Assembly (NCBI RefSeq): GCF_036785885.1
Contig: NC_092323.1
Location: 13,090,501-13,154,500 of the forward strand
Length of the DNA: 64,000 nucleotides
Origin: Coffea arabica
Lineage: Eukaryota > Streptophyta > Magnoliopsida > Gentianales > Rubiaceae
Direction of reading: 5' to 3'
Below, in pieces: positions 1-64,000 of this stretch. The position numbers and the translations under genes are program-made. Under the pieces are notes generated by a model. It was not told the DNA's origin, searched no databases, and was given only the letters and a program-made list of their open reading frames with translations. Numbering within the stretch: the first letter of the stretch is position 1; each line of letters opens with the position of its first letter.

Positions 1-623
1 CATAATTGGCTAGTGTTGCACCAAGAATATTTATATTCTTTCATATGCAATTAAACTTCATGGGAATTGATTTTTAACTAGCAAGAGGGATTTTTTTCCT
101 CACCACAAAATCCAGTTTTGAATTTGTCGATTACCCAAAACAAATAGACCAAATAATTTGGCATACTATTTTTTTCAAGTTCAAATTTAGATTTTGCGCT
201 CAAAGAGAAAACTGAAGAGATTCGTCCTCAAAACCTAGCTTTAACTGGTAGAGATATTAGTCACGTGACCATGAGTTTCTTGTTTGAGTATCAATCCCTC
301 CCTTGCAAAGCGTGGAAATTCCCATTGAGAGTAAAAAAAATAAAAAATAAAAAATAAAAAGGAGAGAGAGGACTTGACTTGGGCTGAAGCTGCTGCTGTG
401 TTAATGCAACTGTCACTAGGCCCTTTTTGAAAAATGCTCCACAAAATCAAATGGGCTAGTCCAACATAAAGCCACCACAACTAATCCATACTACCTTCCC
501 CGCCATCCCCCTTTTTTTTTATTTATTAATAATAATAAATGTTTGGAAATTGATATCCAGAAGAGCGAAGGTCGTTAAATTCGTTAACACCACTCAACTC
601 ATCAGTCATCACAGCAACCAGCA
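1..623. other. Upstream flank of the HAD hydrolase gene
   Basis: I see no gene here. The stretch is AT-rich, with a short A-rich tract near 333-360 and an AT-rich run near 513-540 that could hold the core promoter of the gene starting at 624. The short open frames in it have no recognisable protein features. Confidence 0.5.
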
Positions 624-3600
624 ATGGCGTCCTCATCCTCATCATTCACCATGCTCCTCTCCGCACCCAATCCCTCACTCTCTCCTTCTTCCTCTCGCAC
701 CACTCTTTCTACTCTCCGCACCACATTTCTTCCAACACTTTCTTCTTCTCCATCTCCTTCTCCTTTTTCCCCGACGGCGATTACCAGAAGAAGGGGAAAG
801 TCTCTCTTGGTCTCCGCCGCGGCGGCTGGGGCGCTTCAGGCTTTGATATTCGACTGCGACGGCGTGATATTGGAGTCCGAGCACTTACACCGACAAGCCT
901 ACAACGACGCCTTCTCTCACTTCAACGTCCGCTGCTCCTCTTCAGCTACGGAACCTCTCAATTGGGGACTCGAGTTCTACGATGAGCTCCAGAATCGAAT
1001 TGGCGGTGGAAAACCTAAAATGCGATGGTAAACTTATATGACTTGTGTCTATATTTTCTTCACTTGTTATTTTTGTTCGATAATCCTATTTGGATTATGA
1101 TTTTTGTGTTTTCTTTTACCTTTATTAGGTATTTTGGGGAGTATGGATGGCCAACTTCAAGGATTTTTGAGACGCCTCCGGACAATAAAGAGGATAGAGA
1201 AAAGCTAGTTGACATTATTCAAGTTGAGTATCCAATTATTTGTTTGCTTTCACTTTATTGTTAATTATTACTTATGCTAATTGCTCTTTAATTTTCATGC
1301 TCAATTCAAAAACTTGCAACAATCATTTCGGAGAGTGTGAATCTTTTATTGTTACTAATTCTTCTCGTGCTTACTTTATTATTAGTTTTTTCATCATGTT
1401 AACTTCCCTGTGAGCATTTACCTTGTCCTTGAGCTTGCCAAAATACTAGAAAAGCGTAATGCTGAAAATAGTGTTTGAAAAAGAGCCAAAATTTAGAGAT
1501 AAAGGTGATGACCTTGTCGTCTAAGAACCATGGCCAATAAATTTAGTTTTAATATTTAGAGTCTAAGAAGTAGAACGATTCATACTATCAGGAAAAATTT
1601 GCAACAAATCCTAAAGAAAAAAAAAAGACAATTTTGGATATCGTGCATGCTGCTTCGTTCTAACCTTCCAGGGAATACCTTTATGAGCAACTGTGTTGTG
1701 CGCACTTAGACCCTTTTGAGGTTTTCAGATTTCAGGACCCTGCCACCATGGCCATTGATATGATATTTTTTCTTATAGATGGAAACGCCAGTTTACTTGG
1801 TGGATCTTGATGATGTTTCTCAGCTATAGCTCTGATGCTGAAAACTTCTAAACCTATCTTGAACCTATTATCAGATCAAGCCCTCTGAAATAGTAGGTTG
1901 ATGGTTAACCGAGTTAGCACCCATATTTTTTAGATAGATTGCATTTTGTAATTAGTTATCAGCGTGACAAATAATTAAGTCTTAAGTGGATGCTTTAGAA
2001 CAAAGGGAGAGGAGAACTTCAATCAAGCAGCAGTTTTTTGGGAAGTCTTTCCAATATTTTACTTACGTACTACATGACTTCCGTAGTATAGCTGTATGGA
2101 TTTAAGGCTTAGAAAATGATGTCGCTCTGCATAAGCATTACATTGTACCTGTGAGCAAGTACCATCCATCACATTTGAGTTCATTAGCACTTCTGCAGCC
2201 GTAAGCAGTGCTTGATTTGTTACTTATGCATTTAAAATCTTATGACTAAAATCTTATGATGTATAAATTAACTTTTCGCGTATCAATTTCAAGTTCATTT
2301 AAACACTTTTATTGTTGACTAAGGTGACTATTTTTGGTGGCTTTTGCAGGACTGGAAGACTGAGAGGTACAAAGAAATAATCAAATCTGGAACTGTAAGA
2401 GCTGTTATTGTCCCTTTCTGTATTTGTGGTTTGCATTCTTATTACATGATGACGGTGGCTTTCTATAATATTGGGCAGGTTAAGCCTAGACCAGGAGTTT
2501 TAAGATTGATGGATGAGACGAAGGCTTCTGTAAGATAGAAATTCTATAAACACAACTTTAACACTCCAGCATGGAACTTAGAAATACGGATCATTTGATC
2601 TGCATCAGATCACCAATGACCTTATTGGGTTCTGACATATATTCTTGTCTGTTCCTAGAATGCTACTTTCGTATGCTTCTTCTTTCTTATCAGAAAGGTT
2701 ATACCTACTCTCTCTTGGTTTCAGGGTAAGAAACTGGCTATTTGCTCTGCAGCAACCAAGAGCTCAGTTGTACTCTGCCTTGAAAATTTAATAGGGATTG
2801 TAAGCCCTTGCTTAGATTTAGTTATTTCCATTCATTTTCTTTTCTTTAAATAAGGTTTTCACTTATTGTAAACTTCTGATTCTGTTTTAGGAGCGATTCC
2901 AAGGTCTTGATTGCTTCCTTGCGGGTACTTCAAACTCTTTAGCTAACATGTTACAGATTTGACTCTGTATTTGCTAAACTTAAAATTTTATTTCTACTAA
3001 TGCCCACCTTATGCTTTTATGCTTATTATCTGAGCATTTCATATGCATGGTGCTCGAAGGTAACTGGTTGATCCTCCTAATTTATTCTAGAACAGAATAT
3101 TGAAGTTTATTGTCATGTGACGAATCAGAATCTGCAAGGCAAACCTATTCTGTGATCTGAACTGGATGATATGGATGATATCTTAGGTATTAGATATGAG
3201 AAGAAAAGTGGAATCTTTAGTTGCTTATTTTGGGTTTTGATATTGTTTAACTTTTTCTAAAAGACAAGGATATATCATTGCTTTCTTGACTGACTTCTTG
3301 AGGAGGTTTAGTTTTCATAAGTCGCTTATAACTGGTCTAAAAAGTTTAATACTAATCAAAATTTTCAATTATGATCTCTTGAATTACGTATTTATTGCCA
3401 CCCTGCTCCTCAAAACAGTTTGCTGAGGATATCAAATTCACCTTACTGCTTGCAATGATGCTTGTTAAAATGGTTATAATGATTTTTAGCAATTCTTGTG
3501 GACTCTTTGACTGTTGACATTACCTAGTTGGAGTCCTCGCTTTGGCACCACCTCAACTCAGGTTTAAAATAGCAGAGAAGAAATATACTAATAAAATATA

Positions 3601-4028
3601 CTTTTTTGCTGTTAACTGTTTTGTTTCTAGTTGTATTTGTGATTCTGATGGTGGGAAAATGTGTTGTCCCTGTAATATTGAAGTATGTCTTGATGTATGA
3701 ATACTTAATAGACAAATACATGTTAACTAAGTTACATATAAAATGACAAATATTTTCACTTCATATGCAGTATATCTACTATGACACCTTTTGATATGCA
3801 TACACTACACATTTAAATGTAATTGTGCATGTATGTATCGAGGTCTATGAGAAAAGTAGGCAGAGGAGGAATAGCACTTGAAAGATAAAATTATGAATTG
3901 GAGTTTTCTGAATACCACTTCCCACAATACTTTCTTTGGTCTTCTGAAAGTAAAGAAGCCGTGAATTAGTAAACTTTGAAACTACTTCCTTGTACTGACC
4001 AAGTGTAAAGACTTAGAAATATGGCATT

Positions 4029-4064
<36 letters not shown>

Positions 4065-6687
4065 TTTTAAGTAGCTGGTCTTGAACCCAGGACCTCCCAC
4101 TTACAGTCCCTCCCCCCTACCACCCAACCCAACCCTGCCCCCCAACTTTGAAATATAGCCTAATCTTTGTTGTGCAAAAAATATTATGATGCCTGGAGAT
4201 AAATTGCAGTATTTTCAGTTTAATTCAATTGATTCAGTAGAATACTTTGTATAGTGAACCTAGTGTGTATTGATTGACCATTTTAATTGCTATTAAAGTC
4301 TCTTACTTCCCCTACTTTGTCTTGGGTTTGCAGGTGATGATGTGAAGGAGAAGAAGCCTAATCCTTCAATTTATCTAACTGCTGCTAAGGTTGTCAAAAT
4401 GGCAAAAACTTTTATTCGTTTTGCTTCTGAGTTACCAATCTGAACATGGCAAATCGAACTCTGCAGAAACTTGGGGTGTCAGGTGGTGATTGCTTGGTGG
4501 TGGAGGATAGTGTTATTGGGCTACAGGTTAATCTCTACTTTCTTAAAATCTTTGATTATAATGCTCAAGACCAGTGGTGGAGCCAGAAAAAATTTTCAGT
4601 GGGGGAAAAGCAACTCTAATATTTTTTACCTACTCTTTTTTCAGTTTTTTAAGGAAAAAAAATATTCATCAACAAGTACAAATGATGCATATATTTCATG
4701 AAAAACATCAAAAGACAAATTCAAAATTATTAATGTAATAATAATTTTATTTCAAAAGCAAACTAAAGCATTTACAATTGCTCATGATGAGTTTTCATAT
4801 TTTGATAACGGTTTACAACCTTTTTACTTTGAATTTCACGAAGTATATTTTTCTCAATATAAGTAACTAAACAATTATTCATCCAAGTGTCTTCCATTCT
4901 ATTTTGTAACCGATTCTTCACTATATTCATCATTAAGAAAACCTTTTCTATAGTAGTTGTAACAACGGGTAAAATCAAAGTCAACTTTAAAAGCATGTAA
5001 ACTAATAGATACACAAAACTCTAGGGGACACACTTGAAATTACATCAAATTTTTATAGGTATTATAGAAATTTAAGGGGGGCAGTGGGGGCCTATAAACC
5101 AATAGATACACAAAACACTAGGGGGCACATTAAAATTACATCAAATTTTATAGATATAATAGAAATTTAAGGGCCCCCAGTGCCCCCAGTGTAAATACGC
5201 CACTCAAGACTGTCAACATAGGCACATTGTTGAAAATGTTTCAGTTTTTATGCTGTAATTATCTGTGGATACCGACAGAAAATTTTAATATCTGGGCGAC
5301 TGCATTTGCTTATTTAGACCATTTTTAAGCTGTATTTCAGCCAAATGTAATGAGTTTAAATAGATATTTTATTAGAATTCTAAATGTGCCACCATTTCTT
5401 TGTCATCCTTCATCCCTTTCATTGCTTTTCTGCTAACATATAAGATGCACAATGAAATTCTTTTGTTGATGATGTGGAACCGAAATCAACTAAATTCACC
5501 TAAAGCCTTTATCCTATTTGTATCCAATTGAAATCTTAGTTCATGGGTAAATCACATTTTTAAAATCAAGAGCTTGTCTATACAATCTTTTAAGTTCTCT
5601 GACTTCGGACATGCGCGAATTAAAGAAGATGAACAAAAGTAGACATAAGAGATAGTAGATTAGGAGCCCGTTATTGCCCATTATTATTGAGTGATTTCTA
5701 AGATGTTGCTTAAAAAATTTGGAAATATGTTATTCTTTTAATAGTTACTAAAATGCCAAAAGCTGTATTTCAAAGCACCTGAGGAGCTGCTTTTTGGAAT
5801 CATCTTTTATCAACTTAAAAAAAACTCAAAACAGAAGTCAAATGGGAACTATTTTCAGCTTAAAAAAGCTATAATCAGTTGATTTTATGCAACAGAGAGT
5901 TGACTTATTATATCCAATTATTGGTGAATTTTTTTGTAAGGTCTAACTTTCCTAGTGTTGGAATGATGTACATTTTTGCGAGAATATCACTGAGCACAAA
6001 GTAGATAATGTTGGTTCACTCAGTCCGTATAGTGTTTCTCACAAGAACTGGAATCATAGAAACATTATGATAGGATTTTACACAAGTAAGTGATTCTCCC
6101 TTCCACTGATTTCTAGCTTTAGTCCAACAAAATTTCCATGAGGAATCGAAAGCAAACTTGGCAAATTTCATGCATACAAATTTCTAATAATTAACAAGCA
6201 AAAAAAAAAGTAAAATTCATTGTTTACTTTTGACAGGAAAGCTAATTCATGATTTTCAGTTACTCTGTGATGATTTAACATGTGTAAAAACTACATTATT
6301 TTTTTGCAGGCAGCAACAGGCGCTGGGATGCCTTGTATAATTACATATACATGTTCAACTGCTAACCAGGTAAGACCCGTTTTTGTGGTATCCTGTTCAA
6401 ATACTTGGGTGAGAGGAATGGGTTTCACGAGGTGCTAGATCAGAGTCCGTTATCATCGGAGATACCAACTGTTAGTATGGTATTATATGTTTGAGATTGC
6501 TCTTTGATTTGATACAGGATTTTAAAGAAGCAATAGCAAAGTTCCCTGACTTGAGTGATGTCAGGTAAACATTGCTGTCACCAACTCCAAGAAAATCTTT
6601 GTTTGCACTTGATATCCATTTTGTATGTCCTAATGCAGATTGAAGGATTTAGAGATATTGCTTCAGAGTTTTGTGCCTGCCAACTGA
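624..6687 (+). CDS. Chloroplast-targeted HAD-superfamily hydrolase (CbbY-like, At4g39970 type)
   Basis: Eleven exons can be traced: 624-1027, 1129-1222, 2350-2394, 2479-2529, 2725-2799, 2891-2924, 4334-4389, 4467-4526, 6310-6369, 6518-6564 and 6639-6687. All introns are GT-AG. The joined CDS is 975 nt (324 residues) and in frame throughout. Residues 1-65 are Ser/Thr-rich with few acidic residues, which reads as a chloroplast transit peptide. HAD motif I is FDCDGV (Asp77 and Asp79). Later motifs are CSAATKSS (motif II), the Lys in KEKKPNPS (motif III) and VVEDSVIGL (motif IV). The order and spacing match plant CbbY-like sugar-phosphate phosphatases, and the recalled Arabidopsis At4g39970 protein aligns along its whole length. 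The expected role is Mg-dependent phosphate-ester hydrolysis in the plastid; the substrate is unknown. Intron 6 holds a possible SINE and intron 8 a hAT relic. Intron 10, the last exon and the 3' flank recur at about 52.5-53.1 kb. Confidence 0.93.
4040..4141 (-). repeat. Possible SINE-like remnant with an ATT-repeat tail in HAD intron 6
   Basis: On the minus strand a C/G-skewed stretch contains GGGTTCAAGACC, close to a Pol III B box, and then runs into an (ATT)n tract at 4027-4066. This is the usual layout of a short plant SINE fragment. No target-site duplication was found, so it could also be a plain microsatellite next to an unrelated repeat. Confidence 0.3.
4572..5202 (-). mobile_element. 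hAT transposon relic keeping the transposase C-terminus
   Basis: The element lies in intron 8 of the HAD gene. Its left end CAGTGGTGGAGCCAG is the typical terminus of plant hAT elements. The right end holds the inverted partner TACGCCA, and CTCAAGAC flanks both sides as an 8-bp target-site duplication (4564-4571 and 5203-5210). On the minus strand 4772-5014 encodes about 80 residues ending the transposase. ILPVVTTTIEKVF, NRLQNRMEDTWMN and LVTYIEK match the hAT C-terminal dimerisation domain. The rest of the transposase is missing, so the copy cannot move by itself. It shows no sign of disturbing the splice sites. Confidence 0.8.
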
Positions 6688-7800
6688 AAAAATCTATCCA
6701 ATATCTTAGAATGTGTACAGGTTGCACTGCCGATAGCCAGATTCACAAGTTCGCGCTGTGTGTCATTTAAGGTACCATCACATGACTGGTATTTAATTTT
6801 GAGGATATTGCAAGTGAAAAGCTAAGCTATCCTCGACTTAGATCATCATTCATTTTGGAATCTTTTATAAAAAACAGACATTAAATTGTATCTCTTCCTC
6901 CTAAGATATTACACTCTACCCAAGTTATTCATCTGACAAGATATGGATCCTCTGTCTCTGTCTGGGTGATTGTATATGCATGTCCCACATGCACGTAAGT
7001 CAACATTATAACATTTGGCAAAACTCAAAACTCCCCTGTTGTTTGGGTATCTTGTATTAATTTATAAACATTGGTTGAGCTTGGACAAGGGAGAAAGACA
7101 AGACCGTCCTTTAAAAAAATCTTATTTAGTTAAATTGTTTTGTTCTCTCTTTTATGTTATAGACTTTACATAGATTCTAGTACCAGTAAATTTCACCAGG
7201 TGCTAACCAAGCTAGCTTGTTGAACCCGGCCGGTTATCACTGCTCTGTCCTGTTGCCTTTCTACTTACCAACGATTACCTGGTGATGCAATAGATGTTTT
7301 GCATTTGTATCTATTGAAACCGACAACTATTTGATTCAAATTCATAAATGTTATGTCTTGTGAAGGTGAAAGTTGGTCATTATGAGTGTCCAGGACATCA
7401 TAAACCTCTTGTCTGTCACTTGATATTATATTTGTGCCTGTGGTATCTCGAGGGATTGGCAGAATCTCAACCAAAATCAGGTTTGCAACAATGAGTTTGT
7501 TCCATACAATCGGAGTCCATGGAAGGTGGATACTTTCTTCTGATGCCCCATATATTTTTGCATCTTTTTAACTACAAGAATAAGAGCAAATATCTTCGAC
7601 CAACCAAATGACAGCAAAAATGGACGAAGCTCTTTTCTTTTTTGAGGGGGGTGGTGGCCGGTGGGGGGAAGGGGAAATCACAGTACTCTAATCTTAACCT
7701 GTTACTTTTTTCTTTATTTATTTTTCTTTGAATAATTGCCACTGACATTTCTTTTAGTTTCCGTCTATGACATTGTCCAGAACTCTACTCTCCAACCGGA
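6688..7800. other. 3' flank of the HAD gene, UTR and intergenic
   Basis: No coding region is seen. The first several hundred bases probably contain the 3'UTR. Parts of 6960-7330 are recognisably shared with 52.8-53.1 kb, for example the run ending GTGATGCAATAGA. After 7500 there is only low-complexity and unassigned sequence. Confidence 0.5.
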
Positions 7801-8000
7801 AAAAAATATATATATATATGGAGAGAGAGAGAGAGAGAGAGAGCTAAGTATTAGTAGTCTATTTCTTGATAGATTCTGCAGGTTGGAAGATTTGCGGGCT
7901 CCAATGTGCCCTCAATAATAAGAGAGAGAGAGAGAGAGAGAGCTAAGTATTAGTATTCTATTTCTTGATGGATTCTGCAGGCTGGAAGATTTGATACTAA
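7800..8000. repeat. Tandem duplication with (TA)n and (GA)n microsatellites
   Basis: A unit of about 99 bp occurs twice. Each copy has a (GA)n run followed by AGCTAAGTATTAGTA, then a near-identical stretch ending TGGAAGATTTG. The first copy is about 7820-7901 and the second about 7919-8000. A (TA)n run precedes the first copy. The copies differ by only a few bases, so the duplication is fairly recent. Confidence 0.8.
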
Positions 8001-8448
8001 AGTGGTTAGACACACGATTCACGGCTTGCTTTGACCCAACAGAGTCGGCCGTCTTGTCTTTATCAGTTTTATTTTATTTTCCTTTTTTGCTTTGGATGTT
8101 GATTTAGCTTTTATGGACCACACCAATAAAATTGATATAAGTGACAAAGTAATACTTTGTGAATCTTGTCCACAAAAAATCAGAAACTACAAAAGCTATC
8201 AGCTGTGTAAGAGAATACAAATGATATTTAGCAACTCACACAAACAGGTTTTGTTTGGTTATTTTTAAAGATTTGGTTCGTTTTTTTGAGTTTTAGTTCT
8301 GCCCTAATGGACTTAGAAAGTTGAAAATTAAAACTCTATGGAGATTGTAAAATGCCAACCATCACTAGAAGAGTAATATATATTGGTTTCCACAAACCAA
8401 TCAAAGACTGCTAAATATATACAAGTTGACATTTGACAAAAAAATCAA

Positions 8449-8766
8449 GGGTTAATTCCACTTTGTCCCCCCAAACTTTGGACGATTACCCACTTAAGTC
8501 CCTAAACTTCAAAATGGGACACTTAAATCCCTAAACTTATAAATACCTCCCACTTAAGGAAAATTGTTAACAAATCCTGAATGCCGTTGGTGGTCGAAGT
8601 ATCCCATTTTATAAGGGTTTAGGGATTAAAGTGTCCCATTTTATAAGTTCAAGGACTTAAGTGGGAGGTATTTATAAGTTTAGGGACTTAAGTGTCTCAT
8701 TTTGAAGTTTAGGGATTTAAGTGGATAATCGTCCAAAGTTTGGGGGGACAAAGTGGAATTAACCCA
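8449..8766. mobile_element. MULE-type MITE, 318 bp, near-perfect palindrome
   Basis: The element begins GGGTTAATTCCACTTTG and ends with its exact inverse. The inverted repeats run inward for roughly 130 bp on each side (for example ACTTAAGTCCCTAAAC against its complement). AAAAATCAA flanks it on both sides as an exact 9-bp target-site duplication (8440-8448 and 8767-8775). A 9-bp duplication and long terminal inverted repeats are the signature of Mutator-like elements. It has no coding capacity. Confidence 0.88.
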
Positions 8767-8939
8767 AAAATCAAATCAAATACCGCTAAACATGACTTAA
8801 AGTTGCCGTCATTGAACAGCAACTTGTAATGGTCCTTCAACAGCAAATGTTTCTACTGAAATTGATTATACCGCTTGCTCTTACATAGACAGTGAGCTTT
8901 CATTTTATGGAGTTATCCATATCACCCTTCATTTGCTGC

Positions 8940-9231
8940 ACAACTCATCCAGCGATCTTGTCACCAGCCCGGAATAAGTCAATGATCAATTGACGAACGT
9001 TTCTGATCAAATGTCAGATGATACTGATCTCGTATGTGATAATTTCCTCTATGGTGTTAATTTCGTCTGCATCAATCATTTTCTGGACAACTCATACGTC
9101 TTTCTTGTCACCGGCCCGGAAAAAAGTCAGTGATCAATTGGCAAACGTTTCTGATCAATTGGCAGTATACTGCTTTCTATCCGATGCTACTGATCTTGTA
9201 TGTTTCCTCTACATCAATCTCCATTTTCTGG
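8940..9231. repeat. Two-copy tandem repeat (about 147 bp) upstream of UGT-1
   Basis: Copy A is 8940-9086 and copy B 9087-9231. Shared landmarks are ACAACTCAT at the start, TTGTCACC.GCCCGGAA, AACGTTTCTGATCAA in the middle, CTGATCT.GTATG, and ATTTTCTGG at the end. The copies have drifted with small indels. The repeat ends 264 bp before the UGT-1 start codon, so it lies in the likely promoter region. Neither copy has coding features. Confidence 0.8.
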
Positions 9232-9435
9232 ACACCGCCTTTCAAGAAAAGATAAAATATTTCAAAAACTAATCTCGATTTTTTGTTGCTGGCAGAAAAA
9301 TCTGGTATATGATAATCAATAATATGGTTGAAGTGTCGTTTTTTCGTATAAAATAAACACTAGGGAAAAACAAGTATGAAAATATCTATCGATATAAAAT
9401 TATTAGAAAACTCTAAAGTATGATTCACGCAGCAT

Positions 9436-9442
9436 TATATAT
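9436..9442 (+). promoter_or_regulatory. Probable TATA box of UGT-1
   Basis: TATATAT lies 60 bp upstream of the UGT-1 ATG, which would leave a very short 5'UTR of about 25-30 nt. The call rests on position and sequence only. Confidence 0.5.
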
Positions 9443-9495
9443 TAGCCCCAGCAAATTAAGCTGGACATGAACTGCAAAGGAAAGAGCAATTAACC

Positions 9496-11493
9496 ATGGG
9501 GAAAGCAGTCGAGAAGCCTCACGTTATCTGCATCCCATACCCTACTCAAAGTCATATAAGCGCAATGCTTAAGTTGGCCAAACTTCTCCACCACAAGGGC
9601 TTTCACATAACATTTGTTCACACAGAATATAACTACAAGCGTTTGTTGAAGTCACGAGGTCCCAACTCTCTGGATGGTTCGCCAGATTTCAATTTTGAGA
9701 CCATCCCAGATGGCCTCCCCCCATCTGAAAATGATGATTGTACTCAAGATGTTTTCCAGCTTTGTCTTTCAATTGAAAAACATTGCTACGGTCCTTTCGT
9801 TGATCTAGTTAGGAAGCTCAACAAAAGGGCTTCAGTTGATGATGATTATCCTCCTGTAAGTCGTATAATATCAGATACTGTTATGTCAACATTCACACTT
9901 GAAGCAGCTCAAGAACTAGGACTTCCAAATGTACTGTTTTGGACTGTCAGTGCATTCACTGTCATGTGCTTCTTGCACTTCCCTCATCTTCGTGAACGAG
10001 GGTATACACCTCTTAAAGGTATGGAGTATAACTTAATTATTGTTCATTTCACATGATTTGAATATATAAAACGAAATGAGAAAAGAGTGGACACGTCTTA
10101 ATTTTTGAATATTTCAGCTAATATGGTGGCTAATTAGGTTTGCAGAAATATATGTATGAACGATACAACCATGTAGTTTAGATAAAGCAAGCTATTGGTT
10201 AAGTCAAATTTTGTATGTCATTTGAAATTCAAGAGGCCTCTTAAGATTTCATAATTTAATAAATGTTTTCCACTTTATTTTCGATTCTGAAATTCTTTCA
10301 AAATATTTAGCACTTTTACCTTCCTCTTTTGTTCTTTAGCATGTCGGACATTCATCTTTTTCATTTCCCCTAACCGGTATAAACTCAAGAATAGTGATCA
10401 ATTGGAAATAGGAAAATCTAAGTCATCTTAATCTATCCAGTTTCCCCAGTTGCTAATTTCCTTCCGTATTCTTTTGACATAAGAAGATGTTGACCGGAAT
10501 TTTTTTGCCCCGTGTCATAAATATGGTCATGTTTTTCTGTTATAATTTACAGACGAGAGTTATTTTACAAATGGGTACATGGACAACACTATTGATTGGA
10601 TTCCTGGAATCACTAGCATACGCTTAAGAGAGATGCCAACAATAATCTGGACAAGTGATCCCAAGGATGAATTTGTGGACTATTTCATAAGGCTAATGCC
10701 AAGAACTTGCCAGGGTTCAGCCCTGATTTTGAACACTTTTGACGAGCTAGAGCATGGTATTTTGAAGGAATTTTCTTCAATGATGGATCATGTATACACT
10801 CTTGGACCAATTCACTTGCTTATGAACGACATGCTGAAAGATGACCACTACACTGAATCCATCCAATCCAATCTATGGAAAGAAGATGATACTTGCATCG
10901 AATGGCTGAATTCCAAGGGGCGTGGCTCAGTTGCTTATGTTAACTTTGGTAGCATTACAGTAATGACTGAAGATCAGTTGATTGAGTTTGCATGGGGACT
11001 TGCTAATAGCATGCAAAACTTTCTGTGGATCATCAGGCCCGATCTTGTTAATGGAGGGCCAGTTGTTCTGCCGCCTGAATTTCTGACTGCTACTAAGGAT
11101 AGAGGGATGTTAGCAACTTGGTGTAACCAAGAACTTGTTCTTAATCACCCATCAATTGCTGTATTCTTAACACACTGTGGGTGGAATTCTATCCTTGAAA
11201 GCTTGTCTGCTGGAGTACCAATGATTTGCTGGCCATTTTTCGGCGATCAACAGCCTAATTGTTTATGCTGTTGCAATTACTGGGATGTTGGCGTGGAGAT
11301 AGACAGTAATGCGAACAGAACACAGGTGGAGAAGGTGGTAAAAGAGTTAATGGAGGATGAAAAGGGCAAGGAGATTAAGAAGAAGACATTGGACTGGAAG
11401 AGTAAAGCCCAAAAAGCAATAAAACCGGGTGGATCTTCCTACTTAAATCTAGACAAGATGATTGAAGAAGTGCTTCTGTCCCCTAAAATTTAA
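9496..11493 (+). CDS. UGT-1: UGT85-type UDP-glycosyltransferase, intact
   Basis: Two exons, 9496-10018 and 10553-11493, are joined by a 534-bp phase-1 intron (GT at 10019, AG at 10551-10552). The product is 487 residues, normal for UGT85. The N-terminal half of the GT-B fold has the catalytic pair His20 (in TQSH) and Asp127 (in IISD). The C-terminal half has the 44-residue PSPG sugar-donor box at 364-407, with WCNQ at its start, THCGWNS inside and FFGDQ at its end. The closing Gln favours UDP-glucose in this family. There is no signal peptide or membrane segment, so it should be cytosolic. The closest family recalled is the 7-deoxyloganetin glucosyltransferase-like UGT85A group; the acceptor is unknown. 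It carries Ser19 where most family members have Gly before the catalytic His. In the box, FFGDQQP differs from the FFADQQT of its neighbours. Confidence 0.93.
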
Positions 11494-13940
11494 ATGATGT
11501 ATTAAACCCTTTTTTCATTCCATTCAAGGAACATCATGGTCCGTAGTTATTCAGCATTTCGACCATGTACTCTTTACTTTTATTCTTTCTTGTTTGAAGT
11601 GTGGAAATTTTACTTAAGAATCCAATGCCTGTCTTTAACTACAAGTGTATTCGCTATTTGGTTTCATCCTCAATCCAACAAAATGGATGTCTTCAGAGGG
11701 TAGAAAGGTAATTTAACCTTTAACAAAATATGACATGATGATTACATAATGCCCTTATATTAAAAGATTTTTTTTTGGTAAGAAAAAATTTGGATGGACT
11801 CGACTTTGGTTACCATCATAGGTCAGAGCATGTTTTTGGAACTATAAGTCATTTACAAGAGAGTTTACAATCGTTTATTAATACAGTTTTTACATTGACA
11901 GCGGAATTCGAACAACAACTTTTTATGAGGAAATGCCTCGTCAACCCATCCTTATTGATCGACAATTTCTTACAAGCGCACAGGGTTAATCATAGCAATA
12001 ATTCACCTAAAATATTTCAGAGGCCGAACCTACAGGGATGAGTTAATTTTACATACTTTAATTATTATGAGAAGAAAGCAATAAAATTTAAATTCAAGAG
12101 GTTTAATATCTAACTATGAAATAAAAATAAATAGTCAAATTGAACAAAATAGGGTTGAGAAAACATTTGGCAAGAGACTAGAGCATTAGATCTTGATCCA
12201 GAGTTTGAATTATCTGGTTATTTCTTAACAAGTCATGAATGTATGATACTCAAGTACCTTAGATTATCTTTTGATCCATCTAAATTGTGCCCAATCAGAT
12301 CTCATGTCTCTCTCGAGATTACAAGTATTTAGTTTGGGTGATTTAATTATGTAATACAAATCTCAATATACTCTTGTGATTAGGCTAAATATATTTATCT
12401 ATTTAGTGTATGGTTGTATATCCCTTCTTAGTTCAATACAAACCTTTTGAGCATGTCTATGGTGGCCAATCACAAATATGTAATTAAATTAAAACAGATA
12501 AATCAAGGTAAAAGTTAAGAATTTAATTTAATAAATAATCAAAACTTCTTCACAAGACCCTAATCCTAAATAAAAATTAGTTCATTATAATTGTAAGAAT
12601 AAACAAGTATTCAATGTTGAAAAATACAAGACTTAGAATAAAGAGCATGTTTTTCACAGTTGACGTAACTCTGAATTCCAAACCTTGATTTCTAACTTTG
12701 ATTCTTGAATTTTCAAAGAAAAACCTAGAACTAATGTTCAAACAAGTGTTTTTTTCCCTAAAAACGACATAAAGTACTCATATTTATAGTTTCTTAAAGT
12801 TGTGACCTAAGTATGATACGATTAGGTCTCTAAAAGTTGCCAAAAATTGAGTTTGAGCATATCTCCCGATGAATTGGAATGGAAATTCTCGATACGATCC
12901 GAAAATATAACTCGAGCTTAACATGAAATTAGTAGGTATGGTTTATTTTCCACATGTTTGGATCAAAATCAGGTTAGACCTGAATAATCCACCAAGCAAA
13001 TAGGTCCAAATTAGGTCAATCATAGGACCCATTTGACTTGTTTAATGTGTAATTTTATAATTTAATGGAGTAAATAAATTGGGGATATAAAGTAAATTAA
13101 AAACTAATCTAGGCTATCAATCAGTAGTATGACACAACCATAAATTTTATGTGAAAAATAGATTCTATTTGTGAAAACGTCACATTTTGTTTTTATTTAT
13201 GATCTATTTGTACCAAAAAAGAAAGCCAAAGAAGTACTACAAGCAGCAATCTTGAAATCTAGGATTGGGTTGAAATTTTCTATATTTTTATGGAAATTTC
13301 ATTATAGAAAAGTCCACCATACTATCAAGATGAGAAGCTCAAAGAAAGAAAAAAAATTAAGCAAATAAGTTATTCAGGTCTGGTTCAGATAACCTGCGAA
13401 ATTAACAGATCGTATTCAGGTCAGGAAGGTTGATCCATTTAATTTTGCGGATCGTTTTCAAGTTGATGTGTCACTCAGGATGTTTGAGTCTCAATCCAAT
13501 CTGCCAACCGACAACTTGACTTAATTGCCACCCGGACTGATGAAGTCCGCCCCAAAGATCCTTTCAATGTTCAACGCTAGACATGGAATCTGCCCGCAGA
13601 TCCATATAATCCAGTAGCCCTCATTTGCTTCTTGCTCTGTCTTTGCTCCATTGCTAATTTACTCTATTTGTTTTGTCAAAATTGGTCCATTTTCTTTCCA
13701 ATTGAGCTCTCCACCTATTAAAAAAAATATAAGAACAATATTAAGTAGTTTTTATCCAAATTATTATTCAAATATTATAATTAACTAGCAACTTATACAT
13801 ATAAAGATATTACAACTTATACTTTATTAATTGAACCAACTACTGTTGGCCCTTATATTAAAAGATGCAGGAAGCTATAATCAATGCTTGTTTCACAAAA
13901 AGAATGCTGATTAATTTCTTGTTGAAATCCCTTAACAATC
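11494..13940. other. Intergenic stretch, with an 18-bp direct repeat at 11751 and 13849
   Basis: No gene was recognised. GCCCTTATATTAAAAGAT occurs at 11751-11768, followed at once by a T run, and again at 13849-13866. The 2.08 kb between the copies is AT-rich without a convincing reading frame. This could be a retroposed segment in minus orientation (poly-A reading as poly-T at its left end), but no LINE or SINE features were recognised inside. The short frames at 11775-12041 and 13171-13368 look like chance. Confidence 0.35.
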
Positions 13941-14210
13941 AATTATTCACTTAAAATCCTCTCTTCCATTCAATCTGCTGAAGGGAACATCAAGATTTGT
14001 AGTAGATGAATGTGGATGCTGATAATGCTAGTGCTATCATTTCGGTGTTGGATAACGTTTGTTCGTTCGGAACTTCAATAAAACTCACATAAGGTGCAAT
14101 TACCCGGAAATGATTATGAAGAATATTTAATTTTTAAAGCATCGACCTTATTATGTGCTGCACATCCGCATCATTGTCAACTTTTGTTGCTTCCATAAAT
14201 GAACTAGCAC
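13940..14210. repeat. Flank block shared by three UGT neighbourhoods (first copy)
   Basis: The block is alignable with 23845-24215 and 33655-34050. Shared landmarks are TCAATC/TCAATT...AGAGGAACAT or AAGGGAACAT, TTTGTAG.AGATGAAT, and a later GGTTTGTTC or GTTTGTTCG. It is a non-coding remnant of the units that were duplicated with the UGT genes. This copy is the most diverged of the three. Confidence 0.6.
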
Positions 14211-14915
14211 CTTTGAACATAAGTGTGTATCCCCTTTTGTTATCTTTAGTTTTTGATTAACCTGCCTACATGGTGATATTTGGCTAGACTTCAAATTCCT
14301 ATATCGATCAGTTTAAAAAGGCTAGTCTTTGCTGCTACCGTTTATGAGCTGTGGAGGGCTGGAGAAGCAGGTTGTTTTCGAATCCAGGGCCTTGCAAATC
14401 CCATTTTACTCCATTTCCAGGTAAAATAGTCAATTCAAAATTTGTTACACTATATTCTAACTTAGTTATAACATATTTAAATTTTTATTACTCCATCTTC
14501 CAATTCAGTTATACCCAAGAAACTTGTCTGAAATGAAATATATGAGGTCTTGCCCGTGTATTTTTCAGTCTAGGCTAGTCTCTTGTGGTAGATTTATGAC
14601 TGCTACGGTGGAACATCTGCATCGCATTGTGCTGTACGTCCTGCGGAAAGATTTCTAAACATAGAGAGACATTGGATTTAATACTTGGTTGGAACTGAAT
14701 ACTGGACAATTTTGTGAGTAGTGTTAGTTCATTTTGAAATGTGCAGTTCAGGTACATGATTGGTTCTGTTCCTGATTATAAACGTTTTGCTTATTATCAA
14801 TGAAAATCATTGTTGCTCGAAAAAGAAAAAAAAAATCATCAAATGTATTCTCGCATTAATAGTTTAGTTAAATGTCATATTTGAGGATGGTATTCAACAA
14901 AATTTAACTTGCAAC

Positions 14916-15331
14916 CTAATAATTTGTTACATGTCATTTTTAAAGAAAGAAAAATATCATCAAATGTCTATAAAAGTTGATTACCTACATGTAAAAGACT
15001 CTCAATGATGAATGAGATTCATGCAGGATTTATATTCTTCAATCAAAATCTGGGATCTCTAACCACAAAGAGAGTAACTAGCCATGGAAAATCCAATCAA
15101 AAAGCCTCACGCAATTTGCAACCCATATCCAGTTCAAAGCCATATTAGCGCAATGCTGAAGTTGGCCAAACTTTTCCACCGCAAAGGCTTTCACAAAACA
15201 TTTGTTCACACAGAATACAACTACAAACGATTGTTGAAATCGCGAGGTCCCAACTCTTTGGATGGTTCATCCGATTTCATTTTTGAGATACAAATGCATG
15301 ATCATAGTGCTAAATGGTCAATCAGATGATG
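14916..15331 (+). pseudogene. Stranded 5' fragment of a UGT-4-like gene (promoter unit plus partial exon 1)
   Basis: 15084-15288 encodes the first 68 residues of a UGT85 protein ([39 protein letters not shown]), then homology stops and the frame ends at 15329. The 170 bp before the ATG also match the promoter of UGT-4, including one copy of the unit that is tripled there and the run TCTCAATGATGAATGAG. It cannot make an enzyme: the acceptor pocket, Asp127 and the whole C-terminal domain are missing. The fragment points towards the 3' end of UGT-2, whose stop codon is only about 95 bp beyond the break. It shares roughly 80% identity by eye with UGT-2 exon 1, but in opposite orientation. Confidence 0.88.
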
Positions 15332-15381
15332 ATCTTCCCTTGAAAAGATGAAATGGAAAAGGAAACTTTAAGTACATAAAT

Positions 15382-17526
15382 TCAAATTTCAGGGGACAGA
15401 AGCACTTCTCCAATTATCTTATCCAGATTCGAGTATGAAGATCCACCAGGTTTTACTGCTTCTTCAGCTTTGGTCTTCCACTCCAGTGCCTTCTTCTTTA
15501 TTTCCTTGCCCTTTTCTCCCTCCATTAAGTCTCTTACCACCTTCTCCACCTCTTTTCTGTTCACATTACTATCTATCTCCACGCCAACACCCCAGTAAGA
15601 GCAACAACTCAAGCAATTAGTCTGTTGATCTGCAAAAAATGGCCAGCAAATCATAGGTACTCCAGCCGACAAGCTTTCAAGAACAGAATTCCATCCACAG
15701 TGTGTTAAAAATGCACCAACTGATGGATGACTAAGAACGAGTTCTTGATTACACCACGTAGCTAACATCCCTCTATCCTTAGAAGCAAGGAAGAATTCGG
15801 GCGGGAGATCGATTGGCCCTCCATTGACAAGATCAGGCCTGATTATCCAAAGAAAGTACTGCATGCTATTGGCAAGTCCCATTGCAAACTCAACCAACTG
15901 ATTTTCAGTCATGACTGTAACGCTACCAAAGTTAACATAAGCGACTGAGCCTGCCTTCTTGGAATTCAGCCATTCGATGCAACTGTCATCTTCTTTCCAT
16001 AGATTTGATTGGATTGCTTCTGTGGAATGGTCATCCTTTTGCACCTCTTTGAGAAGCAAGTGAATTGGTCCAAGAGTGTATACATGATCCATCATGGGAG
16101 AAAATTGCTCCAAAATACCGTGTTCTAGCGGCTCGAAAGTGTTCAGAATGACAGCAGCACCCTTCAAAGTCCATGGTATGAGCTTAACTAAATAATCCAC
16201 AAACTCATCCTTGGGATCAGTAGTCCAGATTACGGTTGGGATGTCTTTTAATCGGACACTACTAATTCCAGGAATCCAATCAATGGTATTTTCCATGTAC
16301 CCATTGGTAAAGCAACTTGCATCTGTAAATTAAATATATAAAAAAAAGCTGTACATTACATACAATTGAAACAAGAAACATTCAATACCTAAAATTGATA
16401 TCTTAATATGGCAAAGGATGAAAAATAAAATACAATATTGGCCAAAACAGGATAAAGTAAGATGCCCTGATTGCCCTATATACATTAATCACCGTCTTGA
16501 TTCTTGAGTTTGTCTCGGTTCAAGAAGAGAAAATTATTAATGAGAAAACAGTGCCAAATAATTTGATGTGCTGTAAAATATAATAACTATAATTTGAAGT
16601 GCATGAGAATTGAGTGCTAAACTTTATGTGAGCAAAGTTTGTTCAGTCTGTATAATCTTTTGAAGGGTAAATTATCTTTTACCCTCCTATGATTTGATGC
16701 TTTGAACCATATAGGGGTTATGTGGTAAAATATCAAATTATATGGGAGGTAAAAGGTAACTTATCCTTTTTTTGAGCCCCTTTGGATTTCAAATTACACG
16801 TGCAGTATTTGCATTAGTCATGAAGCTGCTCCATTTCTGAGTCCAATCATTCTATGGTTCATAGGATATTTTTCTATTGAGTCAGTCATTATATATACTA
16901 TCTGAATTACTGCTAAAATATTACCTTTATCCAATTTTCTCATTGCAAGGTTGTTATGTTATTTTTGTATAGAGGAAAAAAAAAACAAAATTCTTTTTTG
17001 TACCTTTGAGTGGTGTATACCCTCGTTCACGAAGTTGAGGAAATTGCGAGAAACACATGACGGTTAATGCACTCATGGTCCAAAACAGTACATCTGGGAT
17101 TCCTAGTTCTTCAGCTGCCTCAACTGTGAATGTGGACATAACAGCATCAGAAATTATACAAGTTACAGGAGGAAATTCATCATCCACCGAAGCCTTATTG
17201 TTGAGCCTTCTAATCAGATCAACAAATGGGCGGTAGAAATTTTTTGCAATTGAAGGAAAAAGCTGGAAAACATCTTGGGTAACATCATCATTTTCAGCAG
17301 GTGGGAGGCCATCTGGGATGGTCTCAAACTTGAAATCTGGTGAACCATCCAGCGACTTGGGACCCCTTGATTTCAGCAAACGTTTGTAGTTATATTCTGT
17401 GTGAACAAATGTTATGTAAAAGCCTTTATGGTGGAGAAGTTTGGCCAACTTTAGCGTTGCGCCAATATGACTTTGAGATGGGTATGGGATGCAAACAGCA
17501 TGAGGCTTCTTCACTGCTTTCTCCAT
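15382..17526 (-). CDS. UGT-2: UGT85-type UDP-glycosyltransferase, intact
   Basis: Minus-strand exons are 17526-17004 and 16322-15382, with a 681-bp phase-1 intron. The product is 487 residues, the same as UGT-1. An in-frame ATG two codons earlier (17532) would add Met-Ala; 17526 is chosen because it matches the start of UGT-1. Catalytic His20 (SQSH) and Asp127 (IISD) are present, and the PSPG box at 364-407 runs WCNQELVLSHP...THCGWNSVLES...FFADQ. It is predicted to be a cytosolic UDP-glucose-dependent transferase; acceptor unknown. UGT-3 is its near twin. The two differ sparsely over most of their length but at about nine positions in the last 40 residues. A roughly 105-bp palindromic MITE sits in the intron of both copies. 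Residue 24 is Thr (GATLKL) where UGT-3 and the other clade members have Met. Confidence 0.92.
16665..16769. mobile_element. Short palindromic MITE in the UGT-2 intron
   Basis: GGGTAAATTATCTTTTACC at the left is mirrored by GGTAAAAGGTAACTTATCC at the right, making a stem of about 35 bp around a short loop. The same element is in the UGT-3 intron at about 29401-29504. It was therefore there before the segmental duplication. Confidence 0.7.
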
Positions 17527-17582
17527 TGCCATTTGCTCTTTGATCAGTTTGCAGTTGAAGTCCTCTTTAATTTGCTTGGAGA

Positions 17583-17589
17583 TATATAA
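17583..17589 (-). promoter_or_regulatory. Probable TATA box of UGT-2
   Basis: On the minus strand the run reads ATTATATATC, about 57 bp upstream of the ATG at 17526. The matching place in UGT-3 has changed to ATTAAATATC (30319-30325). Confidence 0.5.
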
Positions 17590-18176
17590 TGCTCATGTAC
17601 TGTCTCTTATTACTTTTCTATTTATGTACAGAGTTTCTCGTCGGTTTTCTTTCCTTTTCTTTTCTTTTTTTTTTGGTTGAAAATGCCTTTTCAACTAAAT
17701 TATATGTCAAGTGCTAGAAAATTTTTTGGGGCCCCCTTATATTATGGCAAGAAGAAACCGAGATAGGGTTTAATTAGGAAAATGTTTTGATTTCTAGCAA
17801 TAGGGAAATGATATACATGAAATTACCGCCATAAAAAGAACTCCTTGATAAAAGATCATTCAATTAGGGAAACAAAGATATTGTCCCATTTTCCTGCTGC
17901 AAATGTTCGATTATAGATATGAGCAATGATATTAGACCCAACAATTTACAGATATTATGAGCGGAGTATGTCGATTGGCTTGTATACTGAAGCTACTTCA
18001 ACTTGTAGCAAGTAATCATGTTAATACTACATAGTTTCTACGTAACAATGCACTACTGTCGGTCTTAATATTTCTCTCGAGTGGTTAGATGACTTACAGG
18101 GGCAGTGGAATGGGACAATTGGAAACTTCAGAATTTTTACAGAATACAATTGTAGGACAAAATTATAAATTTAATA

Positions 18177-18534
18177 CTCCCTCTGTCCTCTTTTAATAGT
18201 CCTAATTTTTTTCACACAGTTTAAGAAAAAGTAGTTAACTTTGTTGGGAAAACAAATTTAGATTGCTATTTTCCTAAAATACCTTTACATTAAATAAATT
18301 TGGCTTTTCATATATCAATATGTTTTAAAAAATCTAAATGCATTAAATGGGGTAGGCTACATTCAATACTAACAATCTATATTAAATAAGGTACTTTATA
18401 GTAATAACAACTTACATTAAATAAGGGTATTTTAGAGAAATTAAAAAACAACTACATTTCTCGATTGAAATGTGGATTACAATTTGAAACAGACGAAAAA
18501 GGAAAACAAAATTATCAAAGTGGGACGGAGGGAG
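18177..18534. mobile_element. Stowaway-type MITE upstream of UGT-2
   Basis: The left end is CTCCCTCTGTCC after a TA, and the right end is GGGACGGAGGGAG, the classic Stowaway (Tc1/mariner) termini. The internal run CACACAGTTTAAGAAAAAGT is shared with the copy at 30360. The duplicated segment has no element at the matching place (about 31237), so this one arrived after the duplication. Confidence 0.85.
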
Positions 18535-18899
18535 CATATAACAAACCAATTTTAAGAATCTTTTGAAGTTGAACTCGGTAGGTAAAAGTTTCTCCTGCTA
18601 CGATTAAGATTTTTTCTACGCCTTTTCGTATTAAAAAGACATTCTCCTACAACATAACACTTTCTGTTTTTATAAAAAGGCAAAATGATATGACACAAAT
18701 GTAATGACATAACATAAATATAATGGCAAAATGCCATGACACAAATATAATGTCGGAAAAAGTAAAACAAGTAAAGGGTTACATCTTTGTAATACAGATG
18801 AGCAAGAAAAAAATTGTGCAATATCAAGTCGTGATTCATGTGTTCTTGGCTGTTTAATCAAGCCATTGAACAACGATAGTAATTACGCCCAACAAAAAG

Positions 18900-19627
18900 A
18901 AACTCAAGCCTTTGGAATCCCTATCGCCCGATAAGCCCACCAACTTCCTGCCAATAATAAAAAGCATCTTAGAGCCAGCAGAAGTGCAGACCCCTCCAAG
19001 CTACCCTAATTATGATGGAAAAGGCCCTTCATGATGGATGGTTGTCTTTTGTCTCTAATTCTTTAAAGTTGTTTGATGACATTTCGCCTTGTACTGCAGC
19101 TGGACAAATAGAAGCTGGCAGTTTGAACAAACTACGAGCTCGTTTGAATTTTAGGTTTTTGGAAGTTTTATAAAAAAAATATACAGTAAAGATGTAATGT
19201 ATGTGAAACAAAAATATAACTAAGAAATGTGTTAAAATTTTTTTTTTTTTACGAGACTTACAATTCAAACAAGATCTAGCTCTTAGACAATTGGTGTCTT
19301 GCAAAAGGCAAATTAAAGGTCGTGGAAAGCAGCAAAAGTCTACAATCCGCCTAATTGACACCAATGAGTAAAATCTCCTTATACTTCAAGGCCCTATAGT
19401 AACAAAAAAGAGTGTGCTAAACAATTCGTAGGAGTAGAAACTGCAGCAAATAAGAAATTGTAGCCTTCGAAATAAGAGTTGGCTAAGCGTGAATACACCA
19501 TGAAGTTACAAAAATTGTACCTATGAGTCAACCCCTAAAGCGAAATAAGCACAACAAAAGAGCAATAGACTAGAACTAGCTTACAAAAATGAAATGGTCC
19601 CTATGTAACTAGTCATCCACCTTAACT
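18900..19627. other. Non-coding flank of UGT-2, partly shared with the UGT-3 flank
   Basis: Up to about 19010 the sequence aligns with 31440-31640. After that comes material absent from the second copy, extending to about 20160. No gene was recognised. Confidence 0.45.
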
Positions 19628-19881
19628 CCCTTTAGTGGAGTTGGCCACCGCCTTTAGTGTGGGGTGAGAAGTCAAGGGTTCAATCCTTGCCTCCAATCAA
19701 AAAGTTGTCTCTTAATGTGGCTTTGCTTAAAATTCATGTGGATACTTTGCACCCGTATGATCCGATGGTACCATCGGTTTCCTGACCCTGTTGGGTCACC
19801 CCCCTCCCCCCTAGTATAGGCTAGATTAGGATTAGAAGTAGGTCTAGATATAGATGATGATAAGTGACAAAAAAAAAAAAA
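19628..19881 (+). mobile_element. tRNA-derived SINE
   Basis: The 5' part contains GGGTTCAATCC, matching a Pol III B box, with an A-box-like stretch about 35 bp before it. The body ends in a poly-A run (19869-19881) after GATAAGTGAC, a common plant SINE ending. An imperfect target-site duplication may be GTCATCCAC and GCCATCCAT. It lies in the piece of this copy that the second copy lacks. Confidence 0.65.
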
Positions 19882-20159
19882 TGCCATCCATGATATCAAA
19901 TAAATTATTTTTGCCTTGGGTAAATTTACTAAGGTCTATGGTCACAACGATCCTCCCATTCAACTACTTTGGCCATATTGCCCCACCCACGTGCAATGGG
20001 TTTCAAAGATAAAAATCTTTTATCTATTTTTTTATAAACTCATCTAGATAACTCAATATGGGGAGTTTGACCATCTGTTTTTCTTTTTTTTTTTTTCTTT
20101 CTTTTTCCTCATTTTCTTTGAAATTTCTCCTATGTTTGTGATGGAGAATTTTCAAAACA

Positions 20160-21338
20160 ATGAATCACAACGTCGTTTTTATTGTTGTGTGTGCCGAAAT
20201 ATCATGGATGAGTGAATGAATGTGTCTCATCATGAACAGACACGAATATTCCTATGAATTTGCCAATCATACGAGTTGTAGAGGGATTGGATGATGAAAT
20301 TATGATTCCAATAATCTTCTTGTTTCTCTTAGAAGAAAACACAAACTGTTGAACGCTTTTAGTAGATTAATTTTTGTTACTGTAAAAGGCAATCAATGAT
20401 CAAGCTCTTAGACACTTTCACACACAGAAGATTATGTAGAATGGCCGCGTGATCCCATCCGGTTGCATTACCCGATGTACAATCACTTCATGTTATTGTA
20501 CTTGTAAAAAAAGTAATTGTCATGAATAAAATACTTCATGCATATTTAATACAATATTGTAATATAATTGTACACAAACAATTAAACATGTATAATAATC
20601 GGACCTAATCATACACAACACAGTAGCACCCGCCCTTGGTCGCAAATTAAACCTTTTTGGAGAAAATGCATCTTGAGGTAATGCGATGTGCTCTAAAATT
20701 TTTGGCCTAAAATTTAAGGATTGTTGGCAATCATACGAACTAAATGTGTGCGATAATAGCATGCCACGGCTTATAATTTAATAGTGGAACATGTTAAATT
20801 GCTCGTCAATCAAGTCTTAAAGTGAATTTTTGTGCAAAAGATCATTAATCACGACTTGACTTTACAACCAGAGTTTGTAAAGATTTTTTTTTTTTTTTTT
20901 AAAAAGGTAGAAACTCAAGATTCACGACTAAATTGAACCAAAGAATTGGACATGTTACTTAAACATTATAATTGACCCCAACATTTTCGTTTAATTAGAA
21001 TCATTTGTTTATGTCAGGTGTGATGTGAGGTACGTACCTCATTTTTTTTCTTTCTTTTTTATCTGTTGTAGATAATATCCTTTCACAATTGCCTAGTGAT
21101 AGAATTATGATGTATCATGCATGCATGGGATGTCAATGATCGACTAAAATATTAATATATTTAAGGCCGATAGGCAACAGGTTTTGACAACTCTCTCTTA
21201 CTCTTTTTGAGGGTTTTATTTAATCAGACAATACCAACTTCGATAAGTAAATCTAGCAATTAATTTACAAGTCAATTGCATATATATGAAGTTAGCAGTC
21301 TATAAGATTACAGAGATTATTGGGGAAGGATTGGATTA
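20160..21338. other. Non-coding flank shared with 31.8-32.9 kb
   Basis: The sequence aligns with the UGT-3 flank (landmarks GTGTCTCATC.TGAA near 20222 and 31809; AATTTACAAGTCAATTGC near 21260 and 32820). No gene was recognised. The short minus frame at 20520-20762 is not conserved as coding. Confidence 0.5.
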
Positions 21339-21347
21339 AAATTTAAA

Positions 21348-22622
21348 GGGAAATTTGCCAAATTGGTCCCTAACATTTACCAAAAACACTTTTTTAGTCC
21401 TTAACATATAAAATCAGCCAAAATGATCCTTCACATTTAAATTATGAGCCAATTTGGTCCTATTGCTCGTTTTTACTCATTTCTCCGGCTAAAAATAGCA
21501 CGTCCCCCTCATGTAGTCATATTTTTAGGGGCAAAACCGGCAAATACATTTCATTACCGGTTGAAGGTAAAAGGATAGGGGACCACCACCAAAATACACA
21601 TTTCACCTTTGGCCCTCAAATTACAGTTTGAAGAAACCCTAATTGCATCCCCAAATTAACAAGCATAACTTGGAAATGTACTGCTGATGATGACGACGAC
21701 AAACCTGTAGGGTGTGATTGAGAAAAGATTGAAGGTTTGGCCAAAAAAATCGTGAAGAAAATTAAGAGGGCATGTACACACACACACACACACACACAGA
21801 CACAAACAAGATGCAATGACGATTCTGACCTTTCACAAAAAGCGGTAGCATCGCCGTTCGGAAACCATTCTTGTGGAAGTAGAAAACCAGCTCCAGTCGC
21901 CAACCCAGCAGAAGGGGGGTTGCAGAATCTGGAACAAGACTGGACATAAATCGTGACGGTGCTTGTTTTGTGAGGTAGGGGGCATGGAGTGGGAGGCAGA
22001 CCAGAAAGAATTGAAAGAAGCCGGAGCGGAGTTGCTGCCGGACGGGCGGGTTGGACTTCGGATACATGGATGGGAGATCGAGTCTTCCAAAGCTTCCATC
22101 CTCAAATCCCTCCAGCGCCAAGAGTAACTACCTCTCTCTATCTCTTCTTCCCCTTCCCCCAACCAACAAAAACTCAGATGCCTCACCCTACCCCCCTCCC
22201 CAAGTATTACAACTATTTTGTAAGTATCTGATTGCAGGTTTCCAAGAAGTCACAATGATGGGTTCCTTTCCACAAAGACATCGCTCGTTTGGATCCATTT
22301 TACTCTTCAAAGGTCAGCTTCTTCTTCCCAATTTCTTGCTATTGTATTTTCCCTCTTCAATTTCATGGGTTAGTGAGGTGATTAGATGAAGGAAAGATGG
22401 CTTCTTTCGACCGGTAATGAAATGTGTTTCCAGTTTTGCCCCTAAAAATATGACCACGTGAGAGGGGCATGCTATTTTTAGCCGGAGAAATGAGCAAAAA
22501 CGAGCAATAGGACCAAATTGGCTCATAATTTAAATGTGAAGGATCATTTTGACTGATTTTATATGTTAAGGACTAAAAAAGTGTTTTTGGTAAATGTTAG
22601 GGACCAATTTGAAAAATTTTTC
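21348..22622 (+). mobile_element. Pack-MULE: Mutator-like element with a captured host exon
   Basis: Terminal inverted repeats of about 190 bp (21348 to about 21536, and about 22436 to 22622) share AAATTGGTCCCTAACATTTA near their ends. An exact 9-bp target-site duplication AAATTTAAA flanks it (21339-21347 and 22623-22631). There is no transposase. The middle carries host-like sequence: a first exon of a TIP41-like gene at 21984-22123 with a following intron, and on the opposite strand a possible exon around 21830-21905 that I could not identify. A (CA)n run lies near 21778-21798. Confidence 0.82.
21984..22123 (+). pseudogene. Captured exon 1 of a TIP41-like protein gene
   Basis: From ATG at 21984 the frame encodes 46 residues: MEWEADQKELKEAGAELL, then RVGLRIHGWEIES, then KASILKSLQRQE. 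It ends at a GT donor at 22124. The pattern (E.D.K.LK.AGAELL, G.RIHGWEIES, SIL) fits my memory of the N-terminus of plant TIP41-like proteins, regulators of PP2A-type phosphatases in TOR signalling. Only this exon and some intron are present, inside a MULE, so it is a transposed fragment. Whether it is transcribed is unknown. Confidence 0.62.
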
Positions 22623-22639
22623 AAATTTAAATGATAATA

Positions 22640-23844
22640 TGGGAGGAATTATAGGTAAGAGGTCCTGAATTCAAAACTTCTCACCTATAAAAAAAAAAAA
22701 AGAATTAGAAATATTTGGATACTGTATTCTCGATAAACACTAGCTATCAAGACTTCACTTAATGGAGAAAATAATAGAACTGGAGGCCTAAAAATTAAAG
22801 ATCTTGGGTTATAGTGCCACCATGCTTAGTTGTAACCTAACAACTTTTTAGGAACAAAAACTCAGTGCAATTGTGCTTTGTGATTCCGTCTAGTGGTTGT
22901 ACATGTTTAAATTTTGTGTACAAATATATTATAATGTTGTAGTGAATATATGTTAAATATTTTATTCATGTACACTATTTTTATTCTAAATATAATAATA
23001 TAATGTAATTATACTCCAAATAATGTAAAAAGTATAATTATACCAAACCCCAACCGAACTGACCCCTCGCCCACTTTTTAGTACTAGTCACACCTTTTTT
23101 TGGGGGCTTGTGGTGTTAGTATTAGTACCCATTCCTTCTTGGCTAGTGGAGCCGATATATCTGGATGCTTGAAATTTATTACCAGAAACAAATGAGAATT
23201 TAAAACAAAGAGAAAATTATTTAAAATGTCTCTCACATTTTATCAAATCAATTTTTTCGTCATTCACTTTTAAAATAGTAATTTTAGATTACTTACAAAA
23301 TCAAATCGATAAAATTTAGTTTCAACCTAGGCTTTCAATTGCTTTGTATCCTGAATCCATCACCTGACCTATACATACTCATTTTTATAGGGGCAAAAAA
23401 GTTAAATCCCATTTATAGCTAAACAAATAGCCCTACCCATAGTCATTTTTCTTCTAAAAATGTAGGACATAACCCAAACCATATTCATTGTTTCTTCTAA
23501 AAAAGTGAGATTTGACATAATTCATATTCATTTTGCCACTAAAAAAGTGGGATCTAACCATTTTATATATAAAGAATGACTACAAGTTGATCACGTAGTG
23601 ATTTCAGGTTTAAAAATGATTGAAAATTTAGGTTGGGACTAAAATGATTGAAAATTTAAGTTGGGACTAAAATTTGCTAACTTAAATTTGTAAGGGACAC
23701 ATAATTAACTTTTTAAAAGTACATAACGAAAAATCTATTTGGCGAAATGCGAGAGATGTTTGAATAATTTTCCCTAAACCAAAATATCTAATTTTCCATA
23801 ATTCTTTTTAAGTGTAAGTGAGAGGGATCGAGCCCCCTAATTTG
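22640..23844. other. Non-coding flank after the Pack-MULE
   Basis: The stretch 22740-22850 aligns with 33040-33160 and 33498-33530, the empty site of the hAT MITE there. No gene is seen. The remainder has AT-rich and repeat-like sequence, including two near-copies of a run reading TTGGGACTAAAATGATTGAA or its variant near 23630-23665. Confidence 0.45.
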
Positions 23845-24215
23845 ATTAGTCACTTAAAACTGTCGCTTCCCTTCAATTTATTAGAGGAACATTAATTTGT
23901 AGCGGATGAATAGAATTATGACCGAGGGTGTTCATATTGGACGTTTATGGTTTGTTCTTTTGATATCGGAAATAATTGTGAGAAGTACTTTGGTGATTTC
24001 TTGATTTCCATAAGTATCAACCTTGTTTTGCTTCAAAGCTTACATTGTTTTCAAGTTTGGATCTTCTATGGATGAATAGTCACATTTAAACGGATACCAA
24101 TATTGAAAATCCTTTTAGCGCCAGCAATCATCTTAATTTTGCAATAATTTACATTAAGAGAGAACCCAACTGAATCATGTGAAAGTTGGAGAGAACTCTT
24201 CTGCAATCTAATATG
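23845..24215. repeat. Flank block shared by three UGT neighbourhoods (second copy)
   Basis: The block aligns closely with 33655-34050 (landmarks ATTAGAGGAACATTAATTTG, GATGAATAGAATTA, TGGTTTGTTCTTTTG, and TTTACATTAAGAGAGA). It ends at the CACTA terminus at 24222. Confidence 0.75.
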
Positions 24216-24221
24216 TAATAT

Positions 24222-24530
24222 CACTACAAGAAATTTGGCTTGTTATGACGCCAAAAATGGGCCGCAAAAAGTCCAAAAAGCGCCGCAAAAAAGTATTTGC
24301 AACACTTTTGCGACACAAGTCCTTTGTGGCTCAAAAGTAGCCGTTACAAAAGAAAACAGCAGTATTTTGCGAAGCGCCACAAGTATTTACGACACATATT
24401 TGTGCCACAAATGTGCACGAGGCACAAAAATTTGCGTCACAAAAAGTTCATGCAGCACAAAATTTTGCACTGCAAAAGGTCTCTTTCAAGATGATAGATG
24501 CACGGTAGTGTTTTACCATTTTTAATTATT
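24222..24530 (+). mobile_element. CACTA (En/Spm) transposon terminus
   Basis: CACTACAAGAAATTTGG is the standard plant CACTA terminal inverted repeat. The next 250 bp are rich in short related motifs (GCGCCGCAAAA, GCGACACAA, GGCACAAAA), as expected for subterminal transposase-binding repeats. I found no matching opposite end before 28 kb, so the element is either truncated or its right end is too diverged to see. The open frame over this region (24235-24525) comes from the repeats. Confidence 0.7.
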
Positions 24531-26272
24531 TTTTTGAATTATTTTTCATGCTTTGAATACCTTGCCCATTCCTGTATGTAATTCAATTCACCATTTAAAT
24601 GGAAACAATCCGCTCACCATTTAAATGGAAATTATCGCCGCAAATTTTCAAATTAAAATTTCATATTCATCATCATAATCAATTCTAAAAGGTACAAATA
24701 GTTCCTAATTTCTAATTTCAACCAATTTTGCATAAGTCATTACATTTCAATATGATTATACCACGTTATAACAATTTTCGATATAATCCAAGAAAAAACA
24801 TGCATTTGTCATTCCAAATGATTGATTCCAACAGGTCAATACAATGTCTCTAATCTCCTGCAACAAAACAAAAACATTTATTGTTAGTAAAACAAATCAA
24901 TTCTGCATTGCATTATCAAAGCATTAATTTCAACCGTCTCAAGCATCTCCATGGGAACAAGTAGTTAAGTCCTATATCATTATTTTAAGACTATCATATT
25001 GTTCTAATGACTCAAAGAATTGAAGCCAAATCACATGTCATGGCCACTCATGCACTCATACCTGTAAACATGCAGTATTAATACCGAAGTCAAAGCTCCC
25101 GGTTCACTTCCTAGTGTTCCCTATCAGATCAAATTTTCATTTTGCTAAAACATTCCCTATCAAATCAAATGCACAACCACCAGATTTTGGTTTCAAACAT
25201 GAGCCTGTAATGCAGAAATGAAAGTAAGAATAAAGGTTGAACTCAATTTATAACAGAGTGACGAATGCAAGCGAACAAAAGCAAATCAAACCTCTTGACA
25301 GTCTCCAAGGGGCATCACGATAGAAAACGTTACATCAGCATAGGATGACGTGGAAACTGCAAGCTTAATAAAAGAATAACAACCTGGACATAAGTTTAGG
25401 AGCTAATGCAGTCTACGTACCATATTCATCAACAGGAGCATAAAAATAATAGCCAGTGGCAAGTCTTTAAATGGACGGTAAGAATTGCATCTTAGAATTC
25501 AATAAACCTGCACAAAAAAAAAGGAGATAAGTAATTTTCTTGTTACAAAACTTCAAGAATTCTGTCAAACCATCCAGGAGAAAGTATGCAATATATTACC
25601 AGCTAGTCCAGACTAACATTCACATCTTCAGTTTTTAAGGCTTCCTCGGGGGGAAGTGAAGGTCATTGCAAGTATTAATCTGGGTACAAGTAACACAGGC
25701 ATTAACAAAAACTCTTACAATTAAAGTTGATCACAATTGCCAAGAGTAGTAATATATATTCGGTAATAAGGAATCTTCTTCTAAGATAAACTGAAGGTTA
25801 TAATGAGAACCCCAACCATTGAATGATTATATTTGTAGTCAAGGAAGAAAATAGGAAAAAATCCATTGTCTGTTATTGTTGCTTGGATGGTTTTTACCAT
25901 TCCGAGCATTTAATCTCTTGTATGAATCGGCTGAAATGCAAGCTAAGTCCATCATCTGTAGCCAAGAACCAACAAAACATTACCCTTCATGAACTATCCC
26001 ACTAGCACAGCAAACTAACATGTTTAATACTCCCAGAATTATATTCATGTAGAAACAAAAGACAGGAGAAAAAATGACCAGGACAAGACCAGAACAAACA
26101 TCCTAGGCGATCCCGAGCTCGGTTTCACTCCCTCCATCCTATTTTGATAACTGTGAGCCTTTTATAAACAGTAGAAGATAGTTATGTATTGTGCATAATT
26201 GTATGATTTTGCCCATATTAGAATTTAGTAACAAGTTTAATTGGGCTTCCTTTCTCTATAGGATAAGAGTAA
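24531..26272. other. Unassigned non-coding stretch
   Basis: No gene was recognised. It may be the interior of the CACTA element. A Stowaway-like end, CTCCCTCCATCC, appears at about 26129 without a clear partner. Confidence 0.35.
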
Positions 26273-27768
26273 GGCACCGTTTGTGTTGAAGGAATGGGAG
26301 GAAAATGAAAGAAAAGGAATTAGAGGGATTTGATTTTTGTTGTTTGGATTGATTTTTTGAGGAGGGAAAGGGAAGGATAAAGAGGGAAAGGGATGGATAG
26401 GGTCTAGTTATTTTATTGAATTATGAGTTTTGCCGTCAAATGGATGAAAACGGAGGGAAGTGAAATTAAATTAATTGAAATAATTTACATTTTTTAAAGG
26501 GTTATTATCACTTTATCCCCCCTAACTATATCACTACTTTCAATTTACCACATAACGTTATCTTTTAGTCACTTTACTCCCATAAGTAATTCAACTCAAC
26601 ATGTTAAGAAATTTTTGACAAAAATACCCTTTTATTTTATAGCATTACTATATTGTTATTATCACTTTATTCGATTGGATTATAGTGATACAATCACTTT
26701 AGTTCTTAACAGTATTTTCTAGGTATTTTACCTCATCATTAATCTAACTAGTATGGTCAAAAAATTTTAAATATATTTACCCTTTTTTTATATATAATTA
26801 AAAATAAAAAAGTTGTAATGGCTATTCTTTCTTTTTTTTTTACTTTAAGAGATCGGAAAACATAAAAATAAACTTTCTCAACTTTCTTTTTTTCACACTT
26901 ATTAATACTAGGAAAAGAAAAAGAGATAGGAAAAAAGGAGACAAAAAATTAGATTTTACAAAAAAAAGGAAATAAAGAAAAGCCTAGAATTATTGTATTA
27001 CTTTAAGGTTGTCGGGATTAGAATTGGAATTTGGTTGTAAACAAAAAAGTAAAATAATTTTAAAATAATAAAAGTATTTAATTATTTCTTATTTGTAATT
27101 TTTAAAAAAAAGAATTGAGTTCTCTCTCTTCCCCTCCCCCTCTCCATCTTTCTATTTTTTTTCAATATTAATAAGATTGCCAAGATGAAAGAAATTAATA
27201 CTTTGACTTTTTTTCTTGATACTAAAAGGAGAAGAGTCACTCTAAATTTTTTATTATTTTTATTATGCAAAGAGGAAGATATTTTCTTCTAAAGTTTTTT
27301 AACTTGCTAAGTTGGTTTAATGGTAGGATAAATTGCTTAAAAATAACTCTAGGGGGTAAATTGATAATGAGACTATATTTTATGGGGGGTAAAGTGATAA
27401 TAATTTTAAGGGTTAAACATATCTTTTCACTTTAATTAACAAACTCCGTTAAGTTTGACCGTTAGTTTTGGGGGTAAAGTGATTAAAAGATAACGTTAAG
27501 AGGGGAATTGATAGTAACACCGAACGTTAAAAGGGTAAAGTAATAATAACCTTTTTTTTTTTCAATTCAGTAACAGTTGATCTTTTCCTTTCCTTTTTTT
27601 TTTCTTCCTCAATCTAAACAAAATTCAGTATTTCTTTTTTTTTTTTCCTTCCATATTTTAGCCAAACAAGATGGACGAAAATCATCTTCCTCTACTGTCC
27701 TTTCTTTTCTCTTCCACCGGTATCCTTTCCTTTCCTTCCTCTTCCTTTCCTTCAATCAAAATGGTGCC
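26273..27768. mobile_element. Outer MITE interrupted by a second element
   Basis: The left end GGCACCGTTTGTGTTGAAGG and the right end, inverted, GGCACCATTTTGATTGAAGG are complementary termini. The purine-rich left arm and pyrimidine-rich right arm also mirror each other. Without the insertion at 26500-27551 the element would be about 440 bp. The termini resemble Tourist/Harbinger or hAT MITEs. The target-site duplication is unclear. Confidence 0.6.
26500..27551. mobile_element. Inner MULE-like element nested in the outer MITE
   Basis: It begins GGTTATTATCACTTTATCC and ends with the near inverse (right end inverted: GGTTATTATTACTTTACCC). The arms stay complementary for at least 100 bp, with motifs such as GATAACGTTA on the right and TAACGTTATC on the left. 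No transposase was seen. The ends resemble those of the other MULE-type MITEs in the window. Confidence 0.65.
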
Positions 27769-28118
27769 CAAAGTAGATTTTCGACATTAGATATGAAAAA
27801 AATATAACAATGCACCGACAATTTACACTGCTTCTCATGATGAAGTTATATTTGATTAAACGTACTACTGCATTTATGGACGGGGAAAAGCATTGAAATT
27901 AATGAGGATATGATGCAGAATATGGTTGAGGCAGACTTACAGATATTAAATGCGAAATTAAATCTTTTATTTCTTTCAATCCCGTTGTACTTATACGTAA
28001 TTTTCCAAAATTTAAATACGGATGCATGGAAAAGATGAAATGGAAAAACACTGATCAACGACAAACACTGATAATCCCTTGAATAGATGAAATGGAAAAG
28101 ATGGTTTAAGTAAATAAC

Positions 28119-30261
28119 TTAAATTTTAGGGGCCAGAAGCACTTCTTCAATCATCTTATCCAGATTCAAGTAGGAAGATCCACCATGTTTTATTGCTTCT
28201 TCAGCTTTGTTCTTCCACTCCAATGTCTTCTTCTTGATTTCCTTGCCCTTTTCTCCCTCCATTAAGTCTCTTACCACATTCTCCACCTCTTTTCTGTTCA
28301 CATTATTGTCTATCTCCACGCCAACATCCCAGTAAGAGCAACAACTCAAGCAATTAGTCTGTTGATCTGCAAAAAACGGCCAGCAAATCATAGGTACTCC
28401 AGCTGACAAGCTTTCAAGAACAGAATTCCATCCACAGTGTGTTAAAAATGCACCAACTGATGGATGACTAAGAACGAGTTCTTGATTACACCATGTAGCT
28501 AACATCCCTCTATCCTTAGAAGCAAGGAAGAATTCGGGCGGGAGATCGATTGGCCCTCCATTGACAAGATCAGGCCTGATTATCCAAAGAAAGTACTGCA
28601 TGCTATTGGCAAGTCCCATTGCAAACTCAACCAACTGATTTTCAGTCATGACTGTAATGCTACCAAAGTTAACATAAGCGACTGAGCCTGCTTTCTTGGA
28701 ATTCAGCCATTCGATGCAACTGTCATCTTCTTTCCATAGATTTGATTGGATTGCTTCTGTGGAATGGTCATCCTTTTGCACCTCTTTGAGAAGCAAGTGA
28801 ATTGGTCCAAGAGTGTATACATGATCCATCATGGAAGAAAATTGCTCCAAAATACCGTGTTCTAGCTGCTCAAAAGTGTTCAGAATGACAGCAGCACCCT
28901 TCAAAGTCCATGGTATGAGCTTAACTAAATAATCCACAAACTCATCCTTGGGATCAGTAGTCCAGATTACGGTTGGGATGTCTTTTAATCGGACACTACT
29001 AATTCCAGGAATCCAATCAATGGTATTTTCCATGTACCCATTGGTAAAGCAACTTGCATCTGTAAATTAAATATATAAAAAAAAGCTGTACATTACATAC
29101 AATTGAAACAAGAAACATTCAATACCTAAAATTGATGTCTTAATATGGCAAAGGATGAAAAATAAAATACAATATTGGCCAAAACAGGATAAAGTAAGAT
29201 GCTCTGATTGCCCTATATACATTTACCACCGTTTTGATTCTTGAGTTTGTCTCGGTTCAAGAAGAGAAAATTATTAATGAGAAAACAGTGCCAAATAATC
29301 TGATGTGCTGTAAAATATAATAACTATAATTTGAAGTGCATGAGAATTGAGTGCTAAACTTTATGTGAGCAAATTTTGCTCAGTCTGTATAATCTTTTGG
29401 AGGGTAAATTATCTTTTACCCTCCTATGATTTGATGCTTTGAACCATATAGGGGTAATGTGGTAAAATACCAAATTATATGGAGGTAAAAGGTAACTTAT
29501 CCTTTTTTTGAGCCCCTTTGGATTTCAAATTACACGTGCAGTATTTGCATTAGTCATGAAGCTGCTCCATTTCTGAGTCCAATCATTCTATGGTTCATAG
29601 GATATTTTTCTATTGAGTCAGTCATCATATATACTATCTGAATTACTGCTAAAATATTACCTTTATCCAATTTTCTCATTGCAAGGTTGTTATGTTATTT
29701 TTGTATAGAGGAAAAAAAAACAAAATTCTTTTTTGTACCTTTGAGTGGTGTATACCCTCGTTCACGAAGTTGAGGAAATTGCGAGCAACACATGACGGTT
29801 AATGCACTCATGGTCCAAAACAGTACATCTGGGATTCCTAGTTCTTCAGCTGCCTCAACTGTGAATGTGGACATAACAGCATCAGAAATTATACAAGTTA
29901 CAGGAGGAAATTCATCATCCACCGAAGCCTTATTGTTGAGCCTTCTAATCAGATCAACAAATGGGCGGTAGAAATTTTTTGCAATTGAAAGAAAAAGCTG
30001 GGAAAGATCTTGGGTAACATCATCATTTTCAGCAGGTGGGAGGCCATCTGGGATGGTCTCAAACTTGAAATCTGGTGAACCATCCAGCGACTTGGGACCC
30101 CTTGATTTCAGCAAACGTTTGTAGTTATATTCTGTGTGAACAAATGTTATGTAAAAGCCTTTATGGTGGAGAAGTTTGGCCAACTTTAGCATTGCGCCAA
30201 TATGACTTTGAGATGGATGTGGGATGCAAACAGCATGAGGCTTCCTCACTGCTTTCCCCAT
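28119..30261 (-). CDS. UGT-3: UGT85-type UDP-glycosyltransferase, intact
   Basis: Minus-strand exons are 30261-29739 and 29059-28119, with a 679-bp phase-1 intron. The product is 487 residues. Upstream in-frame ATGs at 30267 and 30312 exist; the second would add a 17-residue leader, but homology to UGT-1 favours 30261. His20, Asp127 and the PSPG box (364-407, WCNQ ... THCGWNS ... FFADQ) are all present. It is the near-identical twin of UGT-2 and should have the same general chemistry. Distinguishing residues are PHPS for PYPS at 15, DLSQLFL for DVFQLFP, and a C-terminus reading AIKHGG...MIEEVLLAPKI. Its promoter has a Stowaway MITE ending 99 bp before the ATG and a weakened TATA-like run, so expression may differ from UGT-2. 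Confidence 0.92.
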
Positions 30262-30359
30262 TGCCATTTGCTCTTTGATCAGTTTGCAGTTGAAGTCCTC
30301 TTTAATATGCATGGTGGATATTTAATGCTGGTGATGAACTGTCTCCTATTAGTTTTGTA

Positions 30360-30688
30360 CTCCCTCCGTCCTACTTGGATCGTCCTATTTCTTTTTTCAC
30401 ACAGTTTAAGAAAAAGTAGTTAACTTTGTTGAAAAATTAAATTTAAATTGCTATTTTTCTAAAATACCCTCACATTAAATAGAGTACAACTATATGGAAA
30501 CTTGAATTGATGGTAAAAAAAGAATTAACTCTCATTAAATGGGGTAGGTTTATAGTAACAACAACTTACATTGAATAAGGGCATTTTAGAAAAATTAAAA
30601 TACAACTATATTTTTCAATTGGAAAGTGGACTACAATTTGGGACAGACGAAAAAGGAAAACAGGACTATCAAAGTGGGACGAAGGGAG
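30360..30688. mobile_element. Stowaway-type MITE in the UGT-3 promoter
   Basis: Ends are CTCCCTCCGTCC and GGGACGAAGGGAG, flanked by TA on each side (30358-30359 and 30689-30690). The matching place upstream of UGT-2 (about 17610) has no element, so this insertion followed the duplication. It lies 99 bp upstream of the UGT-3 start codon and about 35 bp upstream of the run where the UGT-2 TATA box would be. Confidence 0.88.
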
Positions 30689-31239
30689 TATATTTTATTC
30701 ACACAGTTTCTTTTTTTTTTTTTTTGGATTGAAAATGCGATTCCAACTAAATTGTATGTCAGATGCTAGAAATTTTATTGGATGCCCCTTATATTATGGC
30801 AGGAAGAAATCGAGTTATGAGTTTTGTTAGGAAATTTTTCTTTGATTGAGAAAAGGGTGTTTTGATTTTTTTTTTCTAGCAATAGGGTGACAAGAGTGAA
30901 GTGTGAGATTTCTAGCAATAGGGTAAGGATATACATGAAATTACCCCCATAAAAAGAACTATTTGATAAAAGATCATTCAATTAGAGGAAAACAAAGATA
31001 TTGGCCCATTTTCCTGCTGCAAATGTTCGACTATAGATGTGAGCAATGATATTAGAACCGACATGTACAGACATAATATGTGGAGCTACTTCAACCACTA
31101 GTAGCAATGTACTGCTGTCGGTCTCAATATTTCTCGTTACAGGCTGGATGAATGAGACTTAGAGGGGCATTGGAAAGGGACAATTGGAAACTCTAGAAAA
31201 TTTACAGGGTACAATTGTAGGACCAAATTAAAAATTTTA

Positions 31240-33140
31240 ATATATAACAAACCAATTTTAAGAATCTTTTGGAGTTGAACTTGTTATGATTAAGATTTTG
31301 GTACTGGAAATATATTCTCAAGAAGCCATTAGGTCATAATACCTTTTGTTTTACGACAGAACAAAATGACACAAGTATAATGGCGGAAAATGTAATACAA
31401 GTGAAGGGTTACAGCTTTATAATTCAGATAAGCAAGAAATCAAGTACAAAATTGTGCAATATCAAGTCGTGATTCATGTGTTTTTGGCTGTTCAATCAAG
31501 CCATTAAATAACTAGAGTAATTACTCCCAACAAAGAAACTGAAGCCTTGGAGTCACTATCGCCCGACAAGCCCACCAACTTTTGCTGCCAATAATGGCAA
31601 GCTTCTTAGAGCCGGCAGAAGTGCAGACCCTTCCAATCTAACCCTCCAGAATTAGGTTTTCCACCCTTAGAAATTTAAAAATTTTCAATAGATTCTTTAC
31701 AAATTAAAATTTTTGTCCCCTCAAAAATTTGAAAATATTATAGGTATATGCATCAATTTAAACATGTTAAAACTCATCCGCTCTATATAAATTTTGTGAT
31801 TCCGTCTATGAATGAATATGTCTCATCCTGAATAGACCTGACTATTCCTACGAATATGCCAAATTAATTTCGTTATTGTAAAGGCAGTCAACGATCAAAC
31901 TCTTAGAAATTAATTTGCTAGACTCTTTTGCATACAAATTATGTGGAATAGCCGCATGATTTGATCCGATTGTTATACTTATTATAGTATTTGGTGTACA
32001 ATCACATTACGTTATTGTACTCGCAGAAAAAATGATTATGAAGATTAAAATATTTCATTTTCATTCGATACAACATTATAATGTAGTTATATGTAATAAA
32101 TTTAAACAAACACAATAATCAGATTGAATCATACACAATACAACAACACGCTTACCTAATCCCAGATTATGCTAGAGCAGATTAAACCGTTTGGAGAAAG
32201 TGATGCTTGAATGCATCTTGAAATCATCTCTCTTATCCTAATATAGTGGTAATGCGATGTGTGCCCTAAATTTTGTAGCCTACCATTTGATGGACGGAGG
32301 CAGAAAGGATTGTTGCCAATCATATAAATTACATGTGTGTGATAGTAGTATGGCATGGCTTATAATTTAATAGCGGAACAATTTAAATTGCTCGTCAATC
32401 AAGTCTTAGAGTGAACTTCAGTACAAAAGATCAATAATCATTGCTTGATATCACAACCAGAAGTTTGTAAAGTATTCAAAAAAAAAAAAAAAAAAAAGGT
32501 AGAAACTCAAGATTCACGACTAGATTGAACCAAAAAATTGGACATGCTACTTCAACTTTATAATTGACACCAATAATTTCGTTTATTTCTGATCGCTTAA
32601 TGATGTCAGGCGTGATGTTAGGTACTAAATTTTTTTTTTGTTCTTTTTCCTGTTGTAGATTGCTTGGTAACAGAATTATGATGTATGATGCATGGGATGT
32701 CAATCATCGACTGAAATATGAATATGTTTAAGCCCAATAGGTACTTCCAACTCTTTCTTAATTTTTTTAAGTTTTTATTTATGCAGTTAATACCAACTTT
32801 GATAATTAAATCTAGCAATTAATTTACAAGTCAATTGCATATATATATATGAAGTTTTCAGTAAATAAGATCAGAGATATCTCTCAGGCCATTGGGAATA
32901 TCTCTTCACTGTCAGACTCAGGGTTTAAATCATGTACTTAATAGCTGATGATAGAAAATGTGTGAAGAGGGATGGGAGCGTGAAAAAAAAAAATATCAAA
33001 GATATTATCGTATCATACGTGGATACAGTTTTCTCCATAAATGCCAGCTATCCAGACTTGACCTCATGGAGAAAATAATGGAAGTTCAGGCCTCAAAATC
33101 AAAGATTTTGGGTTTTAGTGCCAATATGCTGAGTTGTAGC
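31240..33140. other. Non-coding flank shared with 18.54-22.83 kb
   Basis: The sequence aligns piecewise with the flank of UGT-2, without the SINE-bearing insert and the Pack-MULE. No gene was recognised. A poly-A run is at 32476-32497. Confidence 0.5.
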
Positions 33141-33497
33141 TAGGGCTGCAAATGAGCCGAGTCGAGTCGAGCCTTGGGCTAATCGAGCCGAGTCTCGACT
33201 AAATTTTACCAAGCTCGAACTCGAGCTCGAAAAAAATAAAAAAAAAATAATATTTTTTTAATAAATAATAAAAATATTAAGGATATATATGTAATTTTAC
33301 TATTAAAATAAAAAAAAATATATATATATATATATACTTAAAATAAAAAAAATAAAAAATATTATATATATATATACTCGAACTCGCGAGCTAACGAGCT
33401 TAATATTTTGAGTTCGAGTTCGAGCTCGATTTCGACTCGAGTCAGCTCGAGCTCGACTCGAGCTTGAATCGAGCGGCTCGATTCGTTTGCAGCCCTA
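33141..33497. mobile_element. hAT-type MITE, 357 bp
   Basis: The ends are TAGGGCTGCAAATGAGCC and the inverse CGATTCGTTTGCAGCCCTA. An exact 8-bp duplication GTTGTAGC flanks it (33133-33140 and 33498-33505). The arms are rich in GAGCTCGA and TCGAGC motifs and the centre is AT-rich. The duplicated segment has the empty site at 22829-22836 (GTTGTAAC). Confidence 0.9.
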
Positions 33498-33654
33498 GTT
33501 GTAGCCTAACAACTTTTTAGTACTTGTCGCACCCTTTGTGTGGGTTCCCATTCCTTCTTGACCAGTGAAGCCAATGTACCTGGATGCGAGAAGTTTATTC
33601 CCAGAAAAAAATCAGAAATTAAAAAAAAATCTCTAACGCACCATAATTTAATTA

Positions 33655-34050
33655 TTCGCTTAAAGCTCTCTCTTCCTTTCAATGCATTAGAGGAACATTA
33701 ATTTGTAGCAGATGAATAGAATTACGATCAAGAATGTTCATATTAGACGTTAATGGTTTGTTCTTTTGAAACTTTAGTCAAATTACAATGAAATGTTGGA
33801 GATAATTATGAAAAGTACTTTGGTGATTTCTTGATTCCTACAACCTTTTTTTTCGCTTCAAAGCTCACATTGTTTTGAAGTTTGGATCTTCAATGGATGA
33901 AACATTACATTTAAATTGATATCAACATTCAAGATTTTTTTAGTGCCAACGTCCATCTTTATCCTGCAGCAATTTACATTAAGAGAGAGCCCCACAGAAC
34001 CATGTGAAAGATGGAGAGAGCCCTTCTCCAGAGTAATGTGTACTATAGTG
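33655..34050. repeat. Flank block shared by three UGT neighbourhoods (third copy)
   Basis: The block is closely alignable with 23845-24215 and more loosely with 13940-14210. It marks the right edge of the second copy of the segmental duplication. Confidence 0.75.
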
Positions 34051-36615
34051 CACCTTTGGAGTCTTTTTGAACTAGAAAAGGGAGAAGGTGTGTTGTAAAC
34101 TTGGTTCACCCATGATCCATCTCATAAGCATATGAATTCCTATTTTAAAAAATAAAAATCCCAGAAAGTCCCTTTCTTGTGGTCCGCATGCCTGTAGACA
34201 AGGTACTTCCATATTCATAATTCAAAAAGCTATTCTTATTGCTTAGCAAAAAGCCAAAAAAAAAAAAAAAACCGCTGAAAAAAGAAGCTATACTGTCATA
34301 GGTTCAATATTTGGGGTCACTAGATTTTTGGACAATCATTTTGCAAATGAGCAAAATTAGTCCATAGTTATAGGTCAGTCAATATATATGGTTCCTCGGA
34401 GCATGTGAACCAAACATATTTCGATTTGAAAACTCAATTTAATCTATCAACGATAAATATTTAAATATCTGTCCGCTTTTTCGCTTCCTTCTGTGCATAA
34501 CTAGATTAATGATATAAGTCTGTCTTTCTTCTAGCCTCTTATATAATGCTATTGGGTTCTCTTTCCCCCCGTAAAATAGAATAGAATAATATAGATATTA
34601 TTGATTAAAAAATGAACATAAAGAAGTTTTTTTTTTTTTACACCTTTTCATTCCTTTTCACACCCCCAAATGTCAAATATAGAATTTGAATTTTGAACCT
34701 GATAATGGAGGAGACTCTAAGAGCTTTCCTCTAGCTATTGGACTAACTCCGGTGATTACACAAAAAGTTACTACGCTGTCAAGTTGCAAAGATTTTTTTT
34801 TTTTTTTTTTTTTTTGGTGGTGGGTAAGAATCAACTTCCAAAGATGATTGTCCAGTTCTTAGATAATCAACTTGTAAAAGTTTATTAGCCATGCAGCTCT
34901 ATATGTTGGTTAAGTCACCACCAAATTATTAGAAGAGTCATAAACTGAAAACATGGTTCACGTGCACGAACTTGATTGGAAGATAGATTATTTATTTACT
35001 AAAGCAATCTAGAAACCATAAATGGCTCGAGAAATAATTCTTGAAAGAGAAGGATGCTGCAAATGCTTGAGATTCATTAGCTTATATTTAAATTGCCTCT
35101 GTCTAGTAAAAATGTAACAGCAGAACATGTTCAAGAAATAGTTGAAAGATAACATATATGACTAATTGAACCAGAAGCTCGAAGTGGTAGAACTCAAGAA
35201 TCACGACGTAATTGAACCAAACTATTGGACTTCTTCTTTTTACGTTATCGATATTGAGTTAAGTTAATCTCTTTTAACATAGTTTTATTCAAGTATGAGA
35301 TACGGCATTTTTTTTATATTAATTTTCCTGTTTTAGATAATATAGTTTTTGCACTTGACAAGTGATTAGACTATGATGCGTGATGCATGGGGTGTAAATT
35401 ATATATATATATATGTGTATCTATCTACCAACATCTGTAAGCAATAATTAATTCCTGGGCATTCTTCATGCCGATTGCAGATGCTTCATTTGGTAAGCCA
35501 GCTTGCAAGTGTTCATTATATGCAGTCCTCGCATATTTATTTTTGGCACAAAATTTAGTTACTGGACATTAACCAAAATTTAGCTATGTCCCTAAATCTC
35601 CCATGATTTTAATACATTTTTCTGATAATTTTGGCCCTTTTCCAAGTATACTGCTATACTATAGCTGCACGAGTATGATATGGTGCATTGCTGACTCTTG
35701 TATTTAACCTGCCGCCTCTCTAGGCTTAGGATGATGCAGTTTGAGAAGCAATATTTATTCAACCTCCACAACCAAAGAAAATAACAAACTAAAAAACTTG
35801 TTTAGATACCTTTTTTTTTGTGAGATATTTTAAGGATGAATTAATCATTTTAGCAAGCATTGCCAGCATTTCAAATTTCCAATAGCTATTTGATGTCCTA
35901 ATTGCGTGCAACTTCATACAATTCAATAGGTGAATGATGATCTCAACAATTTACAAATTTTCTACGGCAATATGGGAAGAGTGTAGTTAAGAGGAAATTA
36001 AACTTTACTCAAGAATTAAATAAACTTTCTTGTTTTCAATAAAAAAAAAAAAGGCCTTGTTAGTTGAGGGTCATTATCTCTATAGTTATGTAGCTCAAGT
36101 GTGTTATATATTTTGCGATCAGGTTTAAGCATAACCTTGCAGCTATTAATGTAGCCAAAATGTCATTTTTAAAAAACCAAGGCCGTGATCCTCTAAATAA
36201 TGTATTCTTGCACTAGCAGTTTAGCTAAATGTCATTTTTAGTGATGACATTTAACAAAATTTAACTTGCAACTTTTTTTTAACTATAGATTAGATACTTA
36301 ATATATATATTTTTAATGAAAACCACCTAGAAATGGTGGGTGGTTGGGTATAGATCCTGATCTGTGTTATTAAAATTTTTCGAAGAGTGCCTGATAAAAG
36401 GATATACCTCTTAATTTTGACTAATTGAAAAGTTTACAAACTTTTAAATAATCTCAACATGCTCCACATTTATGGTACCATGAAGGTGTTTGAGTTTTTG
36501 ACTTGAAATCTTGTTGTATTTGCATTGCTCTACCAATTTTTGAACACTGCTTTTGTTTATTGGCCTTCTTTGAAATCACTTGATAGAATTGATCGTCATC
36601 AATGTTTTAGTTTTT
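34051..36615. other. Intergenic stretch before UGT-4
   Basis: No gene was recognised. 35180-35420 is a diverged relative of 20905-21140 and 32500-32700 (landmarks AACTCAAGA.TCACGAC and TTGAACCAAA). That suggests an older third duplicate of the same flank. Poly-T (34793-34815) and (TA)n (35401-35412) runs are present. Confidence 0.45.
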
Positions 36616-36985
36616 AACTTGCAACCTAATAATTTGTTACATGTAACTTTTAAAGAAAGAAAAAAGTCATCAAATATATATAAGAGAAAATTTAATTTAC
36701 CCATAGATGGAAGAATCTCAATGATGAATGAGAGGTTTAACCTGCAAACTAATAATTTAGTACATGTCGTTTTCAAAAGAAAAAAAAACAAAAGAAAAAT
36801 ATCATCAAATATCTATAAGAGAAAATTTACCTATATGTAGAGGACTCTCAATGATGAATGAGAGGTTTCAACTTGCAAACTAATAATTTAGTAGGTGTCA
36901 TTTTCAAAAAAAGAAAAATATCATCAAATAGCTATAAGAGAAAATTTGATTTACCCATATATAGAAGATTCTCAATGATGAATGA
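36616..36985. repeat. Three tandem copies of a 116-131 bp unit in the UGT-4 promoter
   Basis: Units start at 36616, 36739 and 36870. Each runs AAC(T/C)TGCAA.CTAATAATTT, then CATCAAATA, TATAAGAGAAAATTT and CTCAATGATGAATGAG. The last unit carries the likely TATA box at 36958 and leads into the 5'UTR. The stranded UGT-4-like fragment has only one such unit (14916-15025), so the expansion happened in the UGT-4 lineage or was lost in the fragment. Confidence 0.88.
36958..36964 (+). promoter_or_regulatory. Probable TATA box of UGT-4
   Basis: TATATAG lies 81 bp before the ATG at 37039, inside the third promoter repeat. The equivalent places in repeats 1 and 2 read CCATAGATGG and CTATATGTAG, so each unit may carry a weaker copy. 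Confidence 0.45.
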
Positions 36986-37038
36986 GGTTCATGCAGGATT
37001 TTATTTGGGATCTTTCACCGCAAAGGGAGCAATTAGCC

Positions 37039-39494
37039 ATGGAAAATCCAATGAAAAAGCCTCATGCAATTTGCATCCCATATCCAGTTCAAAGCCATAT
37101 TAGCGCAATGCTAAAGTTGGCCAAACTTCTACACCAGAAAGGCTTCCATATAACCTTTGTTCACACAGAATACAACTATAATCGTATACTCAAAGCACGA
37201 GGTCCCAAATCTTTGATTGGTACAGCCGATTTCAATTTTGAGACCATCCCAGATGGCCTTCCACCAGCTGAAAATGATGATGTTACCCAAGATGTTTTCC
37301 AGCTTTGTCTTTCAACTTCCAAAACCTGTTATGTTCCATTCTGCAATCTACTCAAAAAACTCAACAATAGGGCTTCAATGGATGATCAGTTTCCTCCTGT
37401 AAGTTGTGTAATCTCTGATGGTTTCATGTCGTTCACGCTCGAGGCAGCTGAAGAATTGGGGATTCCAAATTTGTTGTTTTGGCCCTTCAGTGCATTAACT
37501 GTGATGTGCCTCCTACACTTTCCTCATCTTCGTGAACGAGGTTTTACACCACTTAAAGGTACAAATTAGTACTTGCTAATTGTGCATAATACAGTCTTAA
37601 TGATACATAGATTTTAGTAACGACATTAAAAAAAAAAGATTCAAACTAAAAGTTGATAATACAAGCTTGAATTAAAGGTTCTACCACATCTTTTTTTGTT
37701 GCCCTAAAAATAGGGTCATCCATGAATTAGATTGACCTAAATAGTTTTTTTTTTTTTTGTTTCATTTAAGATTTTGAGTAGAAAGCAGATTTTTACTTTT
37801 GAATTCCAAAAGGAACACATGATTCAGAAACCGAATAATTTATCCCACTTTATATGGAGTTATCAAACTCATGAATCGTAATTCTGTGGTCAGTCTAGAT
37901 GGTGAGGTGTCAAATGTGAATATTGCACCACCTAGTATAAATCACACATACACCGTGTGAAAAGGTAGATAGAAAGATTATAAACATGTAATTTCCAAAG
38001 CGACAGGTTCCTAAAAACCAATAAATTTCTCAACTTATTGCCATTTTATCTAGTTTATATCCCCTTACAACCTAACTTTTAGATATTTTCACTCCCTAAA
38101 TTTTAGAAACTCACGGAAATCCGTTAAATCTTAGTTAAGTACGAAAAGTTTTAAATATGACTGTAACCTTCAAAGTTTACGTATTGAACCTGAAAAATGC
38201 TTTTCAAGAAAAATAATTATAGAGTATGAAAGAAGCATTGAAGATATGAGAACACGCATGAAATTGACTATGGTTAGATCCTCTAATAGAGACATCCCAC
38301 TACGTACCATATATTTTTTCCCATATATATGTGACACTTTGGATGTAATGTTTTTTTTCTTTGATCCAGCAAAACTCGGGAATCATGACTAAATTTCAAA
38401 GGGAAAATCAAATAGATCTTATATATGATTTAGTCGAATTTGCCAAATGTGTATCATAATTTCGATGATATGAACTTCTGAAAATTTTATTCTTCCTGCT
38501 ATATGTCATATACATCTCTTTTTGGGTTCAACTCACAGATGACAGCTATTTTACTAATGGATACATGGAAAACACTATTGATTGGATTCCTGGAATCGAT
38601 ATCATCCGTTTAAGAGATATCCCAACCGTAATTTGGGCGACTGATCCCAAGGACGAATTTTTGGAATGGGTAGTGAAAATAATGCCAAGAACTTACAAGA
38701 GTTCTGGTATCATTCTGAACACTTTTGACACCCTAGAATATGATGTACTGAAGCAACTTTCGAACATGATTGATCATGTATACTCCCTTGGACCAATTCA
38801 CTTGCTTCTCAAAGATATACAAAAAAGTGATCATTCCGCTGAATCCATTCAATCCAATCTATGGAAAGAAGATGAAAATTGCATTGAATGGCTCAATTCC
38901 AAGAAGCAAGGATCAGTTGCCTACATAAACTTTGGTAGCATAACAGTGATGACTGAAGATCAATTGGGTGAGTTTGCATGGGGACTTGCTAATAGCATGC
39001 AAAACTTTTTGTGGATTATCAGGCCTGATCTCGTGACAGGAGAGCAAATTGTTCTCCCACCCGAATTTGCGGTTGCAACGAAGGATAAAGGGATGTTAGC
39101 AACATGGTGCAATCAAGAGCTTGTTCTAAATCATCCCTCTATAGGTGTATTTTTAACACATTGTGGGTGGAATTCTGTGCTTGAGAGCTTGTGTGCTGGA
39201 GTGCCAATGATTTGCTGGCCATTTTTCGCAGATCAACTCACTAATCGCCTGTGTTGTTGCACTCACTGGGGTGTTGCTGTGGAGATAGACAGTAATGTGG
39301 ATAGATTGGAGGTAGAGAAGGTGGTAAGAGACTTAATGGAGGGAAAGAAGGGCAAGGAACTGCAGCAAAAAGTTTGGGAATGGAAGAACAAAGCTGAAGA
39401 GGCAATAAGGCCATCTATTGGATCTTCATACTTGAATTTGGATAAAATGATTGAAAATGTGCTTCAATCCCCAAATACTACATCTTTTGGTTAA
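37039..39494 (+). CDS. UGT-4: UGT85-type UDP-glycosyltransferase, intact
   Basis: Exons are 37039-37558 and 38539-39494, with a 980-bp phase-1 intron. The product is 491 residues. An upstream in-frame ATG at 36982 opens the same frame, but the homologous start is 37039 (MENPMKKPHAIC). Catalytic His20 (VQSH) and Asp127 (VISD) are present, and the PSPG box is at 363-406 with WCNQ, THCGWNSVLES and FFADQ. It is one residue shorter than its clade-mates after the Asp motif (FMSFTLEAA against VMSTFTLEAA) and longer at the C-terminus, ending in an extra Thr-Ser-rich tail. It is the most diverged complete member of the first clade, with differences concentrated in acceptor-side regions (KTCYVPFCNLLKK; FWPFSAL). 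A different acceptor range is possible but unproven. Confidence 0.93.
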
Positions 39495-40427
39495 TTTTTT
39501 GCCTTTCCGTATCTAGTCAGGGGGTCATTATAATTTCATAATGTCATGATTAAGTGTTAGCATGGTTTCATGTATTTATTGGGAAAATAAATTGTAATAC
39601 AATACAATTTACTTGTTACTGTATTTTGGTTGAATCTAAAATTGATTTTTGCAGCAATAACAACATAATACTGATTTGTCTCAGCTTAATTGAGCAAGAA
39701 GAAAAAAGTGAGGATGTTCAACTATAAGTGATTTTTTTTTTTTTTTGAAAAAAGAAAATCTAGGTTAATTGAATTTGTCGCAATTGACTACTTTCATCTT
39801 GGTGAAGAACAATCTCCTGTCAAGAGCCATTTTTCCCCTCTTATTGTGACGTTGGTAAATGTCCCAATATTTAGTAATTTATGATTCTATCATGCCGTCC
39901 TTGTCTTTAACTTCCATGGTTGAGAATAACGAATTTTGAGTTTATTATATATGTCATTGTCATACAATTTCAAAAAATAATAACAAAACAAGTTTTCTTA
40001 CACGATGAGTCTTTGTTTTTTCAACATTTAAGTTTCCTCTAGATTAAAAAATGAACATAATATATACACATGACTCAAAGACAAATTGTCCAGTAATATC
40101 AATCTTGCTTGAATATTAAGTTTTGTCAAATATTATGTCGTTTTATGAAATTTCCGACAGTAACTAAAGATTTTTAAGGATTTCATCCAAAAAATTAGCA
40201 ATATAAATAGGAAGAGGTTGATTTTAATATCAGTAGGTTGACGTCTTTGGGTCACTATATGTCTTTCTTGCGTACATTTAAAATTGAATTTTTTTAGCCG
40301 TAAAATTCTTAAGCTACATTGTACAATTATTGTTGGAAGAGGTTGTTTTTCAAATTCTTGTGGTATAACATCCCCATGGGGAAAAGGTAACCCAGTCATG
40401 AATTATTGAAGTTTCAAATTCTCAAAA
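39495..40427. other. Intergenic stretch after UGT-4
   Basis: No gene was recognised. The first 150 bp are probably 3'UTR. The minus-strand frame at 40133-40399 has no recognisable domain. Confidence 0.45.
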
Positions 40428-41145
40428 AGGTTGATTATAGTTTGCCCCCTGCATGTGGGAATAATTAGCACTTTTCCCTCTAAGTGCAACGAATATTCTC
40501 TTTGCGTCGAGAAAAATATGATGTTTGCAATTTTAACCAGTAAATTGTTTACAACTTTGACGGTTAAGGATATTGTACAATTATACCCTTCATAAAATAA
40601 CTCAAAAATGTGTTTTCTCATCCAATTTATATGATTATTTGTTCATTTGTACATGCTTAAAGTTTGAAAATTGAATTATAATATTTTTCTTAAGCTCAGC
40701 TTATGAAAACAATAAAAAAAAGTTTGCTATTATTTAATAAAAATATTTTACTAGCGAAAGTGGACTATATGTTATTGCAAACATATTTAATGGGATCTTA
40801 TTGCATTACAACATGGTCATTTTGGATTGTTGATGAACCATCTTCAAGTTTGTTAACGGTAAATAAATATGCAGTAAATGAATCAGTAATAGTTAATATA
40901 TATATATATATATCCTCATTTCAAGTTTATTTTTTTGAAAAATATATATGCTCATAATTAACTTTCGTTACTTCAGTTAATACTTAATTAAAGGGCTCAT
41001 TTGTCCTTCTGGCTAATCCGTTAAGCAGATTTATTAGAAGGTTTTTTTTTTTTTACCTAAATTCTACAGGTGCAGATTGCCTTTTGTTTATTCAAGGGGT
41101 AAGTGCAAATGAACACCATATTCAAGGGGCAAAGTGTAATTAACC
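40428..41145. mobile_element. MULE-like non-autonomous element, about 0.72 kb
   Basis: The left end GGTTGATTATAGTTTGCCCC pairs with the right end, whose inverse is GGTTAATTACACTTTGCCCC. These termini belong to the same consensus as the other MULE-type MITEs here. A target-site duplication is not obvious, and the middle is AT-rich without transposase. It lies about 230 bp upstream of UGT-5. Confidence 0.55.
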
Positions 41146-41371
41146 ATTTAAATATGCACAGCAAAAATTAAAAGGTCCACTTTGATTTTCATTGGACGTG
41201 TGTGACCCATGAAACATATGTTTTGTACCATCTTTTGTAGTATAGTGTATGACTTTTGTGTAGACCTTTGTGTATGGTCCGAACCAATTTCTGCCCCAAA
41301 TCCCATAAATGGCACCACCAATTAGGGACTTGTGCATAATACTTCGTCTTCGGCTTTCGTTTACACAGAAA

Positions 41372-43459
41372 ATGGGTTCTCTGGAAACCACAAAATCCAC
41401 AGAAAAACCTCATGCAGTCTTGGTTCCAATTCCAGCTCAAGGCCATGTTAACCCAATGATGGGACTTGCTAAGCTTTTGCATGCAAAAGGGTTCCATATA
41501 ACCTTTGTCAACTCTGAATTTAATCACAAACGTTTGATCCGATCAAAGGGGCCAGAATCAGTTAAAGGGTTCCATGATTTCAGGTTTGAGACTATCCCTG
41601 ATGGGATGCTACCATCAGATAAAGATGCCACTCAAGATGTGCGTCAGCTCTGTGATTCGGTCAGAAACAATTTTTTGGTTCCTTTTAAGGAGCTTTTGAT
41701 TAAGCTGAACTCGTCTTCTGAAGTGCCCCCTGTTAGTTGTGTGATTTCTGATGGAATCATGAGCTTTGGCATCAAAGCTGCTGAAGATTTGGGCATCCCT
41801 GAAGTTCAATTTTGGACGGCTTCTGCTTGTTCTTTCATTGGATTCTTGCACTATAGAGAGCTATTCAGGAGAGGAATTTTTCCATTCAAAAGTACATACT
41901 ACAAACTTCTTTATTTATTCTGTTGTCTCCGGACTGTATTGTTATTGTCTTTAACGTTCCATCTCAACTTAATTGGTATGATTAAACCTGTTTTTTAATC
42001 ATCTCATTTATAGCTTGTAATTTCTTGATCATGAGAATGATGAAACATGCATACCTCCTTAAAATATGAAATCGACATGTATCTGGACCACTTCCCACGT
42101 TATGGCTGGACCACTTCCAACATTATGGCCTTCCAGGCCGAGTGTTCACCCGGAAGCGATCGGTTTTATACCCATTTATTGGCCCCAAACATGTAACGAG
42201 AATATTCTATTCCACTTCCTGTCTTACCTTCTAAATGGCTTCCTAGCTTTGTGTCCTTTATAAAGTTATATAACACTTTATTTTTTTCTTCAGTTCCAAT
42301 GGCTACGAATGGAGTAGTATATGTATATATGTAAGAAACGATTACAATCTTTTTTCTGCTATAATTGTTATTTCTGTTATTACACTATTAGTATTTATTG
42401 ACACTTAAAAAAAATTAAAAATTGGACTCACATGTCCAAATTATGAAGTTCCTTCCTTGTTAGTCTTGATATAATTATTCGTCAAACTTGAAAAACCAAT
42501 ATTTTTTCTCTTTGTACAGATGACGATTACCTCACAGATGGTACTCTTGATAAGCCAGTTGATTGGATTTGTGGCATGAGCAACATAAAATTCAGGGACC
42601 TCCCAAGCTTTTTCAGAACAACTGATCCCAACGATATCTTGTTTGATTTCCTTGGAGAGGAGGCACAAAGTTGTTTAAAAGCTCTAGCCATAATCTTCAA
42701 TACCTTCGATGAACTTGAAAAGGAAGCATTAGAAGCAGTCATTTCGAAGTTCGATTTCCCAAATATTTATACAATAGGCCCTCTACATTTATTAGCCAGG
42801 CACATTGTTCCTGAAAGCCAAGTCAATTCCCTGAATTCAAGTTTATGGAAGCCTGACTCGAAAGTTTTCCAGTGGCTAGATCAAAGAGCATCAAACTCAG
42901 TTGTTTATGTTAATTATGGAAGTGTAACAACCATGACCGACCATCACTTCAAAGAATTTGCTTGGGGACTTGCATATAGCAAGCAACAGTTTTTGTGGAT
43001 TGTTCGGCCTGATGTCGTTCAGGGAGGAGAATCAGCAACGTTGCCTGAAGATTTCCTGGAAGAGATTTAGGACAGAGGGTTGTTAACGAGCTGGTGTGCA
43101 CAAGACAAAGTGTTGGAGCATCCAGCTGTTGGTGCATTTTTGACTCACTGTGGATGGAATTCTACATTAGAAAGTATTTCTGCCGGTGTGCCTGTCATCT
43201 GCTGGCCTTTCTTCGGCGATCAGCAGACTAACTGTCATTACTCTTGCAAGAAATGGGGAATTGGGATGGAAATAAATCATGATGTGAAGCGTAACGAAGT
43301 TGCAGAACTTGTACGCAAAATGATTGTGGGAGAGGAAGGGGAAAAATGAGGTTCAACGCTAAAGAATGGAAGAAGAAAGCTGAGGAAGCAACTGTAGGGG
43401 GATCATCTTACATTAATTTTGACAAGTTCATCAATGAGGCTCTTCATTACAAGGGATGA
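41372..43459 (+). pseudogene. UGT-5: UGT85-type glycosyltransferase, recently inactivated
   Basis: Exon 1 (41372-41891) is intact and encodes MGSLETT, AQGH with the catalytic His, and VISDG with the catalytic Asp. Exon 2 starts at 42520 after a 628-bp phase-1 intron. Compared with UGT-6, exon 2 has a CAG-to-TAG stop at 43068-43070, just before the PSPG box ([23 protein letters not shown]). A one-base deletion in an A run near 43346 then brings a stop at once, and there is a 3-bp in-frame loss near 43392. The rest is close to UGT-6, so the damage is young. The reading frame could still give a truncated protein lacking the sugar-donor site. The TATA-like element is also altered (CATAAAT at 41304-41310 against TATAAAT in UGT-6). 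Confidence 0.9.
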
Positions 43460-43509
43460 GTTGCAAAAAATGTTTCTCCTGTGGCTAAAAAGAAAAAAGG
43501 ATTATATTA

Positions 43510-45085
43510 GTCATTTTTGTTTTGAATTACCTAAGCTCTATGGTTGGAGTTGCATGCCTTGGAATAACAAGAACAATGCAATTAGAAAGTTTCATAAAGC
43601 ATCACTTTCTTTTCTTTTCTTTTCTTTTCTTTTTTTGTCTTAGATACAAGGGCAAATTATATTTTACCCCCTGTGGTTTAGCATTTTTTACATAATCCCC
43701 CTATGATTTTAAAAGTTATACATAACCCCCTCATAGTTTGGATTAAAGTGTTAAAGTAACGGAAATAGTCATTCGGAACGAAACTTCTAAAAATGTCGAA
43801 ATTACCCTTATAAATATATGACACACTAACCCCATATGATTTTTATATTTTATCATATAACTCCCTTATAGTTTAATACTTTACCATATAACCCCCTTAT
43901 GATTTTCAAAAAATACACATAAATCTCCTTGGTTAATAAATAATTTTCAACTTTATATAAGGGTATTTTTTATATTTTAGGTGACTCCATTACGAATGAG
44001 CATTCCCATCACTTTGACGTTTTAATCCAAATCATGAGAGGGTTATGTATAACTTTTGAAACCCTAGGGGGTTATGTAAAAAATGCTAAACCACAGGGGG
44101 TAAAGTGGAATTTACCTTAGATACAATATCTATTAATTTCTCATCTCGAATTTGATACAATTAATAACAGGACATGATGTATACTCCTAATCAATATGAT
44201 TACAATAACCTGCGAGTATGTGCCTATTTGGCTGTCAAATTGACTGAGTGGAATCTTGACAATTAATGGGAGTGGAATAATGAAAAGAACCTGGATATCT
44301 ATTAATTGCTTCAATTATCAATTACTTGTCTGCTTGGGAACCATCCCTATCATAGAATTCATTTCAATTTAGCTGCGTCTTGTTAAGTTTTCTCCATTAC
44401 TAAAGGAAGAAAAGTTGACAGGTCAAGATTTCAACTGGCAACAATCCTTGCGAAATGCTACGCTTAGTTTGGCACCTCAGCTGCAAATCTTCAATGTGAA
44501 TATGCCATGTTATTAAATTTTTGACAGCCGCTGATTGTGGCTTTATGGGTTCTCTTCAACTTCATTAGCTCAGAGACAGAGGCAATCTCTTATCTCTCTC
44601 TCTCCCTTTTTTTTTATTTGAAACAAAGAGGCAATCTGATTTAAAGGTACGTCCTACAAGTTCGTATACTAGCGAAAAATAAAAAAGATACTAACTTGTT
44701 GAAAGCTGCAATGAATCTTACTGCATGGTATATGCAACAATGTCATCTAGAAAAATTGCAACATGGACATCTAGAAAAATGGCAATGAATCAGCTTCAAG
44801 TTTGAGTTTCGAGTACGGACTGAAGGAATTAGTAATACGTTAAAATATACAAGCAAATTCAAGTTCTATTTCAAATGAAACAATTATGCTTAGGATTAAT
44901 TTTTTTCACTTTTGCACACAATAACCTTTATATTTCTGTATGATTTTTATTTTTCAAAAATCACAAGGCGCAGATGCAGCATTTCCAGTCCAACCATGGG
45001 TTCCAACAGAAAAAATGAAATAGATTTTGTTGTGAAAGTGGTATATTAGTTAGGAAAACTTAAGGCTAATTGCATTTTACTCCCT
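43510..45085. repeat. Downstream flank of UGT-5, duplicated at 53.13-54.99 kb
   Basis: The segment aligns at high identity with 53130-54989 (landmarks GGTTGGAGTTGCATGCCTTG, AAAGTTTCATAAAGCATCAC, GACTGAGTGGAATCTTGAC). It includes the MITE at 43650 that the other copy lacks. No gene is seen inside. Confidence 0.82.
43650..44116. mobile_element. MULE-type MITE, 467 bp, with an empty site in the duplicate
   Basis: Its arms are complementary: TTTACCCCCTGTGGTTTAGC on the left, and the same read inverted on the right. TTAGATACAA flanks both sides (43640-43649 and 44117-44126), a 9-10 bp duplication. The duplicated segment has one TTAGATACAA with no element at 53247-53256, which gives the pre-insertion state. 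Confidence 0.92.
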
Positions 45086-45416
45086 TGAAATATACACAAA
45101 TTCTCACCTTGATCCATGAACTAAACTTTAGGATATTTTGCTCCCTAAAGTTTTAAACTTGTCCTACTTTAGTCCAATCGTTAACAAAATATACAGAACT
45201 GCCAAAATAGTTGCCACCCTTCATTAACAAAATATTCTAATTTTATTCATAAGGTAATTGAGAGTAGTAACTGATCCATTAGTTTTTGTCTGTTCCATTG
45301 TTTATTGGATTAAAATGAGATGAGATTAAGAATTTAAGGAGCAACGTGTTTCAAACTAAAGTTCATGGATCAAAGTAAAAAATAAAGTATAATTAAAGGG
45401 TGCAAAATGAAATTAT
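45066..45416. mobile_element. MITE with degraded inverted repeats
   Basis: CTAATTGCATTTTACTCCCTT on the left pairs loosely with the inverse of the right end (ATAATTTCATTTTGCACCC). Inner motifs such as CCATGAACTAAACTTTAG are mirrored by AAACTAAAGTTCATGG. In the duplicate at 54.97 kb only the left 25 bp remain, so the duplication breakpoint fell inside this element. Confidence 0.6.
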
Positions 45417-45768
45417 GAAGGGGTATTTTGTCCTTTTTAGGCTATTCCACTGGAAAGAATTATTTGAAGGAATCCTTTTCCAAAGATCACAAGTGGTGCC
45501 TATCGCTTTTTAGTCAAGGAAAACATGCAAATAATTCCTACATTCAAGGGGTAATTAACCCTTTTAAAAATTGTATAATTACTTGATTCAATGGGATATA
45601 TGCTTGGGACCTATGAAAGGATGTTTTCCATTTATATTTTGTCGCTTTGTGCATCTGGTTCATAGTGGTAAAGAAATGGTACATATGGCATACAACATAT
45701 GATTTTGTATACCTTTGTCCCAAAAAAGAAAAGAAAAGAAAAGAAAAATCAATTTCTGCCCCATCTGC

Positions 45769-45775
45769 TATAAAT
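45769..45775 (+). promoter_or_regulatory. Probable TATA box of UGT-6
   Basis: TATAAAT lies 74 bp upstream of the ATG at 45843. The corresponding bases before UGT-5 read CATAAAT. Confidence 0.55.
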
Positions 45776-45842
45776 GGCACCATCAATTTGGGACTAGCTA
45801 TTACTTTCTGCTCCCGTCTATTAACTTTCATCTATGCAGGAA

Positions 45843-48800
45843 ATGGGCTCTGTAGAAACCACGAAAAAACCTCATGCAGTTTTGGTTCCATATCCATCTC
45901 AAGGCCATGTTACCCCATTAATGAGACTTGCCAAGCTTTTGCACGCAAAAGGGTTCCATATAACCTTTGTCAACACTGAATTTAACCACAAACGTTTGAT
46001 CCGATCGAAAGGGCCGGAGTCAGTTAAAGGGTTCGATGATTTCAGGTTTGAGACTATCCCTGATGGGATGCCACCGTCAGATAAAGATGCAACTCAAGAC
46101 GTGCCTCGGCTCTGTGATTCTGTCAGAAAAAATTGTTTGGTTCCTTTTAAGGAGCTGTTGATTAAGCTGAACTCGTCTTCCGGAGTGCCTCCTGTTAGCT
46201 GCGTCATTTCTGATGGTGTCATGAGCTTCAGTATCAAAGCTGCCGAAGATTTGGGCATCCCTGAAGTTCAATTCTGGACGGCTTCTGCTTGCTCTTTCAT
46301 TGGATATTTGCACTACAGAGAGCTCATCAGGAGAGGGATTTTTCCATTCAAAAGTAAGTTCTATAAACTTCTTTCTTCTCCATGTCTTTTTCTCTTGTTT
46401 ATGAGACCTGTAGTGTCACCGTCTTCGACATCCCAGCTTAATTGGTATGGCTAAGCAATTTTAGGATCTCTTCCTTTTATCGTCTTACTTCTATTTTTGC
46501 ACTGTCTTAATTATGACAGTGTTGAAAAGTAAGGTGACCATGGCTCAAGTCTTGACCCGGATGTGATCCGTTTTGAGTTGGGTTTGAAGATGTTTAATTT
46601 TGATTACCCAAATTCAGCCCTGAATTATCCGCTCAACCATTCTAATAAAATTGATCGAATATACTTTAAAAAAAAAAATTGTTGATCGAGTATGAATATT
46701 GTTATTTTTATCATATTAGGGCTCAAATCCGACTAAACTTGTTAACACGTGTTTGGTCAATGAGCGAGTGGTCCATAAAAGGGGTGGTGTTTATTTCTTG
46801 CAATTTAATTTGAAAATAATATTTAACTATAGGGGTACAATAGATATAAATATGTGCATTCACCTAACACATTAGGTATAATTTAAATAAATTCTAGGTG
46901 CACTGACCGGTAGCATCTGTTAGAAAAATTCTGTTAATTTTATATGCATTAGTTTTTTTTTTGTCCAAATATGCATTAGTTATGTTATAAAATTTTATTT
47001 TACCGTTTCATTAAGTAACAGCTACATTTTTAAGATACGTACAAAACTAACATACGTAATACTTACTTGGCCAAGTACGGCACGGATCATAGGAGAGATT
47101 TTATTGATTGAAAAAAACAAACAAACGAAAAATGGAAGAGGGGGATGAGGGGGACTCATGAAAGATTCTGGAGTTGGCCTACTTTTTTTGTTTTTTAGTA
47201 ATCATAGAAAATTCGCCCATTGAAACTAGGTCCAGATTTGTGGCCAAAATGTTTATTGCTTTTCTGCAATGATTAGTGTACTAAACCGAGGCCGATTGAC
47301 CTCATGCCATGCATGAGAAAACAAATAGAGCACAGAACCTTCAACCAGAGGTCCAATGCCAAATTGCCAAGTGCTTCTTTCTTTATGGTCTATTATTCTT
47401 TTATGTTTAAAGTGTTTTGATTTGTAAAGGGGATGACTAAGAGTGTGTAAAATCAAAAAATTTCGATTTATCGATCGAATTCGAATTGAATTCGAAATTT
47501 TTCAAATCGGTAATTTGAAATTCGGAATTGAAATAGGGTATTTTGATTTCGAATTATACGAATTTGGTTCGAATTCGGTAATAGGATTTTTCAAATTCGA
47601 AATTTCGATTTTGAATTCACAATTCGAAATTGAAATTAAAATTGGAATTCAGAATTACTATTTTGATTTCAAATTCATTTTTCATATATATATAATATTA
47701 TATATATATGTAATATAACATTTATATTATAATAATAATTTTTATTTTCATATCGATTTCAAATTCATTTTTATTTAAATATATAATATTTTTATATATA
47801 TATGTAATATAACATTTATATAATAATAATAATTTTTATAGTCCTGAATTTGGTGAAATCGGAATTTATTGAATTCTGAATTAAATTTGGAACGAATTCG
47901 AATTCGGAGTTGATGAATTTGAAATCGAATTCGGTCGGAAATTCTGATACCAAAATTTTGAAAAATTTTGATTTCAAAATTCCGAATTATCGATTTTGAT
48001 TCTAATTCACACCCCTAGGGATGACAATTAACGTGCAGGCCACTAAACTATTCACTTTGCATGGTTTTAGTCCTTCAACTATAGGTTGTCGCAAATGAAT
48101 CCTTGAACAAAAAAAAGTTTAGTTTAAGGACTTCCGTCAATTGTGGGTGTTAAATGTAACGGAATTAGGGACAAAACCTACCAAACAAAAAAATTAACCC
48201 ATGATTTGATTAAAAACCAGCCATATTAAGTCAACTAACAACATGAAATTTAATGTTTCCTCGTCTTTTTTCATCTTCCATCTTTTTTACCCCTAATTAG
48301 GCTGTTTTCATGGATTGATTTTTGTTTGGTTGGCTTTACCCCTAATTCTGTCATATCTAATGACCAAAATTGACAGAAATCCTTAAAATAAACTTTTTTT
48401 TTATTTAAAGGCTTGTTTGTAACAATTTATAGCTGAGAGGTCAAAATCGTAGAGAGGCGATAGTTTAGGGGCTGTCCAAAGAGTTCGCTCTCTCTAATAT
48501 ATATATGCTGTTGCTTGGAAATATAAAAAAACATGATAGAAGTTTGGGTTGGACCATGCACTGGGGATTGATGCGAATGGAGCAGATTTTCGAGTTTCGA
48601 GGAGAAAATTTTGTTTAGACGTGTGACAGGGCGATGCTTTTGCAGGATGAGGGGTTCTCTTTAATTTTATTTTATTAAGACACTAAATCTTGCAATAGAA
48701 AAGGAGATGATGAGGCTACCGAGTCACAACCAGGATTTTCATGGTTACCTGACGAATGTCATACCAAGTGAAGAAAGAGTTGCAGGTAGGAAAACTGTGG

Positions 48801-51464
48801 ACTAATTAGGAAAAACCTTTTTTAAACAAAGAAAAAATGGGAAAAAAAGTAGGTATAATATCATAAACTTCCCTAAAGATTTCTCATGTAGTACTTGGTA
48901 TTCTTGAGATTTCAATATCTCACCTACCTTTCTTTTTTTTTTTTTCTCAAACGATAGAGGTATCTCACCTACTTTTTTTTAATTAAAAATTTTTGTAACG
49001 TATTAGCCTTCTTGCGAGAAATCAACATTAAAAAACTGCATATCGCACGAGAGATGATATTTTAGCTTCACTATTACCTTTATTTATCCTATTAATTATG
49101 AAGCTTACGATAGAAATAAAAATTAAAATAAGGCTAAAAGGTAAATGTAAAAACAAAATAAGTAGTAGGTTTTGACCCCTCTCGCCCCCTTCCCAAAAAA
49201 AGAGAAGACAAGAAACAGCATAGAATGTTTCTAAATATTTGGTTACAAAGTAATTCTTAAACTAATATTTTCAATAATTTTTTTTATAATGAAAATATTA
49301 ATTTACTTTTAATTGCAACTTACATAACATCATTTATTAGAATGCACTTTCTAAAAATATTTGCCTGCCTTCTACAAATTCGACTGATAAAATTCTCCAG
49401 GGTGTTAATTATTTACTAAAATTCTTCAAGTGACCAACTATAGACTAAACTCGGGCAACAGTTGGAGACACAGAGAAATACAAACCAATATGGAATGTCA
49501 ATTTGGTTATTTTTTGACCATAATTTTTTTTGTTTAAAAGTTTTTTCTTCCTTTTGGATTTTTTTTTGGTAAAACAATAGTTATTGATAGTGCAAGGATA
49601 ATGTCGTTAGTTGATGACATTTCATGAAATATCTAGACATTTCAAACTAATGAGGTAAGGAATATTTTGAAAATTTCATGGATGATAAGCAATGACAGAG
49701 CCACCCTGTAATGAAGGATGGGCAATTGTCGTCCCTCAATTTTGTAAAAATTAAATAGTAGGCTTGAAAGGTTTGAAAGTTTTTTTCTTATAATTGTAAC
49801 CCCTAAATTTTGGAAAATACAATTTTTGCTTTACATTGCCCCTTATATGTTGAAAAATCCCAATCTCCCCAAACATAACCCCCCCAAAAAATATTAGTAT
49901 TTTCTTCTAGACATCTCTCCGTCGGTGAAATTGTTTTGAAGCTATTAACATACAAAATTGAATAGGATATGGAAAATAAATAACGTTAGAAAGTTAAAAC
50001 TTGAAAATTGAAAATAAAATACAATCTTAATGTAAGCTACTTTTTTTTACATAACAATAATATCAATTTAGGAATGCAGTACGGTCCTGACTCTACCATT
50101 AATGCTAAGTGATATTACAAAAAAACCTTAAAGAAGATTTCTGAAATTATCACAGAAAGAGAGATAGGATTGCAATATGTCAAGTAACTCCTTCAATTAG
50201 ATCTACTGAGATGGGCTTCCACATGAGCAAGTAAATATGAGCAGTGATAAGTTGTTGATACTAAAACTAATGATACATAGTAGCTGTCGTAAACAACAGA
50301 AGCAGTCTTTCTAATTTTTCTTCTTTCTTTTACCATTTTCATTAACTCGTCAACAACCTTGGTAGATAATCCTATATGAATTTTCTGAAACACAGATACT
50401 AAAAGGAATAAAACTTGATAAGGATCGTTGTTCAAATGTTTGAATTTTGATTTTGATTGCTTGACAGCCTTCATAATTGTTCCTCAATCTTAAAAAATGG
50501 TTTTTCGTTTTTCTATCTAGATGACAATTACCTTACAGATGGTACTCTTGATAAGCCTGTTGATTGGATTTGTGGCATGAGCAATGTAAAATTCAGGGAC
50601 CTTCCAAGCTTTTTAAGAACAACAGATCCCAATGACATTATGTTTGATTTCATGGGAGAGGAAGCACAGAGTTGTCTGAAAGCTCCAGCAATAATCTTCA
50701 ATGCCTTCGATGAATTTGAAAAAGAAGCATTGGAGGCAGTCATTTCGAAGTTCAATTTCCCAAATATTTATACAATAGGCCCTCTAAAGTTATTAACCAG
50801 GCACATTGTTCCCGAAAGCCAAGTCAATTCCTTGAATTCAAGTTTATGGAAGCCTAACTCGAAAGTTTTCGAGTGGCTGGATCAAAGAGCACCAAACTCA
50901 GTTGTTTATGTTAATTATGGAAGTGTAACAACCATGACTGACCATCATTTCAAAGAATTTGCTTGGGGACTTGCTAACAGCAGGCAACAGTTCTTGTGGA
51001 TTGTGCGGCCTGATGTAGTGCAGGGAGGAGAATCAGCAATGCTACCTGAAGATTTCCTGGAAGAGATTCAGGATAGAGGGTTCTTAACAAGCTGGTGTGC
51101 ACAGGAGACAGTGTTGGAGCATTCAGCTGTTGGCGTATTTTTGACACACTGTGGATGGAATTCTATTATGGAAACTATTTGTGCTGGTGTGCCTGTCATC
51201 TGCTGGCCTTTCTTTGCTGATCAGCAAACTAATTGTCATTACTCTTGTGAGAAGTGGGGAATTGGAATGGAAATAAATCATGATGTGAAGCGCGATGAAG
51301 TTACAGAACTTGTACGCAAAATGATTGTGGGAGAGGAAGGGGAAAAAATGAGGTTCAACGCTAAAGAATGGAAGAAGAAAGCTGAGGAAGCAACTGAAGT
51401 AGGGGGATTATCTTACATTAACTTTGACAAGTTCATCAATGAGGCTCTTCATTACCAGGGATGA
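45843..51464 (+). CDS. UGT-6: UGT85-type UDP-glycosyltransferase, intact, with a long intron
   Basis: Exons are 45843-46353 and 50521-51464, with a 4167-bp phase-1 intron. The product is 484 residues. An in-frame ATG at 45834 would add three residues; 45843 matches the start of UGT-5. Catalytic His22 lies in SQGH and Asp124 in VISD. The PSPG box is at 362-405 ([27 protein letters not shown]). It belongs to the second clade of the cluster ([30 protein letters not shown]) and is the only complete member of that clade here. It should be a cytosolic UDP-glucose-dependent transferase; acceptor unknown. The intron is six to seven times longer than in the sister gene and holds several transposon relics. 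The splice ends are consensus (GTAAGT; CTAG). Confidence 0.92.
47438..48017. mobile_element. hAT-type MITE in the UGT-6 intron, 580 bp
   Basis: The left end TAAGAGTGTGTAAAATC pairs with the inverse of the right end (TAGGGGTGTGAATTAGAATC). An exact 8-bp duplication GGGATGAC flanks it (47430-47437 and 48018-48025). The arms are long runs of AATTCGAA-type motifs around a (TA)n centre. The open frame at 47443-47718 comes from these repeats. Confidence 0.88.
48036..48478. mobile_element. Inverted-repeat MITE in the UGT-6 intron
   Basis: The left arm (CAGGCCACTAAACTATTCAC, then TTTTAGTCCTTCAACTAT) is complementary to the right arm, which inverted reads GACAGCCCCTAAACTATCGC and GATTTTGACCTCTCAGCTAT. 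It is about 440 bp without coding content and sits just after the hAT MITE. The target-site duplication was not resolved. Confidence 0.6.
49693..50104. mobile_element. Possible hAT remnant in the UGT-6 intron
   Basis: AATGACAGAGCCACC at the left and, inverted, AATGGTAGAGTCAGGACC at the right resemble degraded hAT termini. The interior is AT-rich with C-runs and has no coding sequence. The target-site duplication is unclear. Confidence 0.35.
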
Positions 51465-52055
51465 GTTGCAAAAAATGTTTCCTCTGTGGCCTAAAAGGAA
51501 AAGATTGGCTGAAATGGCTTTGATACTCAAAATAATTCAATCACCCTTCTTCCCTCCTTTACTGCTTATCATTTTTCATTTTGGTCTATATTAGTCCTAT
51601 TCGTTTTAAACTACATCTGTATTTGGAGTTGCATGCCTTGGATTAAGAAGAACATTGCAATTAGAACGTTCCATAAAGCGTCAATTTTTCTTTTTTTTTT
51701 CGTTTTCTTAGCTACAATATCTGTTAATTGCTCATCATGAAATTGAAGAAAACACCAACAGGACATAATGAAGACAGATATGTAAAAAGTACACAGACCA
51801 CGAAGTAACATCACGATTTCTACTGGTAACAATTTTTATAAAATCTTACGTAGTTTAGCACCTAAACTGCAAATCTTGAGTGCAAATGTGCCATGTTTCA
51901 CTTTTTCATAATCACACCTTGAAGCTACCAAATTAACTTTGGTCGTTCCTATTATTAAATTTTTGACAGCCTCTGCTTGGTGCTATATGGGTCATCTTCA
52001 ATCAATAAGCTCAGAGACAGAATAATCTAATGAAAGGGTGCTTCCTACAAGTTCC
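51465..52055. other. 3' flank of UGT-6
   Basis: This is a more diverged relative of the UGT-5 downstream flank (GGAGTTGCATGCCTTGGATT at 51626; AGCTCAGAGACAGA at 52009). No gene is seen. Homology breaks near 52055, at the start of the unidentified terminal-exon-like stretch. Confidence 0.55.
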
Positions 52056-52490
52056 TCTTGTATCTGATCCAGCATACAGATATCACAGGATTACTAGATT
52101 CATCAGTATTGATTTTATGCATACCCTGCCCGAGCTCGCACGAGTTGACAGAGGATCTGAGTATCTACACTTCACCAATTGTCCTGTTCTGCGGAAGAAG
52201 GACCAACAATAGAAAAAAAAAAGAAGGTTAAACAAGATCAATCAGTGAAATAAAGACTATGGACTATTCCATTTGGATGTTAAATTAGAGATTTGGAAGG
52301 TCTATATAATTTTCAGTGAAACGGTTACATTTGGTTGGTGCATTTGATTTAGGTTTTGGTGTGAAAATGTACCAACCTAATATTCTTGTATATTTTGTAT
52401 TGTGGATTTTTTTTTCCAGCGGGGAGAGGTATTTTATACTTTTATATTGTCGATTTGTGTATAAACTTTAAAACAGTATTATACTTAGAT
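52056..52490 (+). pseudogene. Unidentified terminal-exon-like fragment with 3'UTR-like tail
   Basis: The frame ending at 52212 reads like real protein: DPAYRYHRITRFISIDFMHT, then PELARVDRGSEYLHF and CPVLRKKDQQ, then a stop. The 250 bp after it are T-rich and resemble a 3'UTR. I do not recognise the family. The stretch begins where homology to the UGT flank stops, and the next segment is the HAD 3' end, so it is probably a gene piece moved here. Confidence 0.4.
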
Positions 52491-52499
52491 TAGGTAACC

Positions 52500-53110
52500 A
52501 TACTATCACCAAGCTCCAAAATGTTCTTTCTCTAACTTCATAACCATTTTGCGTGTTTCAATGCAGATTAAAGGACTTAGAGAATTTTCTTCAGATTGTT
52601 GTCGCTGGTCATTGGCTCTGCACAGCTTGCACTGCCAATGGCCAGATCAGTTTGGATTTTTTCACACGACTGGTAACATATACTATTATTGAAAAGGCCA
52701 ATATCCTAGTTTCGATATTCATTCATTTTGAAGTCCTTACAATAAAATGCATGGTTGAATTCTATCTCTTCATTCTAATATACTACACACTACCCAAGTT
52801 ATTAACCTGCAAGATATGGAACCAAAGTGATTGATTGTACATGCATGTACAGCATGCACATAAATCAACATGCAAGATTGCATATGAAATGTTAGACATA
52901 TAACTAGAATTTGGCAAAATTCATTTCTACTTTCTATGGTTATGAGTAGTTTTTCACCATGTCGGTGCAAACCAAGCTTGTTAATCCAAGCCTGTTAGCT
53001 GTTATCATGCTTTTAATTTGTCCTGTTGCTTTTATACTTACTAGTTACTAATAATAATTAAGTACCTAGTGATGCAATAGAAGTTTTTCATGTGTATGTA
53101 TTGAAACTAA
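52500..53110 (+). pseudogene. Detached 3' end of a HAD hydrolase gene
   Basis: The sequence matches the end of the HAD gene at 6565-7330: the last part of intron 10 (CTATCACCAAGCTCC), an AG acceptor ending at 52565, then an exon reading RLKDLENFLQIVVAG against RLKDLEILLQSFVPAN. The 3' flank (TTGCACTGCC, CATGCAC.TAA.TCAACAT, GTGATGCAATAGA) matches too. The exon is not terminated at the same place and runs on. No earlier HAD exons are nearby, so it cannot be a gene. Divergence suggests an old duplication. Confidence 0.82.
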
Positions 53111-53129
53111 CAATTATTTGATGCAATAG

Positions 53130-54465
53130 AAGTTTTTTTTTGAATTACCTAGCTCTATGGTTGGAGTTGCATGCCTTGGAATAACAAGAACAATGCAATT
53201 AGAAAGTTTCATAAAGCATCACTTTCTTTTTTTCTTTTTTTTTGTCTTAGATACAATATCTATTAATTTCTCATCTCGAATTTGACACAATTAATAACAG
53301 GACATAATGTATACTCCTAATCAATATGATTACAATAATGTGCGAGTATGTGCCTGCTTGGCTGTCAAATTGACTGAGTGGAATCTTGACAATTAATGGG
53401 AGTGGAATAATGCAAAGTGTGAGGACCCGTAATTTTCTTAATTTCTAGGTTTTAATATCTTTTAATTATACGTTTTTCCACCTTTTCTTTATTCGAAAAA
53501 TTGTGCAAATAAATTTTATGAGTAAATATAGCTTTTAAATGATTTTTCTAGTATCGGTTAGTTTTTGAGAAAATTAAGAATATATTATGGACGTGGGACC
53601 CACTAGTGCGAAAAATTCGGCCAATTAGGTTAAATTCCGGATACTGTGTAAAATTTATCGGGTGTTAAGAGATAAGTAGAGTGTGTGAAATGATTGATGT
53701 GAGAGAGAAAAGAAAGGATATGAATGCATTAATGGAGTGCCACGTGTCACTTGGTGATTGGTTTTGACTTAAGAACACTATTCACTTTTTTTGACTTTTG
53801 ACCAAAATTGGTTAAATATCTAAAAATTTCACAAAAAATCACCATTTTCTTTCACCTTGTGGCCGGCCCTCTCTCTTGCCAAGAAGGAAGAAAAAAGTTC
53901 AGATGTGAATGTTTGCGTGCTCTTTCGGTTGGGTTCTGACGGGTCGGTTACTATCATGACCGACTCCGGATTTCATTTTTCTTATTTTGGGTTATTTTTC
54001 CATTTTGACTTGTTTACGCTCGTTTGTAAGTTCCGGATCGCAATAGATAGTTCTAGTCTGCATCGTTAGTCCTGGCGAGAGTTGGGCAGGCAGCCCGCTA
54101 ACCCCTTTGGTTCGCCTTAGGGGAAAGTGGGGCTGTTACACAAAGAACCTGAATAGTAATTGCTTCAATGATCAATTACTTGTCTTCTTGGAAACCATCT
54201 CTATCATAGAATTCATTTCAATTTAGCTACGTCTTGTTAAGTATTTTCTGTTACTAAAGGAAGACACGTAAAAACGTTGACAGGTCAAGATTTGAAGTAA
54301 CGTCATGATTTCAACTGGCAATAATCCTTGCGAAATGCTACACTTAATTTGGCACCTCAGCTGCAAATCTTCAATGTGAATATGCCATGTTATTAAATTT
54401 TTTACAGCCCCTGATTGTGGCTTTATGGGTTGTCTTGTCTTCAACTTCACAGAGACAGAGGCAAT

Positions 54466-54504
<39 letters not shown>

Positions 54505-54989
54505 TTTTTTAAAAAACAAAGAGGCAATCTGATTTAAAGGTACGTCCTACAAGTTCATATACTAGTGGAAAATAAAAAAGATACTAACTTGTGGAAAGTT
54601 ACAATGAATCTTACTGCACATACTAATTTAATGTAATGTTGTTGCATTAATTGCAACATGGACATCTAGAAAAATGGCAATGAATCAGCTTCAAGTTTGA
54701 GTTTCGAGTACGCACTGAAGGAATTAGCAATTGGTTAAAATATACAACAAAATTCAAGTTATATTTCAAATGAAACAAATATGCTTAAGATTAATTTTTT
54801 TCTTCACTTTTGTACACTATAAACTTTAAATTTCTGTATGATTTTTCATTTTCATAAATCACAAGGCGCAGATGCAGCATTTCCAGTCCAACCATGGGTT
54901 CCAACAGAAACAATGAAATAGATTTTGTTGTCAAAGTCGTATATTAGTTTGGAAAACTTAAGGTTGATTGCATTTTATTCCCTTGAAAT
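53130..54989. repeat. Second copy of the UGT-5 downstream flank
   Basis: The segment aligns with 43510-45085, apart from the solo LTR at 53418 and the missing MITE. It lies after UGT-6 and the HAD fragment, not after a UGT gene, so a UGT copy may have been lost or the flank moved alone. Confidence 0.82.
53418..54140. mobile_element. Solo LTR of an LTR retrotransposon (probably Ty3/Gypsy), 723 bp
   Basis: The element begins TGTGAGGACCCG and ends GGGGCTGTTACA, so it has TG...CA ends with TGT/ACA inverted tips. CAAAG flanks both sides as a 5-bp target-site duplication. The duplicate segment at 44282 has no insertion. There is no internal region, so it is a single LTR left after recombination between the two LTRs. 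It postdates the duplication of the flank and is relatively young. The GAGGACCCG start favours Gypsy. Confidence 0.85.
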
Positions 54990-55660
54990 AATTTAGACTA
55001 TTTTTAAACATTAAAAAAAATTTAGACTATTTTTTAGGATACCTTTTAGAGTACATTTTAAAATTTTTTATAGTAGTTGAAAAACTAGTATTTGAAAAAC
55101 TCCTAGATCCAAACTAGTGTTAGTTAATAGAGGGAATTGAGCTGTGCTTACTGCTACATCTTTAGCCCACTTTTTGTATATAAATAGAGGATTGATTGTA
55201 TCTTAGGCAGCGATGATTTGAGTTGTAATAACTTCTCTTCTCTGAAATAATAAAATCTTCCCATTCTCCCTCAACCTCTTCTCTGATACTTACCTCTTTC
55301 TTAGTTCTCACTTCTTCTACTTTCTCCCTAAACTCTCTTTTTTAAACCAGATCATTACATATGTGTCCTATAATATAATATTTAATATTTTAGTTTAGTA
55401 TTAGTGAGTAATATTTAGTATAATATTTTACTAGCAATGAGCACTAGTTTTTGATGTTAATGTGTTTATTAATCTATTTTTTTTAAGATATGTGTCCTAT
55501 AATATAATATAATATTTTAGTTTAGTAGTAATGAGGAGTGAGCACTAGTTTTGCATATTAATGTTTTTGGATATTTGGATGTTAATGCATTTTTAAGATA
55601 TTTGGATATTTAAAAAAAAAGATATTTGGATATTAATGTATTTGTTAATTTATTTTTAAG
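54990..55660. repeat. Repeat-rich stretch with a possible Copia LTR relic and short tandem repeats
   Basis: 55118-55359 has LTR-like layout: TGTTAG start, TATAAATAG, an AATAAAA signal and an ATTACA end. No matching target-site duplication was found, so the Copia call is weak. 55360-55560 holds two copies, about 127 bp apart, of a unit starting ATATGTGTCCTATAATATAA. 55565-55650 repeats ATATTTGGATAT-type runs. No gene is seen. Confidence 0.4.
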
Positions 55661-56715
55661 ATATATGTTGGGCTATTGTTGGATTGGAAGCAATTTCTTC
55701 ATAGTATAAAGCTCTCCACCTTGAAGAGGAGCACCAGTCATTGTCTATACAGGATGCTGTCAACTGCATTAGAGACTACTACTATAGCATGCAAGTACCC
55801 GACGATGTGAAGGAAGACGCATGCTCTTATCAATGGGTATTTGAATAAGCCGGTGCTCAGGGATATTAGGTTTGTTTGTATTGAGATGATTTCAAGTAAA
55901 ATAATTTGTTTCACAAATTTTAACCACCTTTTTATTTTCTCAATCACCTTTTTATCTCACATACATCACATTACAAAAAATGCTACAGTAATTATCTCAA
56001 ATAAATCATCCAAATAAACTCCTATTCAAACAAATCCATTGTTTGAATGAGGATTATCCATGGGATCGTGCCAACAGGAGGTGTAATCCACCTCAAAATG
56101 TAAGTTTGTTCTAGTTAATGTTTTGTGTAATTTTTTTAAAAATAGCTAATTCTGAATAAAAATGTTTGAATTTTTGTCTTTACAGACAAAGCGATTCTTT
56201 GCAAGAAGTTTTATAGAGCCAAACACAAAGGAAGAAGTCAATTCGACACTCTCACAATTTCCTCTTACTGGTGTAGTGCATGTCTATCCAAGCCTCATCC
56301 GTCTCAAGGGAGAGGTTAGGAAAAGAATCAACTAAAATTAAGTACAAGCACAATCATGTGTTTTGATGTAAAATTGAATGTTATTGCATCATAGGACATT
56401 TATCATGGACCAATAGAGGAGGAAAATTATGTGGGACTTCATGCAATTTTGTTGACGGGGTTTTGGGTCGAAGATGGGGTTGAGATATTTCAATTCAAGA
56501 ATTCATGGGGTACTGGTTTTAGACACAATGGGATCGGAAAAATTAGGAGACAGCTCGTCTCCAAGATAATGTTCCCTGTGGATATATTTTGGTGTGATAG
56601 GGGAGTAAAATCCTACCAAGTAGGCCTTTCCAAAGGTAAGGAAGAAGACAAAGATGGGGATGGAAATAAAGGAAACAAAAGAAGCGGCGAAGGGGGAAAA
56701 CCTAGTGCTTCCTAA
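55661..56715 (+). pseudogene. Papain-like cysteine protease (C1A) pseudogene, mature domain only
   Basis: Exon-like blocks read in order: CWAIVGLEAISS at 55666 (the CWA around the catalytic Cys), SLSIQDAVNCI at 55738, NEDYPWDRANRRCNPPQN (to about 56100), TKRFFARSFIEPN...LIRLKGE (about 56188-56312), and DIYHGPIEEENYVGLHAILL with FKNSWGTGF (about 56395-56570), giving the catalytic His and Asn. The last block continues into a Lys/Gly-rich tail ending at 56713-56715. In-frame stops interrupt the first block (TAG at 55702; TAA near 55850). No signal peptide or prodomain exon was found upstream. The family is normally a vacuolar or secreted protease. This copy looks dead, though the catalytic triad residues remain readable. 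Confidence 0.75.
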
Positions 56716-57530
56716 AAAATCAATGGCAAAGGGAGGGGGAAGCCTGGTGCTTCTTCAGCAAATGAAGCTGTGAGTTCTGCATTTTGCAGTGTATACGTCT
56801 ATTGAGCCAAAGCATATTTTAGGATGTTATTTATTTTTGATTATGTGTTGATTTTCATGAATGTTAACATGGGCTATGATAATAGGATATTTGAGGTTTT
56901 TCTTTCAAAAATAAAAACGGTTTGGGGGATACTTGTTCATATTCTGAACTCTCTTAAGTGAATTTGAAGTTTATTGTTAATTTTTAAGCTCATTACTTTC
57001 TGTCTCTGCTACTGGCGATTTGTGTTGCAGACTTAGGGGGATTGGCTTTAAGTATGAGAAATGCCAATTTTGAGAATTGTTTAACCTTTTTATGTTCCTC
57101 TGGAACTGTAGCTTATTATATTATGTAGGTTTAATTTGGGCATCTATAAACATATGCTACCTCATTGTCATAAGATTCTGATTTTTAGTCCTAGCTTTTC
57201 AGCGTTAATATTGGCAAATGATTACATGTTGATCTCAATATCTTGATCTTGTAGAATTCCAATATGGACAAGCTTAAACTAAATGTGCCAAAGTTGCCTT
57301 AACTTGAACTTAATACTTTCAGGCAGAGACTGCAAAAGAATAAGAATCATGCTTATAAAATGCCTTAACTCTTGTATACTTGTTTCCAACATGAGAGCAT
57401 AAAATGCTTGAAATGGTTATCACCACTGTGAATCTAGCCTTCTCTTCTCATGCACTACATTTTAGCAGTTCCAAAATCTGAGCAGTTTAGGAGTCTAACT
57501 TTTTGTCAAATACTTGCTATTTATTTAATG
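56716..57530. other. Flank of the protease pseudogene
   Basis: No gene is seen. A second short Gly/Lys-rich run (about 56720-56765) looks like a repeat of the protease tail region. The rest is ordinary AT-rich sequence. Confidence 0.4.
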
Positions 57531-58090
57531 TTTTAGGAGTCTAAAACATTCAAAGGAAGAAATGCAAGTAAAGACAGTTTTGACACCTTGAGATATTTCG
57601 ACCATAACTTGAGTTACACCATTAAATTGAGGTGATTCTTATACCATTTTGAAACTAAGAGATAGATCTAAATTTGGTATGAGAATATCAAAATCCAGTT
57701 CAGTCGTTTTCCTTGTCAAAAAGTTGAAATACAGAAGTGCATGTGCATGGTCGAAAGCTGAAACAGATCTCTGACTAATTGATGGTATTTTGGTGATATC
57801 TCGATCCACATAGCTCCAAATTGGATGATTCTTATAACATTGGCAAGCTAACTCAAAGGGATACAACTTTCATGTTTTGTACAAGAGCTAGTTCAGTGTC
57901 GATCATTGAGAAAATATCAGTTGAAATGATGCCAAATTCACAGAAGTGAATACATGACACTTGAGTACGCGAGTTGAAGTCGCGTGTTGTAGCCTGATTT
58001 TTTGCAACTTGCTCAGCCACTTGCTCTGCTTTCACACTACTTTCCAACTCTACTCCAGACAAGAATTTCGGCTGCATATGTTTAAGGAAC
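57531..58090 (-). repeat. Repeat-like stretch, possibly an LTR retroelement fragment
   Basis: On the minus strand, phrases such as AACATGAAAGTTGTATCCC and TGTGGATCGAGATATC resemble sequences often seen in plant retrotransposon LTRs. No ends or duplications could be set, and the family cannot be named safely. It is treated as a fossil remnant. Confidence 0.3.
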
Positions 58091-60528
58091 CTTTTGGAAA
58101 AAAAAAAAAAGAGTTTTATGTCTTGTCCAAAAAATCACTTTTTGACTCTCTAAACAAGAGAAATGTAAGAATCATTAGAGAAAGGGAGAGTATGACATTT
58201 ATAAGGAGCAAGCGTGCCCTCAATTTGGCCCTCAATTTAGAACAACGCTAAAAAGAAGGACCTTTCCAGAGAATGACGCAAACCAATAGGCTGCCAAGAC
58301 TTCTTGGACTTATTTTCATTGGTAAGAATGACTCAAGATAGAGAAGTAAATACCGGGTAAGAATGACTCTATGTAAGGTCATATTGGTCTGGAAGATGAT
58401 GTTGTGTAAGAGAGAGGGACAGCGAGGGATTGAGAAGGGTTTAGAGACAAGTTTGCAAATGCTTTTTCTGTCTACCGAACAAAAACAAATGCTTTTTCTT
58501 TCCAATTTTGGAAAAGTCTGAATAACAAAATTATGATAACGAAACTGGTTTTACCTAATATGATAGGTCAAAATAATTTTAGCGATCATTTGATTATCTG
58601 TTGGACCGGTCATCTAAATAAGATAATACCTAAAAATTTGGTTAGTAAATTTCGCATTAAAAATAGTAAGTTAACCTGATAAATTAATAACTTTTATATC
58701 TTAAAAAGCTAATCGAATTACATATGAAAGTCATTTTTTTTAAAATAAATTACTACTCTATATTGAAAACTTACTTTTTGGAGAATAAATTTATTTCAAG
58801 TAATAGTAAGTTTTTATAGATTAATAGTAAATCTTGTTGATAGAATAGTAAATTTGGTTAATCGTCAAAACTTACTAGTTTGTGGCATAAATTTACTATT
58901 TTGCTTAAAGAAACTTATATGAAACAAGTATTAGGAAGTTTATTTAAAATAATGCTAAGATTTTTTATTAATGATTGAAACTAAGTATTATAGTTAGTAA
59001 TTGCTCATAACGTAAATGTATAATAAACGATTGTATGCATCGTTTATAAATGTTATGTGTTTTAAGCATTTTAAATATATAATGAAGACTATTTTTTCAC
59101 ATAAACTTATAAAATATGTAAGAATAATTTGTCATTTTACAAATTTTGAATTATTTTTTAATTTGTGAAAGGTTAGAAAGTTTGAATGACAATAACAACA
59201 AATCTTTCGAGTTATCTATAGAATAGCACTTATCTATACATCACAATTTCCATGTATTAATACTTATGAATTTAATAAAATGATAAATTTTTAATAAATT
59301 TATTTTCTAGGTCACAAGTATAAAAGTTAAAGGTGTATTAATGTAGCATGATCTTTGAAAATTATAGTAAATTTACCTATATATTAAGTTTCGTGACTTT
59401 CAAATATATTTTGTATCATTTACATTATGGATTTGTATGCATATTTTTTTTATCAAACTTATTTTTAATTGGCAAATATTATGTAAATTATTATAAGATG
59501 TCATTTTATAATAATCATAATTTTTTATACGTGAAGGATATATAAACTACTAAAATTGTCAATTCATAAATGATTAAATCTTACTACTTTATGGCATATA
59601 TTAGTCTAATCTACTAAAAAATTGCCGTAACCAAGTGTACGTTGATTGTTGATACGAAATTTGCACCACAATCACCATTTTCGTTATTACTACCACAAGT
59701 TTTTCTAATCAAAGTAAAACAAAATCAATATCTTTTCCTTTTGTATGCAGTATTTATGTTTAGTAAAAAATTATTAAACCATTTTTACATTGCATAATTT
59801 CTAATGAAATTAGTAACACTTTCTAAATAAATTGGAATAATTAGTAAAATATGTTATTTTTTACCAATATAATCAAAAGAAATTTGCACTATTAAAAAGA
59901 AAATGGAAAGAAAGGACGATGGCATAATTATAAATGTGAGCAACTACATACATATCACACCTTGAGTTTAGGTTTGATTTGTTTAAAACATCAGTAATTT
60001 ATTCGTTAGTAGATATAAAATGCATATTGTTTTTCTACAAATGGAAATACAATTTAGTATATACTAATTATCCATTAATAGAATTTGTAGTCTGAACACG
60101 ATCAATTGAGCTCATATTTCCTTTGTTTAGTTATCATTTATTTTGTTACTTGGGTTGAATATTTACATTTGAATAGAGTATTGCTATCAGAACTTCAATT
60201 ATTCTTAATGACACTAATTTTATGCTGATAAAAGTTGGTCTAGACAATTAAGTGTCAATGATAACAATTGCTAAAATATAGTTTTTTAAAATTTTTCAAA
60301 AATGACAATCTAAGTCCCAAAAAATTGCACTTTTTTTTTAAAAATATCAACTTGTTAATTCAATTCAAATTAATTTTATAATAAAAAATATTACTCCTCA
60401 AACTAGTTGCTTAATCTGTATCTATGCCCGTACTAGTGTCGGATGGATAACTAAAATAGAAAATTGTAACAAAAAATAATGTTACAGGAAAGGTGCAAAT
60501 AAGTAGGACTTTTGCTTTATGAACTTTG
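58091..60528. other. Very AT-rich intergenic stretch
   Basis: No gene is seen. Words such as TTAGTAAATTT and TTACTA recur many times between 58620 and 59880, giving a simple-sequence texture, but no clear tandem unit. Confidence 0.45.
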
Positions 60529-60890
60529 TTACAGAATTGGATCACGAACATCAAAATCACTCCTCTTTGTGGACTTATCCATCATATTATCCTTTCGTTT
60601 AGCTTTATGCACTAGAGATGCATCATTCACCCAAAGATTTTTGAAACGAGATGCTGAATTTATAATGCAATCTCTAGCTTCATCATATCCTTGCTGTGCC
60701 TTAACTGCATAAAAACACATTTGATTACTTAATGCACATAAAGCACCAAATCGAGCTGTTTGAATTGTTGAATCTTCAAGTTGAATAGCATATATGTTTT
60801 TTTTCTGCTGGCTTTGCTTGCTGAGTCCATCTAAACAGAATGCATGATTTAGGAATCTCGTCCAACGGCTACGATTGTGCAGAAGACCCC
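60529..60890 (-). pseudogene. FAR1/FHY3-like C-terminal fragment
   Basis: The minus-strand reading is continuous over about 120 residues: HNRSRWTRFLNHAF, then TARFGALCALSNQMCFYAV, then GYDEARDCIINSASRF and FDVRDPIL. The R-W-T, R..AL and DP motifs match the C-terminal part of FAR1/FHY3 family proteins, plant transcription factors derived from Mutator-like transposases. The zinc finger, transposase and SWIM parts are absent nearby, so this is a fragment. Confidence 0.55.
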
Positions 60891-62570
60891 CTTCTTTAAT
60901 TGCAGATAAATCAACTTGGGCTTTTGCTAGTTCTCATTGCTGTTGTCGATTTGTTGGGGAAATTTTGAAAGTTGGGTAGCCGTAAGTTTTTCTGGCAGCA
61001 GTACTAAGTAGGATAATGGCAAATTTAGGGAATTTATTTTAGTGAAATTAGCGAATTTTTCTGGTATGCAGGTTGTTTTCAAAGAAAATTAGTGGCAATA
61101 ATGTTGTTTAGTTCATCTCCATTCGGACATTTGCATTATAGTTAAGAAAGAAACCACAGATAAATCACCCATAGAAGGAGCTTAGATGCTAGACTTACAA
61201 GATTACCCATGGAATGATAACAGTGATAAATTCCTCCATGAATATGCAAGATTTGAGAGAATTAAGAAAGTAAAATTTCGGTCTTGTCTTGATTTGGATT
61301 TAGTTGAATAGTGGTTGTGGTAATTGGTGGCTGTTCTACTATTGTTGAAGGAAAAAGTGGAGATTTGGAGAAGAAGATAAGTTTTGAAATTTTCAAATGA
61401 GCCACTTGATGTTTCTTTATTCTCAAATAAAGTGAAAAAGTTTTTAAAATCTTATGTAAACCCTAAACTAACTTTTAGTATAGGTTGAAACAAGGTTAAT
61501 ATAGGAATTTCATATTTTTTCGTCAAATTGGATGATTTCTGTTCGTTACCCAAATTAGTCCAAACCAAGAGCCGGCTCTTTGGGGGTTTTTAAACAATGA
61601 GAAAGTTTTATGACAATAACCCAAACCATAAGAGGGTTTAGTGTATTTTACCCTAATAAATTTGCTTCACCTTCTCCTTTGAAGCCCTTATGAGTCAATG
61701 TTAAAAAAATCTCAATGAGTCCCAATGGGCAAATTACAAAAGTCTCAATTGATCCCAATGAGATAATATATATATATATATATATACACACACAAAAAGT
61801 CTTAACAAATCCAAGCAAACCAGAATCACAAAGGCCTTAATAGGTCCCAACGAGCCAAAAATCACGAAAGTCTCAATAAATCCCAATGGGCCAGATATTA
61901 ATCCCAATAGACCATTAGAGAAAACCTCAAGGGAGGTTTTGATATTAAACCTTTAATATAATCATATAAATATAATCATCAAATTTTAGTAATATTTCAT
62001 TTATTTTTATCTTTTGGAATATAAATCTCAAAAAAAAAATGCTTTCAAATAAAAAGTTTGAAACACTGCCTAAGAATAACGAAAAAGATTGTTGACACCA
62101 AATTTATTAATTTTTTTAAAAATACCTCATTTCTTTTATCAACGCTTTACATCAAAGATCTTGATAAAGGTTAATACTTATAATTTTCAATGAATATTAG
62201 GACAAATAAGGTTATCCAGCACAAAAGAAAAATATTGGATTATGTTTCTAAAGTCTCTATTCTTTGGATATAATAACACTTTACTACCGCAAATGCTAAA
62301 GACATGTACATTTGGCTCCGTGAACTTTGGAAAGGCACACTTTTTCACAGGGTTAATTTAGGTGTAAAAATGTTCATGTGACCTATCAGTGTTAAAAGAG
62401 TTAACGCCTTTACCTTGGGGGGCAAAGTATATATATTTCAAGTTGAAAGTGGTAACGCGTTATTCTCTCTAAAGCACAAAGGGCAAAGTGTGATTAACCC
62501 AAATGAAATGGTAAAACAATAGCTTCCTCATCACGAGGGCTATTCACATATTAGACAATTATAAAGTTTA
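60891..62570. other. Intergenic stretch with irregular short repeats
   Basis: No gene is seen. 61700-61925 repeats phrases like AAGTCTCAAT.AATCCCAATG and CCCAATGGGCC several times around a (TA)n(CA)n microsatellite (about 61768-61795). 62340-62500 ends in GGGCAAAGTGTGATTAACCC, the terminus type of the MULE-like MITEs here. Confidence 0.45.
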
Positions 62571-62635
62571 TTTCCTTCTAGTGCTGATATAATTATTCCA
62601 CAATTTTGAAAAACCAATTCGTTTTCCTATCCTAG

Positions 62636-63320
62636 ATTACGATTTCCTCACATATGGTACCCTTGATAAACCTGTTGATTAAATTTGTGGCATGAGCAAC
62701 GTAAAATTCAGGGGCCTTCCAAGCTTTTTCAAAGCAATTGATCCCGATGAGGTCACATCTGGGTGAGAAAGCAGAGAGTTGTCTAAAAGCTCCAGCAATA
62801 ATCTTCAGTACCTTTGATGAACTAGAAAAAGAAGCATTAAAGGTAATTATCTGTAAGTTCAATTTCCCAAGCATCTATACAATGGTCCCTTTACCATTTC
62901 TAGATAAGCATATTGTTCCTGAAAGCCAAGTTGATTCCCTGAATTCAAGTTTTTGAAAGCCTGATTCAAAAGTTTTTGAGTGGCTAGATCAAAGAGCACC
63001 TAACTCAGTTGTTTATGTTAATTATGGAAGTCCAACACTGATGAGTGACCGTCATTAATTTCAAAGAATTTGCTTGGGGACTTGCAAATAGCAAGCAACA
63101 GTTCCTGTGGATCGATCAGCTTGACGTTGTGCCTGGAGGAGATTCAAGATAGAGGGATGTTAACAAGCTAGTGTGCAGAGGACAAAGTGTTGGAGGACTC
63201 AGCTGTTGGTGCATTTTTGACATCGTGGATGGAACTCCACATTAGAAACTATTTGTGCTGGAGGGCCTGTTATTTGCTGGCCTTCCTTTGCTGATCAGCA
63301 GACCAATTGTCATTATCCCA
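62636..63320 (+). pseudogene. UGT85 exon-2 relic (second clade)
   Basis: The sequence follows exon 2 of UGT-5/UGT-6: VKFRGLPSFFK, then [20 protein letters not shown], then FNFPSIYTM and VPESQVDSLNSSF. It has the preceding intron end (GATATAATTATTC, AAAAACCAA) shared specifically with UGT-5. It has many lesions: several stops, frame changes, and a loss of about 35 bp before the PSPG region, where THCGWNS is no longer readable. It stops after the DQQTNCHY-equivalent at about 63317. Exon 1 is absent. It is an old, dead duplicate. Confidence 0.88.
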
Positions 63321-64000
63321 ATGCTTAAATTAGCGAGTGCAATGGTCTGGAAACTGAAAGATGAAGAGTATTAAGGGTATTTGTTACCTCAAAAGTGCAT
63401 GGGAGAAGGGTATTTATAGGGTAATAGAGTGCACGGATTTATTAGTGTCCGAACAGCCTTTGAGGGCCAGAGGGTGGCCATAGGTCGACTGAGAGAAGAG
63501 TAGGTGTGTCAAGGAAATTGACAGAAATTTACATCAGGCAGCGTGAGTCACATCAATCACTTCATGATAGTTGGATATTGGATGACTGATGAAACTTTTC
63601 AAACTGCTGATTCGAAATCCGAAGCAAGGAACCTCGCCTCGATAGCACATCCGAACCGAGATGGGTATTCTGGCCCCACAAAAATCCATATAAGGTTTAT
63701 TGAGTTCGACCCTATGTTTTCATTGCCATTATTGTGTTTTAATAGAAAATTTTCAGTTTCTTATTATCCAGGTAAAATTCTATGAGAGAAGATTGTAACT
63801 TCAATAGATTTGTGCTCATTAGGATTATTTTAATTTTTCAGTAGCATTAAATTTGTGAGAATGAACACAACACAAAGAATTTCCCCCTTTTTTTTTCATC
63901 AAAAAGTTGCCATTTCATTTTTGTTGCCTCTGAGAAGGTCTAATCAAAAGCGCTTATATAGTTTGCTAATGTCATGTAACAGAAGTACGGGGTGGTGGCG
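63321..64000. other. Unassigned right edge of the window
   Basis: No gene was recognised. The frame at 63543-63785 has no known motif. The segment begins exactly where UGT homology stops, so the break at about 63317 is a rearrangement point or transposon edge. Confidence 0.4.

Follow-up and report, generated by a model that had tools for sequence, protein, structure and literature searches.

A truncated UGT85-like exon 1 lying antisense behind an intact relative in a coffee UGT cluster, probably a decaying relic

The fragment and its neighbours

The window, as we call the whole 64,000-nucleotide stretch of Coffea arabica DNA analysed here, lies on chromosome C14 and carries a cluster of UGT genes (Table 1). 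UGT-2, on the minus strand, is intact and has two exons, with 487 codons and a stop. The Pfam UDPGT domain (PF00201) was found in its exon 2, exon 1 alone giving no match. The best solved structure for exon 2 was 2pq6 (E 7e-107), followed by 7zer, a cyanohydrin beta-glucosyltransferase, both of which we take to belong to the UGT85 family. Judged by its UDPGT domain and these closest structures, UGT-2 is a UGT85-like glucosyltransferase. Damaged UGT pieces also occur elsewhere in the window, namely a frame-disrupted exon 2 at 62557-63315 and an exon 2 with a stop near 43068.

Table 1. Features of the fragment locus and of the surrounding cluster (window coordinates)
Feature	Position	Strand	Remarks
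Block homologous to UGT-4 upstream DNA	14842-14915	+	83.8% over 74 bp vs 36199-36272
Fragment 5' flank, homologous to UGT-4 5' flank	14903-15083	+	14903-15288 vs 36867-37243, 81.9%
Left arm of inverted repeat	15071-15288	+	218 bp, 82.1% to right arm
Truncated UGT85-like exon 1 (the fragment), mosaic	15084-15288	+	5' part UGT-4-like, 3' part UGT-1/UGT-2-like
Residual 81-codon open frame with terminal TGA	15084-15329	+	open in window; stop at codon 54 on C13
GATACAAA, 8 bases	15287-15294		empty site in window; duplicated around 377-bp hAT-like MITE on C13
Junction segment, no source recognised	15289-15329		41 bp; present on C13 too, after MITE
UGT-2 exon 2	16322-15382	-	stop codon 15384-15382; Pfam UDPGT 3.7e-27
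UGT-2 intron	16323-17003	-	GT..AG
UGT-2 exon 1	17526-17004	-	
Right arm of inverted repeat	17322-17539	-	UGT-2 start codon region; BLAST, 218 bp
UGT-1, complete paralogue	9496-11493	+	also tail-to-tail vs UGT-2 (83-84%)
UGT-3, near-identical copy of UGT-2	28119-30261	-	
UGT-4	37039-39494	+	nearest relative of fragment 5' end and 5' flank

Behind UGT-2, and facing it, lies the 5' part of a UGT85-like exon 1, 205 bp or 68 codons long. A first-pass annotation of this DNA had placed exon-1 sequence here in sense orientation, next to an oppositely oriented UGT-2, and a BLAST search of the window with the fragment bore out its position, its size and its opposition to an intact minus-strand gene. The flank that the annotation had called promoter-like indeed shares homology with the 5' flank of UGT-4 and holds a TATA-like CTATAAAAG at 14968-14976, read by eye. 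Only 68 codons of exon 1 and the 5' flank have kept homology to the gene, the rest being lost, as in a truncated pseudogene. The fragment peptide gave no Pfam match, a gathering search of the whole window against Rfam returned no matches, and ARAGORN predicted none in the window.

The first-pass layout can be refined at the junction, where 41 bp part the fragment from the recognisable 3' flank of UGT-2. This flank has a match in UGT-3 beginning at 15330 and one in UGT-1 beginning at 15329. We considered the intervening segment as a possible homologue of the UGT-1 3' flank; the resemblance was plausible by eye and did not rise above that of shuffled sequence (p 0.19).

The nearest relative of the fragment changes along its length. 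Upstream of a 13-bp leader, its DNA was matched at UGT-4 and not at UGT-1, UGT-2 or UGT-3, and a unit of ~124 bp related to the fragment 5' flank is tandemly repeated in the 5' flank of UGT-4 (36609-36986). Within the coding part, the fragment differed from UGT-4 at 8 of the first 102 sites and at 19 of the last 103, while the same halves held 21 and 11 differences from UGT-1. A maximum chi-square permutation test supported this mosaic structure (p 0.0015 for UGT-1/UGT-4, p 0.0036 for UGT-2/UGT-4). Because the flank is collinear with UGT-4 and kinship shifts within the coding part, the fragment is a UGT-4-type 5' end that probably underwent gene conversion with a UGT-1/UGT-2-type copy.

The copy on C13 and constraint on the fragment

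A whole-genome search turned up a copy of the fragment, at 95%, on the homologous chromosome of this genome, C13; C13 and C14 would be either two haplotypes or homoeologues. We compared 70 kb of C13 with the window, listing matches from 100 bp and 85% upwards. The order on C13 was UGT-1, fragment, a 295-bp match to the 3' end of UGT-2, UGT-3 and UGT-4. The 5' flanks of the two fragment copies agreed at 177 positions, with 3 mismatches and 1 gap. The C13 fragment has a TGA at codon 54, a disabling change beyond truncation such as marks pseudogenes; the window copy carries none.

At the junction, C13 holds a 377-bp insertion with perfect 13-bp inverted ends and a perfect 8-bp target-site duplication. 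Its family counted at least 41 matches, among them the query and a 77-bp piece, with 40 of 561 candidates scored. The duplication was a perfect 8 bp in three of the four copies inspected (C13 included); in the remaining copy 7 of the 8 bases agreed. Having terminal inverted repeats, an 8-bp duplication and many copies, the insertion is by its structure a non-autonomous hAT-like MITE, the hAT class being presumed from the length of the duplication. We also considered that a transposon might have captured the fragment and set the idea aside; in the comparison with C13 a single element was recognised at the junction, this later MITE.

Beyond the MITE, C13 passes from UGT-2 sequence near window 15636 straight to the sequence at window 27266. 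TGCAAA stands at both of these points in the window and once on C13, a microhomology of 6 bp, and ~35 bp just before the deletion point are also absent from C13. This is as expected of a microhomology-mediated deletion of ~11.6 kb that would have removed most of UGT-2 from C13, the direction of change being the one we infer. In what remains, an inverted arm in UGT-3 lies 3,497 bp from the fragment, on the far side of the MITE. The inverted arrangement was therefore not kept between the chromosomes, given the MITE in the C13 junction and the deletion of most of UGT-2; such maintenance would be a sign of function, though not one that strictly defines an siRNA locus.

Since the junction of fragment and UGT-2 is common to C13 and the window, it predates the separation of the two chromosomes and is no error of assembly. 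The near-identical copies UGT-2 and UGT-3 do carry a risk of mis-assembly, but an artefact is scarcely credible, because the fragment and the 3' end of UGT-2 also stand together on C13, separated there only by a MITE with a perfect target-site duplication.

Several comparisons bear on constraint. Where UGT-1 to UGT-4 all agree, the fragment carried 5 non-silent and 2 silent private changes; a count of this kind gave 2 and 6 for UGT-1 and 6 and 6 for UGT-4, a contrast that was not significant (Fisher p 0.13 vs UGT-1; p 0.21 vs UGT-1 and UGT-4). Comparison of the first 204 coding bases between the window and C13 gave 13 differing positions for the fragment, 8 for UGT-1 and 0 for UGT-3; exon 1 of UGT-4 differed at about 10 of 520, exon identities and not codon counts being used for UGT-4. 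Divergence of the fragment exceeded that of UGT-3 (p 0.0002) and UGT-4 (p 0.004) and was not significantly above that of UGT-1 (p 0.37). With the stop codon excluded, pairwise dN was 0.045 and dS 0.134 between the chromosomes, a ratio below 1, so neutrality is not shown. When the two fragment branches were polarised by UGT-1/2/4, 2 non-silent and 4 silent changes fell on the window branch, and 5 non-silent (counting the stop) and 1 silent on that of C13; one site stayed unassigned (p 0.24 for the difference). The picture is mixed, and what it suggests of relaxed constraint falls short of significance. Decay of the C13 copy is plain from its stop codon, that of the window copy unproven.

The same data bear on translation of the fragment as an 81-residue truncated UGT peptide with a role of its own. 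The frame is open in the window, and the few changes between the chromosomes give the low dN/dS just described, but nearly the whole enzyme is missing, the peptide matches no Pfam family, and the C13 copy has a nonsense codon. We regard such a peptide as very improbable.

The inverted repeat and its predicted pairing

The two arms of the inverted repeat aligned without gaps in that BLAST search, with 179 of 218 positions identical (E 8.8e-59). The coding part alone was 82.9% identical to UGT-2 (35 differences in 205), and the spacer between the arms measured 2,033 bp. The first-pass figures of roughly 80% identity and a separation of about 2 kb thus proved close. The duplex energy of the arms was -271.9 kcal/mol; when the fragment arm was replaced by 200 dinucleotide shuffles, the energies averaged -75.7 (sd 6.6) and the best reached -94.0. 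The match is beyond chance, and it is one that common descent leads us to expect, the fragment and UGT-1 to UGT-4 being paralogues.

Gene copies in opposite orientation within a few kb, as in siRNA loci, are present in these arms. The near-perfect complementarity seen at loci of the SULF, ARR17 or CHS type was not found between them: 39 of the 218 positions are mismatched and the longest identical run is 21 nt. Allowing G-U pairs, 190 positions (+ strand) or 191 (- strand) pair, and 48 of 198 windows of 21 nt have at most 2 mismatches across the arms.

An E cut-off of 1e-8 with the low-complexity filter on gave 31 inverted pairs in the window, of which four were palindromes, and the pair formed by the fragment and UGT-2 came tenth by score. 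The complete UGT-1 makes a longer inverted match to UGT-2, and a slightly better one, with 83.3% identity over 1,004 columns in the exon-2 part and 84.2% over 595 in the exon-1 part. Tighter hairpins lie at 8449-8765 (110-bp arms, 96.4%, 97-bp loop) and at 21335-22632 (231-bp arms, 92.2%, 840-bp spacer). Since a better partner and tighter hairpins are present, the geometry of the fragment and UGT-2 is not by itself special in this cluster.

The first-pass annotation had proposed that a plus-strand transcript, starting at the fragment and reading through UGT-2, could form a hairpin or antisense RNA and silence the UGT cluster through siRNA. The hairpin capacity that it foresaw was recovered in the predicted fold of a hypothetical plus-strand RNA of 15000-17600, where 186 of the 218 fragment bases pair with UGT-2 exon 1. 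The promoter-type flank with its TATA-like element is consistent with such a transcript. SULF, YUP and poplar ARR17, which arose from inverted or partial gene copies, offer precedents (PMC9750854, PMC12371187, PMC9636151), and at the soybean I locus siRNAs are judged by the authors to act on targets of 82% identity, mainly through mismatches (PMC3804491), so that this level is not prohibitive for targets. Against this, antisense read-through of more than 2 kb would be required, and the fragment arm shares perfect 21-mers at only 1 of 198 positions with each of UGT-1, UGT-2 and UGT-3 (19 of 198 with UGT-4). On C13 the arrangement is interrupted by the MITE. Observed/expected CpG was 0.80 in both fragment copies, the highest of nine arms compared, the other seven lying at 0.30-0.59; in this weak test, the CpG depletion that would be a footprint of long methylation was not seen in the fragment. 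We consider silencing by this route quite improbable.

A simpler route, overlooked in the first-pass annotation, would need no promoter at the fragment. Counting from the stop codon of UGT-2, the antisense fragment starts at nucleotide 94, and an ordinary UGT-2 mRNA whose 3' UTR exceeded 93 nt would therefore also contain its own start region in antisense. We folded spliced UGT-2 mRNAs with an assumed start at 17590. For mRNAs ending at 15071 or 15000, 190 of the 218 fragment bases were predicted to pair with the mRNA's own exon 1, over the start codon. An mRNA ending at 15200 had 79 of 89 fragment bases paired, and one ending at 15290 included no fragment. The predicted MFE was -658.2 for the end at 15071 and -436.7 for that at 15290.

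The imperfect duplex might act as a cis-encoded brake, the UGT-2 mRNA folding on its start region by means of the antisense fragment that its 3' UTR would hold, and so lowering translation or feeding Dicer-like enzymes. The proximity of the fragment to the stop codon and its extensive predicted pairing speak for such a brake, as does a window branch that is not clearly decaying. Furthermore, no exact AATAAA was found behind the UGT-2 stop in the 602 nt scanned, and the first one-mismatch poly(A) hexamer, at +101, is already within the fragment. UGT-3 has AATAAA at +148. However, UGT-4 has it at +92, so that the UGT-2 poly(A) site may fall within 93 nt of the stop; in UGT-1 an ATTAAA lies at +8, and an exact AATAAA does not occur before +587. 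Because the paralogues put these hexamers at differing positions, they do not place the UGT-2 3' end. Nor is the arrangement conserved, since most of UGT-2 is gone on C13. We hold a brake of this kind to be unlikely. A bolder variant, and a decidedly doubtful one, would be a segregating self-silencing allele, in which an imperfect duplex of ~190 bp damps UGT-2 and, via small RNAs, UGT-3, and which the MITE and the deletion have dismantled on C13.

For silencing in general, the support is one of geometry, and the sequence evidence leans against maintained function, because pairing is imperfect, UGT-1 is already similarly placed, and C13 shows the stop codon, the MITE and the loss of UGT-2.

A likely relic, and known silencing loci

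Taken together, the data make it likely that the fragment is a relic left by tandem duplication, the remnant of a UGT-4-type UGT85-like gene, now decaying without maintained function, and that the inverted repeat is a by-product. The surviving 5' end, upstream DNA and 68 codons, would have been cut off during rearrangement of the tandem UGT cluster and come to lie tail-to-tail against the 3' flank of UGT-2. Paralogy plus opposite orientation would then suffice to produce the inverted repeat. With the junction common to both chromosomes, C13 would subsequently have gained the MITE there and lost most of UGT-2. If any RNA spans the locus, it would most plausibly be UGT-2 mRNA running past its stop, with an imperfect stem over the start codon. 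Both the absence of function and this order of rearrangements are what we infer as most likely.

Collinearity with UGT-4, the mosaic coding part, the 5:2 private changes, the nonsense codon on C13 and the divergence between chromosomes all argue for a decaying relic. Against it stand the open frame of the window copy, the TATA-like element, the well-kept 5' flank and the very stable predicted stem, together with the non-significant contrasts, a dN/dS below 1 and the 2:4 changes on the window branch.

Truncated pseudogenes are ordinary in tandem UGT clusters elsewhere. The fragment resembles them in its 5' truncation, in its stop codon on one chromosome and in the other damaged UGT pieces nearby; it differs in one unusual feature, its antisense position just behind the UGT-2 stop. 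On these sequence features we class it among truncated pseudogenes that lie in an inverted setting; its neighbour UGT-2 could possibly yield an mRNA that pairs with itself.

Known silencing loci offer the other comparison. SULF of Antirrhinum is an inverted-duplication small-RNA locus directed against a chalcone 4'-O-glucosyltransferase (PMC9750854, PMC12371187). Both it and the fragment locus derive from inverted copies and involve a plant glucosyltransferase, as target or as arm. SULF, however, is a demonstrated small-RNA locus under selection, whereas the present locus is read from sequence alone, has one arm in an intact coding gene and arms of 82% identity, and has lost most of UGT-2 on C13. 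Among the partial copies of ARR17 on the poplar Y, the inverted pair S1/S2 forms a hairpin whose small RNAs are mostly 24-nt (PMC9636151). There too the partial copies have exon-1 homology, and the exon-1 pieces are under relaxed selection. Both ARR17 arms are fragments with their target elsewhere in the genome, and siRNAs and promoter methylation were measured, whereas the UGT fragment locus is known from its bases.

The soybean I locus, the CHS1-3-4 inverted repeat, likewise consists of inverted members of a clustered gene family, and its targets CHS7/8 are 82% like CHS4; silencing mainly through mismatched siRNAs was its authors' judgement (PMC3804491). Its two perfect repeats of 10.91 kb, 5.87 kb apart, contrast with 218 bp at 82% here. 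YUP of Mimulus is an siRNA locus from incomplete or inverted gene duplication, for which, unlike the present locus, control of a trait was shown, the partly copied gene being a CYP450 homologue unrelated to pigment (PMC12371187).

Inverted or partial gene copies have repeatedly become plant silencing loci, SULF acting on a glucosyltransferase. A truncated antisense copy behind the stop of a relative would be raw material for such a locus, and its dismantled version on C13 a natural control. An inert fragment would be a further example of how readily such geometry comes about in gene clusters, where it does not in itself speak for regulation; an active one would show how a silencing locus can start within the 3' UTR of a working gene.

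UGT-2 on the homologous chromosome

The two homologous chromosomes differ in the presence of UGT-2. Comparison of the window (15636 to 27266) with C13, the contig of the homologous chromosome (near 11160169), revealed that ~11.6 kb of the window is missing from C13, with TGCAAA microhomology at the breakpoints, and that UGT-2 is represented there by its 3′ end only.

Similarity of UGT-2 and UGT-3

The UGT-2 region (15330-17620) was compared with that of its paralogue UGT-3 (28069-30359), scoring identity per 100 bp. Identity was 95-100% across exons and intron (15500-17499), falling to 71-90% in 15300-15499 and 63-93% in 17500-17999. Since exons and intron are near-identical whereas both outer stretches are less alike, the sequences suggest gene conversion between UGT-2 and UGT-3. 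dS was 0.033 for this pair; between chromosomes, it was 0.016 for UGT-3 and 0.040 for UGT-1.

Repeats and gene pieces in the window

The tandem unit of the UGT-4 5′ flank is present as a single copy at the truncated UGT exon 1 fragment facing UGT-2. Separately, the hairpin at 8449-8765 is far tighter than the inverted repeat formed by this fragment and UGT-2.

Repeats and gene pieces, with window coordinates
Feature	Coordinates	Properties	Reading
Tandem unit, UGT-4 5′ flank	36609-36986	~124 bp, about three copies	
Inverted repeat (hairpin)	8449-8765	arms 110 bp, 96.4%, loop 97 bp	
Inverted repeat	21335-21565, 22406-22632	231 bp, 92.2%, spacer 840 bp	possibly transposable element ends
Self-palindromes	43651-44116, 48039-48472, 45067-45415	~350-470 bp each, self-complementarity 65-71%	putative foldback or MITE-like
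UGT exon 2 piece	42428-43496	in-frame stop near 43068	damaged
UGT exon 2 piece	62557-63315	frame-disrupted	damaged
Papain-family protease piece	56395-56712	PF00112, 2.8e-05	C-terminal
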